A stretch of DNA of 64,000 nucleotides, taken from Terriglobia bacterium. Lineage in GTDB: Bacteria; Acidobacteriota; Terriglobia; Bryobacterales; UBA6623. The stretch's first letter is position 1; each line of letters begins with the position of its first letter. Where the stretch lies: contig VXRL01000060.1 of NCBI GenBank assembly GCA_009838515.1, positions 1-64,000 on the forward strand. The letters run 5' to 3'. The notes beneath the pieces are model-generated. The model worked only from the letters and a program-made list of their open reading frames with translations, did no database searches and was not told the origin of the DNA. Both the position numbers and the translations under genes were made by a program. Below, one piece after another: positions 1 to 64,000 of the stretch.

Positions 1-573
1 CCGCTGAAGCTGTTCGAAACGGTGGCTGAGGAAGGCAGTTTCTTCGCGGGACGAGCAAAGTTCTTTCGCGCGAAACCAGCCACCTTGCTGGCTCTGAAAC
101 GGCTGGAAGACGACTTGGGCGTGCTCCTGATCGATCGATCCACGCATGCCTTGCAACTGCCCGACGCCGGGCGCAGGGCCTACGGCTACGCCAAGGAATT
201 CCCCTCTCTGGAACGCGAGATGCGTGTGGCTCACTCTGACTTGCGCAGCAGTGCGGCTGGCAAGCTCACCATAGGCGCGAATGAATCGACGGCGCTGCGC
301 CTGCTCGGGCACATCGAGCATTTCGGTAACAAGCACCGTGGTATCCAAGTCGAGTTACGGCGCAGCCTGTCCAGCCGGATCCCCCGGGCCGTGTGCGACG
401 GTTCGCTTGAGTTCGGAGCCGTCAGCTACGATTCGGCCGATCCCAATCTGCGTCTGTTCCGCCTCTACGACGACCGCGTTCGCATGAGTCCGCGGAATCT
501 TCTATTGTCTGTCTCCCTTCTCGAAAGGAACATCAACATACGGGCGGACGGTAACCTTCCGCTTGCCCACTAA
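1..573 (+). pseudogene. Truncated LysR-family transcriptional regulator (left edge open)
   Basis: The frame is open from base 1, so the true start lies outside the window. The first 60 or so visible residues fit the LysR winged helix: a 'FETVAEEGSF' stretch, then a recognition-helix region ending 'LKRLEDDLGVLLIDRS' and 'LPDAGRRAY', where the family has LTxAG. An effector-binding domain begins near visible residue 80 ('AGKLTIGANEST'). It stops about 110 residues later in a tail ('RNLLLSVSLLERN') that does not look like the family. LysR proteins are normally about 300 residues and this one ends near 190, so the C-terminal half of the sensor domain is missing. I infer a decayed or frameshifted gene. 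A divergent short regulator is possible but less likely. Confidence 0.6.
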
Positions 574-738
574 GCTTCGGCCGGACAAATTGTGGACAAC
601 TGCCTAGTAGCCTTCAGCTAGTGCTTGTGTCCGTCGCAGCTGAGGCGCTGACGCTCGGCTAGACTATGCTAGGTGGTGATCGAGGACGACCTCGCCACAG
701 TGATGCCGATGCCAAGTGCCACGCACTCGTCCTCGACA

Positions 739-1809
739 ATGCGTGGAAAGACTAGAGCCTGCACACGGGCTGTTGCCCTGACAGCCATCCTTGGACTGAT
801 GGGAAGTGCGATGGGCGTTTCGGCCGAGCACTCGATCCGGGTGGAGCGCTTGCTCGACCACCCGATCATCACGCCAGAGACGCACCCGAGTATCGGCAGG
901 AACATCCAGGGCCCGTCGTTGATCCGTGTCCCCGACTGGGTTTCCGATTCCTTGGGCAAGTACTACCTGTACTTTGCGGATCACAAGGGGAGCTACATCC
1001 GTCTGGCCTACGCCGATAGCTTGCGCGGTCCCTGGCAGGTGCATCCGTCGGGCAGCCTGCAGATCGAGAACTCTCACTTTCCCAGCGAGCCGCCCGCGAT
1101 CACGCAGGAACAGTTAGATCGAGAATCCGCCCGGAGGGCCGCTACCGTTGGCGGCAACAAACTGCCGCATTCGCTCCGCAAGGAGCTCACGGCCACTCAT
1201 ATCGCCTCGCCGGACGTACACGTCGATCACGACAACCGCCGCATCGTGATGTATTTCCACGGGTTGGAGTCTGCGGGAAGGCAGGTCAGCCGAGTCGCCC
1301 TGTCTCGCGATGGCATCGATTTCCAAGCGCGGCCCGAGATCCTAGGCAGGACGTACCTACGCGTGTTTGGACACGAGGGCCTGACCTATGGGATCGCCAT
1401 GCCGGGACAGGTGTACCGCTCCCGCGACGGCCTCTCCGATTTCGAGACGGGCCCGCTGCTGTTCAATCCCGACATGCGGCATTGTGCGCTCCTGAAGCGG
1501 GGCGACCGGCTATATGTTTTCTGGACTCAGGTCGGCCACGCGCCCGAGCGAATCTTGCTGAGCACCATCGACCTCTCTCCGGCTTGGACCGAATGGAAGG
1601 AGACGGGAGCTCAGGAGGTCATGCGCCCGGAGCGGGAATGGGAAGGCGCGCACGAGCCCAACGAGCCATCGATCCGCAGCGTGGCCTACGGTCCGGTCAA
1701 CCAGTTGCGCGATCCCGCCATCTTCGAAGAGGACGGGCGCGTATTCCTGCTATACGCCGTAGCGGGAGAGACCGGGATCGCCATCGCAGAACTCCACTTC
1801 GGCGACTGA
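739..1809 (+). CDS. Secreted beta-propeller protein, glycoside-hydrolase-43-like
   Basis: The product of 356 residues begins with a signal peptide (basic 'MRGKTRACTR', hydrophobic 'AVALTAILGLMG', cleavage near 'VSA-EHS'). The body has features of five-bladed propeller glycosidases: 'HPIITPETHPS' near the mature N-terminus, 'GPSLIRVPDW', 'KYYLYFADHKG', 'RLAYADSLRGPW' and a late 'QLRDPAIFEEDGR' blade motif. These resemble the GH43/GH32 superfamily, but I cannot assign catalytic carboxylates or a substrate. The frame extends upstream to GTG codons at 673 and 676. ATG 739 was chosen because it places the signal peptide at the N-terminus. The gene ends 28 bases before the convergent enolase-superfamily gene. 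It probably acts on carbohydrate outside the cytoplasm. Confidence 0.75.
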   Translation: MRGKTRACTRAVALTAILGLMGSAMGVSAEHSIRVERLLDHPIITPETHPSIGRNIQGPSLIRVPDWVSDSLGKYYLYFADHKGSYIRLAYADSLRGPWQVHPSGSLQIENSHFPSEPPAITQEQLDRESARRAATVGGNKLPHSLRKELTATHIASPDVHVDHDNRRIVMYFHGLESAGRQVSRVALSRDGIDFQARPEILGRTYLRVFGHEGLTYGIAMPGQVYRSRDGLSDFETGPLLFNPDMRHCALLKRGDRLYVFWTQVGHAPERILLSTIDLSPAWTEWKETGAQEVMRPEREWEGAHEPNEPSIRSVAYGPVNQLRDPAIFEEDGRVFLLYAVAGETGIAIAELHFGD

Positions 1810-1837
1810 GCGTCTCGGGATCGACCGGATTCCGGAC

Positions 1838-3082
1838 TCAAGCGATCACCGTCTTGGCAGGAAACGGCGGAGCTTCGTACAGATCCTCGTTCACTCGAAG
1901 CCCCAGGCCGGGCTCGTCCGAGACGGTATATGCGCCGTCCTTGAACTCGTAGCCGCTCACGGTGAGGGCAGCGCACTTGGAGCGGTCATCCTCGGCCGCC
2001 ACGATGTTCTTCTGGGTCTTCGCAAGGTGCAGGCTCATCAGCAAGCCCACTTGCGAGCCCCAATTGTGCGGCACTGCTTGGGCGCCGTGGGGCTCGCCCA
2101 ACTGCGACATGGCGCGACAGTCCAGGATTCCGCCGGTGCGAATGTCGAGCTGCATCACGTCGAAGAGGCGCTCCGGTTCGACAAAGGGCCGAAAGTCTTC
2201 CGCAGCCCGCATGTTCTCGCCATCGGCAATGGGAGTCTCAATGCCGGCCTGCTGCATCCGCTGGCGCAAGCGACGGTAGAGTTCGGCGTCTTCGGGGAAG
2301 ACCTCTTCAAGCCAATCGAGCCTCTGCTCCCGGGTTTCGCTGAGCAATTGCCACGCCCCCTCGAAATCGTCTCGGTACCCGTTGTTAGCGTCGACCAATA
2401 GCCTCGGCTGGAAGCCGATCGCCGAGCGCACGGAGCGGATGACTTCGATGTCGCGCCGCAACCCCTCGCTCCGCTGCATCCACTTGCTGCCTCTGCCGAT
2501 CTTGAGCTTGATCCCCCGGTAGCCGCTCTGCATGGCCTCGCGGGCCTCATCCACAACCGCCTGCGCGCCGCGGTCGCTATACCAGAGATCGCTGAAGTAG
2601 AGCGTCCCGTCGTAGACTTCGACGCGATCCTTGACGGATTCGCCAAAGAGCTTCCAGCAGGGCACGCCTCGCAACTTTCCGATGAGGTCGCACAGCGGCC
2701 CGTCGAGGTGCTTGTACTTGGTGAGCAGCGTGGCGAAGTTGGCCGCCCGCCCCCAAATCAGGCCGTCTCGGAATTCGTAGACCGCTTCAGGATCTGCGCC
2801 GAGCAGCGAGCGGATCTCCTTGAGGAACTCGGCATCGGGCTTGGTATAGCCCATCACGCCAACGCCTTCGACACCCGCGTCCGTCATGATGCGCACCAGT
2901 ACGTTCTCGTAGCTGGTGCCCTTGGGCTCGTTGTCGTAGGCATTCATTGCTACGAACTTGTGGAAGTCGCCTCGGATCTTCGACAGCGTGATCGAACTGA
3001 TCCGGACTGGAGCGGACACAGCCTTGGCTGCGCTCAACGCAACGCTGGCGGTGGAGAGGAACGTTCGGCGAGTGCTGGTCAT
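1838..3082 (-). CDS. Enolase-superfamily enzyme, mandelate racemase/muconate lactonizing type, Tat-exported
   Basis: This 414-residue protein starts with a Tat-like signal ('MTSTRRTFLSTASVALSAA'), unusual for a superfamily that is mostly cytoplasmic. Superfamily landmarks appear in order: the 'GIKLKIG' lysine motif, metal-ligand segments 'LLVDANNGY', 'EEVFPED' and 'IADGEN', then 'QLDIRTGG' and 'PHNWGSQVG', which carries the conserved histidine of mandelate-racemase-like members. These enzymes abstract the proton alpha to a carboxylate, typically from sugar acids. The substrate cannot be read from sequence. The neighbour downstream on this strand is the ceramidase-like gene, 210 bases away at its 3' end, so the two need not share a transcript. 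The double-Arg motif places it with other exported oxidoreductase or sugar enzymes in this window. Confidence 0.85.
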   Translation of the reverse strand: MTSTRRTFLSTASVALSAAKAVSAPVRISSITLSKIRGDFHKFVAMNAYDNEPKGTSYENVLVRIMTDAGVEGVGVMGYTKPDAEFLKEIRSLLGADPEAVYEFRDGLIWGRAANFATLLTKYKHLDGPLCDLIGKLRGVPCWKLFGESVKDRVEVYDGTLYFSDLWYSDRGAQAVVDEAREAMQSGYRGIKLKIGRGSKWMQRSEGLRRDIEVIRSVRSAIGFQPRLLVDANNGYRDDFEGAWQLLSETREQRLDWLEEVFPEDAELYRRLRQRMQQAGIETPIADGENMRAAEDFRPFVEPERLFDVMQLDIRTGGILDCRAMSQLGEPHGAQAVPHNWGSQVGLLMSLHLAKTQKNIVAAEDDRSKCAALTVSGYEFKDGAYTVSDEPGLGLRVNEDLYEAPPFPAKTVIA

Positions 3083-3292
3083 GACAATTCGGCGGCGGCG
3101 ACATTCGAGCGCGGGGGAATCGCTACCCTGCGGATCGCGTCGCGTCTCGGAGTCCAGACTACCATCGACTGGAGCCCTGCCCGCCCGTTTCTGAGCAGCA
3201 CGGGCCTGACCGGCGCCAAGGCGACCCGTGGCGTTGCAGCGGCCCGCCGAGGGCGGTATCCGGAGCGATCAGTCGGGCTCGCAAGCGCGACG

Positions 3293-4630
3293 CTACTGGG
3301 TGCGCCCCACGGCGCGGGCCATGTCGACGATCGCTTCCATCACGACTTCCTCAACGCTTGGGCGAAAGAGCCCGTAGTCCACGTATAGACCCCGTGTCTC
3401 GTAGCCGCCCTCCCGCAGGATTCTGGCCGTCGGGAGGTATCCGAACACGTCGTTGTTGTAGCCGCTGACCCAGAGCTTGAGCGGACCGAGTCGTTCCTGG
3501 GCGAGCCGGACGTAGTCGACCACGGTCTCTCCGCTGTAGGCGACCAATGTCAGATCCTGGCCGAACTGCCACAGCGCGAGCGGCGCAGCGTATGTTCGGA
3601 GCAACGACTCCCCCCTGTCCAGCTTCGCGAGGGCACCCTCCGTGAAAAATCTCCGATACGAAGGCGCACCGGCTTGCATTGTCTCGATCTGTCTTCGCGT
3701 GTGAGATTCGAGCGGCAGATCTACCGTGCGAAACTCGGTGCGCAGCGGCCCGCGCACCGGAGCGAGTTCGCCTTCGAGGACTTCCCTGACCGCCGCGGCC
3801 AGTTCGCCGCCATGTCGCCGAGCCAGATCGAGCGTGCCGCGGGGGTAGGGGTTAGCGTCGCCGGCGCAGCCGGTCATGAACATGGCCAGCACGCCGGGCA
3901 GGCTTTCCTCCAGCAGTTTTTGGGCGACACCGGCATAGTCGCCGCTGATCTTCAGATTGCCGCCTGTCAAGGTAGTGCAATGAGAACCTGCGCCGAAGAC
4001 TATCGCCCGGAGCGCGCCATCCGGCGCGTCCACGCGCAGCACCGGCACGGTGCGGTCCGCAGGGCCGCTGGCGTTGGTGCCAAGAATCACGCCGCGCTCG
4101 GTGAACTCCCGCCGATTCATGACGAAGTCCGCCACGCCGCGGCCCCACGACAGGCGCGCTGGGCGCAGGTCTTTCAAGGCCTTCCTGCCTGCGACGACGA
4201 TCTTTGACTCCATCGTTCGAATGTAGGCTTCGATCTTTCGGCGCGTTGCCGGTGTCGCGCGGGTAAGCAGCGAACCTGCCACCAGCGGTCCCGCGTGCGT
4301 GTGGGACGCGTTGAGAATGACCTGCTCTCGCCGAATTCCAGTGGCTTCTTGCAGCCGCGCGCAGATGGCCTCGGAGCGTTCGCGAGTGAAGCCGAGCAAG
4401 TCCGCCGTGATCAGCAGCGCTCGCTCCCCATTGCCGTCCTGAATCGCGAGCGCCTTGGCGGACAGCGGGTCGGCGACAGATTCGAACGGGGCCTCGCGGG
4501 CGGCGTATCCCGCCATTGGCAAGGGCTGGGCCGGCGTGATATCCGTCGCAGCCAGGCCCACCTGCCAGTCAGCGGCTTGGGCGGCCAGCAGCGCCGGAAA
4601 TGCCAATGCTAGGGCTAGCGAGGGACGCAT
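3293..4630 (-). CDS. Neutral/alkaline ceramidase N-terminal-domain-like secreted hydrolase
   Basis: The product has 445 residues with signal peptide 'MRPSLALALAFPALLAAQA'. It matches the N-terminal domain of neutral ceramidases: 'VGLAATDITP', 'PMAGYA', 'ILNASHTHAGP' (first Zn histidine), 'GSHCTTLTG' (second histidine), 'YSGETVVDY' (Glu) and 'GYNNDVFGYLPT' (Tyr). The serine-nucleophile region, GDxSPN in true ceramidases, reads 'TGCAGDANPYP', so amide-hydrolase chemistry on ceramide is doubtful. Classical bacterial ceramidases are about 650 residues, and the C-terminal domain is absent here. ATG 4630 is preferred over in-frame TTG 4639, because a TATACT element ends 8 bases before 4630 and overlaps 4639. 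It is probably a secreted zinc hydrolase of unknown substrate. Confidence 0.8.
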   Translation of the reverse strand: MRPSLALALAFPALLAAQAADWQVGLAATDITPAQPLPMAGYAAREAPFESVADPLSAKALAIQDGNGERALLITADLLGFTRERSEAICARLQEATGIRREQVILNASHTHAGPLVAGSLLTRATPATRRKIEAYIRTMESKIVVAGRKALKDLRPARLSWGRGVADFVMNRREFTERGVILGTNASGPADRTVPVLRVDAPDGALRAIVFGAGSHCTTLTGGNLKISGDYAGVAQKLLEESLPGVLAMFMTGCAGDANPYPRGTLDLARRHGGELAAAVREVLEGELAPVRGPLRTEFRTVDLPLESHTRRQIETMQAGAPSYRRFFTEGALAKLDRGESLLRTYAAPLALWQFGQDLTLVAYSGETVVDYVRLAQERLGPLKLWVSGYNNDVFGYLPTARILREGGYETRGLYVDYGLFRPSVEEVVMEAIVDMARAVGRTQ

Positions 4631-4638
4631 CGCGCCCA

Positions 4639-4644
4639 AGTATA
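4639..4644 (-). promoter_or_regulatory. -10 element (TATACT) of the ceramidase-like gene
   Basis: TATACT on the minus strand ends 8 bases before ATG 4630, so a transcript starting about 7 bases after it would have almost no leader. No good -35 was seen at 16-18 bases. Confidence 0.5.
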
Positions 4645-4661
4645 CTCTCGCCGGCCGATGT

Positions 4662-5660
4662 TCAGGGCTGAATGCGGATCGTGCGGCCGCCCGCGGCCGA
4701 CTCCACCGCCGCGTCTGCCAGCATCAGTGCCCGCCGGCCGTCTTCAAAGCTCGGCGACGGAGCGAAGCCGCCTTCGATGGCGTCGATGAAGGCGTCGATC
4801 TCGCGAAGGTAGGATTCGGCGTAGCGGTCGATGAAAAAGTGGTGCAGCCGTTCGCCAGCCCCAGTCGCGGTGGAGCTGTAACGCTGGAGGTTCGTCATGG
4901 CTGGGTTGGCGGAAATGAGCATGCCTTTTTCGCCGAACATCTCGATGCGCTGGTCGTAGCCGTACGCGCAGCGTCGCGAGCAGTTGATCTGGCACATGGC
5001 GCCAGAGGACATTCGCATGGTCACTACGGCCGAGTCCACGTCGCCGAGCTCGCCGATCGCGGGTTCGACCAGCACCCCGCCCATCGCGCTGACTTCGACG
5101 GGCTCCTGCGCGAAGAGGAAGCGCGCGATGTCGAAGTCGTGAATCATCATGTCCCTGAAGAGGCCGCCCGACACGCGCACGTAGTCCAGTGGCGGCGGAG
5201 CCGGGTCGCGGCTCGTGATCACGGCAAGCTCCAAGCTGCCGATCTCGCCGCTGGCCGCGGCTTGTCCCAGAGCCGCGTGGCTGGGGTCGAAGCGACGGTT
5301 GAAGCCGATCTGGACACGCGCGCCTGTTGACTCAACGACCTCCGCGCACTCGTCCACCCGGCGGATGTCCAAGTGGATCGGCTTCTCGCACAGGACGGCC
5401 TTGCCAGCCCGTGCGGACCGCTCGATCAATTCGCAATGTGTGTCCGTCGAGGTCGCGATCAAGACGGCTTCGATCGAACCATCGCCCAGCAGCGCATCGA
5501 CCGAATCGTACGCTCGGCTGCCCGTGGCACGAGCCGCCTCCGCGCTGGCCGCCGAGTCCACGTCATAGATGCCGGCCAATTCTGCCCGGCCATGGGTCGC
5601 GAGATTCCGCGCGTGCATCCGGCCGATGCGGCCCGCGCCCAGTAGTGCGAATCGAATCAT
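4662..5660 (-). CDS. iolG: Gfo/Idh/MocA oxidoreductase, myo-inositol 2-dehydrogenase-like
   Basis: This 332-residue cytoplasmic protein has an N-terminal Rossmann fold ('LLGAGRIGRMHARN') and the family's 'LCEKPIHLD' motif, whose lysine is catalytic. 'IGFNRRFDP' and 'GGLFRDMMIHDFDIARFL' carry the Asp/His typical of inositol 2-dehydrogenases (IolG). Length and motif order fit IolG, which oxidises myo-inositol to scyllo-inosose with NAD. A related sugar dehydrogenase is possible because the other iol genes are not adjacent; an iolA-like gene lies far away at 19533. It follows pyrG on the same strand with a 14-base gap, and a GAGG ribosome site precedes ATG 5660, so the two may be co-transcribed. 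Confidence 0.8.
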   Translation of the reverse strand: MIRFALLGAGRIGRMHARNLATHGRAELAGIYDVDSAASAEAARATGSRAYDSVDALLGDGSIEAVLIATSTDTHCELIERSARAGKAVLCEKPIHLDIRRVDECAEVVESTGARVQIGFNRRFDPSHAALGQAAASGEIGSLELAVITSRDPAPPPLDYVRVSGGLFRDMMIHDFDIARFLFAQEPVEVSAMGGVLVEPAIGELGDVDSAVVTMRMSSGAMCQINCSRRCAYGYDQRIEMFGEKGMLISANPAMTNLQRYSSTATGAGERLHHFFIDRYAESYLREIDAFIDAIEGGFAPSPSFEDGRRALMLADAAVESAAGGRTIRIQP

Positions 5661-5674
5661 GGTTGTGCCTCAGG

Positions 5675-7468
<1,794 letters not shown>

Positions 7469-7601
7469 CTAACGCAGAAAGCGGGCGGAGCGCGGAAGTG
7501 CGGAGAGACAAATGCGGGCCGTGGTGCTATTGTGATAATCGCGCACTAGGCTGCCAATCGGCAGTCTTGGCGCTGTCGGCGCTGATGGCAGGAGCCAGTT
7601 G

Positions 7602-8603
7602 ATGCAACGAGCTGGAGCGAGGGGGCCTCTCTGCGGTCTGGGACTGTTGCTGATCGCGGCCACCGTTCTGTCGAGCCCCGTCTCGCTGACCGGCGACGCC
7701 GATCCGGCGCTTAGAACGAATCCTGCCCGCGACGACCTGAACTTGGAGTTCAGCCGCCGCGAAATCATCAAGGTCGATGTCGAGATGGCATTGATCAACG
7801 TGACCGTGACCGACCCGATCGGGCGCATGGTCACCGGCCTCGACAAGGAGCACTTCGTGCTCAAGGAGGACAACAAGCCGCAACTCATCGAGCAGTTCGG
7901 CGCCGAGGAGGCGCCTCTGTCGCTGGCGGTCGTCTTCGATGCCTCGGGCAGCATGGGCTACAAGATGACCAAGTCGCGCGAGGCCGTCGCGCAATTCTTC
8001 AAGACCGTCAATCCCGAGGACGAGTTCTTCCTGGTCCAATTCAACAACCGGCCCGAGATGGTGACGGGTTTCACTCGCAGCCTCGAAGAGATCCAGAGCC
8101 GGCTCACTTTCGTGCGCTCGAAGGGGCGCACAGCCCTCCTGGATGCGATTTACCTCGCACTGAGCCAAATGAAGGAGGCCAAGAACTCCCAGAAGGCCTT
8201 GCTGGTCATTTCCGATGGCGGCGACAACTCCAGCCGCTACACCCCGCGGGAGATCAAGCGAACTGTGCGCGAGTCTGACGTGCAGATTTATGCCATTGGC
8301 ATCTACGAGCCTTACGCTTCTCGGGGGCGCACGCCGGAGGAGGCTGCCGGTCCGGGACTGCTGACTGAAATCGCGGAGTCCACCGGCGGCAGGCAGTTCG
8401 CCGTGCAGAACGTGAACGAGCTGCCCGATATCGCCGAGAAGATTGGGATCGAGCTGCGTAACCAATACGTGCTGGGATACATCCCAGAGAATACGCAGAA
8501 AGATGGCAAGTGGCGTCGAGTCAAGGTCGAAATCAAGAAGATTCGTGGCATGCCGGAGCTACGGCCGTACTACCGCAACGGGTACTATGCGCCGACTCGC
8601 TAG
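7602..8603 (+). CDS. Secreted von Willebrand factor A protein, acidobacterial VWFA-related family
   Basis: The 333-residue product has a signal sequence ('LCGLGLLLIAATVLSSP') and a beta-sandwich leader domain ('VEMALINVTVTDPIGRMVTGL', 'HFVLKEDNKPQ'). A VWA domain follows with a complete MIDAS motif 'DASGSMG', plus 'GRTALLDAIYLAL' and 'LLVISDGGDNSS'. The C-terminus ('LRNQYVLGYIP', 'YYRNGYYAP') is the signature end of the VWFA-related acidobacterial family, many copies of which occur per genome. The function of the family is unknown; VWA domains bind partner proteins through a metal ion. ATG 7602 is preferred over TTG 7599 because GGAG lies 7 bases upstream of it. It overlaps the next VWA gene. 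Confidence 0.9.
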   Translation: MQRAGARGPLCGLGLLLIAATVLSSPVSLTGDADPALRTNPARDDLNLEFSRREIIKVDVEMALINVTVTDPIGRMVTGLDKEHFVLKEDNKPQLIEQFGAEEAPLSLAVVFDASGSMGYKMTKSREAVAQFFKTVNPEDEFFLVQFNNRPEMVTGFTRSLEEIQSRLTFVRSKGRTALLDAIYLALSQMKEAKNSQKALLVISDGGDNSSRYTPREIKRTVRESDVQIYAIGIYEPYASRGRTPEEAAGPGLLTEIAESTGGRQFAVQNVNELPDIAEKIGIELRNQYVLGYIPENTQKDGKWRRVKVEIKKIRGMPELRPYYRNGYYAPTR

Positions 8604-9552
8604 GTGGAACAGCGCTGTCGGACGGTGGCCGGTTCGAACCGCAGCCCTAGCCGCGACCGCTTGGCTGGCGGCGGTGGTGCTGTACATGCCTGCGGCCCGC
8701 GGCCAGACGGGCGGCTGCCCTCCCGGCATCGCGTTCTGCGTCGAGACCCAACGTGTCGTGCTGCACGTGACCGTCGTGGACCGCCAAGACCGCTTCGTCA
8801 CGGATCTTTCCGAGAGCGCGTTCTCCATCGTGGAGGACGATCAGCAGCAGAGCCTGACCTATTTCGCGCAAGAAGACGTGCCGGTGTCCATCGGGCTGGT
8901 GATCGACAATTCGGGCAGCATGCGCGAGAGTCGCCGCCATGTGAACGCGGCCGCCTTGGAGTTTGTGAAGGCTTCCAATCCACAGGACGAGGTCTTCGTC
9001 GTCAACTTCAACGACGAGTCGTACATCGATCAAGACTTCACCAGTGATATCGACCGCCTGCAGGATGCCCTGCAAAGGATCGACACCCGCGGCGGCACAG
9101 CCCTCTACGATGCGACGAGCTTGTCACTGGACCATCTCGTAGAGGCTGGCAACAAGGACTACAACAAGCGCGCGCTGCTGATCATCACCGATGGCGAGGA
9201 CACCTCCAGTCGGATGGACTTGGAACTGCTGGTGCGAAAGCTGCAGAGTTCCGACGTGACGATCTATGGCATAGGGCTGCTCGCGGAAGAGGAGCGCAGG
9301 GCTGCGAAGCGCGCTGAGCGCCACCTGCGCACAATCACCCGGCCCACCGGCGGGCCCGCCTACTTCCCGACCAGCTTTGATGAGGTCGAGCCGCTTGTGA
9401 AGAGGATCGCGGCAGATATTCGCAACCAGTACATCCTCGAGTACAACCGGCCCGAGGGCAAAGGGGCGGGCTACCGACGTATCCGAATCGACCTCAAAGG
9501 CCGCGCCAAGAGCAATAAAGTGCGCCACCGTCCCGGCTACTATGCCGACTAG
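8587..9552 (+). CDS. Second secreted VWFA-related protein, overlapping the first
   Basis: This is a paralogue of the preceding gene, 321 residues. A Cys-containing segment ('GGCPPGIAFCVE') follows the signal peptide ('MRRLARWNSAVGRW', 'AALAATAWLAAVVLYMPAARG'). The leader motif 'VVLHVTVVDRQDRFVTDL' and MIDAS 'DNSGSMR' are intact, and the C-terminus 'IRNQYILEYNRP' with 'RHRPGYYAD' matches the family. ATG 8587 lies inside the 3' end of the upstream gene (17-base overlap, different frame), giving a signal peptide at the N-terminus. The frame is open further upstream, but that part is antisense-like noise inside the first gene. The tandem, overlapping arrangement suggests translational coupling and joint action of the two proteins. 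Confidence 0.88.
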   Translation: MRRLARWNSAVGRWPVRTAALAATAWLAAVVLYMPAARGQTGGCPPGIAFCVETQRVVLHVTVVDRQDRFVTDLSESAFSIVEDDQQQSLTYFAQEDVPVSIGLVIDNSGSMRESRRHVNAAALEFVKASNPQDEVFVVNFNDESYIDQDFTSDIDRLQDALQRIDTRGGTALYDATSLSLDHLVEAGNKDYNKRALLIITDGEDTSSRMDLELLVRKLQSSDVTIYGIGLLAEEERRAAKRAERHLRTITRPTGGPAYFPTSFDEVEPLVKRIAADIRNQYILEYNRPEGKGAGYRRIRIDLKGRAKSNKVRHRPGYYAD

Positions 9553-9826
9553 ACCGGAAGCTGGCGCGGCGAGGGCTTGGCTGGAAACCCTGCGCTTCTT
9601 GTGGCATGCCAGTCGCGGCCATCGGTTGCGGCCGTGGCGCAGCCCCTATCTGCGCTGGCGCATCGAGACTTACTCGGGGATTCACGCCGAGGCGGTCGAT
9701 GCCAGGGCCTTCCGGCAGTTTCTCTGGCGTGAGCGGAGCAGCCTCTGGCGCTACCTGCGCTGGGTCGGCGAGATGCGGTCTGGATGGGGCGGCGCTACGC
9801 CTCGCCGGCCGCCTGCAGGGCGGTAA
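9542..9826 (+). CDS. Small Trp/Arg-rich protein of unknown function, coupled to the VWA genes
   Basis: The 94-residue product is basic and rich in tryptophan (about nine) and arginine. Its middle ('[20 protein letters not shown]', '[16 protein letters not shown]') looks amphipathic and protein-like rather than random; the last 15 residues look less constrained. ATG 9542 overlaps the stop of the second VWA gene by 11 bases, the same coupling seen between the two VWA genes. Its 3' end overlaps the convergent pta gene by 32 bases. No signal peptide or clear membrane segment is visible. I do not recognise a family; a peripheral membrane or nucleic-acid-binding protein would fit the composition. 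Confidence 0.6.
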
Positions 9827-10769
9827 CGGCCGCCACGTAGTAGATGTCGTCCACCGAGCAGCCGCGCGAGAGGTCGTTCGCTGGCTTGTTCAGACCCTGC
9901 AGGAAGGGGCCCAGCGACTGTGCGCCGCCCAGGCGCTCCGCCAGCTTGTAGCCGATGTTGGCGGCATTGAGATCGGGGAAGACCAGCACGTTGGCGCGAC
10001 CCGCGACCGGGGATCCGGGGGCCTTGGAAGCGCCGACGCTCTCCAGCAGGGCGGCGTCGGCCTGTAGCTCGCCGTCGATTTTGAGATCCTGACGGCGCTC
10101 GCGGACGATCCTGAGCGCCTCGATGACTTGATCGGCCAGGGGGTGCTTGGCACTGCCCTTGGTCGAGAACGAAAGCAGCGCGACATACGGTTCGGCGGCG
10201 AGCAGGTTGCGACTGTTCAAGGCTGTGGCGATGGCGATGTCGGCGAGCTGGCTTGCGTTCGGGGCGGGCACCACCGCCGGGTCGGCGAACACCATCACAC
10301 CGTCGGAGCCATATTGCTTGTCCGGATGCACCTGCACCATGAAGCTGGACACGAGCTTGTATTCCGGGCGGACGCCGATGCATTCGATCAGGGCGCGCAC
10401 CGTTTGTCCAGTGGTGTTCTTGGCTCCCCCGACCAAGCCGTCGGCGTCGCCGTTCTCGAGCGCCAGCGCCGCGTAGTACAGCGACGTCGTGGCGATCTGC
10501 TGCGCCTCGGCCTCGGTCATTCCCCGATGGCGGCGGCGCTCGTAGTAAATCTGCGCGTAGCGCTCGCTACGGCCGGAAGTTTCGGGATGGGAGCAGGTCA
10601 CGCCAGGCGCGCACTCGGTATTGGTGCTGACCAAGATCGGCCGCACGACCTTGTCCCGGGCAAGGCGCGCACAGGCCTCGCGCACGCGGGGGTCGTCGCC
10701 CTCGGGAAAGACAATGCGGCACTGCTGGACCCGCGCGCGATCGACCAGGCTTGCCAGATAGGCGCCCAT
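9795..10769 (-). CDS. pta: Phosphate acetyltransferase
   Basis: Pta interconverts acetyl-CoA and acetyl phosphate. The 324-residue product has the short-form length and family motifs '[15 protein letters not shown]', '[17 protein letters not shown]', '[19 protein letters not shown]', '[12 protein letters not shown]'-type text ('[19 protein letters not shown]') and '[16 protein letters not shown]'. The frame is open 87 codons further upstream, but that extension is low-complexity Arg/Pro/Gly text unlike the family, so ATG 10769 was chosen. The start leaves only a weak AAAGAG upstream. No acetate kinase gene is next to it. The gene runs 44 bases downstream of the Gfo/Idh/MocA gene on the same strand. 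Confidence 0.92.
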
Positions 10770-10813
10770 CTCTTTGATCGTACCGACTCGCAGCGCCCGC
10801 CTGCTTCGGGGCC

Positions 10814-11977
10814 TTAGAAGACCTCGGTGGCTTCGGGGTTGAGGAATGCCATCGAGCGCCGGTGGTAGGCGATGTTCGCCAGGTGCGGCCCGCACACCGC
10901 GCTGTGGCCGACCTCCACGGGCGCGTTGGGCTGCTCCCTGCTCTTGACGCACTCGAGGAAGTTCCGCACGTGCGGGATCGTCGGCAGGCGGTCTTCGTGG
11001 GCCTTGATCGGTTCGGGGTTGCGCCTCCACGGCGCTCCGTAGAGCTTATAACCGGCGCCGTTCATGACCAGCGTGCCCTTGTCCCCCAGCAGCTCGATGG
11101 TCCAGCCGTTCTGGTAGTCGTTGTTGTAGTTCAGGTTCCAGCTCGCCAAGAAGCTGCCGTAATCGAACGACGCCGAGAAGCAGTCGGGCGTCTCGGAGCC
11201 GGCCATGCCGATGACCGCACCGTGGCAGACGGCGGAGCGGGGAGGCCCCACGCCGGAGAACCACTGGATCACGTCCATCAGGTGCGTGCCTTGATCGGTC
11301 ATATTGCCGCCCGAGAAGGCCCAGAAGTAGCGCCACTTGCGGAACATCATCGGCTCGAGGGACTTGGCGGCGGCGCCCAGGAAGCCCGCCGTGTCCAGTT
11401 CGCCCTCCAGGCCGGAGTTGTCGAGTGGCTGCGAGATCGCCCAGTTCCATTCCGCCCGGGCCATGGTGATGGCGCCGATCGCGCCTTCGGCAACCTCTTT
11501 CTGCATCTCGACGATCCAAGGCGTGCTGCGCCGCTGCATGCCGATCTGGACGATGCGGTCTGTTGCGCGCACTCCGCGGATTGCCCGCACGCCTTCGGAG
11601 ATCGAATGCGACATCGGCTTCTCGCAGTAGACATCCTTGCCGGCCGAAACGGCGTCGAGCATCATCGGGACATGCCAGTGGTCGGGCGTCGCGATCAGGA
11701 CGGCGTCGATGTCGCTGCGCTCCAGGATCTGCCTGTAGTCGCCGTATCCCTGCGCACCGTCGTCGGCTGCCTCGATGCCCTTGGCCAGGTTGGGCTGGTA
11801 GACATCGCAGACGGCTGGTGCCGGCGAGCCGAGCTCGCGAAATGCCGCTAGGACGCGGCGTCCGCGACCGCCCGCGCCGATCAGCGCGACCGAGACACGC
11901 TCGTTGGCGCCTTTCGCGGCCGAGGGTAGCAGCATGGGGGCTGCCGATGCGATGAGGAACGCTCGTCTGCCGGGCAT
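10814..11977 (-). CDS. Tat-exported Gfo/Idh/MocA oxidoreductase
   Basis: The product has 387 residues, beginning with a Tat-type leader ('[20 protein letters not shown]') and then a Rossmann nucleotide-binding fold ('[17 protein letters not shown]'). '[11 protein letters not shown]' carries the family lysine, and '[21 protein letters not shown]' holds the typical Asp/His near the active site. '[19 protein letters not shown]' is typical of exported members in Acidobacteria and Planctomycetes. The family oxidises or reduces sugars using tightly bound NAD(P). The substrate is unknown. A TATACT element ends 9 bases before ATG 11977. Two small genes lie immediately upstream on the same strand and pta lies downstream. 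Confidence 0.87.
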
Positions 11978-11986
11978 AGCCGCCTC

Positions 11987-11992
11987 AGTATA
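11987..11992 (-). promoter_or_regulatory. -10-like element (TATACT) before the Gfo/Idh/MocA gene
   Basis: TATACT ends 9 bases before ATG 11977. The intervening bases include GAGG, which may also act as a ribosome site for a longer transcript coming from upstream. Confidence 0.45.
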
Positions 11993-11998
11993 CGGAAA

Positions 11999-12139
11999 CT
12001 ACCGATCCGTAACGGGCCGCGCCTCCGGGCGCGAGTCTGTTTGGTGTGCGCACCAGCGGCACGAGGCTTGGAAGCCGCCCTTGCAGAGCATGACCGCAAG
12101 CAGGGCGGCTCCGGCGAGGAGTAACAAGCCGAATAGCAT
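11999..12139 (-). CDS. Candidate 46-residue single-span membrane protein
   Basis: This short frame runs from ATG 12139 to TAG 11999. The first 18 residues are strongly hydrophobic ('MLFGLLLLAGAALLAVML') and would form one membrane helix or a signal anchor. They are followed by a short hydrophilic tail with three cysteines (one 'CRWC' pair) and many charged residues. It sits 17 bases after the 82-residue gene and 21 bases before the Gfo/Idh/MocA gene, all on the same strand, which fits an operon. There is no clear ribosome site. The evidence is the amphipathic layout and spacing only; chance remains possible. Confidence 0.4.
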   Translation of the reverse strand: MLFGLLLLAGAALLAVMLCKGGFQASCRWCAHQTDSRPEARPVTDR

Positions 12140-12156
12140 CTGAACAGGTCCGCCGC

Positions 12157-12405
12157 CTAGCGCGAGAGGAATGGCGGGTTGAGGCGAGAGAACTCGAAAT
12201 CGAGGGGATCGTTACCTGCGGCTTCGAGCTGCTGGGCGCACTCTTGCACAGAATCCCCGATCGCCGCGATGCGCTGCAGCGCCAAGTTGCTTGGCGTGTA
12301 GATTTGCAAAGCCACCACCTTGCCTACCACCGCCTCGCGCGTTGCAAGGTCAAGCCGGTCGACAGGTTGACCGATCAATTGCTGGAAGTCCTTCACGGCA
12401 GCCAT
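12157..12405 (-). CDS. Small hypothetical protein (82 residues)
   Basis: The product is soluble and slightly acidic, with a protein-like mixed composition ('DFQQLIGQPVDRLDLATREA', 'VVALQIYTPSNLALQRIAAI', 'CAQQLEAAGNDPLDFEFSRL'). No signal peptide, membrane span or family motif was recognised. An AATAAT hexamer ends 8 bases before ATG 12405, with TTGCCC 18 bases above it, giving a reasonable promoter for a leaderless transcript. The opposite strand starts another gene at 12536 with the mirror arrangement. It may head the operon with the 46-residue frame and the Gfo/Idh/MocA gene. Function unknown. Confidence 0.55.
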   Translation of the reverse strand: MAAVKDFQQLIGQPVDRLDLATREAVVGKVVALQIYTPSNLALQRIAAIGDSVQECAQQLEAAGNDPLDFEFSRLNPPFLSR

Positions 12406-12413
12406 CTATAGTC

Positions 12414-12419
12414 ATTATT
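12414..12419 (-). promoter_or_regulatory. -10 element (AATAAT) of the 82-residue gene
   Basis: AATAAT on the minus strand is 8 bases from ATG 12405, with TTGCCC 18 bases upstream as a possible -35. Confidence 0.45.
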
Positions 12420-12521
12420 CCAAGCCGCGCCACCCAAGGGCAATGGCCGGATCGCATGCGCTCGTCGGAGCCGGTCAGTGCCCCCGCGGGCCTCGGTTCC
12501 TGAAGGGCGATGCGGAGTCGG

Positions 12522-12527
12522 CATAAT
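12522..12527 (+). promoter_or_regulatory. -10 element (CATAAT) of the phosphodiesterase-like gene
   Basis: CATAAT ends 8 bases before ATG 12536, so the predicted transcript has a leader of about 1-2 bases. No good -35 was seen. Confidence 0.45.
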
Positions 12528-12535
12528 GGACTCCA

Positions 12536-14086
12536 ATGCACGTCCTGCGGACTCTCGGGTGGCCGGCCTATCTGCTGTGCCTAGCCGCCGGCTGCCTCTA
12601 CATGGCTGACAGCTCCTGGACGAGCGTCACGCAGTACCGGAGCGACTATGCGTTCGAACGGAATTTCGAAGCCGGACCTGCGATTGCCAGCGATGTCGTC
12701 ATGGTCGTGCTCGATGGTTTGCGCACCGACGCCGTCGCGGGTCTGCCCGCCTTCGGGCAGCTGGCGCAGGCCGGCGCCTCGGGCTCCATGCGCGTGACGG
12801 TGCCGTCCTTGTCAAATCCTGCGCGCGCCACATTCGCAACCGGCGCTTGGCCCGAGGTCACCGGCGTAACGAACAATTCGACGTTCGAACCGGTGCCAGT
12901 TCAGTCGCTCTTCGGACTCGCCGAGCAGCGCGGCCTGCGATCGTTCGTATTCGGGTCGAGATTCTGGCCCCGCGCGTTCGGCGAGTCCATCGAGCGTGGC
13001 CGTCCCGCCGGACTATATTCCTCGTATGCGGTCTCGGAGTTGGTGCGCTGGCAGTCCCAATACTGCGACGAGGCCTTGAGGCACTTGGCCGGCTCTGATG
13101 CATCGATCCGTGTCGTTGACTTGCAGGCTGGCGACGAGGCCGGACATACCTACGGGGGAGCCTCCGATGCCTATCGCGAGGTGATAGCCGCAGTCGACGG
13201 CTGCTTCGGCCGGATCGCGGATCAAGTGGGCTCGCACGTGACTCTGGTGGGCCTCTCGGACCACGGACACATCCACCGGCGCGGTCGTGGCGGGCACGGC
13301 GGGCTGGAGCCTGAGGTACTGTACGCACCGTTCGTTCTGGCGGGGCCGGGAGTGCGGCATGCGACTCAGATCGAGGCGGAAATCGTTGACATTGCACCCA
13401 CGATCAGCACCCTGCTCGGACTGCCGATTCCGGCCAACAGCCAGGGAAAGGTGCTATGGGAAGCGCTGGATGTTCCGGTCGAACACGACTCCGATCTGAA
13501 GCAGCTTGAACAGGAGCAGCGAGCGGCCGAGCAGGCGCACATGCCTGACCGCGCGACGTCACTGCTGGCGCAGCGGTCAGAACGCCTGCCTGCGGCGATC
13601 TTGATTGGTTGTTGCCTGGTGGCAGGAGCGATCGGCTCTGTCTACGGACACCGCCAGCATGCAAGGGCTCTCTTCATCTCCTCCGCCTGCTTCGTTGCTG
13701 CGTATTTCGCGCTCTTCTATGCCTTCGGCGTCGGGTATTCGATCAGCTCGATCGTGCGCCAGGAGTATCTCTACGCCTTCTTGGCCAAGGATGTGGCGGC
13801 AGCGGCAGTGGCCTTCGGGATCGCGTCCGTGGTTCTGTTCCGGCTTGTCGGACGCCGCTCCGAGACGGCGATCCGGCTGGCAACGCTGATCGGTTCGGTG
13901 GCGGCTATGTTGGTGACATGGACTCACTTCGAGCACGGCCTGCTGATGGACCGCTGGATGGTGGCGCTCGGGCCAGTCTTTCAGGCGTACTTGCACATGG
14001 TCGCGATCGTCGGCATTGTCCTCGGGATCTTTTTCGTTGTCGTCCTCAACCGCTTGATTCCCAGTAGCCGAGAGTCAGCCCAGTGA
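12536..14086 (+). CDS. Membrane-anchored type I phosphodiesterase / alkaline-phosphatase-superfamily protein
   Basis: The 516-residue product begins with an N-terminal anchor ('WPAYLLCLAAGCLYMA'). An alkaline-phosphatase-fold domain follows: 'DVVMVVLDGLRTDAVAGL' (metal Asp), a Ser/Thr nucleophile region around 'VPSLSNPARATFATGAWP', 'DEAGHTYGG' and 'LSDHGHIHRRGRGGHGG' (metal ligands). The C-terminal 150 residues hold about five membrane helices ('AAILIGCCLVAGAIGSVYG', 'FISSACFVAAYFALFYAF', 'MVAIVGIVLGIFFVVVL'). The catalytic domain is most likely outside the cytoplasm. Family members cleave phosphodiesters or phosphoglycerol groups; the substrate is unknown. It overlaps xseA by GTGA, so translation is coupled. 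Confidence 0.82.
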   Translation: MHVLRTLGWPAYLLCLAAGCLYMADSSWTSVTQYRSDYAFERNFEAGPAIASDVVMVVLDGLRTDAVAGLPAFGQLAQAGASGSMRVTVPSLSNPARATFATGAWPEVTGVTNNSTFEPVPVQSLFGLAEQRGLRSFVFGSRFWPRAFGESIERGRPAGLYSSYAVSELVRWQSQYCDEALRHLAGSDASIRVVDLQAGDEAGHTYGGASDAYREVIAAVDGCFGRIADQVGSHVTLVGLSDHGHIHRRGRGGHGGLEPEVLYAPFVLAGPGVRHATQIEAEIVDIAPTISTLLGLPIPANSQGKVLWEALDVPVEHDSDLKQLEQEQRAAEQAHMPDRATSLLAQRSERLPAAILIGCCLVAGAIGSVYGHRQHARALFISSACFVAAYFALFYAFGVGYSISSIVRQEYLYAFLAKDVAAAAVAFGIASVVLFRLVGRRSETAIRLATLIGSVAAMLVTWTHFEHGLLMDRWMVALGPVFQAYLHMVAIVGIVLGIFFVVVLNRLIPSSRESAQ

Positions 14087-15471
14087 ATGAGCCGTTCCCA
14101 AGCACCCGCCCGCGGGTGTATTCCGTCACCTCGCTGACCGAAGCCCTCAAGAGCCTGCTGGCCGGCAATTTCCCAGACGTGAGGGTCCAAGGCGAAGTGT
14201 CCAACGCCCTGAACGCTCGCAGCGGCCACTGGTATTTCACGCTCAAGGATGAGAGGGCCGAGATCTCTTGCGTCTGCTTTCGCCAAGATGCCGCTTACCT
14301 GAGGGCCAAGCCGAAGGACGGGCTGGCCGTGGTAGCCCGCGGGCGCATCAGCGTTTACGAGAAGAAAGGAGCTTACCAACTCTACGTCAACGCTTTGGAG
14401 CTGCTCGGCACCGGGGCGCTGCAGGAGCAGTTCGAACGCTTGAAAGCTAGCCTGTCCGCGGAGGGGCTGTTTGACGAGGAGCGCAAGCGGCCGTTGCCTC
14501 CGCTGCCGCGAAGGATCGGCATCGTCACGTCGCAATCGGGCGCGGTGATCGCGGACATGCTGAAGATCCTAGAGCGGCGCCATCGCGGATTGCACATCAG
14601 GCTCTTCCCGGTGGCAGTGCAAGGGCAGGGAGCCGCCGGGCAGATCGCTGAAGGGCTGCGCTACTTTAGCGAGCGGCCTTGGGCCGACGTGGTCATAGTG
14701 GGCCGCGGCGGCGGTTCGCTGGAGGATCTGTGGGCCTTTAACGAGGAGGTCGTAGCTCGGGCGATCGCAGCCTCCGCCGTGCCAGTCGTTTCGGCAGTCG
14801 GCCACCAGACCGACTACACGATCGCCGATTTCGTAGCGGACTTGCGGGCCCCCACGCCGTCTGCCGCGGCGGAACTTGTGGTGCCGGAAGCTGAAGCGAT
14901 CTTGCAGAAGCTGGTCGATTCGGAAGGACGCCTGGCCCGCGCGATGCGGGCGAGGCTGGCCGAGCTGAAGGCCTTGGTGTTGGAGAGCGGCTTGCACCGG
15001 GCTGCGCGCACCGTCGAGCATCGCGTCGGCCAAGCCGGGCAGCGTTTGGACGAGGCGCTCCAACGTCTGCACGAGGCCGAGCGAAAGCGTTTGAGCGTAG
15101 CGCGCTCGCGCTTGGAAAAGGCGGAGCGAAGGCTGGCTGGCATGGACTTGAGGGTCAGCCTCGCCCGCCAGTCCCAGAGACTGGGCGAACTGACGCAGCG
15201 GCTGTTTCCCGCCATGCGGAGAGTACTGGAGCACCGTTCCCACAGCCTCGAGTCGCTGCAAGTTCGCTTGCACGGGTTGAGTCCGGTCGCGATTCTTGAG
15301 CGCGGCTATGCCATCGTGCAGGATGCCGATGGTGCGGCAATCCGGCGGGCAGGCCAGGTCGAGGTCGGCGAACCGCTATCTGTCAGGCTGCACAAGGGTC
15401 AGCTGGGAGTCCGGGTCGAGGACACCGAGGAGGGGGACCCGGCGGCCACAGCCTCGGCAGGCGACAGCTGA
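14083..15471 (+). CDS. xseA: Exodeoxyribonuclease VII large subunit
   Basis: XseA is the catalytic subunit of exonuclease VII, which degrades single-stranded DNA from both ends. The 462-residue product has an N-terminal OB fold ('VRVQGEVSNALNARSGHWYF', 'LKDERAEISCVCFRQ'). The catalytic core is 'IGIVTSQSGAVIADMLKIL', 'VVIVGRGGGSLEDLWAFNEE' and 'VSAVGHQTDYTIADFVAD', followed by a long coiled coil rich in Glu/Arg/Leu (residues about 270-390) and the C-terminal 'ILERGYAIVQDADG'. The start is GTG 14083, overlapping the stop of the preceding gene. No xseB-like small subunit follows; the next gene is convergent. Confidence 0.95.
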   Translation: MNEPFPSTRPRVYSVTSLTEALKSLLAGNFPDVRVQGEVSNALNARSGHWYFTLKDERAEISCVCFRQDAAYLRAKPKDGLAVVARGRISVYEKKGAYQLYVNALELLGTGALQEQFERLKASLSAEGLFDEERKRPLPPLPRRIGIVTSQSGAVIADMLKILERRHRGLHIRLFPVAVQGQGAAGQIAEGLRYFSERPWADVVIVGRGGGSLEDLWAFNEEVVARAIAASAVPVVSAVGHQTDYTIADFVADLRAPTPSAAAELVVPEAEAILQKLVDSEGRLARAMRARLAELKALVLESGLHRAARTVEHRVGQAGQRLDEALQRLHEAERKRLSVARSRLEKAERRLAGMDLRVSLARQSQRLGELTQRLFPAMRRVLEHRSHSLESLQVRLHGLSPVAILERGYAIVQDADGAAIRRAGQVEVGEPLSVRLHKGQLGVRVEDTEEGDPAATASAGDS

Positions 15472-15564
15472 GTGCCGAAACCGCTGTTCCGAGCTTGGGC
15501 GCGTGTTTTCCGACGGCGCTGATCCGAGCGAAGCTCGCGATCGCAGGCCGCAGCGACTGAGCGG

Positions 15565-16530
15565 TCAATCGCCGAAATAGCGCGGCCCTGACGAAGCCAG
15601 GGTTGCTCCCTGATCGACCTTCCAAGACTCCAGCGCGGCGAAATCGGAGCCGGCCCACTTGTCGCGCAGGGCGCTCATCTTGGCCTCGTCGAGCCGCCGG
15701 TGGGCACGGGCGGCCATGAGGTCGCGATCGACCTGATCCGGCGAACTGCAGCCCAAGATTGCGGTCGAGATCGGCAGCGACCAAACATAGTTGAGGTTTT
15801 CTTCAAGCGACGAGATGCCTTGTTCGTGCAGCACGCCCACGCCGGTGGTCTTCATTGCCATCACGCCGAGGCCTTTGTCGACCGCCTTGGGCAGCGTGGT
15901 GCGTTCGAAGCTCAGGTGCTTGTTCGCGCCATCGGTCACGCTCAGCGGCATCAGCACAGTGTCCCAATCGTACGCGCCGAGCATTTTTACCAGCACCCGC
16001 GGATCCATGTGGCCGGTGAAGCCGACATGCCGGACCTTGCCGTCACGCTTGGCCCGCTCGACCAGTTCCATCGCTCCGCGGGGGGCGAAGATCTGGTCGA
16101 TGTCTTCCATGTGCATGACGTTGTGGATCTGATACAGGTCGATGTAGTCGGTCCGCAGCCCGGCCAGGCTCTGGATCAGGTCGAGTTCGCAATGGCTATA
16201 GGTGCGATTGCGCGTCTTGGTGCCGTAAATGATGCGATCACGGGGCACCCCTTCCATGGCGATACCGTACCGGCGCTGGCTCAGGCCATAAGCGCCGGCT
16301 GCTGCCGAGTCGAAGTAGTTGATGCCGGAGTCGTAGCTGTGGCGAATCGTCCGCAGGGCCTCGGCTTCGTCGCGGTGCGTGCCCACCCTGGCGCCGCCCA
16401 GTCCGACGATGGTGACTTCCAGCCCGGTCTTGCCCAGTTTCCGCCTCGGGATTGGATCTGCCGCAACGGCACTCGCGGCCAACCCCAAGCCTGCTGCGGC
16501 CTTGACGAACTCTCTTCTGCTGTCTGGCAT
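15565..16530 (-). CDS. Tat-exported aldo/keto reductase
   Basis: The product has 321 residues, with a Tat-like leader ('MPDSRREFVKAAAGLGLAAS'). The aldo/keto reductase body starts 'IPRRKLGKTGLEVTIVGLGG'. The catalytic tetrad is visible: Asp in 'INYFDSAAA', Tyr in 'GLSQRRYG', Lys in 'IIYGTKTRNR' and His in 'LYQIHNVMH'. The barrel closes with 'AILGCSSPDQVDRDLMAA'. These enzymes reduce carbonyls with NADPH. Export of such enzymes is frequent in Acidobacteria and Planctomycetes, where cofactor would be loaded before Tat transport. A GAGGG ribosome site lies 6 bases before ATG 16530. It is convergent with xseA. Confidence 0.88.
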   Translation of the reverse strand: MPDSRREFVKAAAGLGLAASAVAADPIPRRKLGKTGLEVTIVGLGGARVGTHRDEAEALRTIRHSYDSGINYFDSAAAGAYGLSQRRYGIAMEGVPRDRIIYGTKTRNRTYSHCELDLIQSLAGLRTDYIDLYQIHNVMHMEDIDQIFAPRGAMELVERAKRDGKVRHVGFTGHMDPRVLVKMLGAYDWDTVLMPLSVTDGANKHLSFERTTLPKAVDKGLGVMAMKTTGVGVLHEQGISSLEENLNYVWSLPISTAILGCSSPDQVDRDLMAARAHRRLDEAKMSALRDKWAGSDFAALESWKVDQGATLASSGPRYFGD

Positions 16531-16726
16531 GGATTCCCTCGCTCGAAGCTGTTTGCCCCGTACTGACTAGGTTAGTCCATTCGTCCGGGTTGCGGTTCGC
16601 TGCGCGTGCATGCGCTCGTCCGCCCATTCCGCTGCCGTTCATGGGCCGCTCGGCATTCGTGGCACTTCAGACCTCCTGGCGCCATTGACAGGCCAGGGGG
16701 AGCTTAATCCGATGGTCCGCGACAAA

Positions 16727-16748
16727 AATACTTTGTATACTAAGTTAT
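16727..16748. promoter_or_regulatory. Palindromic operator over the -10 of the VapBC-like pair
   Basis: An imperfect 22-bp palindrome is centred on GTATAC (16735-16740). Outside the core 5 of 8 arm positions match. It contains the -10-like TATACT at 16736-16741, 11 bases before ATG 16753. This layout is typical of autoregulation by an antitoxin-toxin complex. Confidence 0.5.
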
Positions 16749-16752
16749 ATCT

Positions 16753-17244
16753 ATGACTGCACGCAGGATCCGTGTCGCTGACGAAGTATGGATCGCTACC
16801 GCCTTGCTCCACCGCGAGCACGGCGACCGCGAAGACTTCAGCATCGCCGAAATCGTCGAGCGGGCGCAGCGCGAGAATCTGACCGAGTCGGTGCTCCTGC
16901 GTCCCGGGGTCCGCACGCACGCGGCTCAGCACTGCGTTGCGAGCAAGCCAGCAAGCCCGGGGCGCTATCGAATGCTTGCGGAGACCTCGCGCGGCCGCCG
17001 GCGCCTCTATTCGTCCATGGATCGACCGCACCGTGACCGAGTCTCCGGGAAGTCTCTGCCGCGGCGTGAGGAGATACCGGAGGAATACCATCACCTGCTG
17101 GACTGGTACCGCGAGCATTTCGACGTGAAGCGCTCGGACACTGCCGAGGATCCGATTCTGAGCCTCCGGGGCCTGGGCAGGGAGCTCTGGGACGGCCACG
17201 ATCCGGACGACTACGTCCGTCGTCTTAGGGAGCGCTGGGAATGA
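16753..17244 (+). CDS. Antitoxin-like protein with a DUF7669-like N-terminal domain
   Basis: The 163-residue product has two parts. Residues 8-95 ('DEVWIATALLHREHGDREDF', 'SIAEIVERAQRE', 'RPGVRTHAAQHCVASKPASP', 'GRYRML', 'RRLYSSMD') look like the compact domain I know as DUF7669-like, probably a winged-helix fold. Residues 100-163 ('LPRREEIPEEYHHLLDWYRE', 'DPILSLRGLGRELWDGHDPD', 'DYVRRLRERW') look like an antitoxin tail that wraps a PIN toxin. The stop overlaps the start of the PIN gene by ATGA, as in vapBC operons. I infer that it binds DNA and neutralises the PIN toxin. The domain name is from memory and should be confirmed. Confidence 0.75.
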   Translation: MTARRIRVADEVWIATALLHREHGDREDFSIAEIVERAQRENLTESVLLRPGVRTHAAQHCVASKPASPGRYRMLAETSRGRRRLYSSMDRPHRDRVSGKSLPRREEIPEEYHHLLDWYREHFDVKRSDTAEDPILSLRGLGRELWDGHDPDDYVRRLRERWE

Positions 17245-17663
17245 GTCGGGTGTTCTGGGATACCAACCTGTTCATCTACCTGATCGAGGGCACAGGCGAC
17301 CGATCCCGCCAGGTCCTAGAGCTGTACGGGCGAATGCGGGAGAGAGGCGACTCGCTGTTCACGTCGGCTCTCACCGTCGGCGAAGTGCTCGTCAAACCGG
17401 TGGAACGCAACAACGATGCTCTCCGGCGACGCTACGAGCAGGCTCTGAGCAGCGGCGCGACGGTGTTGCCATTCGGCATTGACGCGGCACCGCACTATGC
17501 GGAGATCCGGCAGGACCGGTCGATTCGACCTCCCGACGCGATCCAGCTTGCGTGCGCAGCCGCAGCCGAGATGGACCTATTCATCACCAACGACGACCGC
17601 CTGACTCGCAAATCCGTCCGTGGCATCCAGTTCATCCAGCCGCTCGGCAATGCGTTCATCTGA
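17241..17663 (+). CDS. vapC: PIN-domain ribonuclease toxin, VapC family
   Basis: The 140-residue product is a single PIN domain. The acidic metal-binding residues are visible: Asp7 in 'VFWDTNLFIYLIE', Glu in 'TVGEVLVKP', Asp in 'RPPDAIQLACAAA' and Asp in 'FITNDDRLTRK'. VapC proteins cleave RNA, usually tRNA or rRNA, and are blocked by the antitoxin encoded just upstream. The start ATG 17241 overlaps the upstream stop (ATGA), and a GGGAG ribosome site lies in the end of the antitoxin gene. Length and motif spacing are normal, so the toxin should be active. The target RNA cannot be predicted. Confidence 0.9.
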   Translation: MSRVFWDTNLFIYLIEGTGDRSRQVLELYGRMRERGDSLFTSALTVGEVLVKPVERNNDALRRRYEQALSSGATVLPFGIDAAPHYAEIRQDRSIRPPDAIQLACAAAAEMDLFITNDDRLTRKSVRGIQFIQPLGNAFI

Positions 17664-17773
17664 CCCGGGGTGCCCGGACAGCGTTCTTCGCCACAGCTCG
17701 CTTTGCGACGGGGAGTCGTCCAATAGAGCCGATCCGTCGGCGTGGCGCGCTCGCCGCCTAGGGCGATGAGCGG

Positions 17774-17779
17774 TACACT
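17774..17779 (+). promoter_or_regulatory. Possible -10 element (TACACT) before the Gfo/Idh/MocA gene
   Basis: TACACT ends 10 bases before ATG 17790 and would give a transcript with a leader of about 3 bases. Weak without a -35. Confidence 0.3.
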
Positions 17780-17789
17780 AGTGCCCGCC

Positions 17790-19070
17790 ATGACTCTTTC
17801 ACGGCAGACGACACGGCGAACATTTGCCAAGGCTGCCGCTGCGCCTTTAGTGGTGTCAGCCTCGACGCTGGGACTGGGCGGAGCCACGCCCCCTTCGGAT
17901 CGGATCGCGGTCGCGGGAATCGGCATGGGCAACCGCAACCGCAGGAACATCCAAGAGTTTCTCGGCCAAGAAGACGTGCGCGTGCGCGCCGTTTGCGATC
18001 TCTTCGCGGATCGCAGGGCCGGCGCGAAGCAACTCGTGGATGCCCACTACGGCGACGCTGATTGCGCCGCCACGAGGTTTCACGAGGAAGTCCTCGAACG
18101 CGATGACATCGATGCTGTCGTCATCGGCACGGGCGATCGCTGGCATGCGGTGATGAGCTCGCTTGCGGCGCAGGCCGGTAAAGATGCCTACTGCGAAAAG
18201 CCGTTTTGCCTCACCATTGCCGAAGGCCGACAGCTCGTCGAAGTCACGCGCCAGTATGGGACGGTCTGGCAGTGCGGAACGCAGCGCCGGTCGAACCCGG
18301 GCTACGAATTCGTCGTCAACGCCATTCACGGCGGCCGGATTGGCCGGCTCCACACCGTGCGCCTCTCGTTTGGAGCCACGGGCGGCTGGAAGCGCAACTC
18401 CTTCGCGGTGCCGGAGAGCGAGCCGGATCCGGAGGTCTTCGACTACGACCGCTGGCTGGGCCAGGCGCCTTGGGCGCCCTACTCGGCTGACCGAGTGCGC
18501 TATTGGCGGCTGAACTGGGATACGGGTGCCGGGGGTGTGGCCGATATGGGACCGCACTTCATCGAGACGGTGCAATGGCTGCGCGGCAAGCCGCTCGATG
18601 CGCCGGTGGAGTACGAGGGCGAAGCCGAGTTCCGGGACGAGGGGGGCATCAACAACATCCCGTACTGGTATGAGATCCGCACCCGCTACAGGGATGGCCT
18701 GCGGCTCAACATGGACACCGGGCGCAAGGGCCTGATGTTCGTGGGCGACGAGGGCTGGATCTTCCTCTCGGACACAGGCGGGATCGATGCCAAGCCCGAT
18801 TCTGTGCTCGCGGGCCTCGAACCGCCGGACGCGAACTACAACATCCAAGGGCCGCACGTGCGCGACTTCTTGACCTGCATGCGCAGCCGGCGGCAACCCG
18901 CGTCCGATCCCGAGGCCGCTCACAGAGCCCACACCATCGCTCACTGCGCCAACATCTGCCTTCGGCTGGGGCGCAATATGCGATGGGATGTCGGCACCGA
19001 GCGATTCAAGGGCGACGCGGAAGCCAACAACATGCTGTATCGCACCATGCGTGCACCGTGGAGGGTTTGA
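17790..19070 (+). CDS. Tat-exported Gfo/Idh/MocA oxidoreductase
   Basis: The product has 426 residues from ATG 17790, beginning with a Tat signal ('MTLSRQTTRRTFAKAAAAPL'). The frame is open 16 codons upstream, but only the 17790 start puts the twin-arginine motif at the N-terminus. The Rossmann fold is 'RIAVAGIGMGNRNRRNI', the family lysine is in 'KDAYCEKPFCLTIAEGRQ', and 'YWRLNWDTGAGGVADMGPHF' contains the conserved Asp-x-Gly-x-His segment. The type is common in Acidobacteria and Planctomycetes and acts on sugars or their derivatives with bound NAD(P). The next gene starts 2 bases after the stop, so the two form an operon. Confidence 0.87.
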   Translation: MTLSRQTTRRTFAKAAAAPLVVSASTLGLGGATPPSDRIAVAGIGMGNRNRRNIQEFLGQEDVRVRAVCDLFADRRAGAKQLVDAHYGDADCAATRFHEEVLERDDIDAVVIGTGDRWHAVMSSLAAQAGKDAYCEKPFCLTIAEGRQLVEVTRQYGTVWQCGTQRRSNPGYEFVVNAIHGGRIGRLHTVRLSFGATGGWKRNSFAVPESEPDPEVFDYDRWLGQAPWAPYSADRVRYWRLNWDTGAGGVADMGPHFIETVQWLRGKPLDAPVEYEGEAEFRDEGGINNIPYWYEIRTRYRDGLRLNMDTGRKGLMFVGDEGWIFLSDTGGIDAKPDSVLAGLEPPDANYNIQGPHVRDFLTCMRSRRQPASDPEAAHRAHTIAHCANICLRLGRNMRWDVGTERFKGDAEANNMLYRTMRAPWRV

Positions 19071-19072
19071 GC

Positions 19073-19480
19073 ATGCAGCGTGACCAAGTACGTGCTGCCG
19101 TACAAGCCGTTGCCGAGTATGACTTCGGCAGGACCGCAACTGCGCTCTTCGAGGTGGATCGCCTGATCAATGCATCCCACGGCGACAGCGATGCCCGGTC
19201 ATGGATCGAGGCCGAGTTGGCGCAGATCTTGGAGTCTGACGCGAGTTTGGCCGCCAAGCAGGAAGTTTGCCGGAGACTGTGGCGCATCGGAACGGATGCC
19301 TCGCTCGACGCGCTGGCCAAGCTGCTAGAGGACGACGACCCCAAGCTGGTGGCGGCTTCCTGCTACGCGATTGGCAGGCGACCGTCGGCGCGAGCCGACG
19401 AGGCGTTGAAGTCGGCCCTGCGCAAGGCACCGCAGCCTTGCCGGGCGGCAATCGAGAGCCTGATCGAAGACCGGATCTGA
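19073..19480 (+). CDS. Small HEAT-repeat-like protein
   Basis: The 135-residue product is all-helical in character, with two or three HEAT-like units in the C-terminal half ('AKQEVCRRLWRIGTDASLDA', 'LAKLLEDDDPKLVAASCYAI', 'GRRPSARADEALKSALRKAP'). No signal peptide is visible, so it should be cytoplasmic. ATG 19073 is supported by GGAGG about 10 bases upstream and sits 2 bases after the stop of the Gfo/Idh/MocA gene. Small HEAT proteins of this kind often accompany such oxidoreductases in related genomes, where they could act as a scaffold or chaperone. This role is inference. Confidence 0.7.
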   Translation: MQRDQVRAAVQAVAEYDFGRTATALFEVDRLINASHGDSDARSWIEAELAQILESDASLAAKQEVCRRLWRIGTDASLDALAKLLEDDDPKLVAASCYAIGRRPSARADEALKSALRKAPQPCRAAIESLIEDRI

Positions 19481-19519
19481 TCGCGGCGCGCCGCTTCGCA
19501 GTTCGCGCCCGGCATTCGG

Positions 19520-19525
19520 CATAAT
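19520..19525 (+). promoter_or_regulatory. -10 element (CATAAT) of mmsA
   Basis: CATAAT ends 7 bases before ATG 19533, so transcription is predicted to begin at or next to the start codon. No clear -35. Confidence 0.45.
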
Positions 19526-19532
19526 CGACTTG

Positions 19533-21002
19533 ATGCAAGCCGTTACAAATTTCATCGCCGGCGAGTGGACCGCAGCTTCCGGGGCCGATGCTTCCCCGGT
19601 GATCGACCCCGCCACGAACGAATTGCTGGCCACCGTGCCCGTGGACGGCAGCGATGCCGTTGCCGAGGCAGTCTCGGCCGCGGCGCGGGCCTATCCGGAT
19701 TGGCAAAGCGTCCCGCCTGGCGAGCGCATTCAGTTCCTGTTTCGGTTCAAGCAGTTTCTGGAGGATGACTTCGACGAGATTGCTCGCCTTGTCTCACGCG
19801 AAAACGGAAAGACATACGCCGAGGCTGCCGGAGAGCTGCGGCGCGGCATCGAGAACGTCGAGGTGGCCTGCGGCATTCCGACGATGATGCAGGGTTACAA
19901 CCTCGAGGACATCGCGCGCGGCATAGACGAGACCATGATCCGGCAGCCGCTGGGCGTGGTCGGGGTCATCACCCCGTTCAACTTCCCGGTGATGATCCCC
20001 CTGTGGTTCCTGCCGTATGCGATCGCGTGCGGGAACACGGTGGTAATCAAGCCGTCCGAAAAAGTGCCGCTGTCGATTCGCAGGGTCATCGAGGTCTTGC
20101 AGCGCACCGGCCTGCCCAAGGGCGTGGTGAATCTAGTCCATGGCGGCGTGGCTGCGGCCAACGCCCTGGTGGAGCATCCTCAGGTTCGGGCGATCAGCTT
20201 TGTCGGGTCTAGTCCGGTCGCGCGGCATGTCTACGCCACCGCCGCTCGCCATGGCAAGCGCGTGCAGTGCCAGGGGGGCGCGAAGAACCACGTGGTCGTC
20301 CTGCCGGACGCCGACATGGAGACTACCACCAAGATCGTGGGCGACAGTGCTTTCGGCTGCGCGGGCCAGCGCTGCTTGGCTGTGTCGACCGTGGTCACCG
20401 TTGGCGATGCGCACGAGCCGTTTCGCGACGCGATTGCCACTTCCGCCGCTGCGCTGAAGGTCGGCCCAGGCTTGTCGGATGGCGTGGAGATGGGGCCCGT
20501 CATCACCGCCGAGAGCCGCAGGCGCATCGAGGGTGCCATCGGTCGCGGAACCTCCGACGGAGCTACGGCGGTCCTTGACGGACGCGGGATTGAGATCGAC
20601 GGATGTTCGGACGGCAACTTCGTCGGTCCGACCGTGCTGGACAGGGTAGCGCCCGGCAGCTACCTCGCAACGACCGAGGTCTTCGGGCCCGTGCTCGGAC
20701 TGACGCCTGTCAAGACCCTTGACGAGGCGATCGAAGTCATCGCGGGCAGTCCGTTCGGCAATGCGTCCTCGATCTTTACCAGCAGCGGGGCTTCGGCGCG
20801 TAAGTTTCGAAGCGAGGTTCCGACCGGCAACGTGGGCGTGAATATCGGCGTTGCGGCACCGATGGCCTACTTTCCGTTCAGCGGCTGGAAGGACAGCTTC
20901 TTCGGGGTGCTCCACGGGCAAGGCCGGGATGCGGTCGAGTTCTACACCGACAAGAAGGTCGTGGTCGAGCGCTGGCCGCAGGAATGGTCGCGCAAGTTCT
21001 AA
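19533..21002 (+). CDS. mmsA: CoA-acylating methylmalonate-semialdehyde dehydrogenase
   Basis: The enzyme oxidises malonate- or methylmalonate-semialdehyde to acetyl- or propionyl-CoA in valine and myo-inositol degradation (MmsA/IolA). The 489-residue product has the aldehyde dehydrogenase landmarks 'VITPFNFPVMIPLWFLPYAI', 'CGNTVVIKPSEKVPLS' and the acylating-type 'QCQGGAKNHVVVLPDADME'. The catalytic cysteine is in 'GCAGQRCLAVST', and 'PFSGWKDSFFG' follows. The C-terminus 'FYTDKKVVVERW' matches MMSDH. A TTG lies directly before ATG 19533; ATG was chosen. The iolG-like gene at 4662 may share the inositol route, but the two are not linked. Confidence 0.93.
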   Translation: MQAVTNFIAGEWTAASGADASPVIDPATNELLATVPVDGSDAVAEAVSAAARAYPDWQSVPPGERIQFLFRFKQFLEDDFDEIARLVSRENGKTYAEAAGELRRGIENVEVACGIPTMMQGYNLEDIARGIDETMIRQPLGVVGVITPFNFPVMIPLWFLPYAIACGNTVVIKPSEKVPLSIRRVIEVLQRTGLPKGVVNLVHGGVAAANALVEHPQVRAISFVGSSPVARHVYATAARHGKRVQCQGGAKNHVVVLPDADMETTTKIVGDSAFGCAGQRCLAVSTVVTVGDAHEPFRDAIATSAAALKVGPGLSDGVEMGPVITAESRRRIEGAIGRGTSDGATAVLDGRGIEIDGCSDGNFVGPTVLDRVAPGSYLATTEVFGPVLGLTPVKTLDEAIEVIAGSPFGNASSIFTSSGASARKFRSEVPTGNVGVNIGVAAPMAYFPFSGWKDSFFGVLHGQGRDAVEFYTDKKVVVERWPQEWSRKF

Positions 21003-21013
21003 CTTGCCGACCG

Positions 21014-21514
21014 TCAAGGCCGCATGGCTGACGGAGGCTTTTCCCAATACTGTTCGTGGCAGGCAGTGCAGGCGACATACAAGTCTCCGCCTGTATCAAA
21101 GACCCCTTGGTCGTCGCGTTTATCAGCCGCTTCCATTACCTGCATTGCGGCATCAATCAGCCCGCTGGCGTAGGTCATCCAGTCCTCGGTGTCACGTGCC
21201 CGGCCCTCCATCATCAGCAGGTTGCCTGCCTCGGCGAGGGTGTAAGCGCTCTGCATGACGCGCATCCATTCGTCTTCGTTGCCAGGCCGGATCTCGTTGG
21301 TGCCCTCGATCGTGATGATCGTCCCGACCGAGTCCCAGACGACCTCTGCATGAGGGTAGACCACGTCGTGCATCACATCTTCCACACTGCCCACGGGCCT
21401 GAACGGCGGACCGGCGGGCGACGCCTGCTCGCTTGAGCCGCAAGCTGCGCAGATCCCGACCAGCAAGATCGCGGCGACGACGGCCCGCGGCGTCGAAGAG
21501 TTCTCAAGTTTCAT
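21014..21514 (-). CDS. Cytochrome c'-like monoheme lipoprotein
   Basis: The 166-residue product begins with a lipoprotein signal ('RAVVAAILLVGICAACGSS', lipobox LVGICAAC or ICAAC-G). A helical domain carries a single heme-binding motif near the C-terminus ('YVACTACHEQYW'). A C-terminal CxxCH in a four-helix protein is the hallmark of the cytochrome c' type. The conserved segment 'VVYPHAEVVWDSVGTIITIE' comes early. It should be anchored outside the cytoplasmic membrane and could carry electrons or bind small gases. ATG 21514 has GGAG 8 bases upstream and places the lipobox correctly; an in-frame upstream start would not. It is convergent with mmsA, 11 bases apart. Confidence 0.8.
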   Translation of the reverse strand: MKLENSSTPRAVVAAILLVGICAACGSSEQASPAGPPFRPVGSVEDVMHDVVYPHAEVVWDSVGTIITIEGTNEIRPGNEDEWMRVMQSAYTLAEAGNLLMMEGRARDTEDWMTYASGLIDAAMQVMEAADKRDDQGVFDTGGDLYVACTACHEQYWEKPPSAMRP

Positions 21515-21785
21515 CAGACTTGCTCCGTTCCGAGTGACTACGCTGCGAAGTCCGGCAGTCGGCGGCGGCCCGCCAAGCTCTGCGCGATGCATACACTTTA
21601 GCGCTTGTACCGGGCGCGTCGCAGCGGCTGGGAAAGACGAACGGAGTCACTGGAGGTCGCGGCCGGCATCTGCTCCCTGAGAGTCGGGCCCGGTTTTCTG
21701 ATACAGTCTTTTTCTAGTTCGGTCCGTCAGGCTCGCGATCGGGCGCCCCTTGGATCGGGCACGGACTGGAAAGTCGAGTCCCGCG

Positions 21786-22283
21786 ATGTCCCTGCAAGTC
21801 CTGTTGGAGTCTCTCGAAGCGTCGTGGGCCAGCGTCGCGATTCGCGAGTCGATTCTTTTCTACCCGTTGGTGGAGACCACTCACGTGCTGACGCTGTGCC
21901 TGTTCTTGGGGATGACTTCGGCTTGGGACCTGCGCCTGGCCGGCTGTGCTCTGCGCAGTGTGCCGGTATCCCAGGTGGTGAACCGCCTCTTTCCGTGGGC
22001 CATCGCCGGATTCGTGTTGATGGTGATCAGCGGGGGACTGCTGTTTCTCTCCGGACCGGTGCGCGCGTCGCAGAACATCTTCTTCCAGGTCAAGATGGTG
22101 ACGATCGCTTTGGCCGGCATTAACGCGTTTGTCTTTCACAAGACGGTCTTTCGCTGGGTTGAGGAGTGGGACGAGGCAGACACAATTCCGACACGAGCCC
22201 GCGTGGCTGGCATCTGCTCGCTCGGGCTGTGGAGCATCGTCGTCATCTGCGGGCGCATGCAAGCTTACAACTGGTTCGATTAA
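21786..22283 (+). CDS. DUF6644-like membrane protein, first of a tandem pair
   Basis: The 165-residue product has four predicted membrane helices ('TTHVLTLCLFLGMTSAWDLR', 'FPWAIAGFVLMVISGGLLFL', 'FFQVKMVTIALAGINAFVF', 'GICSLGLWSIVVICGRMQAY'). Conserved polar residues lie in or near the helices: 'ESILFYPLVETTHVL' and a Lys in the third span. This layout fits the DUF6644 family as I know it. The His-containing first helix and the Lys could bind heme or metal, but no function is known. ATG 21786 gives the family-like start; the frame is open 12 codons upstream. The second copy starts 12 bases after its stop. Confidence 0.8.
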   Translation: MSLQVLLESLEASWASVAIRESILFYPLVETTHVLTLCLFLGMTSAWDLRLAGCALRSVPVSQVVNRLFPWAIAGFVLMVISGGLLFLSGPVRASQNIFFQVKMVTIALAGINAFVFHKTVFRWVEEWDEADTIPTRARVAGICSLGLWSIVVICGRMQAYNWFD

Positions 22284-22295
22284 CAGGGTTTGAAC

Positions 22296-22772
22296 ATGGA
22301 TCTTCTGCCGGTCTTCCAGTGGCTCGAGGACACGACGATTGGGGTCGTGATCCGTGAGTCGCTGTGGCTCTTTCCCGTCATCGAGGCCGTGCATCTGCTC
22401 GCGCTGGCTCTGATCGGAGGCATGATCTTGGTGGTGGACCTGCGCTTGCTTGGTTTCGGCATCCGCAGCCAGTCATCGGCCGCGTTGGCCAAGAGCCTGC
22501 ACCCGTGGCTGGTCGGCGGCCTGATCACGATGGTTGCCACGGGCGTGCCGATGTTCCTGTCCGAGGCGATCAAGTGCTACTACAGCCCGCCGTTTTGGTA
22601 CAAGATGGGTTTCTTCGCGGTGGCGTTGCTTTATACCTTCACGGTGCGCAAGCGCGTTGCCGCGGCAGATGCGGCGGCGCTTGGCCCGGTCTGGGGCAGA
22701 CTCTCAGCGCTGACGTCGCTCGCCCTCTGGTTCTGCGTCGGGTTCTCGGGTCGCTGGATTGCGTTCTATTGA
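22296..22772 (+). CDS. DUF6644-like membrane protein, second of a tandem pair
   Basis: The 158-residue product shares the plan of the preceding gene: 'WLEDTTIGVVIRESLWLFPV', 'IEAVHLLALALIGGMILVVD', a Pro-containing second helix ('HPWLVGGLITMVATGVPMFL'), 'FWYKMGFFAVALLYTFTVRK' and a final helix ending 'GFSGRWIAFY'. The Arg-Glu-Ser-x-x-x-x-(Tyr/Phe)-Pro motif and the Glu-x-x-His pair are kept in both copies, which suggests shared cofactor or ion sites. A TTG at 22290 is in frame, but ATG 22296 with AGGG upstream is preferred. The two proteins probably form a heterodimer in the membrane. Function unknown. Confidence 0.8.
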   Translation: MDLLPVFQWLEDTTIGVVIRESLWLFPVIEAVHLLALALIGGMILVVDLRLLGFGIRSQSSAALAKSLHPWLVGGLITMVATGVPMFLSEAIKCYYSPPFWYKMGFFAVALLYTFTVRKRVAAADAAALGPVWGRLSALTSLALWFCVGFSGRWIAFY

Positions 22773-22924
22773 TCGGCGAATAGTTCGCCTTCGCTAGGAT
22801 TCGCCGAGGCTTCATCGCTCTTTGGGGCTGACCCTTCCAGCCGCTGGCCCGAAATCGCAGCTCAGCTCCAGCTGGGCGATCTTCGGAGCCTCACGCTGGC
22901 CTCGTCGATTACGATGAGAACGGA

Positions 22925-23827
22925 ATGTTGCGAGTTCTTCTTGGAGCCATTGTCGCCGCGACTTTGTTGTCGGCGGAGACCTATCACGTCTACTATCTTG
23001 GCGGTCAATCGAACATGGACGGGTACGGCAAGATCGGTGAGCTATCCGCTGACCTCCGAGGCGTAAACAATGCCGTGCCCATCTTTCACGGCAATCCCAC
23101 ACCCGACGGCGCGGCAGGCGGAGGCCGGGGCGTTTGGGCCAAGCTGCGCCCGGGACACGGCGCGGGCTTCAGCGCTGACAGCACTGCGAACAAGTACTCG
23201 AACCGGTTCGGCATCGAGGTCACATTCGTCCGCCGATTGAACGAGCTGCGCCCCGGTGAGAAGATTGCGCTGATCAAGTATTCGCGGGGTGGCACCTCGA
23301 TCGATGAAACGGCGGCCCGTTGGTTTGGCAGTTGGGAAGCTGACTTCATTGGGGGCCCCCAACAACATTCCGGCGTCAATCAGTACGACAACTTCTTGAG
23401 CACCCTGAAGAACGCGTTCGCCGAGCGAGATATCGATGGCGACGGGGCAAGCGACGTACTGATTCCCGCTGGAATCTTGTGGATGCAGGGCGAGAGCGAC
23501 GCCGCCACCGCCGCTGTCGCAGGGCGCTACGAACGCAATCTCAAGCGCTTGATTGACCTCATGCGGGCGGCCCTGCGGGTGGACGATCTACCAGTCGTGA
23601 TCGGACGCATCTCCGACTCGGGCGAGGACAAGGACGGCAAGGTTTGGAATCATGGCGATGCCGTGAGGCAGGCCCAACAGGATTTTGTCGACTCGGACAC
23701 AGCTGCCGCCATCGTTACCGAGACTGACATGTACGGCTATTCCGACCCGCATCACTACGACACGAACGGGTACATCGAACTCGGCAAACGCTTCGCCGAA
23801 GCGATTCATTCGATTCGTCCAGAGTAG
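22925..23827 (+). CDS. Secreted SGNH/SASA-family carbohydrate esterase (sialate O-acetylesterase-like)
   Basis: The product has 300 residues, with signal peptide 'MLRVLLGAIVAATLLSAE'. The SGNH block I motif 'YYLGGQSNMDGYG' supplies the catalytic serine, 'KYSRGGTSI' the oxyanion Gly, 'GILWMQGESDA' block III, and 'YSDPHHYDTNGYIELG' the Asp/His pair. The order and spacing match the SASA domain found in sialate O-acetylesterases and acetylxylan esterases, so it should remove acetyl groups from sugars outside the cell. A TACGAT element ends 9 bases before ATG 22925. It is convergent with the large NACHT-like gene, 106 bases apart. Confidence 0.88.
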   Translation: MLRVLLGAIVAATLLSAETYHVYYLGGQSNMDGYGKIGELSADLRGVNNAVPIFHGNPTPDGAAGGGRGVWAKLRPGHGAGFSADSTANKYSNRFGIEVTFVRRLNELRPGEKIALIKYSRGGTSIDETAARWFGSWEADFIGGPQQHSGVNQYDNFLSTLKNAFAERDIDGDGASDVLIPAGILWMQGESDAATAAVAGRYERNLKRLIDLMRAALRVDDLPVVIGRISDSGEDKDGKVWNHGDAVRQAQQDFVDSDTAAAIVTETDMYGYSDPHHYDTNGYIELGKRFAEAIHSIRPE

Positions 23828-23834
23828 CCCCGAT

Positions 23835-23868
23835 GCGGGCACGATCTGGGCTATCGCGCGGGCACGAT
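23835..23868. repeat. 11-bp direct repeat between convergent genes
   Basis: GCGGGCACGAT occurs at 23835-23845 and again at 23858-23868, 23 bases apart, just outside the 3' end of the lower-GC cassette. No third copy was seen at the other cassette boundary. Confidence 0.5.
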
Positions 23869-23933
23869 ATCGCGGTCGATTCTACGCATGCGGAGACTGC
23901 CCGTCTCGGTGACGCACACGCTTCCTCCTGCGC

Positions 23934-26900
23934 TCAATGTCCAGAAGCCTGATCCCTCGAAACATCGACGACAACGACTCCGATCTTGCGGCGCTCATCT
24001 TCCTCTAACGAAGCGATGAGGATCTCTCGCATTTGCTCTGGGCCTGAGGGCTTGCGCCCCGACAGCGGTGGCTGGAGGAATTCCCGGCCGAACCAAAAGA
24101 CTACGTAGATTCCACATCCATCACACTCCGGATCTTGTGTGTATTTCGGGATCAGCTGAGATTGGATCGAACTCCAGACCCTAGGATGATCGCTCCTCTT
24201 GATCTCAATCGGGACGCCGAGGCCTGGGCAGGCCACCCGAATGTCAGCGCGCTTGCTATCTAGGTAGTTCGGCTCCCGCTGGCAATCGATGCCAAGGTCG
24301 GACAAACGGCTTCGGAGGTCGGAGAGCAAGGCGTCCCGGCAGTCGTTCTCGTGGAGCGGCCGCCATTCGCTCATATGCTTAGCGCGAAACCAGTACTGTT
24401 TCCAGTCGGAGGTATTGCCATTCCTGATGATGTCAGCCAGCTCTGCAAGGGCGTGGGCCGTTAGCGCGGCGAGATCGGCTGAATTCGTGGGTTCGCGTCC
24501 GGCGAGAACCCGGCACACCGCATCAGCGGAACTATAGGAGAATTCCGCTTCCCGGCGTATTGCTCGTTGAGTGTCCGCTGCGCCTCCGAGCCAGAACCAC
24601 CAAGACCTGAGAGATTCGTCAGTTCGGGCACGCTCCAATTCCTCGGTCGCAACTTGCGAAGTGTGGTTCCCCAGTCTTTCGATCAGTTCTTTCATGAAGT
24701 AATCGACATACCGCGCGCGGAATGCACGGGGGTCATTCTCTGACGCAGCCCGGAATCCATATCGATCTGGGCCATACGAGGATCCCAGCACCTTAATCAG
24801 ATACGCCAGATCGGTTGCATCCAAGTTTCCCAAGAGGGTCTGTGGAGTCTGGACCGCGAAGGAATGCCTGAGAAAATCAGCCAAGCGGCGAATCCGGGGC
24901 TGACTCGAGCCGACGACGCCCATAAACGTTGATCTATATCGATTCGGCACAGACAAGAACGCAGCAGTAAGCCAATAGACACGCTGCGCGACGGCCATGG
25001 ATCGGCTCTGCAGCTTTTTTTGAACCAAAGCCTCGAAGTCCTTCGCGGCGCAGTGCCGCCGCGCTAATCCCAGCAAGTTGGCCAGGGCGTCCAGTTGCGC
25101 AGTTTCACTGCGCACAGGAAACAGTCGGAGGATCCGTGCGGTCACGATAGGAGCGATAGTGGAACGGTTGGGTTCCAAATATAGGCTGTCGATGTGCTGC
25201 ATCAGACCCGTGCCGCTCCGCAGTCTCGACCGAGCGCTACGGACGAACTCGCGTGCAACAAGGCTCGGTTCGTTACGAGCTAGGCGGGTGTACCAAGCCG
25301 GAGCGCGAAAGCTACCCAGCGCTTCCGAGTCCTTCTGCCAAGGATCTGGATTCATCCGCGATACTCCGAAGTGGAGCATCAATGCGAGGCGCTTGCAAGA
25401 GCCCTCGCTTGAGTAGAGCTGAACACAGCTTTCGCGTCCGATTTCTTCGATTCCCGCCAAGACGGGCAACGCCAAGTAGTGGGTCTTCCCCTCGTCAAAC
25501 ATTTGTGCGAACTCGCCAACACTCGGTAGGTCCTGCCGCGACACTGAGTTTCGAAGTCCGAACCGTGCCGCTTCAATGAGGTCGTCGTCATTGAGAAGAG
25601 AGGCTCGAAGCCGCGTGTCAGGGGACCCTCCCCAAGTCTCGGGAGGCTCGCCAAAGTAGACGCGTGCCAAGCGAAACAACGTAGCCGGATCGCACCGATT
25701 CGCGCGCAGCGCGTTTTCGTGCGTCTTGAATTCCTCGTATTCTTCCCTACTAGAGGTCTCCTCGAAGGAATCCTGCCACCAAGCCAACTCAACAGGTTGT
25801 TCTTCTCGATGGCCCGCGAATTCCGGATGTTCAAGAGCCGAATCCGGCGAGGCTGGGTCCATCACCGCCTGTGCGATCTCAGCTGAGTTGGTGTGAAGAA
25901 AGATTCTTGCGCGCTCCTTGAGTACGGTCGTGGCTTCGCTGCTTTCGACGCGAGCGGCGGCGGACTTGCAGATCTGGGCGTAGTCGGATGTTCTGTCGAG
26001 GCCGAGGTAGAACTCTATCGGGGACAGACAGTCAACGAAACTCGCTTGATCCAAGCAGTGATCAATGCAGCATTCAAGCACTTGGCCGACCAGGTCGTCG
26101 CGGCTAGAAAGCCACGCACGCACTTGCTGTTGAAATTCCAGAGGAACGCTTAGCGCCGGATAAACGAGTGCCGCAAGCCATCGGAAAAGACGATCTGGCA
26201 TGACCTCGTCACCGAACTCCAGAATTGTCCTAGTAGCGATCGACGGGAGGAAATTGGAGAATGGGTTGGTGCCAACCATGCGTATCTGAAGGAGTTCATA
26301 TATGTCCGGGATACGGTCAGCGACTCGATCCATTAGGACAGCCAATTGAGACGTAGTCGACTGCTTTGCAATAAATATGTTCCAGAATGCCTGATACGAG
26401 CCTCTGAGGTTTGGTTGCTTCGGCCACCGAAGATGGTCCAGAATCTGTCCCGGACTAATCACCGTAGGGTAGAGCTGCCGTAGTAGGATTCCCTGCATCT
26501 CATCGTCGTAGTCAGCGATTTCGCCGGCATCGACTCGATGCCAGAGGTTCAAAAGGATTTCTTGTCGCCGCGTGTCGCTCGGTGGCAGGCCGACGAGTAC
26601 GCGGAGGGCTTCGATACGAACCTTGGGCCGCCAAGTGTCGTCCTCTACAATCCTCAGTACGGCATCGGACATCTCTGATATAGGACTTCCGTGCTTGAGC
26701 ACATTGAGCAAGAAATACGTGTGCACCTGGTGGGAATCGGTGCGTGAAGGAGAGCTTAGGTTCCGTGCATAGTACTTTGCCATGTCCGCCGAGGCGAGAC
26801 TTCCGAAACGCGGGTCAGTGGACTGCACATTCAAGATGAACCACGGATTGTCCTTGCTTTTCGTGTTGATCGATTCGAGAACGTGAATCCTGTCATCAAC

Positions 26901-28034
26901 GGGGAAAGCTGCAACATCGCCGTCCAACATCGTCCCAATGGGATCCGCCGCGACGAGTTCTCGGCGGCACGCGGGTGAATGAGTGGCGATCCAGGCGGCG
27001 ACAGCGCGGAATTGGGGGAGAGTGACGCCGTCGTATCCGGCCATTAACGAATGGATCCGACCGACGGGCAAGCCTTTGCCGACTTCGCCCGCGAGGAATC
27101 GGCCAGCCAGGAATTCTGCGATGGCTGTGTGATAAGAGATGTACTGGCCCGGCGCCGCTTGCTTGAACAATCCACCGTGGAGTACCGCCTTTGCCAGATG
27201 CGGGTCATCCACTTGCGCGCTACTGATGTTGATGCACGATTCCCCGTCAGGCTCAGAGATCGAGTATCCCTCGGCACCGCTAAGGATCTGGATGGCGAAG
27301 AGCCGCCCCGAGGTGTTCAGCTTCTGATCGGCGCTAAAGTGCGAGCGGCCGCCTAGCTGATGCTCCTCGTCGTACTCGGTGACCAGTAGTCCAGAAGCTC
27401 GAAGGTAGACCTCGGTTCGCGTGCGAGGCCAGTCTTGTTTCGCCACGGACTTGGCAAGAAGCTGGAGCGTCAAGGGATTTTGGAGCAATGCGCCGAGGCC
27501 GTACTGCGCAGCTGTTTGGACGAACTTCTCCGGGGCACGAATCAAGTTCAAACCACGAAGGATCTCCATCACATCGTGGTACGTCAGGGGGTTCAGGTGA
27601 AGGATCTTTACCTCCCGGTCCTGAGACACCTCGCTCAGGTGGCGTTGATCGTTGAGGCCCAGCCAGTCCACCGATCTACAGGAGATCCGGAACCTAGGCC
27701 GACCAAGCTGGTCGAGTTTGGATCGAATGTCGTCCAGCGGCGCACGCCGGTCTTGCGAGCCTGCCCGTCGTTCGTCCAGCGCGTCGATGAAGAGGGTCTT
27801 GTTCCGCCATTCAGGACGGACAGCGAAAGCTAGGAAGTCTCGTGCAGTGAGGTAACACCCATCCTTACTCTCTTTCGCAACTCGCCTGAACTCGGTCGAC
27901 TTTCCTGCCCCAGCCTCCCCGAGGAGAACGAACGCACTACATTCCGCGTAGTCTTCGATTGGTCGCTCGACACGATCGTCTCCGGGCTGGCTGGCCTTGG
28001 CCTCGACGACAGTGCGGCCGACCCGGATGTTCAT
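23934..28034 (-). CDS. Giant NACHT/STAND-like ATPase with C-terminal PD-(D/E)XK nuclease-like domain
   Basis: The product has 1366 residues. Walker A is 'GEAGAGKST' (39-47) and Walker B 'FIDALDE' (82-88), followed by 'FRISCRSVDWL' and 'LNPLTYHDVMEIL' in the positions of the sensor and helical segments of NACHT/STAND ATPases. Residues 330-1200 are almost all helical with no named motif, as in HEAT/TPR-type sensor regions. The C-terminus holds a restriction-endonuclease-like signature: Asp1264 in 'RADIRVACPG', Glu1277-x-Lys1279 in 'GVPIEIKRSD' and a following Gln/Tyr segment 'IQSQLIPKY'. ATG 28034 overlaps the stop of the upstream ATPase gene (ATGA). G+C is 92 of 180 bases in 26161-26340, below its neighbours. 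I infer an anti-phage or anti-plasmid effector. That role is not shown by sequence alone. Confidence 0.8.
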   Translation of the reverse strand: MNIRVGRTVVEAKASQPGDDRVERPIEDYAECSAFVLLGEAGAGKSTEFRRVAKESKDGCYLTARDFLAFAVRPEWRNKTLFIDALDERRAGSQDRRAPLDDIRSKLDQLGRPRFRISCRSVDWLGLNDQRHLSEVSQDREVKILHLNPLTYHDVMEILRGLNLIRAPEKFVQTAAQYGLGALLQNPLTLQLLAKSVAKQDWPRTRTEVYLRASGLLVTEYDEEHQLGGRSHFSADQKLNTSGRLFAIQILSGAEGYSISEPDGESCINISSAQVDDPHLAKAVLHGGLFKQAAPGQYISYHTAIAEFLAGRFLAGEVGKGLPVGRIHSLMAGYDGVTLPQFRAVAAWIATHSPACRRELVAADPIGTMLDGDVAAFPVDDRIHVLESINTKSKDNPWFILNVQSTDPRFGSLASADMAKYYARNLSSPSRTDSHQVHTYFLLNVLKHGSPISEMSDAVLRIVEDDTWRPKVRIEALRVLVGLPPSDTRRQEILLNLWHRVDAGEIADYDDEMQGILLRQLYPTVISPGQILDHLRWPKQPNLRGSYQAFWNIFIAKQSTTSQLAVLMDRVADRIPDIYELLQIRMVGTNPFSNFLPSIATRTILEFGDEVMPDRLFRWLAALVYPALSVPLEFQQQVRAWLSSRDDLVGQVLECCIDHCLDQASFVDCLSPIEFYLGLDRTSDYAQICKSAAARVESSEATTVLKERARIFLHTNSAEIAQAVMDPASPDSALEHPEFAGHREEQPVELAWWQDSFEETSSREEYEEFKTHENALRANRCDPATLFRLARVYFGEPPETWGGSPDTRLRASLLNDDDLIEAARFGLRNSVSRQDLPSVGEFAQMFDEGKTHYLALPVLAGIEEIGRESCVQLYSSEGSCKRLALMLHFGVSRMNPDPWQKDSEALGSFRAPAWYTRLARNEPSLVAREFVRSARSRLRSGTGLMQHIDSLYLEPNRSTIAPIVTARILRLFPVRSETAQLDALANLLGLARRHCAAKDFEALVQKKLQSRSMAVAQRVYWLTAAFLSVPNRYRSTFMGVVGSSQPRIRRLADFLRHSFAVQTPQTLLGNLDATDLAYLIKVLGSSYGPDRYGFRAASENDPRAFRARYVDYFMKELIERLGNHTSQVATEELERARTDESLRSWWFWLGGAADTQRAIRREAEFSYSSADAVCRVLAGREPTNSADLAALTAHALAELADIIRNGNTSDWKQYWFRAKHMSEWRPLHENDCRDALLSDLRSRLSDLGIDCQREPNYLDSKRADIRVACPGLGVPIEIKRSDHPRVWSSIQSQLIPKYTQDPECDGCGIYVVFWFGREFLQPPLSGRKPSGPEQMREILIASLEEDERRKIGVVVVDVSRDQASGH

Positions 28035-29284
28035 GGGTGCTCGAACCAGTGCCCCGCTGGAACCGACAGCAGCTCCGACAAGGGCGTGCCGTTCTTGCCA
28101 ACGACAATCGAGCGTAGCGGCGAATGCCGCCGCTCGAACTCTCTAAGGCCGCTAACCTGATCGGGTCGCGATCCACTCTTGACTTCGATTGCGACGAGTG
28201 CAGCTCCGCGCTTCAATACGAAGTCGACCTCGTATGGTGTGTCGCGCCAGTAGTACACTCCGATGTCGCGTGTCGCCGTATTCACCAGATGCGCACCGAC
28301 GGCGCTCTCTACCAGTCGGCCCCAGTGACTCCTGTCTGCACAGGCCTCAGTGAAGTCGTACCCGCTCAACGCCGCGATGATCGCGGTGTTGAGGACATTG
28401 AGTTTCGGGCTGGAGGCCATCCGTCTCTGGCTGCTCTCAGCGAACTTCTCCAAGCCGCAGACAAGGCCGGCCCCTGCGAGCAACTGCAGGTATCGGGCAA
28501 GCGTGGTTGCGTTGCCAGCATCGTGCAGTTGTCCGAGCATCTTGTTGTACGAGAGAATCTGTCCCGAAAATCCGGCACTGAGACGCAACAAGCGCTTGAG
28601 GAGTGCGGGCTTGTGGATTCTCTGCATGGCAAGGACGTCCCGCTCAACCGTCGGTTCGAGGATCGAAGTCTCAACATAGTGGCACCAACGCGGTTGGTCA
28701 GGAAGCAAGTGAGCAGGACCGGGATAGCCGCCGAAGTAGATATACCTTTCTAGGCTGAATTCGAAAGCCCTAGACATTTCCGAGAACGACCAGTGAGTGA
28801 TCGGAATTGTTTCGAACCTGCCCGTCAAGCTCTCGATTAGGCCACCTTGCATTAGCAAAGGGGCAGACCCCAGGATGACAACGCGCAGCGGGCAACCAGC
28901 GTGACGGTCGGCATCCCATAGGCCCTTGACCGTCTCTGACCAGTTCGGGATCCGTTGGATCTCATCAAAGGCAACTACGAGACCGTTGGGAGATTGATGT
29001 GCTACCCGACGAGCGCGCTCCCAAGTACGAATAAGCCATGTCCGGTCTCTGGGGAACGTGGAGAAGTGTGTCTCCTGCGGATACCCCGACAAGTGCCTGA
29101 TCTCGGGACCTTCGACGCCATCCACTGCATAGTAGATGCTCGGCAGACGGGTCCGATGCAACGCTTGCCTGACGAGTGTCGTCTTTCCAGACTGACGCGG
29201 CCCTGACACGACGATGAGCCACCTCGGGTCCTCGTGCAGGCGGCTTAGCAGTACCTCGAGCTCCTGTCGGCAAAACTCCGCCAT
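28031..29284 (-). CDS. AAA ATPase with DUF4143 domain, partner of the NACHT-like nuclease
   Basis: The 417-residue product has a P-loop ATPase domain (Walker A 'GPRQSGKTT' 28-36, Walker B 'LVVAFDEIQ' 102-110, sensor 'VVILGSAPLL'). A middle region with 'YVETSILEPTVERDVL' is typical of DUF4143 proteins. The C-terminal domain carries a PD-(D/E)XK-like pattern: Glu326 in 'GRLVESAVGAHL', Asp354 in 'YEVDFVLKRG', Glu367-x-Lys369 in 'VAIEVKSG'. The family is very common and its function is mostly unknown. It is the first gene of a two-gene operon; its stop overlaps the start of the 1366-residue protein. The start ATG 29284 lies 6 bases after a clear -10, so the mRNA should be leaderless. Confidence 0.88.
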   Translation of the reverse strand: MAEFCRQELEVLLSRLHEDPRWLIVVSGPRQSGKTTLVRQALHRTRLPSIYYAVDGVEGPEIRHLSGYPQETHFSTFPRDRTWLIRTWERARRVAHQSPNGLVVAFDEIQRIPNWSETVKGLWDADRHAGCPLRVVILGSAPLLMQGGLIESLTGRFETIPITHWSFSEMSRAFEFSLERYIYFGGYPGPAHLLPDQPRWCHYVETSILEPTVERDVLAMQRIHKPALLKRLLRLSAGFSGQILSYNKMLGQLHDAGNATTLARYLQLLAGAGLVCGLEKFAESSQRRMASSPKLNVLNTAIIAALSGYDFTEACADRSHWGRLVESAVGAHLVNTATRDIGVYYWRDTPYEVDFVLKRGAALVAIEVKSGSRPDQVSGLREFERRHSPLRSIVVGKNGTPLSELLSVPAGHWFEHP

Positions 29285-29290
29285 TCTTTG

Positions 29291-29319
29291 ATTTTACTAG
29301 ACTGAATGAAATTGTTCAA
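29291..29319 (-). promoter_or_regulatory. Promoter of the two-gene ATPase/nuclease cassette
   Basis: On the minus strand TTGAAC (29319-29314), a 17-base spacer and TAAAAT (29296-29291) form the best promoter in the window. The -10 ends 6 bases before ATG 29284, so the predicted start of transcription coincides with the start codon. Confidence 0.7.
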
Positions 29320-29327
29320 TTTAGTAA
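29294..29327. promoter_or_regulatory. 34-bp dyad operator over the cassette promoter
   Basis: The arms are TTACTA (29294-29299) with TAGTAA (29322-29327), and TGAA (29303-29306) with TTCA (29315-29318). Both arms have identical 3-base gaps, and the middle base of each gap also pairs. It covers the -35 and -10 and so is well placed for repression. It lacks a T-run, and it lies upstream of a start, which argues against a terminator. Confidence 0.65.
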
Positions 29328-29370
29328 TCGCCTCCTGCGGGGCGACTGAGCCAAGAGCAGCCGGGCAACC

Positions 29371-29790
29371 CTACTCGCCGATCACGTGCAGCACCACGGT
29401 CCGCCGATGCGGCCGGCGTCGGTGCTCAAAGAGATAGATTCCCTGCCAGGTACCGAGCGTAGGCGTGCCGTCGACAACCGGTACAGTTAGATGCGTCTGC
29501 GTCAATGCCGTGCGGATGTGCGCTGGCATGTCATCCGGCCCTTCCATCGTGTGCTGGTATAGGCGATTATCTTCGGGCACCAAGCGGGCGAAGAACCTTT
29601 CGAGGTCATGCACGACGTCTGGGTCGGCGTTCTCCTGAATCGTCAGGGACGCGGATGTATGGCAGATGTATACAGTCAGCACCCCAGTCGCGATGTCGAG
29701 CCCCGCCACCCATTCCAAAATCGGTCTGGTGATCTCGGACAAGCCTTTGCCGCTAGTCTCAACGTGCAACTTTCGAACGAATTGTTTCAT
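29371..29790 (-). CDS. YjbQ/UPF0047 family protein
   Basis: The 139-residue product is a complete UPF0047 protein: 'LTVYICHTSASLTIQENADP', 'VVHDLERFFARLVPED', 'YQHTMEGPDDMPAHIRTALT', 'LPVVDGTPTLGTWQGIYLFE'-like text and the C-terminal 'PHRRTVVLHVIGE'. The conserved His and Glu residues and the 'GTWQ' motif are present. Members have been reported to have weak thiamine-phosphate synthase activity, but their main role is unclear. It is cytoplasmic. The gene lies just upstream of the defence-like cassette on the same strand, but the cassette has its own promoter in the 86-base gap. Confidence 0.93.
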   Translation of the reverse strand: MKQFVRKLHVETSGKGLSEITRPILEWVAGLDIATGVLTVYICHTSASLTIQENADPDVVHDLERFFARLVPEDNRLYQHTMEGPDDMPAHIRTALTQTHLTVPVVDGTPTLGTWQGIYLFEHRRRPHRRTVVLHVIGE

Positions 29791-30057
29791 TTCCGCGGAA
29801 CTTGCCTAAGTTTCTCTCGATTTGGCGAGTTAGCGCAGTGCGCCGGTGGCGCAGGCTCGAGACTGCCACGTCGATTGCTATGCGGAGCCAGTGGCTCGCA
29901 CACGGTGACGCTCGGACGCGACTAAGAATGCTTGCCGTTCGGACGGATGGGCTGCCCGCTTCAATCCGAGAGCCCGCTCGTCGTTGGCGTCCTGCGGCTT
30001 AGCGGGACGCTGCCCGGAACAGACGGCTCGAGGAGGCGTTCGCGGGTGGTTCTCGGT

Positions 30058-30489
30058 CTACCGCTCGGTGGGGTCCCTTCCGTCCCGAGGCGCACCAGTG
30101 CCGGACGACCCCATGAACAGCCGTCTGCCGTCCTCAAACGTCAAATCGCGACCGTTGGCCTTTTGCGTGCCGTCCTTGGCTTGGTAGCCATCGACCATGA
30201 TGACCGTGCCCGGCATCAAGGATGTCTTGGTGAAGCCGCGACGGAACAGGGTGTTTGGCGTGCCGCCCTCGATCATCCATCGCTCGACTTTACCGTCTTC
30301 CATCGTCACGTCGATATGAATCCAGGCGTGCGGGTTGATCCACTCCATCTTGGCCACGGTGCCCTTGAGCTCCACGGGCCGCTTAGCGTCGAACTCGGCT
30401 GAGAACGCATGATGGGCGAGTAGCTGCGCTGCGGCCAATAGGGTGATCAGGATGATGGTGACGCAGATGCTTGCGGCTCCTTTCGACAT
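30058..30489 (-). CDS. DUF6152-like secreted protein (copy 1)
   Basis: The product has 143 residues, with signal peptide 'VTIILITLLAAAQLLA' and mature start 'HHAFSAEFDAKRP'. The conserved core is 'KGTVAKMEWINPHAWIHIDV', 'WMIEGGTPNTLFRRG', 'PGTVIMVDGYQAKDG' and 'LFMGSSGTGAPRDG'. This family is abundant in Acidobacteria beside family A/B proteins and PQQ dehydrogenases; its function is unknown. A GAAGG ribosome site precedes ATG 30489. It follows the family A gene by 117 bases on the same strand. A second copy lies at 34877 on the opposite strand, with the same start 'HHAFSAEFDA' and the same end 'GSSGTGAPRDG'. Confidence 0.85.
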   Translation of the reverse strand: MSKGAASICVTIILITLLAAAQLLAHHAFSAEFDAKRPVELKGTVAKMEWINPHAWIHIDVTMEDGKVERWMIEGGTPNTLFRRGFTKTSLMPGTVIMVDGYQAKDGTQKANGRDLTFEDGRRLFMGSSGTGAPRDGRDPTER

Positions 30490-30606
30490 GTTGCCTTCTC
30501 TCCTCGGTTGCAGTTTACCCTAACGAGCCCGCGATTGGGTCAGCGAGCGATGGCCCGACGCTCGACAATGCGTGCCGTCGACAGAACACCCCCCGTTGCG
30601 GCCGAA

Positions 30607-31605
30607 TTAGGGCAGATTCGATCCGGTGTGAGGCTTGCCCACTTGCTCCGCCGCGCGCGCTCCCTCCAGCATCGTGAACATGCTGTAGTTCCCCTCGTGG
30701 CAGGCGTACTCGAACATCGGCTGGTCCGTCTTCTTCATCGGTATCGCTGCCGACCACGGCTGTTCGAACGAGTCGGGGTCGTCGATCGTGTACTGGTATA
30801 CGACCCGGTCTGGCGCCACCCGCGTGAACCGTTCAGTCAGCACCATGTTCGGCCCGGTTCCCCGATAGGAGGTCTTGTCGCTGAAATTGCGTGACTCCAC
30901 CACTAGCGTGTCCCCGTCCCAGCGGCCGCGCGCATCGCCGCGCCACTGTCGCATGTGGGCTGGCAGGTGGTCCCGCCCGTCCAGCGGTACGATGCGGGCG
31001 TCGTTGACCATCTCGATCAGCAACACCGCGTAGCCCGGTGTCTGGAAGATATGGACGTTGTTGTTGTACGCGCTCGGCGTGTAAGGTGGCCCAGCGTTGA
31101 ACCCCAGGATGCAGCGTTCGGCAACGCCCCGGTCCTCCGGCCCGTGTGGCTCTCTTGCCCGGGCCGCGCGGATCGCCGCGTAGCGCTTCCGAGCTGGTTC
31201 GGTCATGGCCGGGATCCTGCCATTCGGCGGATCCACGATCAGAGAAGTGCGCTTGTCTTCGGTAAGCTCGTTTCCGTAGTCCCACCAGAACTGGTTGTAA
31301 GCGTTGCGCACGTCCTGCTCGGCCGAGATGCCATCGGAAGCTCGGCGGTCCTTGTTGCGGCGCCCCAGTTCTGCGACGCGAAACTCGGCCGCCTCCTCGT
31401 TGCTGAAGACCTCCTGCTCGCCGAGCTGTGCGGGTCGCTCCAGCGGCGTGATTGTCCGAAAGTCCCACACTCCGCGCAAATCGGGCGCGCCCCACGCGGT
31501 GCGCGGGGGAGTCCACTCCTGCTGGTCCCCCGCGGCGTCAGCAGCCGCCAGAGGAGCGGCAGCAAGGCCTGTGATCAATGCCAGACCCAAGAGCCGATGT
31601 GTCAT
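30607..31605 (-). CDS. Secreted acidobacterial protein, family A (copy 1)
   Basis: The product has 332 residues, with signal peptide 'LLGLALITGLAAAPLAAADA'. Landmarks shared with the copy at 35324 are 'WGAPDLRGVWDFRTITPLER', 'LIVDPPNGRIPAMT', 'ERCILGFNAGPP', 'IFQTPGYAVLL', 'RIVPLDGRDHLP', 'GRWDGDTLVVES', 'GPNMVLTERFTR', 'YTIDDPDSFEQPW' and 'YACHEGNYSM'. The C-terminal half ('GRWxGxTLVV', 'YTIDDP') also resembles family B, so A and B probably share a fold. Function unknown; conserved His and Asp residues hint at binding of a small ligand. AGGAGG lies 6-8 bases before ATG 31605. It is 15 bases downstream of family B, so the two are co-transcribed. Confidence 0.85.
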   Translation of the reverse strand: MTHRLLGLALITGLAAAPLAAADAAGDQQEWTPPRTAWGAPDLRGVWDFRTITPLERPAQLGEQEVFSNEEAAEFRVAELGRRNKDRRASDGISAEQDVRNAYNQFWWDYGNELTEDKRTSLIVDPPNGRIPAMTEPARKRYAAIRAARAREPHGPEDRGVAERCILGFNAGPPYTPSAYNNNVHIFQTPGYAVLLIEMVNDARIVPLDGRDHLPAHMRQWRGDARGRWDGDTLVVESRNFSDKTSYRGTGPNMVLTERFTRVAPDRVVYQYTIDDPDSFEQPWSAAIPMKKTDQPMFEYACHEGNYSMFTMLEGARAAEQVGKPHTGSNLP

Positions 31606-31620
31606 GGCGAACCTCCTAGC

Positions 31621-32460
31621 TCATTCCGTTTCCTTCTTGCGCAAGTGCCCGTACATCATCTCCTCGACGAACTCCACGCACTTGAATTCGAGCAGCTGCA
31701 TGTTCTCGTCCATGCGCCGGTATAGAGGGAGCTTGATCTTCCACGGCCGCGTGAACACGCTCTCGTCTTCGATGGTGGCTTCGTACAAGAGGTGGTCCGG
31801 GCCAATGGGCGTGTACCGCTCGACTACCTTCAGCGACTCGGAGTGGAAATTTCCGGCGCTGTCGAACCACGTGTCGGCGACATGGTTGGTGACATCCACA
31901 ACCAGCGTCTGCCCTTCCCAGCGACCCCGGGAGTGCCCCATCCACGCGTCGCCAGGATGCTCGAAGTCCGGCCGGTTCATGTAGACCACGCGAGACGCGC
32001 TGGCGAACTCGTACGCGATCAAGATGTGGTCCGGCGTTTGGACGATCTGAAACGGGAAGGGCATGTAGGTGGCCCGCGGCACGCCTGGCATGTAGCACTT
32101 GACGACCGGATCGAGCTTGAGCCAGTCCGCCTTGTTCTGTAGCCGCTTCTCGAGCGCCCAGGGCTGGTAGGGGATCTCGCCGCCCTCGACGATGCCCAAA
32201 CCGCCGGGAATCGCGCCCAGAGCCCCCATGTTGACAGCCGGTCCTGCTTCGGCCGAGTGGCCCTCGACATTCCAGTTGGCTGAGCCAAGGGCTTGCCAGA
32301 TGCCGTTCAGGTTCGGGTTCCCGTCGGGCGTGAGAGGGGCCTGGTAGTCTTGCGCGAGGCCGACCGCTGGCGCAAGCGCCAGACAGAAGCAGAGAGCCGC
32401 CGCGGTCACCGGTATGCGGGCAGACAAGGATCGGGCGTGGGATCGAATCAAGTGCAACAC
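31621..32460 (-). CDS. Secreted acidobacterial protein, family B (copy 1)
   Basis: The product has 279 residues from GTG 32460, with signal peptide ending 'AAALCFCLALAPAVGLAQ'. Family landmarks are 'LTPDGNPNLNGIWQALGSA', 'GEIPYQPWALEK', 'KCYMPGVPRATYMPFPFQIV', 'GRWEGQTLVVDVT', 'DTWFDSAGNFHSESL', 'YEATIEDESVFTRPWKI' and 'LPLYRRM'. All recur in the copy at 36440. The frame is open 15 codons further to GTG 32505. GTG 32460 was preferred because TAGACT ends 7 bases before it. The function is unknown; the exported location and gene neighbours suggest a role alongside the PQQ dehydrogenase. Confidence 0.82.
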   Translation of the reverse strand: MLHLIRSHARSLSARIPVTAAALCFCLALAPAVGLAQDYQAPLTPDGNPNLNGIWQALGSANWNVEGHSAEAGPAVNMGALGAIPGGLGIVEGGEIPYQPWALEKRLQNKADWLKLDPVVKCYMPGVPRATYMPFPFQIVQTPDHILIAYEFASASRVVYMNRPDFEHPGDAWMGHSRGRWEGQTLVVDVTNHVADTWFDSAGNFHSESLKVVERYTPIGPDHLLYEATIEDESVFTRPWKIKLPLYRRMDENMQLLEFKCVEFVEEMMYGHLRKKETE

Positions 32461-32467
32461 TTTGAAA

Positions 32468-32473
32468 AGTCTA
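32468..32473 (-). promoter_or_regulatory. -10-like element (TAGACT) of the family B gene
   Basis: TAGACT ends 7 bases before GTG 32460. It agrees with the leaderless arrangement seen elsewhere in the window. No -35 was identified. Confidence 0.35.
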
Positions 32474-32647
32474 CTACCGATTCGGGCCACAGCGAAACCG
32501 GGCACCGCAGGATTCAGTCGGTTCCTCGCTTCATACGGGCCTTGACCGGGTTCCGGCCGTCTCCTTCCGGCCGAGCAGGCTTGAGGCCGGTCTGCTGATG
32601 AACCGGCGGCACGGTGCCGGATTTCACTCGATCCGGCCGGCCTGCGC

Positions 32648-32653
32648 TATACT
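32648..32653 (+). promoter_or_regulatory. -10 element (TATACT) of the PQQ dehydrogenase gene
   Basis: TATACT lies between the two possible starts (32598 and 32685) and supports the downstream one, with a leader of about 25 bases. Confidence 0.45.
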
Positions 32654-32684
32654 CTCTGCCCGGCAGCGGCAGCCAGAACGAGCA

Positions 32685-34799
32685 GTGGACTTATCGTCTA
32701 GCCTCTTCGTCCTCAAGCGCGGATTCGCCCGTCTTGTGATGATGCTCGCATGCTGCGTCGCACTGGCCTACGCGCAGAGCCCGCCGAACGAACCATCCGC
32801 TGGGCGCGTCGACGACGCGCGGATCGACAGGATCGACGACAACGACCCCGGACAGTGGCTAGCATACGGACGCGGGTACAGCCAGCACCGCTTTTCCCCG
32901 CTCAAGCAGATCAGCCGTCAGACCGTTCGCAACCTCGGCTTGAACTGGACGCGCAAGATCGAAGTCCGCCATCGCTTGCAGTCGTCTCCGATCGTGGTGG
33001 ACGGGGTCCTGTATTTCACCGACAGCTGGAGCGTGGTCTCGGCAGTCGACGCCGATACGGGAGAGACGATCTGGACGTTTGATCCCGAGACCCGCCGCAC
33101 CCGCGCTCGCTGGTCGTGCTGCGGCGGACCGATCAATCGAGGCGTGGCGGTGTACCGGGACCGGGTCTACACGGCTACGTTTGATGCCCGCTTGGTGGCG
33201 ATCGATGCCCGGACGGGAGAGAAGGTGTGGGATGTGGACACGGCCGACTACCCGTCCCGGGTCCCATACACCATTTCTGGCGCTCCGCTCGCCGCCGCGG
33301 GCAAGGTCTTCATCGGTAACAGCGGCTCCGAGTGGGATCACCGCGGCTACGTCACCGCCTACAACGCCGAGACAGGTGAGAAAGAATGGCGTTTCTTCAC
33401 CGTGCCTGGCGATCCGTCCAAGCCGTTCGAGCATTCCGAGATGGAGATGGCTGCCGAGACTTGGAACGGCGAATGGTGGAAGCTTGGCGGCGGCGGCACG
33501 GTGTGGAACAGCATGACCTACGACGCCGACTTGCACACGGTCTACATCGGCGTGGGCAACGGCACGCCGTGGTCGCGCGAGATTCGCTCGCCCGGCGGCG
33601 GCGACAACCTCTTCCTAGCCTCGATCGTGGCGTTGGATCCCGAGACCGGCCGGATGAAGTGGTACTACCAGACCACGCCCGGTGACAACTGGGACTACAC
33701 GGCGACGCAGGACATCGTCCTAGCTGACATGGAGGTCGACGGCGTAGACCGCAAGGTGCTCATGCAGGCACCCAAGAACGGGTTCTTCTACGTGTTGGAC
33801 CGCAGCGATGGCGAACTCCTCAGGGCGCATCCCTACGGCGCGATGACGTGGGCTACCCACGTGGACATGGAGACGGGAAGGCCGGTCGAGAATCCCGATG
33901 TCGTGTGGGAGGAGAAGCCGCAGTGGATCCTGCCGGGAAACACTGGCGCGCACAACTGGGAACCGATGTCCTTTAACGCCGCCAAGGGCCTGATGTACAT
34001 CCCGACGCACGACTCCCCGTTCTTCTTTGCCCTCCCGAAGGACTATCGCGAGACCGGCGTCTACCGCCCGCGCGAGCGGACCATGAACCTAGGCGTTGCG
34101 ATGGGTGCCGACCGCACGAAGCTCATCGAAGAAGCAGGGGAGCGGCCCGAGGCCAAGGGGTTTCTCAAGGCGTTCAACCCGCTCACCGGGGAGACCGTCT
34201 GGAAAGTGCAGAACAAGACCGCGCGGATCGGAGGCGTGCTTTCGACCGCTGGCGGGCTTGTCTTCCAAGGCGACGGAAGCGGGACGTTATCGGCCTACAA
34301 CAGCGAGTCCGGAGAGCGGCTCTGGGAGTTCGACGCCTACGGTTCGATCATCGCGCCTCCCGTCACCTACCAAGTCGGCAATACGCAATACGTGGCAGTA
34401 GTAGTCGGCGCCAGCTTCGCCTATATCGATTTCGGCAAGCTGCTCGTATTCTCGCTCGGCGCGGACCATGCCCTGGCGGAACCCCCGCTGCGCGACAGGT
34501 CGATTCCCACGCAACCGCCCATGACCGCGTCGACGGAGGAGCTGGCCCAAGGGGAGGAGCTCTACCATCAGTTCTGCGCCTCGTGCCATGGCTACGCAGC
34601 GCGCGGCTACCGCAACGCCGACCTCCGCCTAATGAGCCCGGCCATCCACGATTCCTTCCAGAAAGTCGTGCGGGAAGGCTTGCTGCTGGACCTGGGCATG
34701 GACAGTTTCGGCAATGACCTCAGCGAGACGGAGACGGAACTGATCCGGCAATACATCATCTCTCGCGCCAATATCGACCGCGAAGCGACCGGTCAATAG
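32685..34799 (+). CDS. PQQ-dependent alcohol dehydrogenase fused to cytochrome c (quinohemoprotein)
   Basis: The product has 704 residues from GTG 32685, with signal peptide 'LVMMLACCVALAYA'. The N-terminal propeller has 'WLAYGRGYSQHRFSPLKQI', tryptophan-docking repeats ('VDADTGETIWTFDP', 'IDARTGEKVWDVDT', 'YNAETGEKEWRF'), the vicinal disulfide 'SCCGGP' and catalytic Asp in 'PGDNWDYTATQD'. The C-terminus is a class I cytochrome c ('FCASCHGYAA'). It oxidises alcohols or aldehydes in the periplasm and passes electrons to its own heme. The residue two after the catalytic Asp-Tyr is Thr, whereas lanthanide-type enzymes have Asp there, so calcium is more likely. The frame opens at 32598, but a promoter lies in between. 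Two paralogous three-gene sets flank it. Confidence 0.9.
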   Translation: MDLSSSLFVLKRGFARLVMMLACCVALAYAQSPPNEPSAGRVDDARIDRIDDNDPGQWLAYGRGYSQHRFSPLKQISRQTVRNLGLNWTRKIEVRHRLQSSPIVVDGVLYFTDSWSVVSAVDADTGETIWTFDPETRRTRARWSCCGGPINRGVAVYRDRVYTATFDARLVAIDARTGEKVWDVDTADYPSRVPYTISGAPLAAAGKVFIGNSGSEWDHRGYVTAYNAETGEKEWRFFTVPGDPSKPFEHSEMEMAAETWNGEWWKLGGGGTVWNSMTYDADLHTVYIGVGNGTPWSREIRSPGGGDNLFLASIVALDPETGRMKWYYQTTPGDNWDYTATQDIVLADMEVDGVDRKVLMQAPKNGFFYVLDRSDGELLRAHPYGAMTWATHVDMETGRPVENPDVVWEEKPQWILPGNTGAHNWEPMSFNAAKGLMYIPTHDSPFFFALPKDYRETGVYRPRERTMNLGVAMGADRTKLIEEAGERPEAKGFLKAFNPLTGETVWKVQNKTARIGGVLSTAGGLVFQGDGSGTLSAYNSESGERLWEFDAYGSIIAPPVTYQVGNTQYVAVVVGASFAYIDFGKLLVFSLGADHALAEPPLRDRSIPTQPPMTASTEELAQGEELYHQFCASCHGYAARGYRNADLRLMSPAIHDSFQKVVREGLLLDLGMDSFGNDLSETETELIRQYIISRANIDREATGQ

Positions 34800-34833
34800 C
34801 GAGATCCGCAGCCACGGCCGATCGCAGGTCGCA

Positions 34834-34839
34834 TATACT
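34834..34839 (+). promoter_or_regulatory. -10 element (TATACT) of the second DUF6152 gene
   Basis: TATACT is followed by a leader of about 30 bases that contains a GAGGAAAGG ribosome site, so this is a normal leadered transcript. Confidence 0.5.
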
Positions 34840-34876
34840 CTTAGGCGTCCGCTTTGGATAGAACGAGGAAAGGTCG

Positions 34877-35323
34877 ATGATTCGCAACACTGTGTCCGCG
34901 CTGCTCTTGACCGCTCTGCTGGCGTTCGTTCCGTGCGCCTACGCGCACCACGCGTTCTCCGCCGAGTTCGATGCGAACGCCCCGATCAAGGTGATCGGCA
35001 AGGTGGTCAAGGTCGAGTGGATCAACCCCCACGCATGGGTTCACGTGATGATGGAGCGTGAAGACGGCGAGACGCTGACGTGGGAACTCGAGGCCGGCAC
35101 GCCCAATACGCTCCTGCGCCGCGGGCTCACCAAGACACTGTTGGTGCCTGGGACGGCGGTGACGGTGCGCGGCTACCAGAGCAAGGACAGGCTGTGCGAT
35201 CCGCATTGCAAGGGCAGCGGTCGCGACATCACGTTCCAAGACGGGCGCAAGCTCTTCATGGGCTCATCCGGGACCGGCGCGCCCCGCGACGGTGCCGACC
35301 CCAGCGAACCGAAGCGGCCCTGA
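34877..35323 (+). CDS. DUF6152-like secreted protein (copy 2)
   Basis: The product has 148 residues, with signal peptide 'VSALLLTALLAFVPCAYA' and mature start 'HHAFSAEFDANAP'. The core 'GKVVKVEWINPHAWVHVMME', 'WELEAGTPNTLLRRGLTK', 'PGTAVTVRGYQSKD' and 'KLFMGSSGTGAPRDG' is closely related to the copy at 30058. It differs by a short insert with two cysteines ('LCDPHCKGSG'), which could bind a metal or form a disulfide. GAGGAAAGG precedes ATG 34877. It follows the PQQ dehydrogenase on the same strand by 77 bases and ends directly against the convergent family A copy. Confidence 0.87.
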   Translation: MIRNTVSALLLTALLAFVPCAYAHHAFSAEFDANAPIKVIGKVVKVEWINPHAWVHVMMEREDGETLTWELEAGTPNTLLRRGLTKTLLVPGTAVTVRGYQSKDRLCDPHCKGSGRDITFQDGRKLFMGSSGTGAPRDGADPSEPKRP

Positions 35324-36421
35324 TCAATTCCCATCGTCCGGGGTAGCTGCCCCTTCGCCTTCCACGGTTTCCTTGGCGGCCTTGGCCGCCTTTGCCCCGC
35401 CATACCAAGAAGCCAGCCAGTCGTCGCTGCTTTGGCCCTTCTCTTCCCGCGCGCGGGCTCCGGAGAGCATCAGTGTCATGGCGCGATTGCCTTCGTGACA
35501 AGCGTATTCCAGCAGCGGGTCGGAGCTGTTTTTCATCTCCACTGCCACCGACCAAGGCGCTTCGAACGATTCTGGGTCATCGATGGTGTATTCGTAGAGC
35601 AGCGTTTCCTGCGATGTCCTAGTGAAGCGTTCGGTGAGCACCATGTTCGGGCCCGATCCGCGGAAGTTGGTGTGCTTGGTGAAATTCTTGGTCGTCACGA
35701 CCAGCGTGTTGCCTTCCCAGCGGCCGCGCGAGTCGCCCTTCCAGAAGCGCATGTTCTCCGGGACGTGGTCCCTTCCGTCGAGCGGGATGATGCGGTGGTC
35801 GTTGATCATCTCGTTGAGAATGGCGACGTACGTCGGTGTTTGGAAGATCTCCGCGAAATTGTTGTAAGCGCCCGGGTTCATGGGCGGGCCGGAGTTGAAG
35901 CCCACGATGCAGCGTTCCAGGGGATTCCGATCCTCGGGGCCGGACGGGACGCCGCCCCAGCGGGCATAGCGCTCGGCCGAGCGCAGCTTGGCCAAGTCGG
36001 TCAAGGGGGGAATCCGCCCGTTCGGCGGGTCGACCACTAGCGAGGTGCGCATTGTCCCGGTCATCTTCTCGCCTCGGTCCAGCCAAAAGGCGTTGTAGCC
36101 GACATCCACATCCCCCTGTCCTTGGACCGGGTCTTCATTGCGCCGGGCGACTCTCGCGTCAAGCGTGCGCTGTTCCCAAGCCTCGGCTTCTTCGGGCGTC
36201 AGGAACTCCTTGTCGGCCAGTTCCTTCGGGCGCTCGAACGGTGTGATGGAACGGAAGTCCCACGTGCCTTGCAGGTCCGGTGCGCCCCAGCTCGTGGTCG
36301 GCGGGTCGGCAGCAAAGACCGCCACTGGCAGCGCCGCCAGCAACAGCGCGACGGTCGGCAACGCGCAGGTGCGCAGCATCCAAGTAATGGAACGCAGTGT
36401 GTGATCGCTGGCTTGGGTCAT
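35324..36421 (-). CDS. Secreted acidobacterial protein, family A (copy 2)
   Basis: The product has 365 residues, with signal peptide 'ALPTVALLLAALPVAVFA' and mature start 'ADPPTTSWGAPDLQGTWDF'. It keeps every landmark of copy 1: 'SLVVDPPNGRIPPLTD', 'LERCIVGFNSGPPMNPGAYN', 'IFQTPTYVAIL', 'IIPLDGRDHVPENMR', 'GRWEGNTLVVTT', 'GPNMVLTERFTR', 'YTIDDPESFEAPW' and 'YACHEGNRAM'. The C-terminus is about 30 residues longer and Lys/Ala-rich ('GAKAAKAAKETVEGEG'). The 3' end abuts the convergent DUF6152 gene without spacing. GAGGAG lies before ATG 36421. It is 18 bases downstream of family B copy 2. Confidence 0.85.
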   Translation of the reverse strand: MTQASDHTLRSITWMLRTCALPTVALLLAALPVAVFAADPPTTSWGAPDLQGTWDFRSITPFERPKELADKEFLTPEEAEAWEQRTLDARVARRNEDPVQGQGDVDVGYNAFWLDRGEKMTGTMRTSLVVDPPNGRIPPLTDLAKLRSAERYARWGGVPSGPEDRNPLERCIVGFNSGPPMNPGAYNNFAEIFQTPTYVAILNEMINDHRIIPLDGRDHVPENMRFWKGDSRGRWEGNTLVVTTKNFTKHTNFRGSGPNMVLTERFTRTSQETLLYEYTIDDPESFEAPWSVAVEMKNSSDPLLEYACHEGNRAMTLMLSGARAREEKGQSSDDWLASWYGGAKAAKAAKETVEGEGAATPDDGN

Positions 36422-36439
36422 GGCTCGTCTCCTCTTCTT

Positions 36440-37261
36440 CTAATCCTCGGGCTCGGCCTCCGGTGCCCCGGCATCCCGGTAGAGGTGTCCGTAGGTAGCG
36501 CCCTCGGCGAACGGCACGCACTTGAACTCGAGAATCTGCGCGTTGGGCTCGAGGCGCCGGTAGAGCGGCATGCTGATCTTCCACGGACGGGTGAACACCT
36601 TGGGGTCGTCGATAGTGGCCTCGTAGCGGAGCGTATTCGGACCCGTGGGCGTGTACCGTTCCTCCACGCGCAGTTCCTCGCTGTGGAAGTTACCCGAACT
36701 GTCGAACCAGGTGTCGGGCACTTGCGCCGTCACGTCAACGACCAGCGTCTCTCCTTCCCAGCGGCCCAGCGAATAGCCCATCCACGACGGGGCCAAGGCT
36801 TCGCTTCCGGGGCGGTCCAAGCGCACGACCCGGCTGTTGCTGCCGAACTCATAGGCAAACAGGATCTTTGTCGGCGTCTGGACGATCTGGAACGGAAGCG
36901 GCATGTAGGTGGCGCGAGGGATGCCCGGCATGAAGCACTTCACCGCTGGATCGAGCTTTAGCCAGTTCTCCAGGTTCTTCGCGCGCTGCTCGGCGGCCCA
37001 CGGCTGGTACGGGATCGTGCCGCCTTCGACCACGCTGAGCCCGGCCGGAATTGCGCCGAGCGCGCCGAGTGCCTCGACCGGTCCGTGGCGTGCCGCGTGG
37101 TCTTCCAAGTCCCAGTGGGCCGAGCCCATGGCCTGCCAGATGCCGTTGAGATCGGGGTTGCCGTCAGGTGTGCGTGCAGCGGCGTACTGGGCGGACGCTG
37201 GCGCACCGCAAAGTAGCGCCATAGCAGCCATCAAGGCTGTGGACAAGGTTCTGCGCAACAT
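36440..37261 (-). CDS. Secreted acidobacterial protein, family B (copy 2)
   Basis: The product has 273 residues, with signal peptide 'STALMAAMALLCGAPASAQ'. It shares with copy 1 'RTPDGNPDLNGIWQAMGSAH', 'GTIPYQPWAAEQ', 'KCFMPGIPRATYMPLPFQIV', 'GRWEGETLVVDVT', 'DTWFDSSGNFHSEEL', 'YEATIDDPKVFTRPWKI' and 'MPLYRRLE'. GTG 37294 is in frame but ATG 37261 has GGAG upstream and puts the signal peptide at the N-terminus. A TATACT element lies about 78 bases upstream. It precedes family A copy 2 by 18 bases, the same B-then-A order and spacing as in copy 1. Confidence 0.84.
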   Translation of the reverse strand: MLRRTLSTALMAAMALLCGAPASAQYAAARTPDGNPDLNGIWQAMGSAHWDLEDHAARHGPVEALGALGAIPAGLSVVEGGTIPYQPWAAEQRAKNLENWLKLDPAVKCFMPGIPRATYMPLPFQIVQTPTKILFAYEFGSNSRVVRLDRPGSEALAPSWMGYSLGRWEGETLVVDVTAQVPDTWFDSSGNFHSEELRVEERYTPTGPNTLRYEATIDDPKVFTRPWKISMPLYRRLEPNAQILEFKCVPFAEGATYGHLYRDAGAPEAEPED

Positions 37262-37338
37262 CCGCGTTTCTCCGCCCTGCGGGATCCCGGTCAACTGGCT
37301 AATGGAAGCTCGCCCCGCTACGCTCCCGAGTCAACCAG

Positions 37339-37344
37339 AGTATA
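37339..37344 (-). promoter_or_regulatory. -10 element (TATACT) of the family B copy 2 operon
   Basis: TATACT lies about 78 bases before ATG 37261, giving a leader of normal length with a GGAG site. Confidence 0.4.
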
Positions 37345-37483
37345 CATGCTGAGGTTGGCCATCGTTGCGCAGCGATTCGCAATAGCTGCCCGTTTGAGGG
37401 GCGCAACCGGTGCGCCTCGGCCTCAGGACGGTCGAGCGGTAGCGGCTCCGGTGCTTCGGTCGCGAAGTGCTCGGCTGCCCCGC

Positions 37484-40174
37484 TCAGAAAGACAGCCGCA
37501 TAGCGAGATTGAATGTGCGGCCATCGTTGAGAGTGTTGGTGATCTGCCCGAAATTGCCGCCGGTGAGTTCGCTGCCCGGGAACGCGAACTGCGGCGTGTT
37601 GAAAAGGTTGATCGACTCCACGCGAAACATCAGAGTGCTCTCGCCGGCGATCTTCCAGCTGCGCGACAGCGACAGGTTGAGATTCTGGATGCCGTCCTTT
37701 CGGAACACGTTCCTTCCAATGTTCCCCCGCTTCTGGCCAGCCTGGACATAGCTGAAGGCCGACCGCGGCATCATTTTCCTAGACGTGTCCGGGTGGTCCA
37801 TCCTGCGGCCGATCAGCGAAGGGTCGAGCAGGTTGGGACGGTCGCCCATTGCGCCGTCGACGTTGCCGAATCCGGGGCCGTCCGAGCCGGCGTACAGAAG
37901 GAACGGAGTCCCTGTCTTGAGCAGCAGCACGGAGGACATCGACCAGCCGCCCAGGGCCTTGTTCCAGACGCTGCCCGCCGAGCCGACCGAAGGGGTGAGA
38001 TAGCTGACCCGGGCCATCGCGGCGTGGGGCTGGTCGAAGTCGCTGAGGGACTTGACGTCTCCGTGGACGTCGTCCTCGGTCTGGCTGCGGCCGTAGAACG
38101 CGTCGCGCGAGCTGGCATTGCTGGCGTAGTGTGCCCCGAGGTCGATGGCCTTGCTCAGCCAGTAGGAGAAATCCATCGTCAGGCCGCCGACATCGCGCAG
38201 CCCGACCGTGGCCTTGGCGGCATCGAAGTATGCCCGCGAGCCGTTGAGGATGCGGCGGACGTCGAAATAGCGCTGGTCAGGGCGCCGGTCGTTTATCGTC
38301 CTAACCGTCGTCGGAATGCCCGGAACGTTGCGGGCGCGGTTCAGGACCCAGCCGGCCAGGAGCCTGTGCGAGCGGCTCCCGAGATAGCCCAGTTCTGCGA
38401 ATGCGCCGCGCGAGTTGGCGACCACCCAGCTGAGATTGTAGTGGTGGGAGTAGGGGGCGACCAAGTCGGGATCAAGCTGGACAATCGTGCTGCGGGCCGT
38501 GGCACCGTCGAAGTTGATGCCCGCCAACGGGTCCAGCAAGTTTGGGGCCACTACGTTTACACGGACGTTACCCGGCGGGTTGAACCGTTCTTGCGTGTAG
38601 GTGGCGGTGAAGATCTCGCCGAAATGAGTGCCGTACGCGCCTCGCAGGACGCCCAGTTTGGTGCGGTAGGCGAAACCGAAGCGCGGTGCGAAATTGTTGC
38701 AGTCGCAACGAAACGGAACGTCCGAGAACGCATTGACCTCGACCGGCCGGGTGGTGGGCTCGAATCGCAGTCCGAAATCGAGCGTTAAGTCCCGAGTAGC
38801 CTTCCAGGTGTCCCCGACAAAGTACTGCATCCGCCAACGCCGAAAGCCCCGATGGGTCATGCCAATCGACTGCGTGATCCGGCTTGGCGTGCCAAGGCGC
38901 AGATTCGTCATCATGTCTCGCCCGAAGTTGGCGGTAAACATCACCATTCCCAAGTGCCCGCTACTTTCGATCCCGTTAAGGTGCTCGCGGGTCAGTTCGA
39001 AGCCGGCCACGATTCGGTGGGCGCCGCGAGTCGTGCTGACAGATCCGGCGTAGCGGAAGAAATTCTGCACCCGGTCATAGGGAACACTGCTCGTGCCGCC
39101 GAGTGACTGCAACTGCCTGCCCATGAAGACCAGCGGGCCGAAGGCCGTTTCGTCCTGCACGATGAGCGAAGTCGTGCGGCGGAAACCTGCCGAGAAATCG
39201 CTGGATGTCTGGGGCGACCAAGCTCGATTCCAGGTGAAGCTGCCGTCGTGGGACCCGGTGGTCGTGTTGGGATTCTGGCCTTGGACGAGCTGGAAGGCGT
39301 CTACGTGCTGCTTGCGAAAACGGTAGTTCAGGGCCAGCCTGTCGTTATCGCTTAGAGGGAGGTCGTAGCGTCCGCCGGCGATATCGTTGTCGATCACTTG
39401 CGGCGCGTTGGTGTTGTGCGCGCGAGGATTGATGTCGGGTCGGTTGGGCGCCTCGTCTGGGTATGACCCCAGGATCTCTGAGACGACCGCCCGCAAATCG
39501 GGATCCGTGGCGAGCGGAACCCGCTCCTCGGGCAGGGGCATCAAGACGTTGCCGTTGACGTTGCCGCGATTTCTTTGGTGGTTTAGTTCGACCGAGAATG
39601 CAGACTCGCCCGGTAGCGGCAGGGTCATTTGCACGCCGTAGTCGTTAAAGTTCGCAGGCTGGACCGCTCCGACTTGAAAGAACGATCGAGCCGAGAAGAC
39701 GCTGTTGCCGTGAGTTTCGTGGAAGGAGCCGTGGAAAGCGCGCCCCGTGGCCGGGCGAAGATGCATCGGCCGGCTGGCCGGGTTGCCAAACTCGGTGCCG
39801 AAGTAGCCCCTCGCCGCATCGAACTCGCGCACGATCGTCGCGGTGGTGCCCATGCGGATGTTGATTTCTTTCAGGACGTTGTTGTCGATCAGCGTCAGCT
39901 GGACGTTTTCGTTGCGGCGGCTCTCTCCCGATTCACTGTCGACCTCGCCGAGCAGGTTGAGCTCGGTACGCTCGCGGTTGCCCTCGGATTCCTCGCTGAG
40001 GGGCGCATCCTGAGTCTCGGCAGCAGCCTCTGCGCGCAGTTCGGCGGCCGGCTCAGACGAGCCGGATTCGCCAGATTCTCCGCTGAGACCCTGCCCTGCC
40101 AGTGCAAGCCCGGCCACAACGGCGACTCCGGTCGCTTGCCGGAACGAGGGCGCAATCCTGATTTTGGGCCGCAT
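37484..40174 (-). CDS. TonB-dependent receptor-like outer membrane protein, acidobacterial type
   Basis: The product has 896 residues from ATG 40174, with a signal-like N-terminus ('ATGVAVVAGLALAGQGLSGE'). It shows the acidobacterial receptor pattern: plug-like 'NVLKEINIRMGTTATIVREF', 'GTEFGNPASRPMHLRPATGR' and a long barrel with alternating aromatic strands. Late conserved text is 'RVSYLTPS', 'LGGWSMSSVLLLKTGTPFLL', 'FRVESINLFNTPQFAFPG' and a C-terminal aromatic 'FNLAMRLSF'. The usual N-terminal carboxypeptidase-regulatory-like domain is missing; a Glu/Ser-rich segment (residues about 30-75) takes its place. It should import a large substrate through the outer membrane. In-frame codons continue to 40252, but a signal peptide fits 40174. 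Confidence 0.83.
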   Translation of the reverse strand: MRPKIRIAPSFRQATGVAVVAGLALAGQGLSGESGESGSSEPAAELRAEAAAETQDAPLSEESEGNRERTELNLLGEVDSESGESRRNENVQLTLIDNNVLKEINIRMGTTATIVREFDAARGYFGTEFGNPASRPMHLRPATGRAFHGSFHETHGNSVFSARSFFQVGAVQPANFNDYGVQMTLPLPGESAFSVELNHQRNRGNVNGNVLMPLPEERVPLATDPDLRAVVSEILGSYPDEAPNRPDINPRAHNTNAPQVIDNDIAGGRYDLPLSDNDRLALNYRFRKQHVDAFQLVQGQNPNTTTGSHDGSFTWNRAWSPQTSSDFSAGFRRTTSLIVQDETAFGPLVFMGRQLQSLGGTSSVPYDRVQNFFRYAGSVSTTRGAHRIVAGFELTREHLNGIESSGHLGMVMFTANFGRDMMTNLRLGTPSRITQSIGMTHRGFRRWRMQYFVGDTWKATRDLTLDFGLRFEPTTRPVEVNAFSDVPFRCDCNNFAPRFGFAYRTKLGVLRGAYGTHFGEIFTATYTQERFNPPGNVRVNVVAPNLLDPLAGINFDGATARSTIVQLDPDLVAPYSHHYNLSWVVANSRGAFAELGYLGSRSHRLLAGWVLNRARNVPGIPTTVRTINDRRPDQRYFDVRRILNGSRAYFDAAKATVGLRDVGGLTMDFSYWLSKAIDLGAHYASNASSRDAFYGRSQTEDDVHGDVKSLSDFDQPHAAMARVSYLTPSVGSAGSVWNKALGGWSMSSVLLLKTGTPFLLYAGSDGPGFGNVDGAMGDRPNLLDPSLIGRRMDHPDTSRKMMPRSAFSYVQAGQKRGNIGRNVFRKDGIQNLNLSLSRSWKIAGESTLMFRVESINLFNTPQFAFPGSELTGGNFGQITNTLNDGRTFNLAMRLSF

Positions 40175-40346
40175 AGGAACTCGGATGCCCCGCAGTTCGC
40201 CCGCGGGCGCTCGGCTGGGGTCCGCCACGGGATCACCCACCCCAGCAGCCAAGTACTCAAGTACTAGAGTATCGCGAACGTTAACGAATGTATAGGAGTC
40301 GTTCGGCGGCTCCGGCGGATGACTGCCTCTGCGCGAAACTAAAAGG

Positions 40347-41660
40347 GTGATTGCTCGCTACACGCGGCCCGAACTAGGCCGCATCTGGTCGGATCAGAAC
40401 AAGTACCGCCAATGGCTGGAGGTCGAGTTGATGGCCTCCGAGTCGCTGGCGGAACTCGGCGAAGTGCCGCACGAGGCTTCCCAAGCGCTGCGGCGGCACG
40501 CGGAGTTCGACGTGGAGCGCATTGACGCCATCGAGGCCGAAGTGCGTCATGACGTGATCGCGTTCCTGACTTCAGTCTCCGAGTCAATGGCGGCGGCCGG
40601 CGTGGCAGAGCACTCGCGCTGGCTGCACTACGGCCTGACTTCAAACGATGTCGTGGATACCGCCCAGGCGCTGCTGCTCAAGCAAGCGTCTGAGCCGATC
40701 GCCGAGCAGCTGCGCGAATTGCACGGGATCTTGCGCGCTCGTGCGTTCGAGTTCAAGGACACGGTGATGGTCGGCCGCACACACGGCGTGCATGCCGAGC
40801 CGACCACGTTCGGTCTCAAGCTGGCCAACTGGTACAGCGAGATCGGGCGCCACATCGAGCGCTTCGACGCCGCCCGAGAGCAGATGCGCGTGGGGAAGCT
40901 CTCCGGCGCCGTCGGCACGCTGGCACACATCAGCCCCGAGGCCGAGGATCGCATTTGCGCCAAGCTCGGCCTGCAGGCAACCGCAGTCTCCACGCAGGTC
41001 ATCCAACGCGACCGCCACGCGCATTTCGTCGCCGCGCTGGCGAACATCGCCGCGAGCGTCGAAAAGATCGCGGTCGAAGTGCGGCACTTGCAGCGCACCG
41101 AGGTGCGGGAGGCGCAAGAGTACTTTTCCAAGACCCAGAAGGGTAGTTCGGCCATGCCGCACAAGAAGAACCCGATCACCTCGGAGCAGCTCAGCGGGCT
41201 CGCGCGCGTCGTGCGCGGCAATGCCGTGGCCGCCTTCGAAAACGTGGCGCTGTGGCACGAGCGCGACATCTCCCACAGCTCGGTGGAGCGCGTGATCCTC
41301 GCGGATTCCACCACGCTGGTGGACTACATGCTGGCCAAGGCTTGCGATCTCGTGCGCAGGCTGCTGGTGTATCCGGAGCGGATGGCCAAGAACCTGCAGT
41401 CCAACGGCGGGCTGGTGTATTCGGGCCAGTTGTTGCTGGAAATCTCCGCCCAGGGCGTGCTGCGCGAAAAGGCCTACCGCTGGGTGCAGCGCAACGCGCT
41501 GCGCGCCTGGGAGGAGGATGGCAGCTTTCGGGAATTGGTCGAAGCCGACCCCGACATCAGCGCCGTGTTGGCGCAGCAGGACTACGAGCGGGCGTTCTCG
41601 CTGCAGCGGCAGCTGCGCAACGTGGACGCGATCTTCGAGCGGGTGTTCGGTTCCGAATAG
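40347..41660 (+). CDS. purB: Adenylosuccinate lyase
   Basis: PurB catalyses two steps of purine synthesis, releasing fumarate from SAICAR and from adenylosuccinate. The 437-residue product has the N-terminal 'MIARYTRPELGRIWSDQNKY', 'LHYGLTSNDVVDTAQALLL', 'VGRTHGVHAEPTTFGLKLA' (catalytic His) and the fumarate-lyase signature 'GSSAMPHKKNPITSEQ'. Length and order match the family. The start is GTG 40347. It is on its own transcript, divergent from the TonB receptor and convergent with the next gene 19 bases away. Confidence 0.97.
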   Translation: MIARYTRPELGRIWSDQNKYRQWLEVELMASESLAELGEVPHEASQALRRHAEFDVERIDAIEAEVRHDVIAFLTSVSESMAAAGVAEHSRWLHYGLTSNDVVDTAQALLLKQASEPIAEQLRELHGILRARAFEFKDTVMVGRTHGVHAEPTTFGLKLANWYSEIGRHIERFDAAREQMRVGKLSGAVGTLAHISPEAEDRICAKLGLQATAVSTQVIQRDRHAHFVAALANIAASVEKIAVEVRHLQRTEVREAQEYFSKTQKGSSAMPHKKNPITSEQLSGLARVVRGNAVAAFENVALWHERDISHSSVERVILADSTTLVDYMLAKACDLVRRLLVYPERMAKNLQSNGGLVYSGQLLLEISAQGVLREKAYRWVQRNALRAWEEDGSFRELVEADPDISAVLAQQDYERAFSLQRQLRNVDAIFERVFGSE

Positions 41661-41679
41661 CCGCGGCCCGCCTGCGCGG

Positions 41680-42573
41680 TCAGGATTCGACCACTACCCC
41701 GGCCAGCTCTTCGAACATCTTGAAGGCGGCGATGATGTCCTCGTCGCCGTGGCCCTTGGCCACCCCGGCGCTGAAGAGTTCGTGAACCAGGCTGGTAGAC
41801 GGGAGCGGCACGCCGAGTTCGCGGCCCGATTCGAGCATCAGGCTGATGTCCTTGCGCATCCACTTCAGCGGGAAGGCGGCGTCGAAGTTCCGGCCGAACA
41901 CAGCCGGCGCCTTGAAGGCGATGAGCCCGGACTTGGCGGCCGAGTTGTCGAGGATCTCGAACATCAAGTCGGGCGGCACGCCCGCCTTGGTGGAGAGCAC
42001 CATGCCTTCGACGAAGCCCTGCAAGGTGTTGGCGAGCACCAGGTTCTGGGACAGCTTGGCGTGCAGGCCCATTCCCTGCCCGCCGCAGTAGTAAAGGTTC
42101 GTGCCCATGCACTCGAAGTACGGCCGCACGCTCTCGAAGACTTCCTTGTCGCCGCCGATCATGAAGGTCAGCGTGCCATTGGTCGCGCCCGGCGTGGAGC
42201 CCGTGCAGGGGCTGTCGAGGTAGTGGCTGCCCTTGGCCTCGAACTTGGCAGCGATACGCCGCGCCGTGCTCGGCCCGATCGTGGAGCAGTCCGCCACCAC
42301 GGTCTTCGAGGTCACTCCCGCCAGCACGCCGTCTTCGCCGGTAAGCACCGCCTCGGACATCGCCGAGTCCCCGACGCACAAGAAGATGCAATCGGCAAAC
42401 GCGCCGACTTGCGCCGGCGTCTCGCAGAAGTGTCCGCCATCGTGCGAGTTGGCGAGATCCTTAGCCTTCGAGCTGGTGTGGCTCCACAGCGCCACTTGGT
42501 GGCCTCCAGCCAGAAGGTGCTCCGCCATGGGCTTGCCCATGAGGCCGAGTCCGAGAAAACCGAGTTTCGCCAT
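41680..42573 (-). CDS. NAD(P)-dependent beta-hydroxyacid dehydrogenase (tartronate semialdehyde reductase-like)
   Basis: The product has 297 residues from ATG 42573. The Rossmann motif is 'KLGFLGLGLMGKPMAEHLL', followed by 'VVADCSTIGPSTAR' and 'YLDSPCTGSTPGATNGTLTF', the substrate loop, where most members read DAPVSGG. The catalytic lysine is in 'HAKLSQNLVLANTLQGF', and 'FPLKWMRKDISLMLESG' follows. The family reduces tartronate, succinic or hydroxyisobutyrate semialdehydes. Neighbouring hydroxyacid dehydrogenase and glycerate kinase genes favour the glycerate route, but the loop difference leaves the substrate open. The frame continues 37 codons upstream; TACAAT ending 6 bases before ATG 42573 and the family start support this choice. 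Confidence 0.85.
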   Translation of the reverse strand: MAKLGFLGLGLMGKPMAEHLLAGGHQVALWSHTSSKAKDLANSHDGGHFCETPAQVGAFADCIFLCVGDSAMSEAVLTGEDGVLAGVTSKTVVADCSTIGPSTARRIAAKFEAKGSHYLDSPCTGSTPGATNGTLTFMIGGDKEVFESVRPYFECMGTNLYYCGGQGMGLHAKLSQNLVLANTLQGFVEGMVLSTKAGVPPDLMFEILDNSAAKSGLIAFKAPAVFGRNFDAAFPLKWMRKDISLMLESGRELGVPLPSTSLVHELFSAGVAKGHGDEDIIAAFKMFEELAGVVVES

Positions 42574-42579
42574 ATTGAG

Positions 42580-42585
42580 ATTGTA
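42580..42585 (-). promoter_or_regulatory. -10 element (TACAAT) of the semialdehyde reductase-like gene
   Basis: TACAAT ends 6 bases before ATG 42573, so the predicted transcript begins at or beside the start codon. No convincing -35 was found. Confidence 0.45.
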
Positions 42586-42634
42586 TCGGACGGGGCAGAA
42601 CACCCCGGACGCGGTCCGGCGCGCTCGCGAGCCT

Positions 42635-43627
42635 ATGCGAGAATACCCATCCGTGCCGCATTCGGTGCTCGTCAGCAAGCACATCTACCGAGAGGCCATC
42701 GACCACTTGGCGGGCCGCGTCGCTGTCGACTACAACGACTCCGACGAGAGCCTGTCCGGCGAGCAACTGCGGGCCCGGCTGGGCGGCAAGCACGGGGTGA
42801 TCTGCCAACTTACCGACCATATCGACGCATCCTTGCTGGATGCCGCCCCCAGCGTCAGGGTCGTGTCCAACATCGCCGTCGGCTTCGACAACATCGACGT
42901 TGCGGCTGCCACCGAGCGCGGGGTCATCGTGACCAACACTCCGGGCGTGCTGACCGACACCACCGCCGATCTGGCTTTCGCGCTGATCCTGGGGGCGGGC
43001 AGGCGAATCGGGGAGTCGGAGCGCTACTTGCGGGCGGGCCGCTACAGGCAGTGGCGCATCGACCTGCTGACGGGCTGGGACGTGTGGGGCGCGACTTTGG
43101 GAATCTTCGGCATGGGGCGCATCGGCCAAGCGGTGGCGCGCCGTGGCCGCGGGTTCAACATGCGGGTGCTGTACCACGACCCGTTTCGCCTCAGCGAAGA
43201 TGCCGAGCGAGCACTAGGCATCGAATTCGCCCCGAAGGGAGCGGTGTTGAAGCAAGCCGACTTCGTCTCCCTGCATTGCGCGTTAACGCCCGAGACGCGG
43301 CACCTGATCGGCGCCGCCGAGCTGCGGGCGATGAAGCCGACGTCCGTACTGGTCAACACCTCGCGCGGGCCGGTGGTGGATGAAGCGGCGCTGGCCGATG
43401 CCTTGCAAGCGGGAACGATCGCGGCGGCCGGCTTGGATGTGTTCGAGAGAGAGCCCGAAGTCCACCCGAAGTTGCTCCAGTGCGAGAACGCGCTCATGGT
43501 GCCCCACATTGCCAGCGCCTCGGCAGCCACCCGCACGCGAATGTGCGTGATGGCTGCCGAGAACATGCTGGCGGGCTTGGCTGGTGAGCGCCCGCCCGAT
43601 ATCGTCAATCCTGAAGTGCTGGACTGA
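42635..43627 (+). CDS. D-2-hydroxyacid dehydrogenase (glyoxylate/hydroxypyruvate reductase-like)
   Basis: The product has 330 residues. 'SNIAVGFDNIDVAAATERGV' and 'VTNTPGVLTDTTADLAFALI' belong to the substrate domain, 'LGIFGMGRIGQAVARRGRGF' is the NAD-binding loop, and the catalytic Arg/Glu/His are in 'LVNTSRGPVVDEAAL', 'LDVFEREPEVHP' and 'MVPHIASAS'. This pattern fits the glyoxylate/hydroxypyruvate reductases. ATG 42635 was taken, but GTG 42653 would also give a family-like N-terminus ('VPHSVLVSKHIY'). It is divergent from the semialdehyde reductase and 11 bases before the glycerate kinase gene, so it likely feeds glycerate to it. Confidence 0.9.
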   Translation: MREYPSVPHSVLVSKHIYREAIDHLAGRVAVDYNDSDESLSGEQLRARLGGKHGVICQLTDHIDASLLDAAPSVRVVSNIAVGFDNIDVAAATERGVIVTNTPGVLTDTTADLAFALILGAGRRIGESERYLRAGRYRQWRIDLLTGWDVWGATLGIFGMGRIGQAVARRGRGFNMRVLYHDPFRLSEDAERALGIEFAPKGAVLKQADFVSLHCALTPETRHLIGAAELRAMKPTSVLVNTSRGPVVDEAALADALQAGTIAAAGLDVFEREPEVHPKLLQCENALMVPHIASASAATRTRMCVMAAENMLAGLAGERPPDIVNPEVLD

Positions 43628-43638
43628 TTCGACATGCG

Positions 43639-44949
43639 ATGAAGCAGAGCCTGCTGCACCTGTTCCTCAAGACGCTGGATCAGGCTTCCCTGGCCAATGT
43701 CATGTCTGCCAGCGTCGCGCGGCGCGGGCAAGCGTTGACGGCCCTTGGCGCGGAGGTCGATCTTCGACTAGCGAGGCGAATCTTCGTAGCGGGTGTCGGC
43801 AAGGCCGCGCGTCCGATGTGCGAGGCGTTGCTCCCGCTGCTGCCGGACGACAGGACTGCCGCGGCGGTGGTGGCGCCGGCGTCCTCGGGCCCGCCGCTGC
43901 CAAGCACCAGGGAGTTCGTGGGGGGGCACCCTTATCCCAACCGGGCAAGCGAGGAATCTGCCCGGTTCTTGCTGGATCAAGTCGCCGGCTTGGGTGCCGA
44001 CGATCTCTTCATATGCCTCTTGTCGGGCGGAGGATCGGCGATTTGCGAGGCCCCGCTCGATCCATCGGTGTCGCTGGACGATATGCAGGCTTTCTACGAG
44101 GTGCTTGTCACCTGTGGGGCCAACATCGTCCAGATCAATATCCTGCGCAAGCACCTCTCGCGCATCAAGGGCGGACGCCTGGCCCAGGCCGCCCACCCGG
44201 CCAGGCAGATGACGCTGTATGTTTCCGACGTGCCGCCGGACGAGCCCTCGTCCGTCGCTTCCGGCCCGACCATGCCCGATGCGTCCACCTGTCAGGATGC
44301 CTACGGGACGGCCGAAGAGCTCGGCATCGTTGCCAAGCTGCCCGCTTCGATTCGTCGCTTCTTTGTGACACGGACTCTCGCTGAGACACCCAAGCCCGGC
44401 GTGGCGGAGTTTGCGCGAAGCCAGTGGGTCTGCTTGCTCGACAACGCCGCCGCGCTTGAGACTCTCGAAGCCGAAGTCCGCCGTCTGGGCTGGGAGTTCG
44501 AGCGTGATCTGAGCGTCGACGACCAGCCCGTCGAATTCGCAGCCGATGCGCTCTTGGACCGCTTGCAATCCCTGTCCCGCGCCCACCCCGGCAAGACCGT
44601 CGCGGTAACGACCGGAGGGGAGCTCAGCAGCCCGGTCAATGGAGATGGCAGGGGCGGGCGCAATCAAGCCTTCGTGCTGTGGGCCGCCCGCAAGCTCGCC
44701 GAGCGGGGGATCCGGGCCACTGTGCTGAGCGCCGGAACGGATGGCATCGATGGCAATTCTCCGGCGGCCGGCGCCATTGCCGATGAGTCCACCGTGCCGC
44801 GGGCGCGCTCGCTCGGACTGGACCCGGCCGACTTCGAGCGGCGGTCCGATTCCTTCGGCTTCTTCGAAAGGCTCGACGACCTGATCATGACCGGTCCCAC
44901 GGGAAACAACGTCCGCGACCTTCGCATCCTCGTGGCTGCGCCGCAGTGA
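43639..44949 (+). CDS. Glycerate 2-kinase (DUF4147/MOFRL family)
   Basis: The enzyme phosphorylates D-glycerate to 2-phosphoglycerate. The 436-residue product has the N-terminal DUF4147 domain ('IFVAGVGKAARPMCEALLPL', 'HPYPNRASEESA', 'LFICLLSGGGSAICEAPLD') and 'LRKHLSRIKGGRLAQAAHPA', with a conserved catalytic Lys. The C-terminal MOFRL domain follows ('TTGGELSSPVNGDGRGGRNQ', 'LSAGTDGIDGNSPAAGA', 'TGPTGNNVRDLRIL'). Length matches bacterial GckA/TtuD-type enzymes. It lies 11 bases after the hydroxyacid dehydrogenase and so completes a glyoxylate or hydroxypyruvate to 2-phosphoglycerate route. Confidence 0.93.
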   Translation: MKQSLLHLFLKTLDQASLANVMSASVARRGQALTALGAEVDLRLARRIFVAGVGKAARPMCEALLPLLPDDRTAAAVVAPASSGPPLPSTREFVGGHPYPNRASEESARFLLDQVAGLGADDLFICLLSGGGSAICEAPLDPSVSLDDMQAFYEVLVTCGANIVQINILRKHLSRIKGGRLAQAAHPARQMTLYVSDVPPDEPSSVASGPTMPDASTCQDAYGTAEELGIVAKLPASIRRFFVTRTLAETPKPGVAEFARSQWVCLLDNAAALETLEAEVRRLGWEFERDLSVDDQPVEFAADALLDRLQSLSRAHPGKTVAVTTGGELSSPVNGDGRGGRNQAFVLWAARKLAERGIRATVLSAGTDGIDGNSPAAGAIADESTVPRARSLGLDPADFERRSDSFGFFERLDDLIMTGPTGNNVRDLRILVAAPQ

Positions 44950-45057
44950 TCGGCTCCCTGTGGTATGTTGGCCTGCGTTGCTGCCGCGTCCGCAACGCGG
45001 ACTAGCGAGCTATCTGTCGGTCTCTCGGGCCGACACGCACCTCTGTTGAGAATCCCG

Positions 45058-46446
45058 ATGTCCAAGTTCGTTCTCGCCCTCGCACTCTGCTATTCGGTGG
45101 CTGCCACCGCCGCGGACAAGCCGAATTTCGTCCTGATTTTCGTCGATGACCTCGGCTACGCCGACATCGGGCCGTTCGGCTCGAAGCTGCACCGAACCCC
45201 CAGTCTGGACAAGATGGCAGCCGAAGGGCGCAAGCTGACCAGCTTCTATGTGACCGCGCCGGTATGCACGCCCTCTCGCAGTTCTCTGATGACCGGCAGC
45301 TACCCCCGACGGGTTGGCTTGGACGAGAGCGAGAAGGGGCAGTGGGTGCTGTTTCCGGGCAACCGAGAGGGCCTCCATCCTGACGAGATCACATTGGCCG
45401 AGACGTTGAAGGAAGTGGGCTACAAGACGGCTTGCGTGGGCAAGTGGCACTTGGGCGATCAGCGTCCGTTCCTGCCGACCCGACACGGGTTCGACTCGTA
45501 CTTCGGAATACCGTTTTCCAACGACATGGGCCATGATTCACGGAAACAGCCCTACCGTTACCCCCCGCTCCCTCTGCTGCGCGGAGAAGAGGTGATCGAA
45601 AAGGAACCCGACCAAAGGTTGATCACCCAGCGCTACACGGAAGAGGCCTTGGAGTTCATCGAGGAAAACAAGGAAGGTCCATTCTTCCTGTATCTGCCGC
45701 ACACCATGCCGCATTGGCCGCAGTACTCGTCCGAGCGTTTCGCGGGCAAGTCGAAGAACGGCGCTTGGGGCGATTCCGTGGAAGAGATCGACTGGTCGAC
45801 CGGGCAGATTCTTGCAAAGCTCGACCAACTCGGAATCGATGACAACACGATGGTCGTGTTCACTTCGGACAACGGGGGTGCGGTGAACCACGGGGCCAGC
45901 AACGCCCCGCTGCGCGGAGGCAAGGGCACGACTTGGGAAGGCGGCCACCGCGTCTGCTTCGTGGTGCGTTGGCCGGGCCGTGTGCCGGCGGGAACGACAA
46001 CCGACGAAGTCGCGATATCGGTAGACATTCTGCCGACCTTCGCTGCGCTGGCCGGCGCGTCTGTGCCGTCAGACCGGGTGATCGACGGCAAAGACATCCG
46101 CAGCCTGCTACTTGACGACAAGCCTGAACCGACGCCGCACGTCGCGTATTACTACTACTTCATGTCTCATCTAAACGGTGTCCGCAGCGGACGGTGGAAA
46201 TTGCATGTCGCTAGGAAGGGCGGGCGCTATCCCGACTATGACTCCAACCCCGTGCTCGAGCTCTACGACCTGCAGACCGACATAGGAGAGGAGCGCAACG
46301 TCGCTGGCGAGTTCCCACAAGTGGTGGAACGCTTGCAGGCCTTGGCCGAAGTGGCCCGGCGAGACCTGGGCGATGGCAAGCGGGCTGGCAAGAACCAGCG
46401 TCCGCCGGGAATTGTGGATATGTCGGTGACGCTCACCTCCAATTGA
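45058..46446 (+). CDS. Secreted type I sulfatase
   Basis: The product has 462 residues from ATG 45058, with signal peptide 'MSKFVLALALCYSVAATAA'. The formylglycine motif C-x-P-x-R is present in 'APVCTPSRSSLMTGSYPRR', so the enzyme needs a formylglycine-generating enzyme for activity. Metal ligands are in 'LIFVDDLGYADIGPFG' and 'VFTSDNGGAVNHG', and 'CVGKWHLGD' and 'PHTMPHWPQ' are conserved active-site segments. The C-terminal subdomain 'NPVLELYDLQTDIGEERNVA' is typical. It should release sulfate from a sulfated polysaccharide or related ester outside the cytoplasm. Substrate not predictable. The frame is open upstream to 44965, but the signal peptide sets the start. Confidence 0.93.
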   Translation: MSKFVLALALCYSVAATAADKPNFVLIFVDDLGYADIGPFGSKLHRTPSLDKMAAEGRKLTSFYVTAPVCTPSRSSLMTGSYPRRVGLDESEKGQWVLFPGNREGLHPDEITLAETLKEVGYKTACVGKWHLGDQRPFLPTRHGFDSYFGIPFSNDMGHDSRKQPYRYPPLPLLRGEEVIEKEPDQRLITQRYTEEALEFIEENKEGPFFLYLPHTMPHWPQYSSERFAGKSKNGAWGDSVEEIDWSTGQILAKLDQLGIDDNTMVVFTSDNGGAVNHGASNAPLRGGKGTTWEGGHRVCFVVRWPGRVPAGTTTDEVAISVDILPTFAALAGASVPSDRVIDGKDIRSLLLDDKPEPTPHVAYYYYFMSHLNGVRSGRWKLHVARKGGRYPDYDSNPVLELYDLQTDIGEERNVAGEFPQVVERLQALAEVARRDLGDGKRAGKNQRPPGIVDMSVTLTSN

Positions 46447-46460
46447 GGCAGCTATGCGTC

Positions 46461-46476
46461 GGCGGGCTCGCCCGCC
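46461..46476. terminator. GC hairpin between convergent sulfatase and propeller/PHP genes
   Basis: GGCGGG and CCCGCC pair across a 4-base CTCG loop, 15 bases after the sulfatase stop. There is no T-run, so it may only slow polymerase or stabilise the 3' end. Confidence 0.35.
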
Positions 46477-46556
46477 GCGGCGTGATGCGCGGAACGGCGA
46501 GGACTCGCCTCGGCAGCGGGCGTACGCGAGGATTCCGGCTTTTCCCGCCAGTTCAC

Positions 46557-46573
46557 GCCGGCGGTGCGCCGGC
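46557..46573. terminator. Second GC hairpin in the same convergent gap
   Basis: GCCGGC (46557-46562) and GCCGGC (46568-46573) pair across a 5-base loop just outside the 3' end of the minus-strand gene. There is no T-run. Confidence 0.35.
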
Positions 46574-46578
46574 AGAGC

Positions 46579-49050
46579 CTACTCGTAGTCGATGAAGAAG
46601 GGCGACGTCCAAGCGATCTCAGGGTCGCCATCGGGCTTGTCGGGGTCGCGCTGGAAAACGCGCACATAGTAATACGACTCGCCCGGCGCTGCCTCGGAAT
46701 CCTTGTACGTCAGCTCGGCCTGTCGGCCACCCGGGCTTTGGGTGAAGACGTATTCGCCGTTCTTGACAACATCTACGCGCAGGATCTCGTCTTGCGCCTC
46801 GATCTCGATGTGGATTTCCGGCGGATCCGATGCCGAGGCCTGGAATTCTTCCCCGACCATGTGCCCGTCTGCTGATGCTTTGACGAAGATCTCGTCGCTG
46901 GCGGCGAACGTCCTGCGCGCCAGCATGGCGTCGAACAGCGCGTCCCGCGTCGGCTCTTCCGCCCAAATCGCGGCCCACGAGTTATGCGTCGAGCCGTGGT
47001 CGCTGTAGGAGACGAAGCCGTAGCGGTGTCCCTTGTTCAGCGCGTCTTGGGCGAAATGCCCCGGCTCGTCCACCTGAGTGCCGCCGCGCTTCTCGCCCTC
47101 CGGAGCCTGGAACTTCTCGTAGCTGCCACGCGAGCCCTGATAGATCTCAAGCAGACAGTCAAACGGCGCCGGTTCCCAATTCCAGTCGGCCAGCGGGCCG
47201 GCAGCGAACGTGTGTGGCACCACTACAACCTTTTGGCCAGCTTGGCTCAGGGCGTTATCCTCCATCCACTTCCACATCACGGGAGGTAAGTTGTCCGGTG
47301 CTTCAAGGCCCTTTTCGCGATCGATCGGCCGAAGCGGACCGCCGCGCTTGAGGTAGAGTACGTTCCGGTGGCCTCCGGGGCGGGCCATCGAGTGCTCGTA
47401 GGTGTAGATGCCCCAGAACTTTGGGGCATGGGTGTAGAGGTCGACCATCTTCTGCGTGTACCACCATTGGTAGTCCCGCAGGGAATCCGGCCAACGCCCG
47501 CCCAGAATTTCGTTGTGGTCGCTCGGACCAACGAAGTCCATCTTCGCCGCGTCTATCGCGTACCGGTAGGTGTCCTCGATCGAGCCATCTCTCGCGCTGT
47601 GGCCGCGCACATCGGTGTGCCGGTGGCAATCGCCGAGCAGCAGCGAGTAGGTCTTGCCGCCGGCAGACATGGTGGCCCGTTGGCGCGGCTCGAACCCGGC
47701 TCTGGGTTGCGACACCGCGACTTGTGTGAGTTCCGGCTCGACCGATTCAACAGATTCCAAGGCGGCCGCGAAGACGTTATAGTGCAGCGCGTGAAACTGG
47801 TCCTTCGGCAGGTTCTCCGGGGAGCGCAGGTCGCTCGCGAACGCCAGCTGCAGCGATCCGTCCGGGCTGGCTGCGACTGCCGTTCTCTGCGTGTTGCGCC
47901 CCGAGCTGTTGGATAGCATCACGGGCATCGTCCAGCCGTCCGCGCCCAAGCGCGTTGCATACACGTGGAACATTTCGTGAGGTTTCAGAATCGTCCAGTG
48001 CCGGAACACGACCCAAGCTGAGCCACCGCCATCGAATTCCACCGTGGGCAATTCCGCATAGCGCGACATCCTGCCGGTCAGGATGTCGGCGATCTGCGAC
48101 ACCGGCTCGAAGACGCGGCCATTGGAGAACACCCGAACCCCCAGGCCCCTGCGCGCGTGCAGTCCTTCGCTTCCCTCAGCTGCGCTGGATTCGGAGTAGT
48201 CCTTGCCCCAGTTCTTGCGGGCGGTGTCGAAAGCGATCCAAGCCCGATCTGCCGCGTCCACGGTGACGCTGGAATGGAACTCGGCTCTCGGATCGGAAGT
48301 GATAGCGATCGGCTCGCCTGCGCTCTGGCCGTCGAAAGACGCGAGGAACACGTCGTAGTTGCCGGCGTGATAGCTGTCCCAAGAGATCCACGCCCGGCCC
48401 GTAGAATCCAGCGCGACCGATGGTTCCCAGTCGCTGGCATCTGATGGTGATACTCGAACCTCGGGTCCCCAGCCAGAGGCGGTCCGACGTCGGGCGTAGA
48501 CATCGGACTGCAAGTCGCGGAATGACTGCCAGGTGACGGTGACGTCGCCATCCGCGCTGGCGGCGGCGCGGACATGGAAGTCCGAGTGAGCGGACTCGGC
48601 AACGGTCTCGATCTCGCCGACTTCTGAGTAGTCGCTGACACTGGCTCCGTAGAGTTGGAAGGCGCTGTCGTCGCGGCCGGACCAAAAGGCCATCGCCCCG
48701 CCTGGCACGGCCACAATCGCGGGCAGGTAGTGGTCCCAGTTGCCATCGCGCAGCACGATGGGCCCACCCCAGGTGCCTTCTGGGCTTCTGCGGCGCACGA
48801 CAACCGTGTCGGCGTCGCTGCCGTTCCATTCCACGTACGCCATCCAAACGCTGCCATCGGCGGCTGCGGCCAAGGCCGGCCAGTCGGCCGTCGTGTCTTC
48901 GGGCGAGACACGCTCGGATTCGATTTCGCCGGCGACATCGGCGGGTGGCAGGTCGGCGGCCCGCACTTCCGGCGTCTCGGCAGGCGGTTCGCCGCAACTG
49001 GCAACGACGATTGCCAGGGAGACGAGGAATGCGGCCGTGGTGCGTTTCAC
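46579..49050 (-). CDS. Lipoprotein with sialidase-like propeller and C-terminal PHP/DUF3604-like domain
   Basis: The product has 823 residues from GTG 49050. A lipobox follows 'FLVSLAIVVASCGEPPAE'. Residues about 45-420 form repeating blades with 'DWPALAAAADGSVWMAYVEW', 'SDWEPSVALDSTGRAWISWD' and similar Asp/Trp repeats, as in BNR/sialidase-like propellers. Residues about 430-840 hold a PHP-like metal site: 'LLLGDCHRHTDVRGHS', 'MDFVGPSDHNEI', 'VVVPHTFAAGP' and 'RYGFVSYSDHGSTHN', giving the His-x-His, Asp-His and Asp-x-Gly ligands. I infer an envelope-anchored metal-dependent hydrolase, with the propeller binding a carbohydrate. The GTG start is supported by TATAAT ending 6 bases before it, and the frame from 49101 would lack a clean signal peptide. 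Confidence 0.75.
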   Translation of the reverse strand: MKRTTAAFLVSLAIVVASCGEPPAETPEVRAADLPPADVAGEIESERVSPEDTTADWPALAAAADGSVWMAYVEWNGSDADTVVVRRRSPEGTWGGPIVLRDGNWDHYLPAIVAVPGGAMAFWSGRDDSAFQLYGASVSDYSEVGEIETVAESAHSDFHVRAAASADGDVTVTWQSFRDLQSDVYARRRTASGWGPEVRVSPSDASDWEPSVALDSTGRAWISWDSYHAGNYDVFLASFDGQSAGEPIAITSDPRAEFHSSVTVDAADRAWIAFDTARKNWGKDYSESSAAEGSEGLHARRGLGVRVFSNGRVFEPVSQIADILTGRMSRYAELPTVEFDGGGSAWVVFRHWTILKPHEMFHVYATRLGADGWTMPVMLSNSSGRNTQRTAVAASPDGSLQLAFASDLRSPENLPKDQFHALHYNVFAAALESVESVEPELTQVAVSQPRAGFEPRQRATMSAGGKTYSLLLGDCHRHTDVRGHSARDGSIEDTYRYAIDAAKMDFVGPSDHNEILGGRWPDSLRDYQWWYTQKMVDLYTHAPKFWGIYTYEHSMARPGGHRNVLYLKRGGPLRPIDREKGLEAPDNLPPVMWKWMEDNALSQAGQKVVVVPHTFAAGPLADWNWEPAPFDCLLEIYQGSRGSYEKFQAPEGEKRGGTQVDEPGHFAQDALNKGHRYGFVSYSDHGSTHNSWAAIWAEEPTRDALFDAMLARRTFAASDEIFVKASADGHMVGEEFQASASDPPEIHIEIEAQDEILRVDVVKNGEYVFTQSPGGRQAELTYKDSEAAPGESYYYVRVFQRDPDKPDGDPEIAWTSPFFIDYE

Positions 49051-49056
49051 GCGACG

Positions 49057-49062
49057 ATTATA
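49057..49062 (-). promoter_or_regulatory. -10 element (TATAAT) of the propeller/PHP gene
   Basis: A perfect TATAAT on the minus strand ends 6 bases before GTG 49050, so the predicted transcript starts at the start codon. Confidence 0.55.
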
Positions 49063-49177
49063 TCGGCAGCGCAGAGTCTCTAGGTGCCTGATAGGTAGCA
49101 ATTTACGTGGCTAGGCCAAGCGGCGCAGGATCGCGATCGACCTTCTCGGCACGGGGACGCTGCGACGGCAACCGCCC

Positions 49178-51298
49178 TTAGGGCGAGGCGTAACGCAGCT
49201 CCCACGCTTCGGCGTCCCCCGTTGATGCGAGTGCCAAGGCAGCCAAGGGAGCCCGCGCTTTTAGCAGCATTTCACTAAACTCGTCCTCTGGGTTTGACAT
49301 GGCCACGATGGCCCCTCCGGATGCAACCGAGACACTCGTGCCGTCCATCACGATCGCGCGGATCACGATGCTGAGGTCCATTCGGTTGCCGTAGCTCAAG
49401 TAGCCGAGCCCGCCCGAGTACGGACCTCTGGCTCGCTCTTCCAACCGGTCAATGATCGACAGGGTGCGGACCTTCGGCGCGCCGGTCATGGAACCTCCCG
49501 GAAATGCGGCGGCGACGCAGTCGAGGCAGTCGCGGTCCGATCGCAGCTTCCCGGCGACCGTGCTCACTAGCTGGTGGACCGTGGCGTAGGACTCTACGTC
49601 CATCAACTTCGGCACGCGGATCGAGCCGGTCGAAGCGATCCGCCCGATGTCGTTGCGCAACAGGTCAACGATCATCAAGTTCTCTGACCGCGTCTTTTCG
49701 TCGTTGCGCAACCATTCGGCCAGCCTTGCGTCGTCCTCGGCGGTGCTTCCGCGCGGACAGGTGCCCTTGATCGGTTTCGCCCAGACCACTCGGTCTGGAT
49801 CGACTCGTAGGAATCTCTCCGGCGATGAACTGAGAAGCGCCAGATCCCCAAAGCGAAGATATGCTGCATGTGGAGCCGGGTTTAGCGCCCGCAATGCCCG
49901 ATAGGCTTCGAACGCCCCGACAGCGCATGTCACCGAGAACTCGCTGCTCAGACAGATTTGGTACGACTCCCCAGCCGCCAGCTTAGCCTGGCAATGCCTG
50001 ATCTTGCTCCGATACGTCTTTGGGCCGTCCGCAAGGTGCGCGATGGCTGGCTTGTTCTCCAGCACGGGTTGGCTTCCCGTCCGCTCTTGGCCGAAGAGCG
50101 CACGCTCGGCTCGGTCGAACCAGATAGCTGGATCGTCGCTTGACGGTCCGACGCGGGCGACAAAGTACACGCGACGTTCAGCATGGTCGAACACGATGCA
50201 TCGCTCGGAATCCACAAATGCAGCATCTGGCGTCGCAGACCTACGCGATGTCGGAAAGCCCACTTCGTTGCGGAATTCGTATCCGAAGAATCCAGCCAAG
50301 CCGGTTTGGAAGTCAAACGGCAGGGTGGGGTCCAGCTGTACCGGACGGCCCAACCGCTTGCGCATCTCCGCAAGCAAGGATCCGATCTGCTCGGTCTTGG
50401 TGCCGGCACGTGTCCGCACTGTCAGGCGGCGGTTTTCCGATCGGTACAGCAAGGCTGCGCCTTCTGGCCCGGAAGCGTCGCCCATGAAGCTGAATCTCGA
50501 GTGGCCCGGAATTACCGCCGAGCTGTCCAGCCAAAACGCGTGCTCGGAGTCGGCGTAGAGGCGCCGGAACGCCTCTACAGGCTCGACCCAGCGATCGAAC
50601 CCGCGCGACTCAATACGAGCTGGGTCTGCGGCTGACGCCCTTGTTGCTGCGCTTCCGCCGACTGCCGGCCCGCCCCTGGTTGACCGTATCTGCTTGAGCG
50701 TGTGATGCCGAGCGTGCCGGGCGGCCAACCGGAGGAAATTGCGAACCAGCTGCTCGCCGAAATCCGCGCTCACGGATTCCGGATGGAACTGCACGCCAAG
50801 CTGCGGACGAGACTTGTGCTGCACCGCCATCACGATTCCATCAACAGTCGCGGCCGTTGCCGTCAAGCATGCCGGCAGCGAATCACTCTCAATGCAGAGG
50901 GAGTGGTAGCGCACCACGTCGAAGCTGGCGGGGATATCGCGGAACAAATCGCTGCCATCGTGCGAGACCTGAGAAATGCGGCCGTGCATGGGGACGGGAG
51001 CCGGAACAACCCGCGCCCCGTACGCGTGCCCGATACCCTGATGGCCTAGGCAGACGCCCAGCAGCGGAAGGCCTGACTCTAGGATCACTTCGCTGCAGAT
51101 CCGGAAGTCTTCGGGGCGTGCGGGAGTGCCAGGGCCGGGAGAAATGACGATCGCATCGGCGCGGACCTCGGTGACCACGTCGCGCCAATGCGAAGCGGCG
51201 TTGTCGATGACCACGGGAGTCCGGCCAGTGACCCTCGCGATGAGTTGGCTCAGGTTATAGGTGAACGAGTCCTTGTTATCTATGAGCAGCACGTTCAT
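49178..51298 (-). CDS. pabAB: Fused aminodeoxychorismate synthase (PabA-PabB)
   Basis: The product of 706 residues makes 4-amino-4-deoxychorismate for folate. Residues 1-190 are the glutamine amidotransferase: 'MNVLLIDNKDSFTYNLSQLI', 'ISPGPGTPARPED', Cys83 in 'GVCLGHQGIG', His172 and Glu174 in 'FHPESVSADF'. After a linker rich in Arg/Ala (about 190-230) comes the chorismate-binding domain, with 'YQICLSSEFSV', 'SSSPERFLRV', 'KPIKGTCPRGSTAEDD', 'NLMIVDLLRNDIGR', 'FPGGSMTGAPKVRT' and 'YSGGLGYLSY'. PIKGT, with Lys in place of Ala, is the PabB signature and separates it from TrpE at 53442 (PIAGT). PabC is not adjacent. ATG 51298 gives a canonical PabA start. The product is cytoplasmic. Confidence 0.93.
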   Translation of the reverse strand: MNVLLIDNKDSFTYNLSQLIARVTGRTPVVIDNAASHWRDVVTEVRADAIVISPGPGTPARPEDFRICSEVILESGLPLLGVCLGHQGIGHAYGARVVPAPVPMHGRISQVSHDGSDLFRDIPASFDVVRYHSLCIESDSLPACLTATAATVDGIVMAVQHKSRPQLGVQFHPESVSADFGEQLVRNFLRLAARHARHHTLKQIRSTRGGPAVGGSAATRASAADPARIESRGFDRWVEPVEAFRRLYADSEHAFWLDSSAVIPGHSRFSFMGDASGPEGAALLYRSENRRLTVRTRAGTKTEQIGSLLAEMRKRLGRPVQLDPTLPFDFQTGLAGFFGYEFRNEVGFPTSRRSATPDAAFVDSERCIVFDHAERRVYFVARVGPSSDDPAIWFDRAERALFGQERTGSQPVLENKPAIAHLADGPKTYRSKIRHCQAKLAAGESYQICLSSEFSVTCAVGAFEAYRALRALNPAPHAAYLRFGDLALLSSSPERFLRVDPDRVVWAKPIKGTCPRGSTAEDDARLAEWLRNDEKTRSENLMIVDLLRNDIGRIASTGSIRVPKLMDVESYATVHQLVSTVAGKLRSDRDCLDCVAAAFPGGSMTGAPKVRTLSIIDRLEERARGPYSGGLGYLSYGNRMDLSIVIRAIVMDGTSVSVASGGAIVAMSNPEDEFSEMLLKARAPLAALALASTGDAEAWELRYASP

Positions 51299-51381
51299 CG
51301 CGCAGGGGGGCCGGGTTGTTGAGGTAGCCGGTCGGCGAATTTAAGGTAGACCCCGCTAATACTCTGAACTAGCGGTCCTTA

Positions 51382-51693
51382 TCAGGATCTGGCTGCTGCC
51401 GGTGGGACTGCATTCCACTGCCCCGCCCGTTTGCAGAACCCTTCTTTGTAGATGGGCCAGTCGTGGAGTGTCGCCGGATCGAAGTCAGCTCTGTCAGGCC
51501 ACACAAGCGTGTGAACTTCAGGGTCCTCCGTCACCTCGCCGAACAAGGACCGATCAAGTAGAGGGCCGTAGAGTTCTCCTGCCATCACCGGCTGGAAGTC
51601 GATGTCTTGCTGCGTGCAGTCGGCAAAATTCACCTCAAGTGTGTAGTCTCCGACGATCCGCACTCCTCTGACCCGATGGATTTCGTGATCCAT
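51382..51693 (-). CDS. DUF2442 family protein
   Basis: The 103-residue product fits DUF2442: 'VRGVRIVGDYTLEVNFADCT', 'FQPVMAGELYGPLLDRSLFG', 'VTEDPEVHTLVWPDRADFDP' and 'LHDWPIYKEG'. The family is small, and is found alone or next to a DUF4160 gene. Its function is unknown, though toxin-antitoxin roles have been suggested for such pairs. Here the DUF4160-like partner seems decayed (see the next feature). The gene lies between pabAB and aroDE, on the pabAB strand, with a gap of 84 bases from the pabAB start. Confidence 0.85.
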   Translation of the reverse strand: MDHEIHRVRGVRIVGDYTLEVNFADCTQQDIDFQPVMAGELYGPLLDRSLFGEVTEDPEVHTLVWPDRADFDPATLHDWPIYKEGFCKRAGQWNAVPPAAARS

Positions 51694-51697
51694 GACA

Positions 51698-51838
51698 TTA
51701 GCTTAGTGGTTGGGGCTTAGGTGAGCGTCCTCGCTGATGTGCATTCCGATCGTCCCTCAATTCACCTTGATGCAATTCCGCCCATGCTTCGACCAACCGG
51801 CGCTGCCTCCGGGGCAAGCCGCCTCCCGAGCCGCGGCA
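51698..51838 (-). pseudogene. Possible DUF4160 remnant upstream of DUF2442
   Basis: On the minus strand a frame ends at 51698 with a C-terminal segment ('RRLVEAWAELHQGEL', 'NAHQRGRSPKPQPLS') that resembles the end of DUF4160 proteins, which have the pattern EWxELHxxEL and a proline-rich tail. The family normally lies directly upstream of DUF2442, and this one ends only 4 bases before that start. The expected N-terminal strands (about 50 residues) are not seen in any frame upstream, because aroDE begins at 51887. I infer a decayed gene. Similarity rests on about 25 residues. Confidence 0.35.
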
Positions 51839-51886
51839 GGGGAGCGAAGATGCCTGTGATAGCCTACTCAAAACGTCGCTGGCGCG

Positions 51887-53422
51887 ATGCCCGTACCGCT
51901 CCAACTGCCCAAGATTTGCGTATGCATCGGGCATTCTGACGCCCACCATGCTGCAGACCTAGCCGTGGCCAGTTGCGCCCGCGGCGAGAGCTTCTTGGAG
52001 CTGCGGATCGACCATTTGGACGATCCGGCGGCCGGCCCCGGGATCGTAGGGCAGATCATTCGCAGCCACCCCGCGACCACGGTTGTCGCGACTTGCCGTC
52101 GCGCGCCGTACGGAGGGCAGTTCGAGGGTCCGCTCGATCAGCAAGTCTCGATTCTCCTCGAAGCGGTTGCCGCGGGTGCTGGGATTGTGGACATCGAGAT
52201 CGAGGCTTTCTCGGACAGCCCCGACGTGCTGGCTCCTTTTCGCGGGATCTGTACGACGCTGGTTTCTTTTCACGACTTCGCGCGGACGCCCGAGCTCGCA
52301 CCGGTGATCCATCGCTTGGCAGCGACAGGAGCGGACATCCTCAAGGTGGCGACGCATGTGCAGCGACCTAGCGACAACCTGCGGCTGCTTGCCCTTTGCG
52401 AGGATCGCGACAACGTCGTCGTTGCCGGAATGGGGGAGACGGGTTCCGTGGCCCGCTTGGCATCTCCGGCACGTCGCGGCCTGTTCACCTATGCCGCTCC
52501 GGATGCGTACCCGCCCGCCAGCGGCCAAGGTCGCTCTGAACTCGCTGCTGCGCCCACGGCGCCCGGGCAGATTTCGGCCGCCGCTGTCCGCGATCTGTAC
52601 CGCGTCCAGTCTGCCTCAGCCGACACGCCGGTCTTCGCGGTGATCGCAAAGCCGGTCGGGCACTCGATGTCGCCTCTCATCCACAACCGCTGCTTCCGGG
52701 CACTGGGATACGACGGGCTGTATGTTCCGATGCTGGTCGACCCTGACGACATTGCCGATTTCTTCCACACTGCCCGGAACCTGCCAATCCGCGGTGCCAG
52801 CGTGACGATTCCCCACAAGCAGAGCGTCATCCCCCATCTCGATCGGGTCGACGAAGCCGCCTCCGAGATTGGCGCTGTCAACACTATCTACTGGGACCAA
52901 GGCCGCATGTGCGGTACCAACACGGACGCGCGGGGAATCGTCGAGCCGCTGAGCCAGCGGGTCAGGCTCGACGGGGCGCGGGTTCTGGTCGTTGGCAACG
53001 GCGGAGCCGCCAGGGCGGCCATTGTCGCTCTCAGGCGGGAGGGAGCGAGGGTCGCCGTGACCGGTCGCAATCCCGAGCGAGTCCGCCGGCTAGCGGGCCA
53101 GCTGGGAGCGGATGCCGTGGCATTCGAACGCTTGGCAGGCGAGTACTTTGACGTGCTGGTCCAGGCGACTTCCGTTGGCATGATGCCCGATGCCGACGGA
53201 AACCTGTTTCCCGGCAGGATTCCAGCGGACGTGGTCTTCGACCTTGTCTACAACCCGGTCGAGACGGCCTTGCTCAAGCGTGCCCGCTCCGACAAGAAGG
53301 TCACGATCAGTGGCGTCGAGATGTTTGTCGAGCAGGCTGCCGCGCAGTTTCGGATTTGGACCGGGATGGAAGCCCCGCGCGATGTCATGCGATCGGCTGT
53401 CCTAGGGCGTAGAGTGGGATAA
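51887..53422 (+). CDS. aroDE: Fused 3-dehydroquinate dehydratase (type I) / shikimate dehydrogenase
   Basis: The 511-residue product catalyses steps 3 and 4 of the shikimate pathway. Residues 1-230 are type I dehydroquinase: 'SFLELRIDHLDD', His129 in 'VSFHDFARTPE' and Lys153 in 'ADILKVATHVQ', the Schiff-base lysine. Residues 245-511 are shikimate dehydrogenase: 'IAKPVGHSMSPLIHNRCFRA' (Ser260, Ser262), Lys311 in 'VTIPHKQSV', Asp347 in 'GTNTDARG', the Rossmann 'VLVVGNGGAARAAIVALRR' and 'GVEMFVEQAAAQFRIWTG'. Fused AroDE is typical of plants and some bacteria, including Acidobacteria. It is 19 bases before trpE, so the two should be co-transcribed. ATG 51887 gives a family-like start. Confidence 0.95.
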   Translation: MPVPLQLPKICVCIGHSDAHHAADLAVASCARGESFLELRIDHLDDPAAGPGIVGQIIRSHPATTVVATCRRAPYGGQFEGPLDQQVSILLEAVAAGAGIVDIEIEAFSDSPDVLAPFRGICTTLVSFHDFARTPELAPVIHRLAATGADILKVATHVQRPSDNLRLLALCEDRDNVVVAGMGETGSVARLASPARRGLFTYAAPDAYPPASGQGRSELAAAPTAPGQISAAAVRDLYRVQSASADTPVFAVIAKPVGHSMSPLIHNRCFRALGYDGLYVPMLVDPDDIADFFHTARNLPIRGASVTIPHKQSVIPHLDRVDEAASEIGAVNTIYWDQGRMCGTNTDARGIVEPLSQRVRLDGARVLVVGNGGAARAAIVALRREGARVAVTGRNPERVRRLAGQLGADAVAFERLAGEYFDVLVQATSVGMMPDADGNLFPGRIPADVVFDLVYNPVETALLKRARSDKKVTISGVEMFVEQAAAQFRIWTGMEAPRDVMRSAVLGRRVG

Positions 53423-53441
53423 GCGGCCGGGGTCGCCGGGC

Positions 53442-54914
53442 ATGGTCAAGCCAGATTTTCAATCGTTCCGCGAACTAGCGGCTCAGGGCAACCTGGTTCC
53501 TGTGTGGAAAGTGATCACGGCCGATTTGGAGACGCCCGTATCGGCATACCTGAAGCTTGCCGAGGGCCGAGAGTACGCCTTCTTGCTCGAGAGCGTCGAG
53601 GGCGGCGAGCGAATCGGGCGCTTCACCTACATCGGCACAGATCCGTTTTCGGTCGTCACGGCGTACGGCGACGAGGTGGAGATTCGGGAAGGCGGCGGCG
53701 TGACACGCTGTCAATCTGATGTCTTCGCCGTCTTGAAGGAGCATGCCCGACGTTTCGCGCCTGCCGGGACCGACGCCCTGCCTCCGTTCAGCGCGGGAGC
53801 GGTCGGCTACGCCGGCTTTGACTTGGTCAGGCAGATCGAGCCACGCGTACCCGCGTTCCGCGAAGACGATGTGAAGGCGCCCGATGCGGTCTTCATGTTC
53901 TTCACATCGGTGGTGGTCTTTGACCACGTCAAGCACCAGGTCTATCTTGTGGCCAACGCCCTCATCAGCGATGGTGCCGACTTGGAGCAGTCGTACCACC
54001 AAGCTTGCGCAGAAGTCGACGCGCTGGAGGCTCGTCTGGCCAAGCGCGTCCCGCTGCCGAACGGAACCCGGCCGGAGGTCGATCTGCAACTGCGCTCGAA
54101 CGTTGGCAAGCAGGCGTTCTGCGCTGCGGTGGAGAAGGCGCGTGAGTACATTCTCGCCGGCGACATTCTCCAGGTAGTGCTCTCGCAGCGGCTGGAAATG
54201 CTGCCGGGAGTCCACCCGTTCCAGATCTACCGCTCGTTGCGCACCATCAACCCGTCGCCGTTCCTGTTCTACCTCCAGCTCGGAGACTCCGCGGTGGTAG
54301 GCAGCTCTCCCGAGCTGCTGGTCAAGGTGGACGGCAGGAGCATCGAGTATCGCCCTATCGCCGGAACCCGGCCGCGGGGCGCGACCTTGGAGGAGGATCA
54401 GGCTCTGGCGGCCGACCTGCTGGCTGACGAAAAAGAGCTCGCCGAGCATGTGATGCTGGTCGATCTCGGCCGCAACGATGTTGGCCGCGTGGCCGAATAC
54501 GGCTCGGTGCGCGTGCCGGAATTCGAGATCGTCGAGTACTACTCGCACGTGATGCACATCGTCTCGAGCGTGCTCGGCACCCTGCGCGACGACAAGGATG
54601 CCTTCGATACGCTCAAGGCCTGCTTTCCCGCCGGAACGGTGTCCGGCGCGCCCAAGGTCCGGGCGATGGAGATCATCGCCGAACTCGAGCCGACCAAGCG
54701 CGGAGTCTATTCGGGCAGCGTGATGTATCTAGATTTCTCCGGCACGCTCACGTCGGCCATCGCCATCCGCACCATGATGGTGCGCGGCGAGAAGGCATAT
54801 CTGCAGGTGGGTGCCGGGATCGTCGCGGACTCAGTGCCAGAGCGCGAGTGGGACGAGACCATGAACAAGGCGGGGGCGTTGCTCAAGGCCGTCGAGCACG
54901 CCAGGGAACTCTAG
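53442..54914 (+). CDS. trpE: Anthranilate synthase component I
   Basis: TrpE makes anthranilate from chorismate with its glutamine amidotransferase partner. The 490-residue product has 'LLESVEGGERIGRFTYIG', the LLES motif that binds tryptophan in feedback inhibition, 'RPIAGTRPRGATLEEDQAL' (PIAGT, the TrpE signature), 'HVMLVDLGRNDVGRVAEYGS', 'CFPAGTVSGAPKVRAMEII' and 'QVGAGIVADSVPEREWDETM'. The GATase subunit is not in the window; it may be encoded elsewhere, or the PabA half of pabAB could serve. It follows aroDE by 19 bases and is convergent with the ABC permease gene 28 bases away. Confidence 0.96.
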   Translation: MVKPDFQSFRELAAQGNLVPVWKVITADLETPVSAYLKLAEGREYAFLLESVEGGERIGRFTYIGTDPFSVVTAYGDEVEIREGGGVTRCQSDVFAVLKEHARRFAPAGTDALPPFSAGAVGYAGFDLVRQIEPRVPAFREDDVKAPDAVFMFFTSVVVFDHVKHQVYLVANALISDGADLEQSYHQACAEVDALEARLAKRVPLPNGTRPEVDLQLRSNVGKQAFCAAVEKAREYILAGDILQVVLSQRLEMLPGVHPFQIYRSLRTINPSPFLFYLQLGDSAVVGSSPELLVKVDGRSIEYRPIAGTRPRGATLEEDQALAADLLADEKELAEHVMLVDLGRNDVGRVAEYGSVRVPEFEIVEYYSHVMHIVSSVLGTLRDDKDAFDTLKACFPAGTVSGAPKVRAMEIIAELEPTKRGVYSGSVMYLDFSGTLTSAIAIRTMMVRGEKAYLQVGAGIVADSVPEREWDETMNKAGALLKAVEHAREL

Positions 54915-54942
54915 CTCCCGGCAGGGCCGCCGGACGCAGCCT

Positions 54943-57900
54943 TCAGTCTCGCCGCAAGCTGGACAGCAACGGGGCGCGCAGCGCCATGTTCGCGGCTACC
55001 GCGCCGGCAGCCAGGCCGAGGGCGACGATCGCTCCCAAGGTCAGGGCCAAGGGCAGCCAGGGCGGGTCGGCCGCGCCGCTCGCAAGATGCGGGGCGATGG
55101 CTAGCAGCGCGGCCATCGTGCCCGTGCCTACACCGAACACCAATAGGAAGGAGTTTTCCAAGAAGATCAGGCGCGCTACGGCCGCCTGGGAGAATCCGAG
55201 CGCGCCCAGCAGCGCTAGTTCCCCGCGCCGCTCGAGCACGCTGCGGACCATGACGACAGCCAGGCCTAGGGTGCCCAGCAGCAAGCCGAGGCCCCCGATG
55301 CTCTGGAAGGTGCTCAGGTAGGTGTTTTCGACTACCAAGAACCCGGCCAGCCTGTCGGCCGACCGAACCGCATCGAGGCCTTCGTCGGCAAAGGCTTCCT
55401 CCAACACGCCGCCCGCACTGTCCTGGTCAGTCTCGACGAGCAGGGCCTGATAGCCGCTGTGGTCGGAGTAGAGGTCGAGGAAGCGCTCCTCCGCGACCAA
55501 TAGCTCCGACTGGAAAATACTGCGCGAGAGCAAGCCGGCAACTACGAAGCGGCGGTCTTGGCCGGAACTGTCCGCTATCAGCAGTTCGTCGCCGAGAGCC
55601 AAGTGCAGGATCCAAGTAACCGAATTGGCGTCCCCGAAGACCGGAATGGCCCCGTCGAAGTCCTTCTCGAGCAACAGCCAGGGGTTCTCCCGCTCCGCCT
55701 CGGTTTCGGCCAAGCTGGCTTGGAAGGCGAAACCGCCGCGCTTGACGAGCGCTGCGGGTGCACCGGCCAAGGTGGGCTGCGACGGCTGGTAGAGGTTCAA
55801 GCAGCTAGCGTCTTCGCCGGCCCGCACCCGCAAGGGCACGAGCTGCATCGAACCTGCGCTGGCCGCGGCGACTTCTTCGACCCGCGTCTTGAACAGCGGC
55901 ACGTCCGCTTCGGCCAGGAAGCGGAATCCCCCGTCGCCGGAGTGCAGCTCCGGCTCCTGTGAGCTGACATCGTGGCGATTCATCGCGACCGTCACGATCA
56001 TGAACGAGGCGCACGCCACCAAGGTGGCCGACAGGACGCTGCGGGTCGGGTTGCGACTGCCGTTGCGGAATCCCAGCGCTGGAAGCGAGGAGACGTTCAA
56101 TGCGCCGCGCTGCGGCCGCAGCAGGACCGCCCGCAGCAGCACGAGCGCCGCTGCCAAGGCCAGACTGCCCGCGCCGAAGAACGCGGCCAGACGCGACGCT
56201 GAATCGGCCCCCATCGAAATCCCCAGCAATCCGAGCGCCGCGACTGCCATTGCCGCGGCCGCGAGTCGCAGGCGGCGCGACTTGCGCTCGGCCGCCGTAT
56301 AGCTCATGGCGGCTTCCGTCCGTCCGGCGAGCAGGGCATGCGGGCTGAGGTCCGCCAGGCGCCGCAGGGAGAGTCCGATCGAGCCCAGCATTAGAACGAA
56401 TGCCGACACCGCGCCGATCAGCGGGTCGGCAGCGCCAACGTGCAGCTGCAGGAATGAGCCGCCGACGGCGCCGCTCCACCACGTGCTCAAGCCATACAGC
56501 ATCAGGCTGGCATACGCGATCGCGCCGGGGATCCCGATCAGGCAGCCGGCGGCGGCTAGCGCCGCACCCTCGCACAGGAGCAGCACGCGCACGGAGCCCA
56601 GCGTGTGGCCGGTAGCCAGCAGCGTGCCGATTTCCCTGGTGCGCAGTTCGACGCCGAGCCGAAATAGCAGGAAGACCAGAATCGCGGCTGCCGCGATAAG
56701 GAACATGCTGAAGCCGATGAACAGCCCCGAAAAGTCGGTAGCGCCTGCGGACGCATCCAGCCCGACTTGCTTGACCGGTTGCAGGGCGAGGCCGAAATCC
56801 GCCGGGTCGAGACGTTGGCGCAGTTCTGTCCTGAAGCCCGCGAGGTCCCCGCCGGGACTGGATTCACCTCCGGACTCGAGGCGAAAGGAGGTTAGCTGCC
56901 CGAAGCGGCTGGTCCACAACCGCTTGGCGGTCCCTAGGCTCACGAAGGCTTTGGGCGCCGCCCGGTAGCGGTCCCAATACTGCTCGTCCCGCGGGCGGAT
57001 CAGTCGCAAGTCCATTGGGAACGGCGGATCCCAATCAGAGATCCGCGTTCTGTCCGACATGCCCTTGTAAGTCGGAGCGTAGTCGCCGTCCAGCGCGGCT
57101 CCTTGAATGCGGACCACCCCGGCCAGGCTGAAGCCGTGCGAGGCCGTTTGCAGCTCGCTGCCCGGACCCACGACGAAGTAGGTCAGCTCGATCGTGTCGC
57201 CAGGACGGGCTTGCAAGTCATCCGCCGCCCATTGATTCAGCAAGATTTCGCTCTCGCCAAGCTCCGGGGCCTTGGCGCCGCTGGCGAGGAGCAGAGTTTC
57301 CGGGTAGGCCTCCAACGCCGTCACGGTGGAATACGGGATGCTCCGGCCGCCTGTTTCCAGGGTGTTGGCGAGATACGTGAGGACTTCCCTCGAGTGCCAC
57401 CCGCTGGCTTCCGCCGCTCCCGCAATGCTGGTGGCGGCCGCCGCGCCAAGCACCACCCGTTCCGACTCTACGAGTGCTCCGCGTCCCTCCGGCAGGGCCC
57501 TGATGACAAGTCGGGCGTCTTGTGGCGAGAAGCTCTCCTGCCAGATTGCTCGCGCCTCGTCCAGCGTGCCGCCCGCGACGAACAGCGCGTTGGCCCTTCC
57601 GGACTGCTCCAAGGCGCGCTGGAGCCCGGGCTTGCTGACGAATGCGTTGTATGGCAATTGCTGTTGCGGGGACAGGCCGAAGCGGCCGGGGCCGGTGTTG
57701 CCCAGGATCGACACAACCTTCAACCGCAGCAGGCGCACGTTGTCGGCCTTACGGCCCATGACGGATTCCGCTGGTATCAGGGCATCTGTCTGGAAACGGA
57801 GAAGCAGGTCGTCACCCTCTTCAGCGCCCAGTTCTGCAGCGAGCCTGCGGTTGAGCACGATCTCGCGATTGCCGATTTCCGGCGCCTCGATTTCGTAGAA

Positions 57901-58242
57901 GGCCCAGAACTCAGCGTCGACGCCGTGAATCCGAACCTTCGACGCCCGGGCGCCAGACTCGGCGTGTTCGGCGCTGCCGCGGACGAGCACGGCCGAAGCC
58001 GCTCGCCCGGTGTCCGCGAACGCCTCCGCCGCGGTCTCGCGAAAATACCGCTCGCCTACGGCCGCGAAATCGATTTCTCCCAAACGATCCAAGGTCAGGC
58101 TTCGAAGACTTTCTCGAACCGATGAGCCAACGATCAGCGCCCCGGCCAGGACCGCGGTGCCTACACCCACGCCCAGCGCTACAGCGGCGTGCAGTGCGCG
58201 GAAGTGCAGCAGGCTCCGAGCCAGCAGGCGACGGCGGGTCAT
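54943..58242 (-). CDS. Large ABC-type permease with two FtsX-like domains
   Basis: The product has 1099 residues from ATG 58242 (TTG 58254 is also in frame). An N-terminal anchor ('AAVALGVGVGTAVLAGALIV') precedes a long extracytoplasmic domain. The first FtsX-like unit follows (about residues 510-660), with 'GLFIGFSMFLIAAAAILVFL', 'VELRTREIGTLLATGHTLGS' and two further spans. A middle pair of spans is followed by another periplasmic domain, and a C-terminal FtsX unit has 'GGLGLLLGTLGLAVVMVRSV' and 'GELALLGALGFSQAAVARLI'. The Arg/Lys-Glu-(Ile/Leu) coupling segments are typical of MacB/LolC-type permeases. No ATP-binding gene is adjacent, so the partner is encoded elsewhere. It likely handles lipoproteins or peptides at the membrane. 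Confidence 0.82.
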   Translation of the reverse strand: MTRRRLLARSLLHFRALHAAVALGVGVGTAVLAGALIVGSSVRESLRSLTLDRLGEIDFAAVGERYFRETAAEAFADTGRAASAVLVRGSAEHAESGARASKVRIHGVDAEFWAFYEIEAPEIGNREIVLNRRLAAELGAEEGDDLLLRFQTDALIPAESVMGRKADNVRLLRLKVVSILGNTGPGRFGLSPQQQLPYNAFVSKPGLQRALEQSGRANALFVAGGTLDEARAIWQESFSPQDARLVIRALPEGRGALVESERVVLGAAAATSIAGAAEASGWHSREVLTYLANTLETGGRSIPYSTVTALEAYPETLLLASGAKAPELGESEILLNQWAADDLQARPGDTIELTYFVVGPGSELQTASHGFSLAGVVRIQGAALDGDYAPTYKGMSDRTRISDWDPPFPMDLRLIRPRDEQYWDRYRAAPKAFVSLGTAKRLWTSRFGQLTSFRLESGGESSPGGDLAGFRTELRQRLDPADFGLALQPVKQVGLDASAGATDFSGLFIGFSMFLIAAAAILVFLLFRLGVELRTREIGTLLATGHTLGSVRVLLLCEGAALAAAGCLIGIPGAIAYASLMLYGLSTWWSGAVGGSFLQLHVGAADPLIGAVSAFVLMLGSIGLSLRRLADLSPHALLAGRTEAAMSYTAAERKSRRLRLAAAAMAVAALGLLGISMGADSASRLAAFFGAGSLALAAALVLLRAVLLRPQRGALNVSSLPALGFRNGSRNPTRSVLSATLVACASFMIVTVAMNRHDVSSQEPELHSGDGGFRFLAEADVPLFKTRVEEVAAASAGSMQLVPLRVRAGEDASCLNLYQPSQPTLAGAPAALVKRGGFAFQASLAETEAERENPWLLLEKDFDGAIPVFGDANSVTWILHLALGDELLIADSSGQDRRFVVAGLLSRSIFQSELLVAEERFLDLYSDHSGYQALLVETDQDSAGGVLEEAFADEGLDAVRSADRLAGFLVVENTYLSTFQSIGGLGLLLGTLGLAVVMVRSVLERRGELALLGALGFSQAAVARLIFLENSFLLVFGVGTGTMAALLAIAPHLASGAADPPWLPLALTLGAIVALGLAAGAVAANMALRAPLLSSLRRD

Positions 58243-58275
58243 GCGGTTGCTCAAGAACTAAAGGCCCGGTAATCG

Positions 58276-58755
58276 CTACTTGGCGTCGCTTGGCTGATCG
58301 TTGCCTGCCGCTAGCGGGAGAGTGCCGAGCGACTGCTCCATCCTCTTAAGTCGGCGCTGCGCCTCGCGGGCCTTCCTGCCGGCCGGATCGAGCGCCAGGT
58401 AGCGCGTGTAGGCGTCGATCGCCTCGCGCGGATTCTCCAGCCGCTCGTGGGTGATCCCAAGGCGCCAGAACGCATCTGCGAAGTTGTCGTCCCAGCGGGT
58501 GGCTTCTAAGTAGCGCCCGGCAGCTGCTGCATAGCTGCCTTTCTTGAAGTAGTAATTGCCGACCTTGAGCTCCTTGGTGGCTTGGACGGGGTTGAACGCA
58601 TAGGTCTGTCTTGGACGGACAAAGTCCTCATCCTCGTCGACCAGTTCCGAATGCTCGGGCGGGCGCTCCGCGAACTTGGGCTCTTCGCCGGGCTCGCCGC
58701 TGGCCAAGCCAAGCGCTAGCGGCAGAAGCAGCGACGTGATCCCGAGCGGCCTCAC
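58276..58755 (-). CDS. Small secreted TPR protein
   Basis: The 159-residue product starts at GTG 58755 with a short signal peptide ('PLGITSLLLPLALGLASG'). An acidic linker ('ERPPEHSELVDEDEDF') is followed by two TPR units: 'NPVQATKELKVGNYYFKKGS', 'YAAAAGRYLEATRWDDNFAD', 'AFWRLGITHERLENPREAID' and 'AYTRYLALDPAGRKAREAQR'. The pattern matches TPR proteins that assist outer-membrane assembly, such as BamD-like or Tol-associated proteins, but it is too short to assign. The frame runs upstream to 59004 in Arg/Gly-rich text with no family likeness. TATACT ending 7 bases before GTG 58755 supports the chosen start. Confidence 0.75.
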   Translation of the reverse strand: MRPLGITSLLLPLALGLASGEPGEEPKFAERPPEHSELVDEDEDFVRPRQTYAFNPVQATKELKVGNYYFKKGSYAAAAGRYLEATRWDDNFADAFWRLGITHERLENPREAIDAYTRYLALDPAGRKAREAQRRLKRMEQSLGTLPLAAGNDQPSDAK

Positions 58756-58762
58756 CGCTGTT

Positions 58763-58768
58763 AGTATA
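58763..58768 (-). promoter_or_regulatory. -10 element (TATACT) of the TPR gene
   Basis: TATACT ends 7 bases before GTG 58755, so a near-leaderless transcript is predicted. Confidence 0.5.
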
Positions 58769-58989
58769 GCCGTGGCCCGGTCTGCTCCAGGCCGCTGCCA
58801 TGCCGCCGCATGAGCCTGTCTGCCGCCCCTGAGGGCGGGGGCAAGGGCGTTCCGCAGGCCCTGGCGGGAGGGTCTTGCCCAACCGCCCCCGGTCGTCTTA
58901 AGCTGCGTTTGGAAGTCCGGCCAACAGTGAAAAAAACTTGCAATCACGTTACGATGGGGGCTTGCACCAATTTCTGGAGATAGAGGGAA

Positions 58990-60624
58990 TTGCCAGACAA
59001 GCACGCTTTAGTACTGGGACTGGACTTCGGCACCGAGTCCGTGCGGGCGCTGTTCGTGGACTTGGACGGGCATGAACACGGCTGGTCGTCTTCCAAGTAC
59101 AGACATGGGCAAATCACGGCCAAGCTGCCCGGAACGAACGTCTCGCTCCCGCCGGATTATGCGCTGCAGCACCCGGGCGACTGGCTGGATTCGGCCGCCA
59201 AGGCGACGCGCAGCGCTTGGCGGCGCGTAGGCAATGCATCGGCCCGCATTATCGGCATCGGCGTCGACTTCACCAGCTGCACGATGCTGCCAACGCTAGG
59301 GGACGGCACGCCGCTGTGCCTGCTGTCCAAGCACAGGGCGAATCCGCTGGCTTGGCCGAAGCTCTGGAAGCACCACGCCGCGAAGACCCAGACTGACCGG
59401 ATCGACCAGATCGCGAGCCAGCGCAATGAGCAGTTCCTGGAGCAGTGCGGCGGGACGATCGGCCTCGAATGGTTCTTTCCCAAGATGCTCGAAACCTTGG
59501 ACGAGGCGCCGGAAGTCTACCGGACCGCCGAGGTTTGGGTTGAGGCTGGCGACTGGGTCGTGTGGCAGTTGATCGGATGCCAGGCGGACGAGATGGCGCG
59601 CTCGACGTGCCAGGCCGGGTACAAGGGCATGTGGACATCGCGGGACGGATTCCCTTCCAAGCCGTTCCTGCGGGCGGTCCACCCAGAACTTGTCGATGTC
59701 GTGCGTAGAAAGATGCCGGGCCGGATGAAGGCCCCGGGTCAAGTCGCTGGAAGGCTCTCGCAGGCGATGGCGAAGAAGCTGGGATTCCCGGAAGGCATTC
59801 CGGTCAGCACGGCAATCATAGACGCGCATGCCGGCGTGCCCGGCGTGGGCGCGGCCGATCCCGGCACCTTGGTCATGGTCTGCGGGACCAGTTCGTGCCA
59901 TATGCTCAACGCGGTGGAATACCACCGCGTGCCCGGAGTGGCGGGTGTCGTCAAGGACGGCATCTTGCCGGGGATGTACGGTTACGAAGCGGGCCAGGCG
60001 GCGGTTGGCGACGCCTTCGACTGGCTGCGGCGGCTAACCGGCCAAAAGACGTTTGCGCAATTGGGGCGGAGAGCCCGGGCCGTTCCGCCCGGCGCGGACG
60101 GCGTGTTGTGCGTGGATTGGTTCAATGGTTGCCGGACTCCCCTGATGGACGGAAACCTTCGCGGGGGGTTCCTCGGTCTAACCTTGCGACATGAGCCGCA
60201 TCATTTGTATCGGGCACTGCTCGAGTCCAGTGCGCTCGGCCTGCGGTGGATCGTGGACCTGCTCAGGGAGCGCGGCGTGCCGGTGAAGAAATTCATCGCC
60301 ACCGGAGGCTTGCCCCATCGCAACCCCCTCTTCGTGCAGGTCGCGGCCGATGTGCTCGGCGAGAACATCCTCATTCATCCGTCCCAGCAGGGGCCGGCCC
60401 TGGGTGCGGCGATCTTGGGTGCGGTGGCTGCGGGCAAGCGCGCGGGCGGCTTCAGTTCGGTGCGCTCGGCAGTGCGCACAATCGGGGGCGTGCGGAAGGA
60501 CGTCAACGGTCGTGGCGGCATTCTGATCGCTCCCGACCGGCACCATACCAAGCTCTACGAGCCACTGTATTCGCGGTATCGCGAAGCCGCCGCATTCGTG
60601 CAGCGGCAACGTGCCGTAACATAA
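58990..60624 (+). CDS. araB: FGGY-family ribulokinase
   Basis: The 544-residue product phosphorylates ribulose, most likely L-ribulose, with ATP. The N-terminus 'LVLGLDFGTESVRALFVDLD' is the AraB-type phosphate loop. 'GIGVDFTSCTMLPTLGDGTP' and 'HRANPLAWPKLWKHHAAKTQ' are ribulokinase-typical, and 'IIDAHAGVPGVGAADPGTLV', 'GTSSCHMLNA' and 'FIATGGLPHRNPLFVQVAAD' complete the FGGY fold. The length matches AraB. The start is TTG 58990, with AGAGGGAA just upstream and GGAG further out. No araA or araD is in the window. The leader holds an A-run and TTGCAA but no complete promoter. Confidence 0.9.
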   Translation: MPDKHALVLGLDFGTESVRALFVDLDGHEHGWSSSKYRHGQITAKLPGTNVSLPPDYALQHPGDWLDSAAKATRSAWRRVGNASARIIGIGVDFTSCTMLPTLGDGTPLCLLSKHRANPLAWPKLWKHHAAKTQTDRIDQIASQRNEQFLEQCGGTIGLEWFFPKMLETLDEAPEVYRTAEVWVEAGDWVVWQLIGCQADEMARSTCQAGYKGMWTSRDGFPSKPFLRAVHPELVDVVRRKMPGRMKAPGQVAGRLSQAMAKKLGFPEGIPVSTAIIDAHAGVPGVGAADPGTLVMVCGTSSCHMLNAVEYHRVPGVAGVVKDGILPGMYGYEAGQAAVGDAFDWLRRLTGQKTFAQLGRRARAVPPGADGVLCVDWFNGCRTPLMDGNLRGGFLGLTLRHEPHHLYRALLESSALGLRWIVDLLRERGVPVKKFIATGGLPHRNPLFVQVAADVLGENILIHPSQQGPALGAAILGAVAAGKRAGGFSSVRSAVRTIGGVRKDVNGRGGILIAPDRHHTKLYEPLYSRYREAAAFVQRQRAVT

Positions 60625-60692
60625 GGTGCCATTGCTGGCTAACTTGCCAGCACACTCTTGATGGGCTACATTAGGGAAGCGAGGTGATTGAC

Positions 60693-62405
60693 ATGGGAAA
60701 GCTAGGGGTCGTTAGTCTGGCATTTGTGATGGCAGCAGTCTGCGTGCCACAGGTCGCTGCTAGATCGAGTGGCGGACCCTCGCGCACCAGCGGAGGACCT
60801 TTCCCCGGGGAACGCGACTGCACGGCGTGCCATCATAGCTCCGAGGTCAACTCCGGACCGGGAACTTTGTCGCTTACGGTCGGCGGTGTCGCCGCGTCTG
60901 CCGAGTCGCCTCCGACCTACACGCCGGGCGAAACGATCGCGCTGATCGTCTCCTTCGAGGACACGACCAAGTTTCGCGTCGGCTTTCAGCTGACGGCGCG
61001 GTCCGGCGACGGCTGTGGTCAGCCCGGCTCACTGGCTGCTGGGTCATCGGCCGATGGCAGCGGCATCAAGTCGGAATCGGGCACATGCGGTCCGGCAGGC
61101 GCTCAAGTCCAATGGGTGACTCACCAGACGCCTCGCAACGGCAGTTCCGCGACATTCGCGATCGATTGGACAGCGCCCGCTGAGGATGTGGGGCCGGTAA
61201 CGATCGCTGTGGCGGTCAATGGTGCGGACGGAGCCCAGAGTGCCAGTGGTGACAACATCTACACGCTGCAGGCAGTGCTGCAGCCCAGCGCGGCTGCGTC
61301 ACCGATCTCCCCAATGATCTCCGAGGGCGGAGTGACTTCACTCGGTGATTCCGATCCCGCTTTGACCACAGGAGCGCCGGGCGGTATCGCAGTGATCAGC
61401 GGAACCGGATTTGCCGAGATGGGCGATGGAACCCTTGGTTCCGCCGGTGCGGACGGCACTCTCGCCACCAACACGGGCGGCGTTTGTGTGGAGGTCAACC
61501 AGGTTCGAGCCCCCGTGCTATACGCGGACGCCACGACAGTGTACGTCCAGATTCCCGCTGAAACGGGCCTAGGACCCGCAGCTGTGCAGGTGATCGGCAA
61601 TTGCGATCCCGAGGCGGACGGCGGGCAGGCAGTGCTGAGCAACACGGCCATGTTCGAGATCGCCAGCGTAAAGCCCGCGCTGGTGCACGTTTCGGAGAGC
61701 ACTGCGGGAGCGGTCGCCGTGCACGAGGATTTCTCGCTGGTCGCCAGCGAGCCGGAAACTCCGGCCGCCACGGAGATGTCGGCGATGCCGGCACCGGCTG
61801 AGGGCGAGGACCCAGAGGATGCTGGCCCCGAGATGTCGCCGGCCGTGCCGGGTGAGGTCGTCACATTGTTCGGAACAGGGTTCGGGCCGACCGATCCTGC
61901 CTTGGCCTCGGGTGAAATACCGGCCCTGTCCCATGTGCTGGCCGCCGAGTCGGTTCAGCTGATGCTTGGCGAGACCACGGTTCCGGACGACCACATCGTG
62001 TACGCCGGCGCCACGCCGGGTGTCGCCGGACTGTATCAGTTGAGCGCGAGGATTCCGGATGCGATGCCTGCCGGCGACTTTGCGGTCTCTCTGATGGTGG
62101 ACATGCAGGCTTCGCCGGCCGGCGCGACGATCGCGATCGGCATGCCTGAACCGGACGAGGACGGCGTGGCCTGTGTAGCGGACCTTGTGCTGAGCGTTGG
62201 CGAGTCATGCAGCGGGGGTGTGAACGTATTCGGGACTGCATACACGGGCGTGTTTGAAGTGAAAGCGGACGAGGCATGCGTCACGGTTGAGGGCCTTCCG
62301 CCGTTTTGCGGGGAAGAAACGCTTGACCCCCTCGGTCTCGGTCTCCTCGTGGCGGAGAAGCAGAGCGACGGCACGTGGAAGATCACCAAGTTCGGTGATG
62401 AGTGA
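60693..62405 (+). CDS. Secreted heme-motif protein with TIGR03437-like C-terminal domain
   Basis: The product has 570 residues from ATG 60693, with signal peptide 'LGVVSLAFVMAAVCVPQVAA'. A single heme motif 'ERDCTACHHSSE' opens a beta-rich domain of about 150 residues ('PGTLSLTVGG', 'YTPGETIALIVSFED', 'FRVGFQLTARSGDGCGQPGS') similar to secreted cell-surface domains found after a CxxCH (choice-of-anchor/Reeler type). Residues 210-560 have repeated IPT-like sheets and text typical of the Solibacter C-terminal domain TIGR03437 ('PGGIAVISGTGFAEMG', 'VTLFGTGFGPTDPALASG', 'GLYQLSARIPDAMPAGDF'). Two Pro/Glu-rich spacers separate them. A GAGGTG ribosome site fits ATG 60693; GTG 60684 is in frame. A surface electron-transfer or adhesion role is inference. 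Confidence 0.7.
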   Translation: MGKLGVVSLAFVMAAVCVPQVAARSSGGPSRTSGGPFPGERDCTACHHSSEVNSGPGTLSLTVGGVAASAESPPTYTPGETIALIVSFEDTTKFRVGFQLTARSGDGCGQPGSLAAGSSADGSGIKSESGTCGPAGAQVQWVTHQTPRNGSSATFAIDWTAPAEDVGPVTIAVAVNGADGAQSASGDNIYTLQAVLQPSAAASPISPMISEGGVTSLGDSDPALTTGAPGGIAVISGTGFAEMGDGTLGSAGADGTLATNTGGVCVEVNQVRAPVLYADATTVYVQIPAETGLGPAAVQVIGNCDPEADGGQAVLSNTAMFEIASVKPALVHVSESTAGAVAVHEDFSLVASEPETPAATEMSAMPAPAEGEDPEDAGPEMSPAVPGEVVTLFGTGFGPTDPALASGEIPALSHVLAAESVQLMLGETTVPDDHIVYAGATPGVAGLYQLSARIPDAMPAGDFAVSLMVDMQASPAGATIAIGMPEPDEDGVACVADLVLSVGESCSGGVNVFGTAYTGVFEVKADEACVTVEGLPPFCGEETLDPLGLGLLVAEKQSDGTWKITKFGDE

Positions 62406-62432
62406 GCGCGTGGCGGCACAGAGGTAACGTCG

Positions 62433-63497
62433 ATGCGAGATCTTGAGCAAAAGGTGAACCGAATCATGAACCGAAGATCCTTCAAACAATGGCTCTCCCT
62501 TCCATGCCTGTGGACTGTGGCACTGCTGACGGTGCAGGCGCAGCCGGTCGAGCTGGAGTACGCCCCCGACGATGGAGCAGTCTTCAACGTCGTCGAGACC
62601 GTGACCCGCGTCACTTCGGTAACCGGGGCTGATCCCGCCGTCGATCCCGTAACCGACGTGCGGATGCGCGAGAGCGTCGTCACGGTCGCGGCGGCCGCCG
62701 TTCCGGATCCGGATACGGTGATCACCACTGGGGGCTTGACGGTCGACGTTGTCCCGGACTCCACGGCATTCTCGAACAAGGTGACGATCCAGGCCCAGAG
62801 CCTCACTCGCAACGACAATGCCGTCGCGAGCCCGCTGCATGCGGCGTTCAGCGGATTGGAGCTGACCTACCACTTGGACGATCAGGGCAAGCTGCTTGAG
62901 ATCGCGGGATACGAAGGGGTGCGCGCTGCGATGACTGCGAAGCTGCCCGACAAGCTGGCGGCAACTCTGCTCAAGCTGGTCAACCACGAAACTCTTCGGC
63001 ACCAGGATCGAGCGAGCTACGAAGAGGTCCACGGTCCCTTCACGGAAGGTAGCGTTACCCCGGTCGTCAACGAGGTCTCCGCGGCGAGCCATGCCTTGCC
63101 GTCCGAGGGTTCTGTGGTCTTGTATTCGGTTTCTACGATCGCGACCGTGCCCGACGAAGACAAGATCCGTCTCACGCGCACCTTCAACTCCGATGCCGCG
63201 GCCCTTGCCATGGAGTTCGACGGCCTCGAAGAGGCAACCATCTTGGAGGCTCAGGGCATGCTTGCGTCGACACTACCGGACACCTACGCGAGTGCGACCG
63301 TGTCCGGTTCCGAGGAGGTGCTCGTTCAAACTGGCGGCGCGCTGGTAGAGTCGCGCACCCTCATGCTGGTCGCGGAGTGGACGCTGCAAGCGCCAGACGG
63401 CACCACCCCCGAAGTCCACAAGGTCGAAGAGACCAGGGAGTTCACGGCGACCGCTGTCGAAGTGCAGGCAGACGCGGCGACGGCCGCGCAGCCCTGA
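62433..63497 (+). CDS. Secreted protein of unknown function
   Basis: The product has 354 residues from ATG 62433, or 343 from ATG 62466. The hydrophobic stretch 'WLSLPCLWTVALLTVQAQ' is a signal peptide, and the mature part is beta-rich and acidic ('VELEYAPDDGAVFNVVETVT', 'LSRTFNSDAAALAMEF'-like text, 'EEVLVQTGGALVESRTLMLV'). It somewhat resembles DUF6263-type proteins, but I cannot confirm a family. GAGG lies 8 bases before 62433, while 62466 gives a more usual signal peptide; the N-terminus between them is acidic. It follows the heme-motif protein by 27 bases, so the two likely form an operon and may share an envelope role. Confidence 0.7.
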   Translation: MRDLEQKVNRIMNRRSFKQWLSLPCLWTVALLTVQAQPVELEYAPDDGAVFNVVETVTRVTSVTGADPAVDPVTDVRMRESVVTVAAAAVPDPDTVITTGGLTVDVVPDSTAFSNKVTIQAQSLTRNDNAVASPLHAAFSGLELTYHLDDQGKLLEIAGYEGVRAAMTAKLPDKLAATLLKLVNHETLRHQDRASYEEVHGPFTEGSVTPVVNEVSAASHALPSEGSVVLYSVSTIATVPDEDKIRLTRTFNSDAAALAMEFDGLEEATILEAQGMLASTLPDTYASATVSGSEEVLVQTGGALVESRTLMLVAEWTLQAPDGTTPEVHKVEETREFTATAVEVQADAATAAQP

Positions 63498-63639
63498 TCT
63501 GAAGATCGGCCCGTCTCGGCCGCGGCTGGCCGGCCAGGAACTCGGCTGCGGGCGCGCTCGCCCCGCGGATTCAAGGCCTTGAGCGCCAAGAGCCCCCAGC
63601 TAGGGCGAAGACTTGAGCGCGGCGAGCGCCTGTAGGCGA

Positions 63640-63645
63640 TATACT
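63640..63645 (+). promoter_or_regulatory. -10 element (TATACT) in the NCS2 permease leader
   Basis: TATACT is followed by a leader of about 80 bases before GTG 63734, which contains the hairpin listed next. Confidence 0.4.
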
Positions 63646-63651
63646 GGCTTG

Positions 63652-63669
63652 GCCAGGCCTTTTCCTGGC
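63652..63669 (+). other. Short leader hairpin upstream of the NCS2 permease
   Basis: GCCAGG (63652-63657) and CCTGGC (63664-63669) pair across a 6-base CCTTTT loop just after the predicted transcription start. It could stabilise the mRNA 5' end. It is far too small to be a purine riboswitch. Confidence 0.35.
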
Positions 63670-63733
63670 TTGTGCGACCACTAAGCGGGCGGAGTCGATT
63701 GCCGCACTCGGCCCAGCGTTGGCGCAAATCGCC

Positions 63734-64000
63734 GTGTTGGAATCTCTGGATCGCTATTTCGAGGTCCGACAGCTTGGATCCAGCGTCCGGACAGAGGTCG
63801 TAGCGGGAGCGACCACCTTCCTTGCGATGAGCTACGTCATCGCGGTCAATCCGGCGATTCTGGCCGATGCCGGGATCCCGCCCGCCGCAGCCGCTTTCGC
63901 GACCTGCTTGGTCAGCGGCTTGGCCACCATCGCCATGGGACTCTTCGCCCGGCTGCCTCTCGCAGTGGCACCGGGAATGGGCTTGAACGCGTTCTTCGCG
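63734..64000 (+). CDS. NCS2-family purine permease (AzgA-like), cut by the window edge
   Basis: Translation from GTG 63734 gives 89 residues that run off the right edge. 'LGSSVRTEVVAGATTFLAMS' followed by 'YVIAVNPAILADAGIP' is the signature N-terminus of guanine/hypoxanthine/adenine permeases of the NCS2/AzgA group. The first transmembrane helices ('AAAAFATCLVSGLATIAMGL') and 'PLAVAPGMGLNAFFA' follow, the last containing the conserved APGMGLNAFF. The protein should import purines by proton symport. A full family member has about 430-450 residues. The frame also has TTG codons upstream, so the exact start is uncertain. Confidence 0.92.
   Translation, partial: MLESLDRYFEVRQLGSSVRTEVVAGATTFLAMSYVIAVNPAILADAGIPPAAAAFATCLVSGLATIAMGLFARLPLAVAPGMGLNAFFA

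Follow-up and report, generated by a model that had tools for sequence, protein, structure and literature searches.

Why do three genes for predicted exported proteins occur twice around the gene of a quinohaemoprotein, and what could their products do together? The locus belongs to a Terriglobia bacterium (assembly GCA_009838515.1), and the stretch analysed, referred to here as the window, comprises positions 1–64,000 of the forward strand of contig VXRL01000060.1 (64,000 nucleotides).

Organization of the locus

In each set the genes are named B, A and D (DUF6152), with the number of the copy, and the quinohaemoprotein gene between the sets is named Q (Table 1). The arrangement described in the original prediction, two three-gene sets around Q, was reproduced in its gene calls, strands and B-to-A gaps of 15 bases (copy 1) and 18 bases (copy 2), both of which contain a purine-rich stretch resembling a ribosome-binding site. 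D2 and A2 are convergent, their stop codons abutting at 35323/35324. The assignment of D1 and D2 to DUF6152 was confirmed by PF19649 scores of 115.8 and 100.7 bits, against a cut-off of 27. The source genome harbors four B-A-DUF6152 cassettes, two in the window, a third on contig C45 and a fourth on contig C85, and also solo A genes.

Table 1. Genes of the two sets and of their surroundings in the window
Feature	Position	Strand	Evidence
Cytochrome c'-like lipoprotein, CTACH haem motif	21014..21592	-	PF01322 E 0.0027, below cut-off
DUF6644 membrane protein, pair member 1	21750..22283	+	PF20349 28.3 bits, cut-off 27
DUF6644 membrane protein, pair member 2	22290..22772	+	PF20349 E 1e-22
Intervening genes: SASA esterase, large NACHT/STAND-like NTPase, AAA_14/DUF4143 ATPase, YjbQ	22925..29790		
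D1, DUF6152 copy 1	30058..30489	-	PF19649 E 1e-33; predicted signal peptide; predicted OB fold
A1, secreted family-A protein, copy 1	30607..31605	-	56% identity to A2
B1, secreted family-B protein, copy 1	31621..32460	-	64% identity to B2
Q, PQQ-dependent alcohol dehydrogenase with C-terminal cytochrome c domain	32598..34799	+	TIGR03075, PF13442
D2, DUF6152 copy 2, inverted	34877..35323	+	PF19649 E 5e-29
A2, secreted family-A protein, copy 2	35324..36421	-	Predicted helices and eight-stranded meander
B2, secreted family-B protein, copy 2	36440..37261	-	64% identity to B1; tree
Outer-membrane beta-barrel protein, TonB-receptor-like	37484..40252	-	PF25183 E 1e-98

A recurrent cassette and its partners

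The proposed conserved linkage of B, A and DUF6152 was borne out in neighbourhoods whose genes were called from codon usage: a DUF6152 gene lies within 2.5 kb of 48 of the 63 B genes found in 12 genomes, where 1.2 would be expected. To judge from gene order, the three genes form a recurrent cassette and travel together. Cassette maps were obtained in Acidobacteria and Gammaproteobacteria. On plasmids of Novosphingobium and Sphingobium, DUF6152 has A/B-like genes and DUF6644 pairs as neighbours. In L094:13848-14894, DUF6152 and a B-like domain are fused in a single gene, and Azospirillum has DUF6152 and DUF6644 without A or B, next to housekeeping genes. The cassette is scattered widely and has probably spread horizontally. 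The neighbours of the A/B family are catabolically varied and include tannase, amidase, CoA-transferase and esterases.

Frequently the cassette also includes a DUF6644 pair, together with genes for a cytochrome c'-like protein and an outer-membrane receptor. DUF6152 is found within 1.5 kb of 8 of the 17 DUF6644 loci (0.22 expected), and DUF6644 is a stronger partner of the cassette than the PQQ enzymes, a point that had been overlooked. In relatives the DUF6644 pair and the cytochrome c'-like gene adjoin the cassette; in the window they lie 7 kb away, the pair being parted from D1 by intervening genes that are absent there in the relatives L043 and L040. The first window DUF6644 gene is 86% identical to the one beside the cassette in L043, and the second is 76% identical to L043:4161-4652. 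Homologues of the cytochrome c'-like gene stand beside the cassette in L043, L040, L142, L151 and L127; the window protein retains the haem motif and scores 19.1 bits against PF01322, below the cut-off of 26.5. A homologue of the outer-membrane protein adjoins the copy-1 cassette in L043.

The identification of DUF6644 as CopD (PF05425) was considered and rejected as too weak, the best member reaching 21.1 bits (E 4e-4; cut-off 32.1) and a window gene 15.5 bits (E 0.09, in a search of its genome).

Predicted properties of the encoded proteins

Export of the A, B and DUF6152 proteins, as originally proposed, is supported by prediction. The predicted mature N-terminus of D1 is HHAFSAEFD, and all 80 distinct DUF6152 sequences carry HH at the signal-peptidase site predicted by the -3/-1 rule. 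The residue preceding HH is A in 75 of the 80, and G, S or T in the others. A third invariant His is located at mature position 28/29, in a PH motif (80/80) that is retained even where the Asn before it is changed. The three His are invariant although the sequences share only about 30% identity. The AlphaFold2 model of D1 (pLDDT 86, pTM 0.79) has neither an LPMO nor a CopC fold but a predicted OB fold, whose matches in the PDB are generic, with SSB and LysRS at the top. DUF6152 appears to represent a novel type of exported protein with an inferred capacity for metal binding.

A and B are homologous to each other (BLASTP E about 1e-19 across the C-terminal half; hhalign probability 99.9% over 163 columns), in agreement with the suggestion that they come from an older duplication. 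Neither has a match in Pfam, NCBIfam or the PDB; a Pfam scan of 130 A members gave scattered chance matches only, and a PDB sequence search with the A, B, D and DUF6644 profiles returned nothing usable. Family A is large, with 93 matches in one genome. The AlphaFold2 model of A2 (pLDDT 89, pTM 0.86) combines helices with an eight-stranded meander resembling the calycin/FABP barrel. The nearest known folds are FABP/CRABP-type lipid binders, although the Foldseek match is marginal (best E 2.7e-4; TM 0.53 by target and 0.26 by query), and the barrels predicted for A and B resemble calycins weakly.

Proposed function of the module

The reading we tentatively favour is that of an envelope module in which an N-terminal-His metal-binding protein acts with a membrane partner and ligand-binding proteins. 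Mature D would be an OB barrel in which the amino group and side chain of the N-terminal His, helped by His2 and/or His29, bind a transition metal, copper being the likeliest. The DUF6644 pair would be its inner-membrane partner, providing a path for metal or electrons, and A and B would be secreted, calycin-like binders of a small hydrophobic ligand or docking partners of D. Where the cassette belongs to the copy-2 lineage, the quinohaemoprotein may be an added redox partner, not the core of the pathway. The sub-threshold CopD match of one DUF6644 member leans towards this proposal. Weighing against it, the cassettes looked at hold no metal-handling gene of known function, the Azospirillum DUF6152-DUF6644 pair sits among housekeeping genes, and the fold matches are marginal for A and generic for D.

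It could also be argued that the module is metal-free, with A and B as lipocalin-like carriers, D as an OB-fold lid or adaptor, and the His-His pair kept for folding, processing or docking. The lipid-binder-like fold of A and the catabolic variety of the neighbours agree with this explanation, which is nevertheless somewhat unlikely, as it does not readily account for three invariant His, one of them always at position 1, at such low identity.

The link to PQQ dehydrogenases

The original prediction was an uncharacterised periplasmic oxidation pathway. In the form considered here, Q would oxidize an alcohol or sugar, and A, B and DUF6152 would bind the substrate or product or pass electrons. 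Q is a PQQ alcohol dehydrogenase by its TIGR03075 score (562 bits, cut-off 480), and its C-terminal haem domain matches PF13442 above the cut-off (E 1.6e-8); against the acido-empty-quinoprotein group A (TIGR04528) it scores 381 bits, below the cut-off of 650. Q adjoins both sets in the window, as it does in L034, a relative with 93% identity. Within the clade of copy 2, a quinohaemoprotein lies directly upstream of B in L035-L037 and L126 and is divergent from the cassette in L038, and these genomes are rich in PQQ enzymes. However, the enzymes in question differ in build, the cytochrome domain being C-terminal in Q and N-terminal in L035, L037 and L126, and to judge from their sequences they are not orthologous. 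A PQQ enzyme is missing from the vicinity of most cassettes: with one genome per genus, a PQQ alcohol dehydrogenase is found within 2.5 kb of 5 of 44 B genes (1.06 expected). PQQ genes are not commoner near A (4/115 neighbours) than far from it (3/115), and the copy-1 cassette of L043 lies directly by the outer-membrane protein, without a PQQ gene. The link is weak in general and shows only in the copy-2 clade, and the pathway is improbable as an explanation of the cassette.

Very unlikely is a reading in which DUF6152 would be a new OB-fold secreted N-terminal-His copper oxidase or monooxygenase, its substrate being a hydrophobic ligand that A/B present and its electrons arriving via DUF6644 and cytochrome c' or, in the copy-2 clade, via the PQQ quinohaemoprotein; the arrangement would be analogous to that of PQQ-driven LPMOs, with unrelated proteins.

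Two lineages side by side

In the A and B trees copy 1 clusters with a second genome of the Bryobacterales, the nearest relatives of B1 being L034 and L043, and copy 2 falls in a clade with cassettes of Holophagales, Vicinamibacteraceae and Gammaproteobacteria. The trees indicate that two separate old cassette lineages ended up adjacent in the window. Their closeness and the 56–64% identity between copies (63% for D1/D2) might suggest that the sets arose by tandem duplication in place, DUF6152 being inverted in the process, but this is virtually untenable, since a single clade of copies 1 and 2 is rejected by the AU test both in B (p = 0.003) and in A (p = 4e-5), the D tree agrees with their separation, and the inverted D is an old trait shared by part of the copy-2 clade (L035-L037 and L126). 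Under the models used local duplication is refuted; only if the model were wrong, or gene conversion strong, could it be rescued. The outcome that the original prediction had named as contrary to it, trees placing the copies as unrelated acquisitions, is largely borne out.

Comparison with known systems

No mention of DUF6152 or DUF6644 was found in a literature of 5.39 million papers, and the conserved gene set, together with a testable metal-site prediction, provides a first handle on A/B, DUF6152 and DUF6644. If D binds copper, a predicted OB-fold class would be added to the exported N-terminal-His metalloproteins.

Metal chelation by the N-terminal His of an exported protein is known, and the same logic led to DUF4198, DUF6702 and the anglerases (PMC12537917). 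DUF6152 shares with these signal-strapping metalloproteins (DUF4198, DUF6702, Ang-1/Ang-2) a conserved His exposed by cleavage of the signal peptide, and they are likewise small, uncharacterised envelope proteins of bacteria. It is not named in the main text of that paper, belongs to another Pfam family with another predicted fold, and differs in its two consecutive invariant His and its multi-gene partners. A predicted His as mature residue 1 is also common to DUF6152 and the histidine-brace proteins (LPMO, CopC).

CopC/CopD and YcnI/YcnJ resemble the module in that an exported N-terminal-His protein is encoded beside a small multi-pass membrane protein. However, CopC is cupredoxin-like, whereas an OB fold is predicted for DUF6152, the similarity between DUF6644 and CopD is marginal, and copper on the DUF6152 side is presumed. 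The Coprinopsis LPMO fed by a PQQ dehydrogenase (PMC5960967) offers a parallel for the copy-2 clade only, where an N-terminal-His protein is encoded near a quinohaemoprotein, whereas DUF6152 matches LPMOs neither in fold nor in sequence. Finally, the predicted eight-stranded up-and-down barrel of A recalls the calycins (lipocalins and fatty-acid-binding proteins), from which A differs in sequence, with no similarity detected, and in its large N-terminal helical part and two conserved Cys.

A conserved B-A-DUF6152 unit

The features of the original prediction are all present in the sequence of the window, at the positions that it gives, including the spacing of 15 and 18 bases between B and A and the inversion of D2, the DUF6152 (PF19649) gene of copy 2, whose stop codon abuts that of A2. 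The proposed homology of A and B also holds (BLASTP E about 1e-19; hhalign 99.9%). Elsewhere in the same genome (5.84 Mb, 99 contigs), contigs C45 and C85 each carry a further B-A-DUF6152 cassette, and there are solo A genes.

Features in and around the two gene sets of the window
Feature	Position	Strand	Remark
Cytochrome c'-like gene and DUF6644 pair	21014-22772		About 7 kb of unrelated genes before D1
DUF6644 pair	21750-22283, 22290-22772	+	
NTPase and neighbouring ATPase	23934-29284		Protein of 1366 aa, weakly matching NACHT/STAND NTPases, beside an AAA_14/DUF4143 ATPase
Copy 1 (B1-A1-D1)	30058-32460	-	
Q, PQQ alcohol dehydrogenase	32598-34799	+	C-terminal cytochrome c domain
Copy 2 (B2, A2, D2)	34877-37261	B2, A2 -; D2 +	
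Outer-membrane protein	37484-40252	-	TonB-receptor-like beta-barrel

When more than 60 B loci are mapped, the genes most often stand in the order B-A-D. In 12 Acidobacteriota genomes a DUF6152 gene lies within 2.5 kb of 48 of the 63 B genes, against 1.2 expected (all expected counts assume genes placed at random in the genome), which supports the predicted conservation of the linkage. B itself is patchy, being found in 12 of 149 genomes sampled across Acidobacteriota, with up to 16 copies. One gene of a gammaproteobacterial bin (L094:13848-14894) encodes a natural DUF6152 fusion to a B-like domain, a direct tie between two of the three families. Linkage and fusion together strongly support the view that B, A and D would work together. 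A is also fused behind two VOC/glyoxalase domains, on contig C45 of the same genome (L028:11823-13562) and at L105:4240-5922; long A frames of this kind are also present in several further genomes, all from a single genus.

A, B and D are predicted to be exported. The AlphaFold2 model of A (130 sequences, pLDDT 89, pTM 0.86) has a helical N-terminal part followed by an eight-stranded antiparallel meander, and its best PDB fold matches, all marginal, are the SAHS, CRABP and FABP barrels. B would share this fold, given its homology to A, and the marginal match suggests that A and B may bind a ligand.

Origin of the two copies

Searching 84,980 species genomes with an A profile yielded at least 587 confirmed relatives, of which the best 80 loci were used, mostly from Acidobacteria and Gammaproteobacteria, together with 40 more regions from B-carrying genomes. 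The relatives come mostly from metagenome bins, which may carry a wrong taxonomy, and their gene calls are automatic. One contig, L071, is labelled Klebsiella pneumoniae and has an A-B pair of the type seen in marine Acidobacteria/Gammaproteobacteria; it is probably a mislabelled bin.

In the trees of B, D and A, copy 1 clusters with L043, from another Bryobacterales MAG, and copy 2 with L035, L037, L038, L039, L041, L126 and L134, a clade that includes Holophagales, Vicinamibacteraceae, Gammaproteobacteria and others (in L039 the stretch examined contains no D). AU tests rejected trees in which both copies and their orthologues form a single clade (B, p = 0.003; A, p = 4e-5). A local duplication as the origin of the two copies is rejected by the trees and these tests. 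The double arrangement recurs in L034, about 92-95% identical. L043 has a single cassette, flanked directly by the outer-membrane protein on one side and the DUF6644 pair on the other. In the window lineage, therefore, Q and cassette 2 sit between the outer-membrane protein and cassette 1; they were either inserted in this lineage or lost in L043. The NTPase, located between the DUF6644 pair and D1, is absent from that place in L043, and with its neighbouring ATPase it is possibly a defence island.

Genomic partners of the cassette

The clearest partner beyond B-A-D is the pair of DUF6644 membrane proteins: DUF6152 lies within 1.5 kb of 8 of 17 DUF6644 loci, with an over-sampled genus represented by one genome, against 0.22 expected. 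This linkage supports DUF6644 as a candidate membrane partner of the cassette, and there is only a hint of kinship with CopD. The cassette with the DUF6644 pair is often accompanied by genes for a cytochrome c'-like protein and an outer-membrane receptor. DUF6152 also adjoins A/B-like genes on alphaproteobacterial plasmids (Novosphingobium, Sphingobium, Croceibacterium), those of Novosphingobium and Sphingobium carrying DUF6644 pairs as well. In Azospirillum brasilense (L170:5932-6821), DUF6152 and DUF6644 occur without A/B, directly upstream of an aspartate carbamoyltransferase-like gene, as a possible minimal unit.

The association with PQQ enzymes that had been predicted is weak in general. 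Quinoproteins recur beside the cassette in the copy-2 clade; among Pfam matches PQQ is equally represented in genes within 1.5 kb of A, B or D and in those at least 5 kb away (4/115 against 3/115). A PQQ alcohol dehydrogenase lies within 2.5 kb of at least 12 of 63 B genes (at least 1.5 expected) or, with one genome per genus, of at least 5 of 44 (at least 1.06 expected), two of these five being the window's own; these counts rest on the about 150 matches listed, which makes both counts and expectation slightly low. The cytochrome domain is C-terminal in Q and N-terminal in the quinoproteins of L035, L037 and L126; cassettes of this clade have thus recruited two or more distinct enzymes as neighbours. 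The tie, a pattern noticed post hoc and confined to the copy-2 clade, is suggestive. A striking co-expansion is seen in one genome of 4.8 Mb (G077), with 93 family-A and 54 PQQ alcohol dehydrogenase matches. The cytochrome c'-like and quinohaemoprotein neighbours suggest that the module may have a redox role.

The DUF6152 protein

The mature form of D (35 sequences, pLDDT 86, pTM 0.79) is predicted to run strand-strand-strand-helix-strand-strand, the order of the OB-fold, and OB-fold proteins fill its PDB fold list, none with E below 0.001. In 80 distinct D sequences, His-His occupies residues 1-2 past the predicted signal-peptidase site, and a third His, that of a PH motif, lies at position 28/29; it stays the same where the Asn ahead of it varies. 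One more D reading frame was excluded from these 80 because the stretch searched contained no HH. This is the pattern that an exported N-terminal-His metal site would be expected to show, and D may thus bind metal. DUF6152 is not named in the main text of PMC12537917; the discovery of metalloproteins through an exported N-terminal His is an established approach (PMC12537917).
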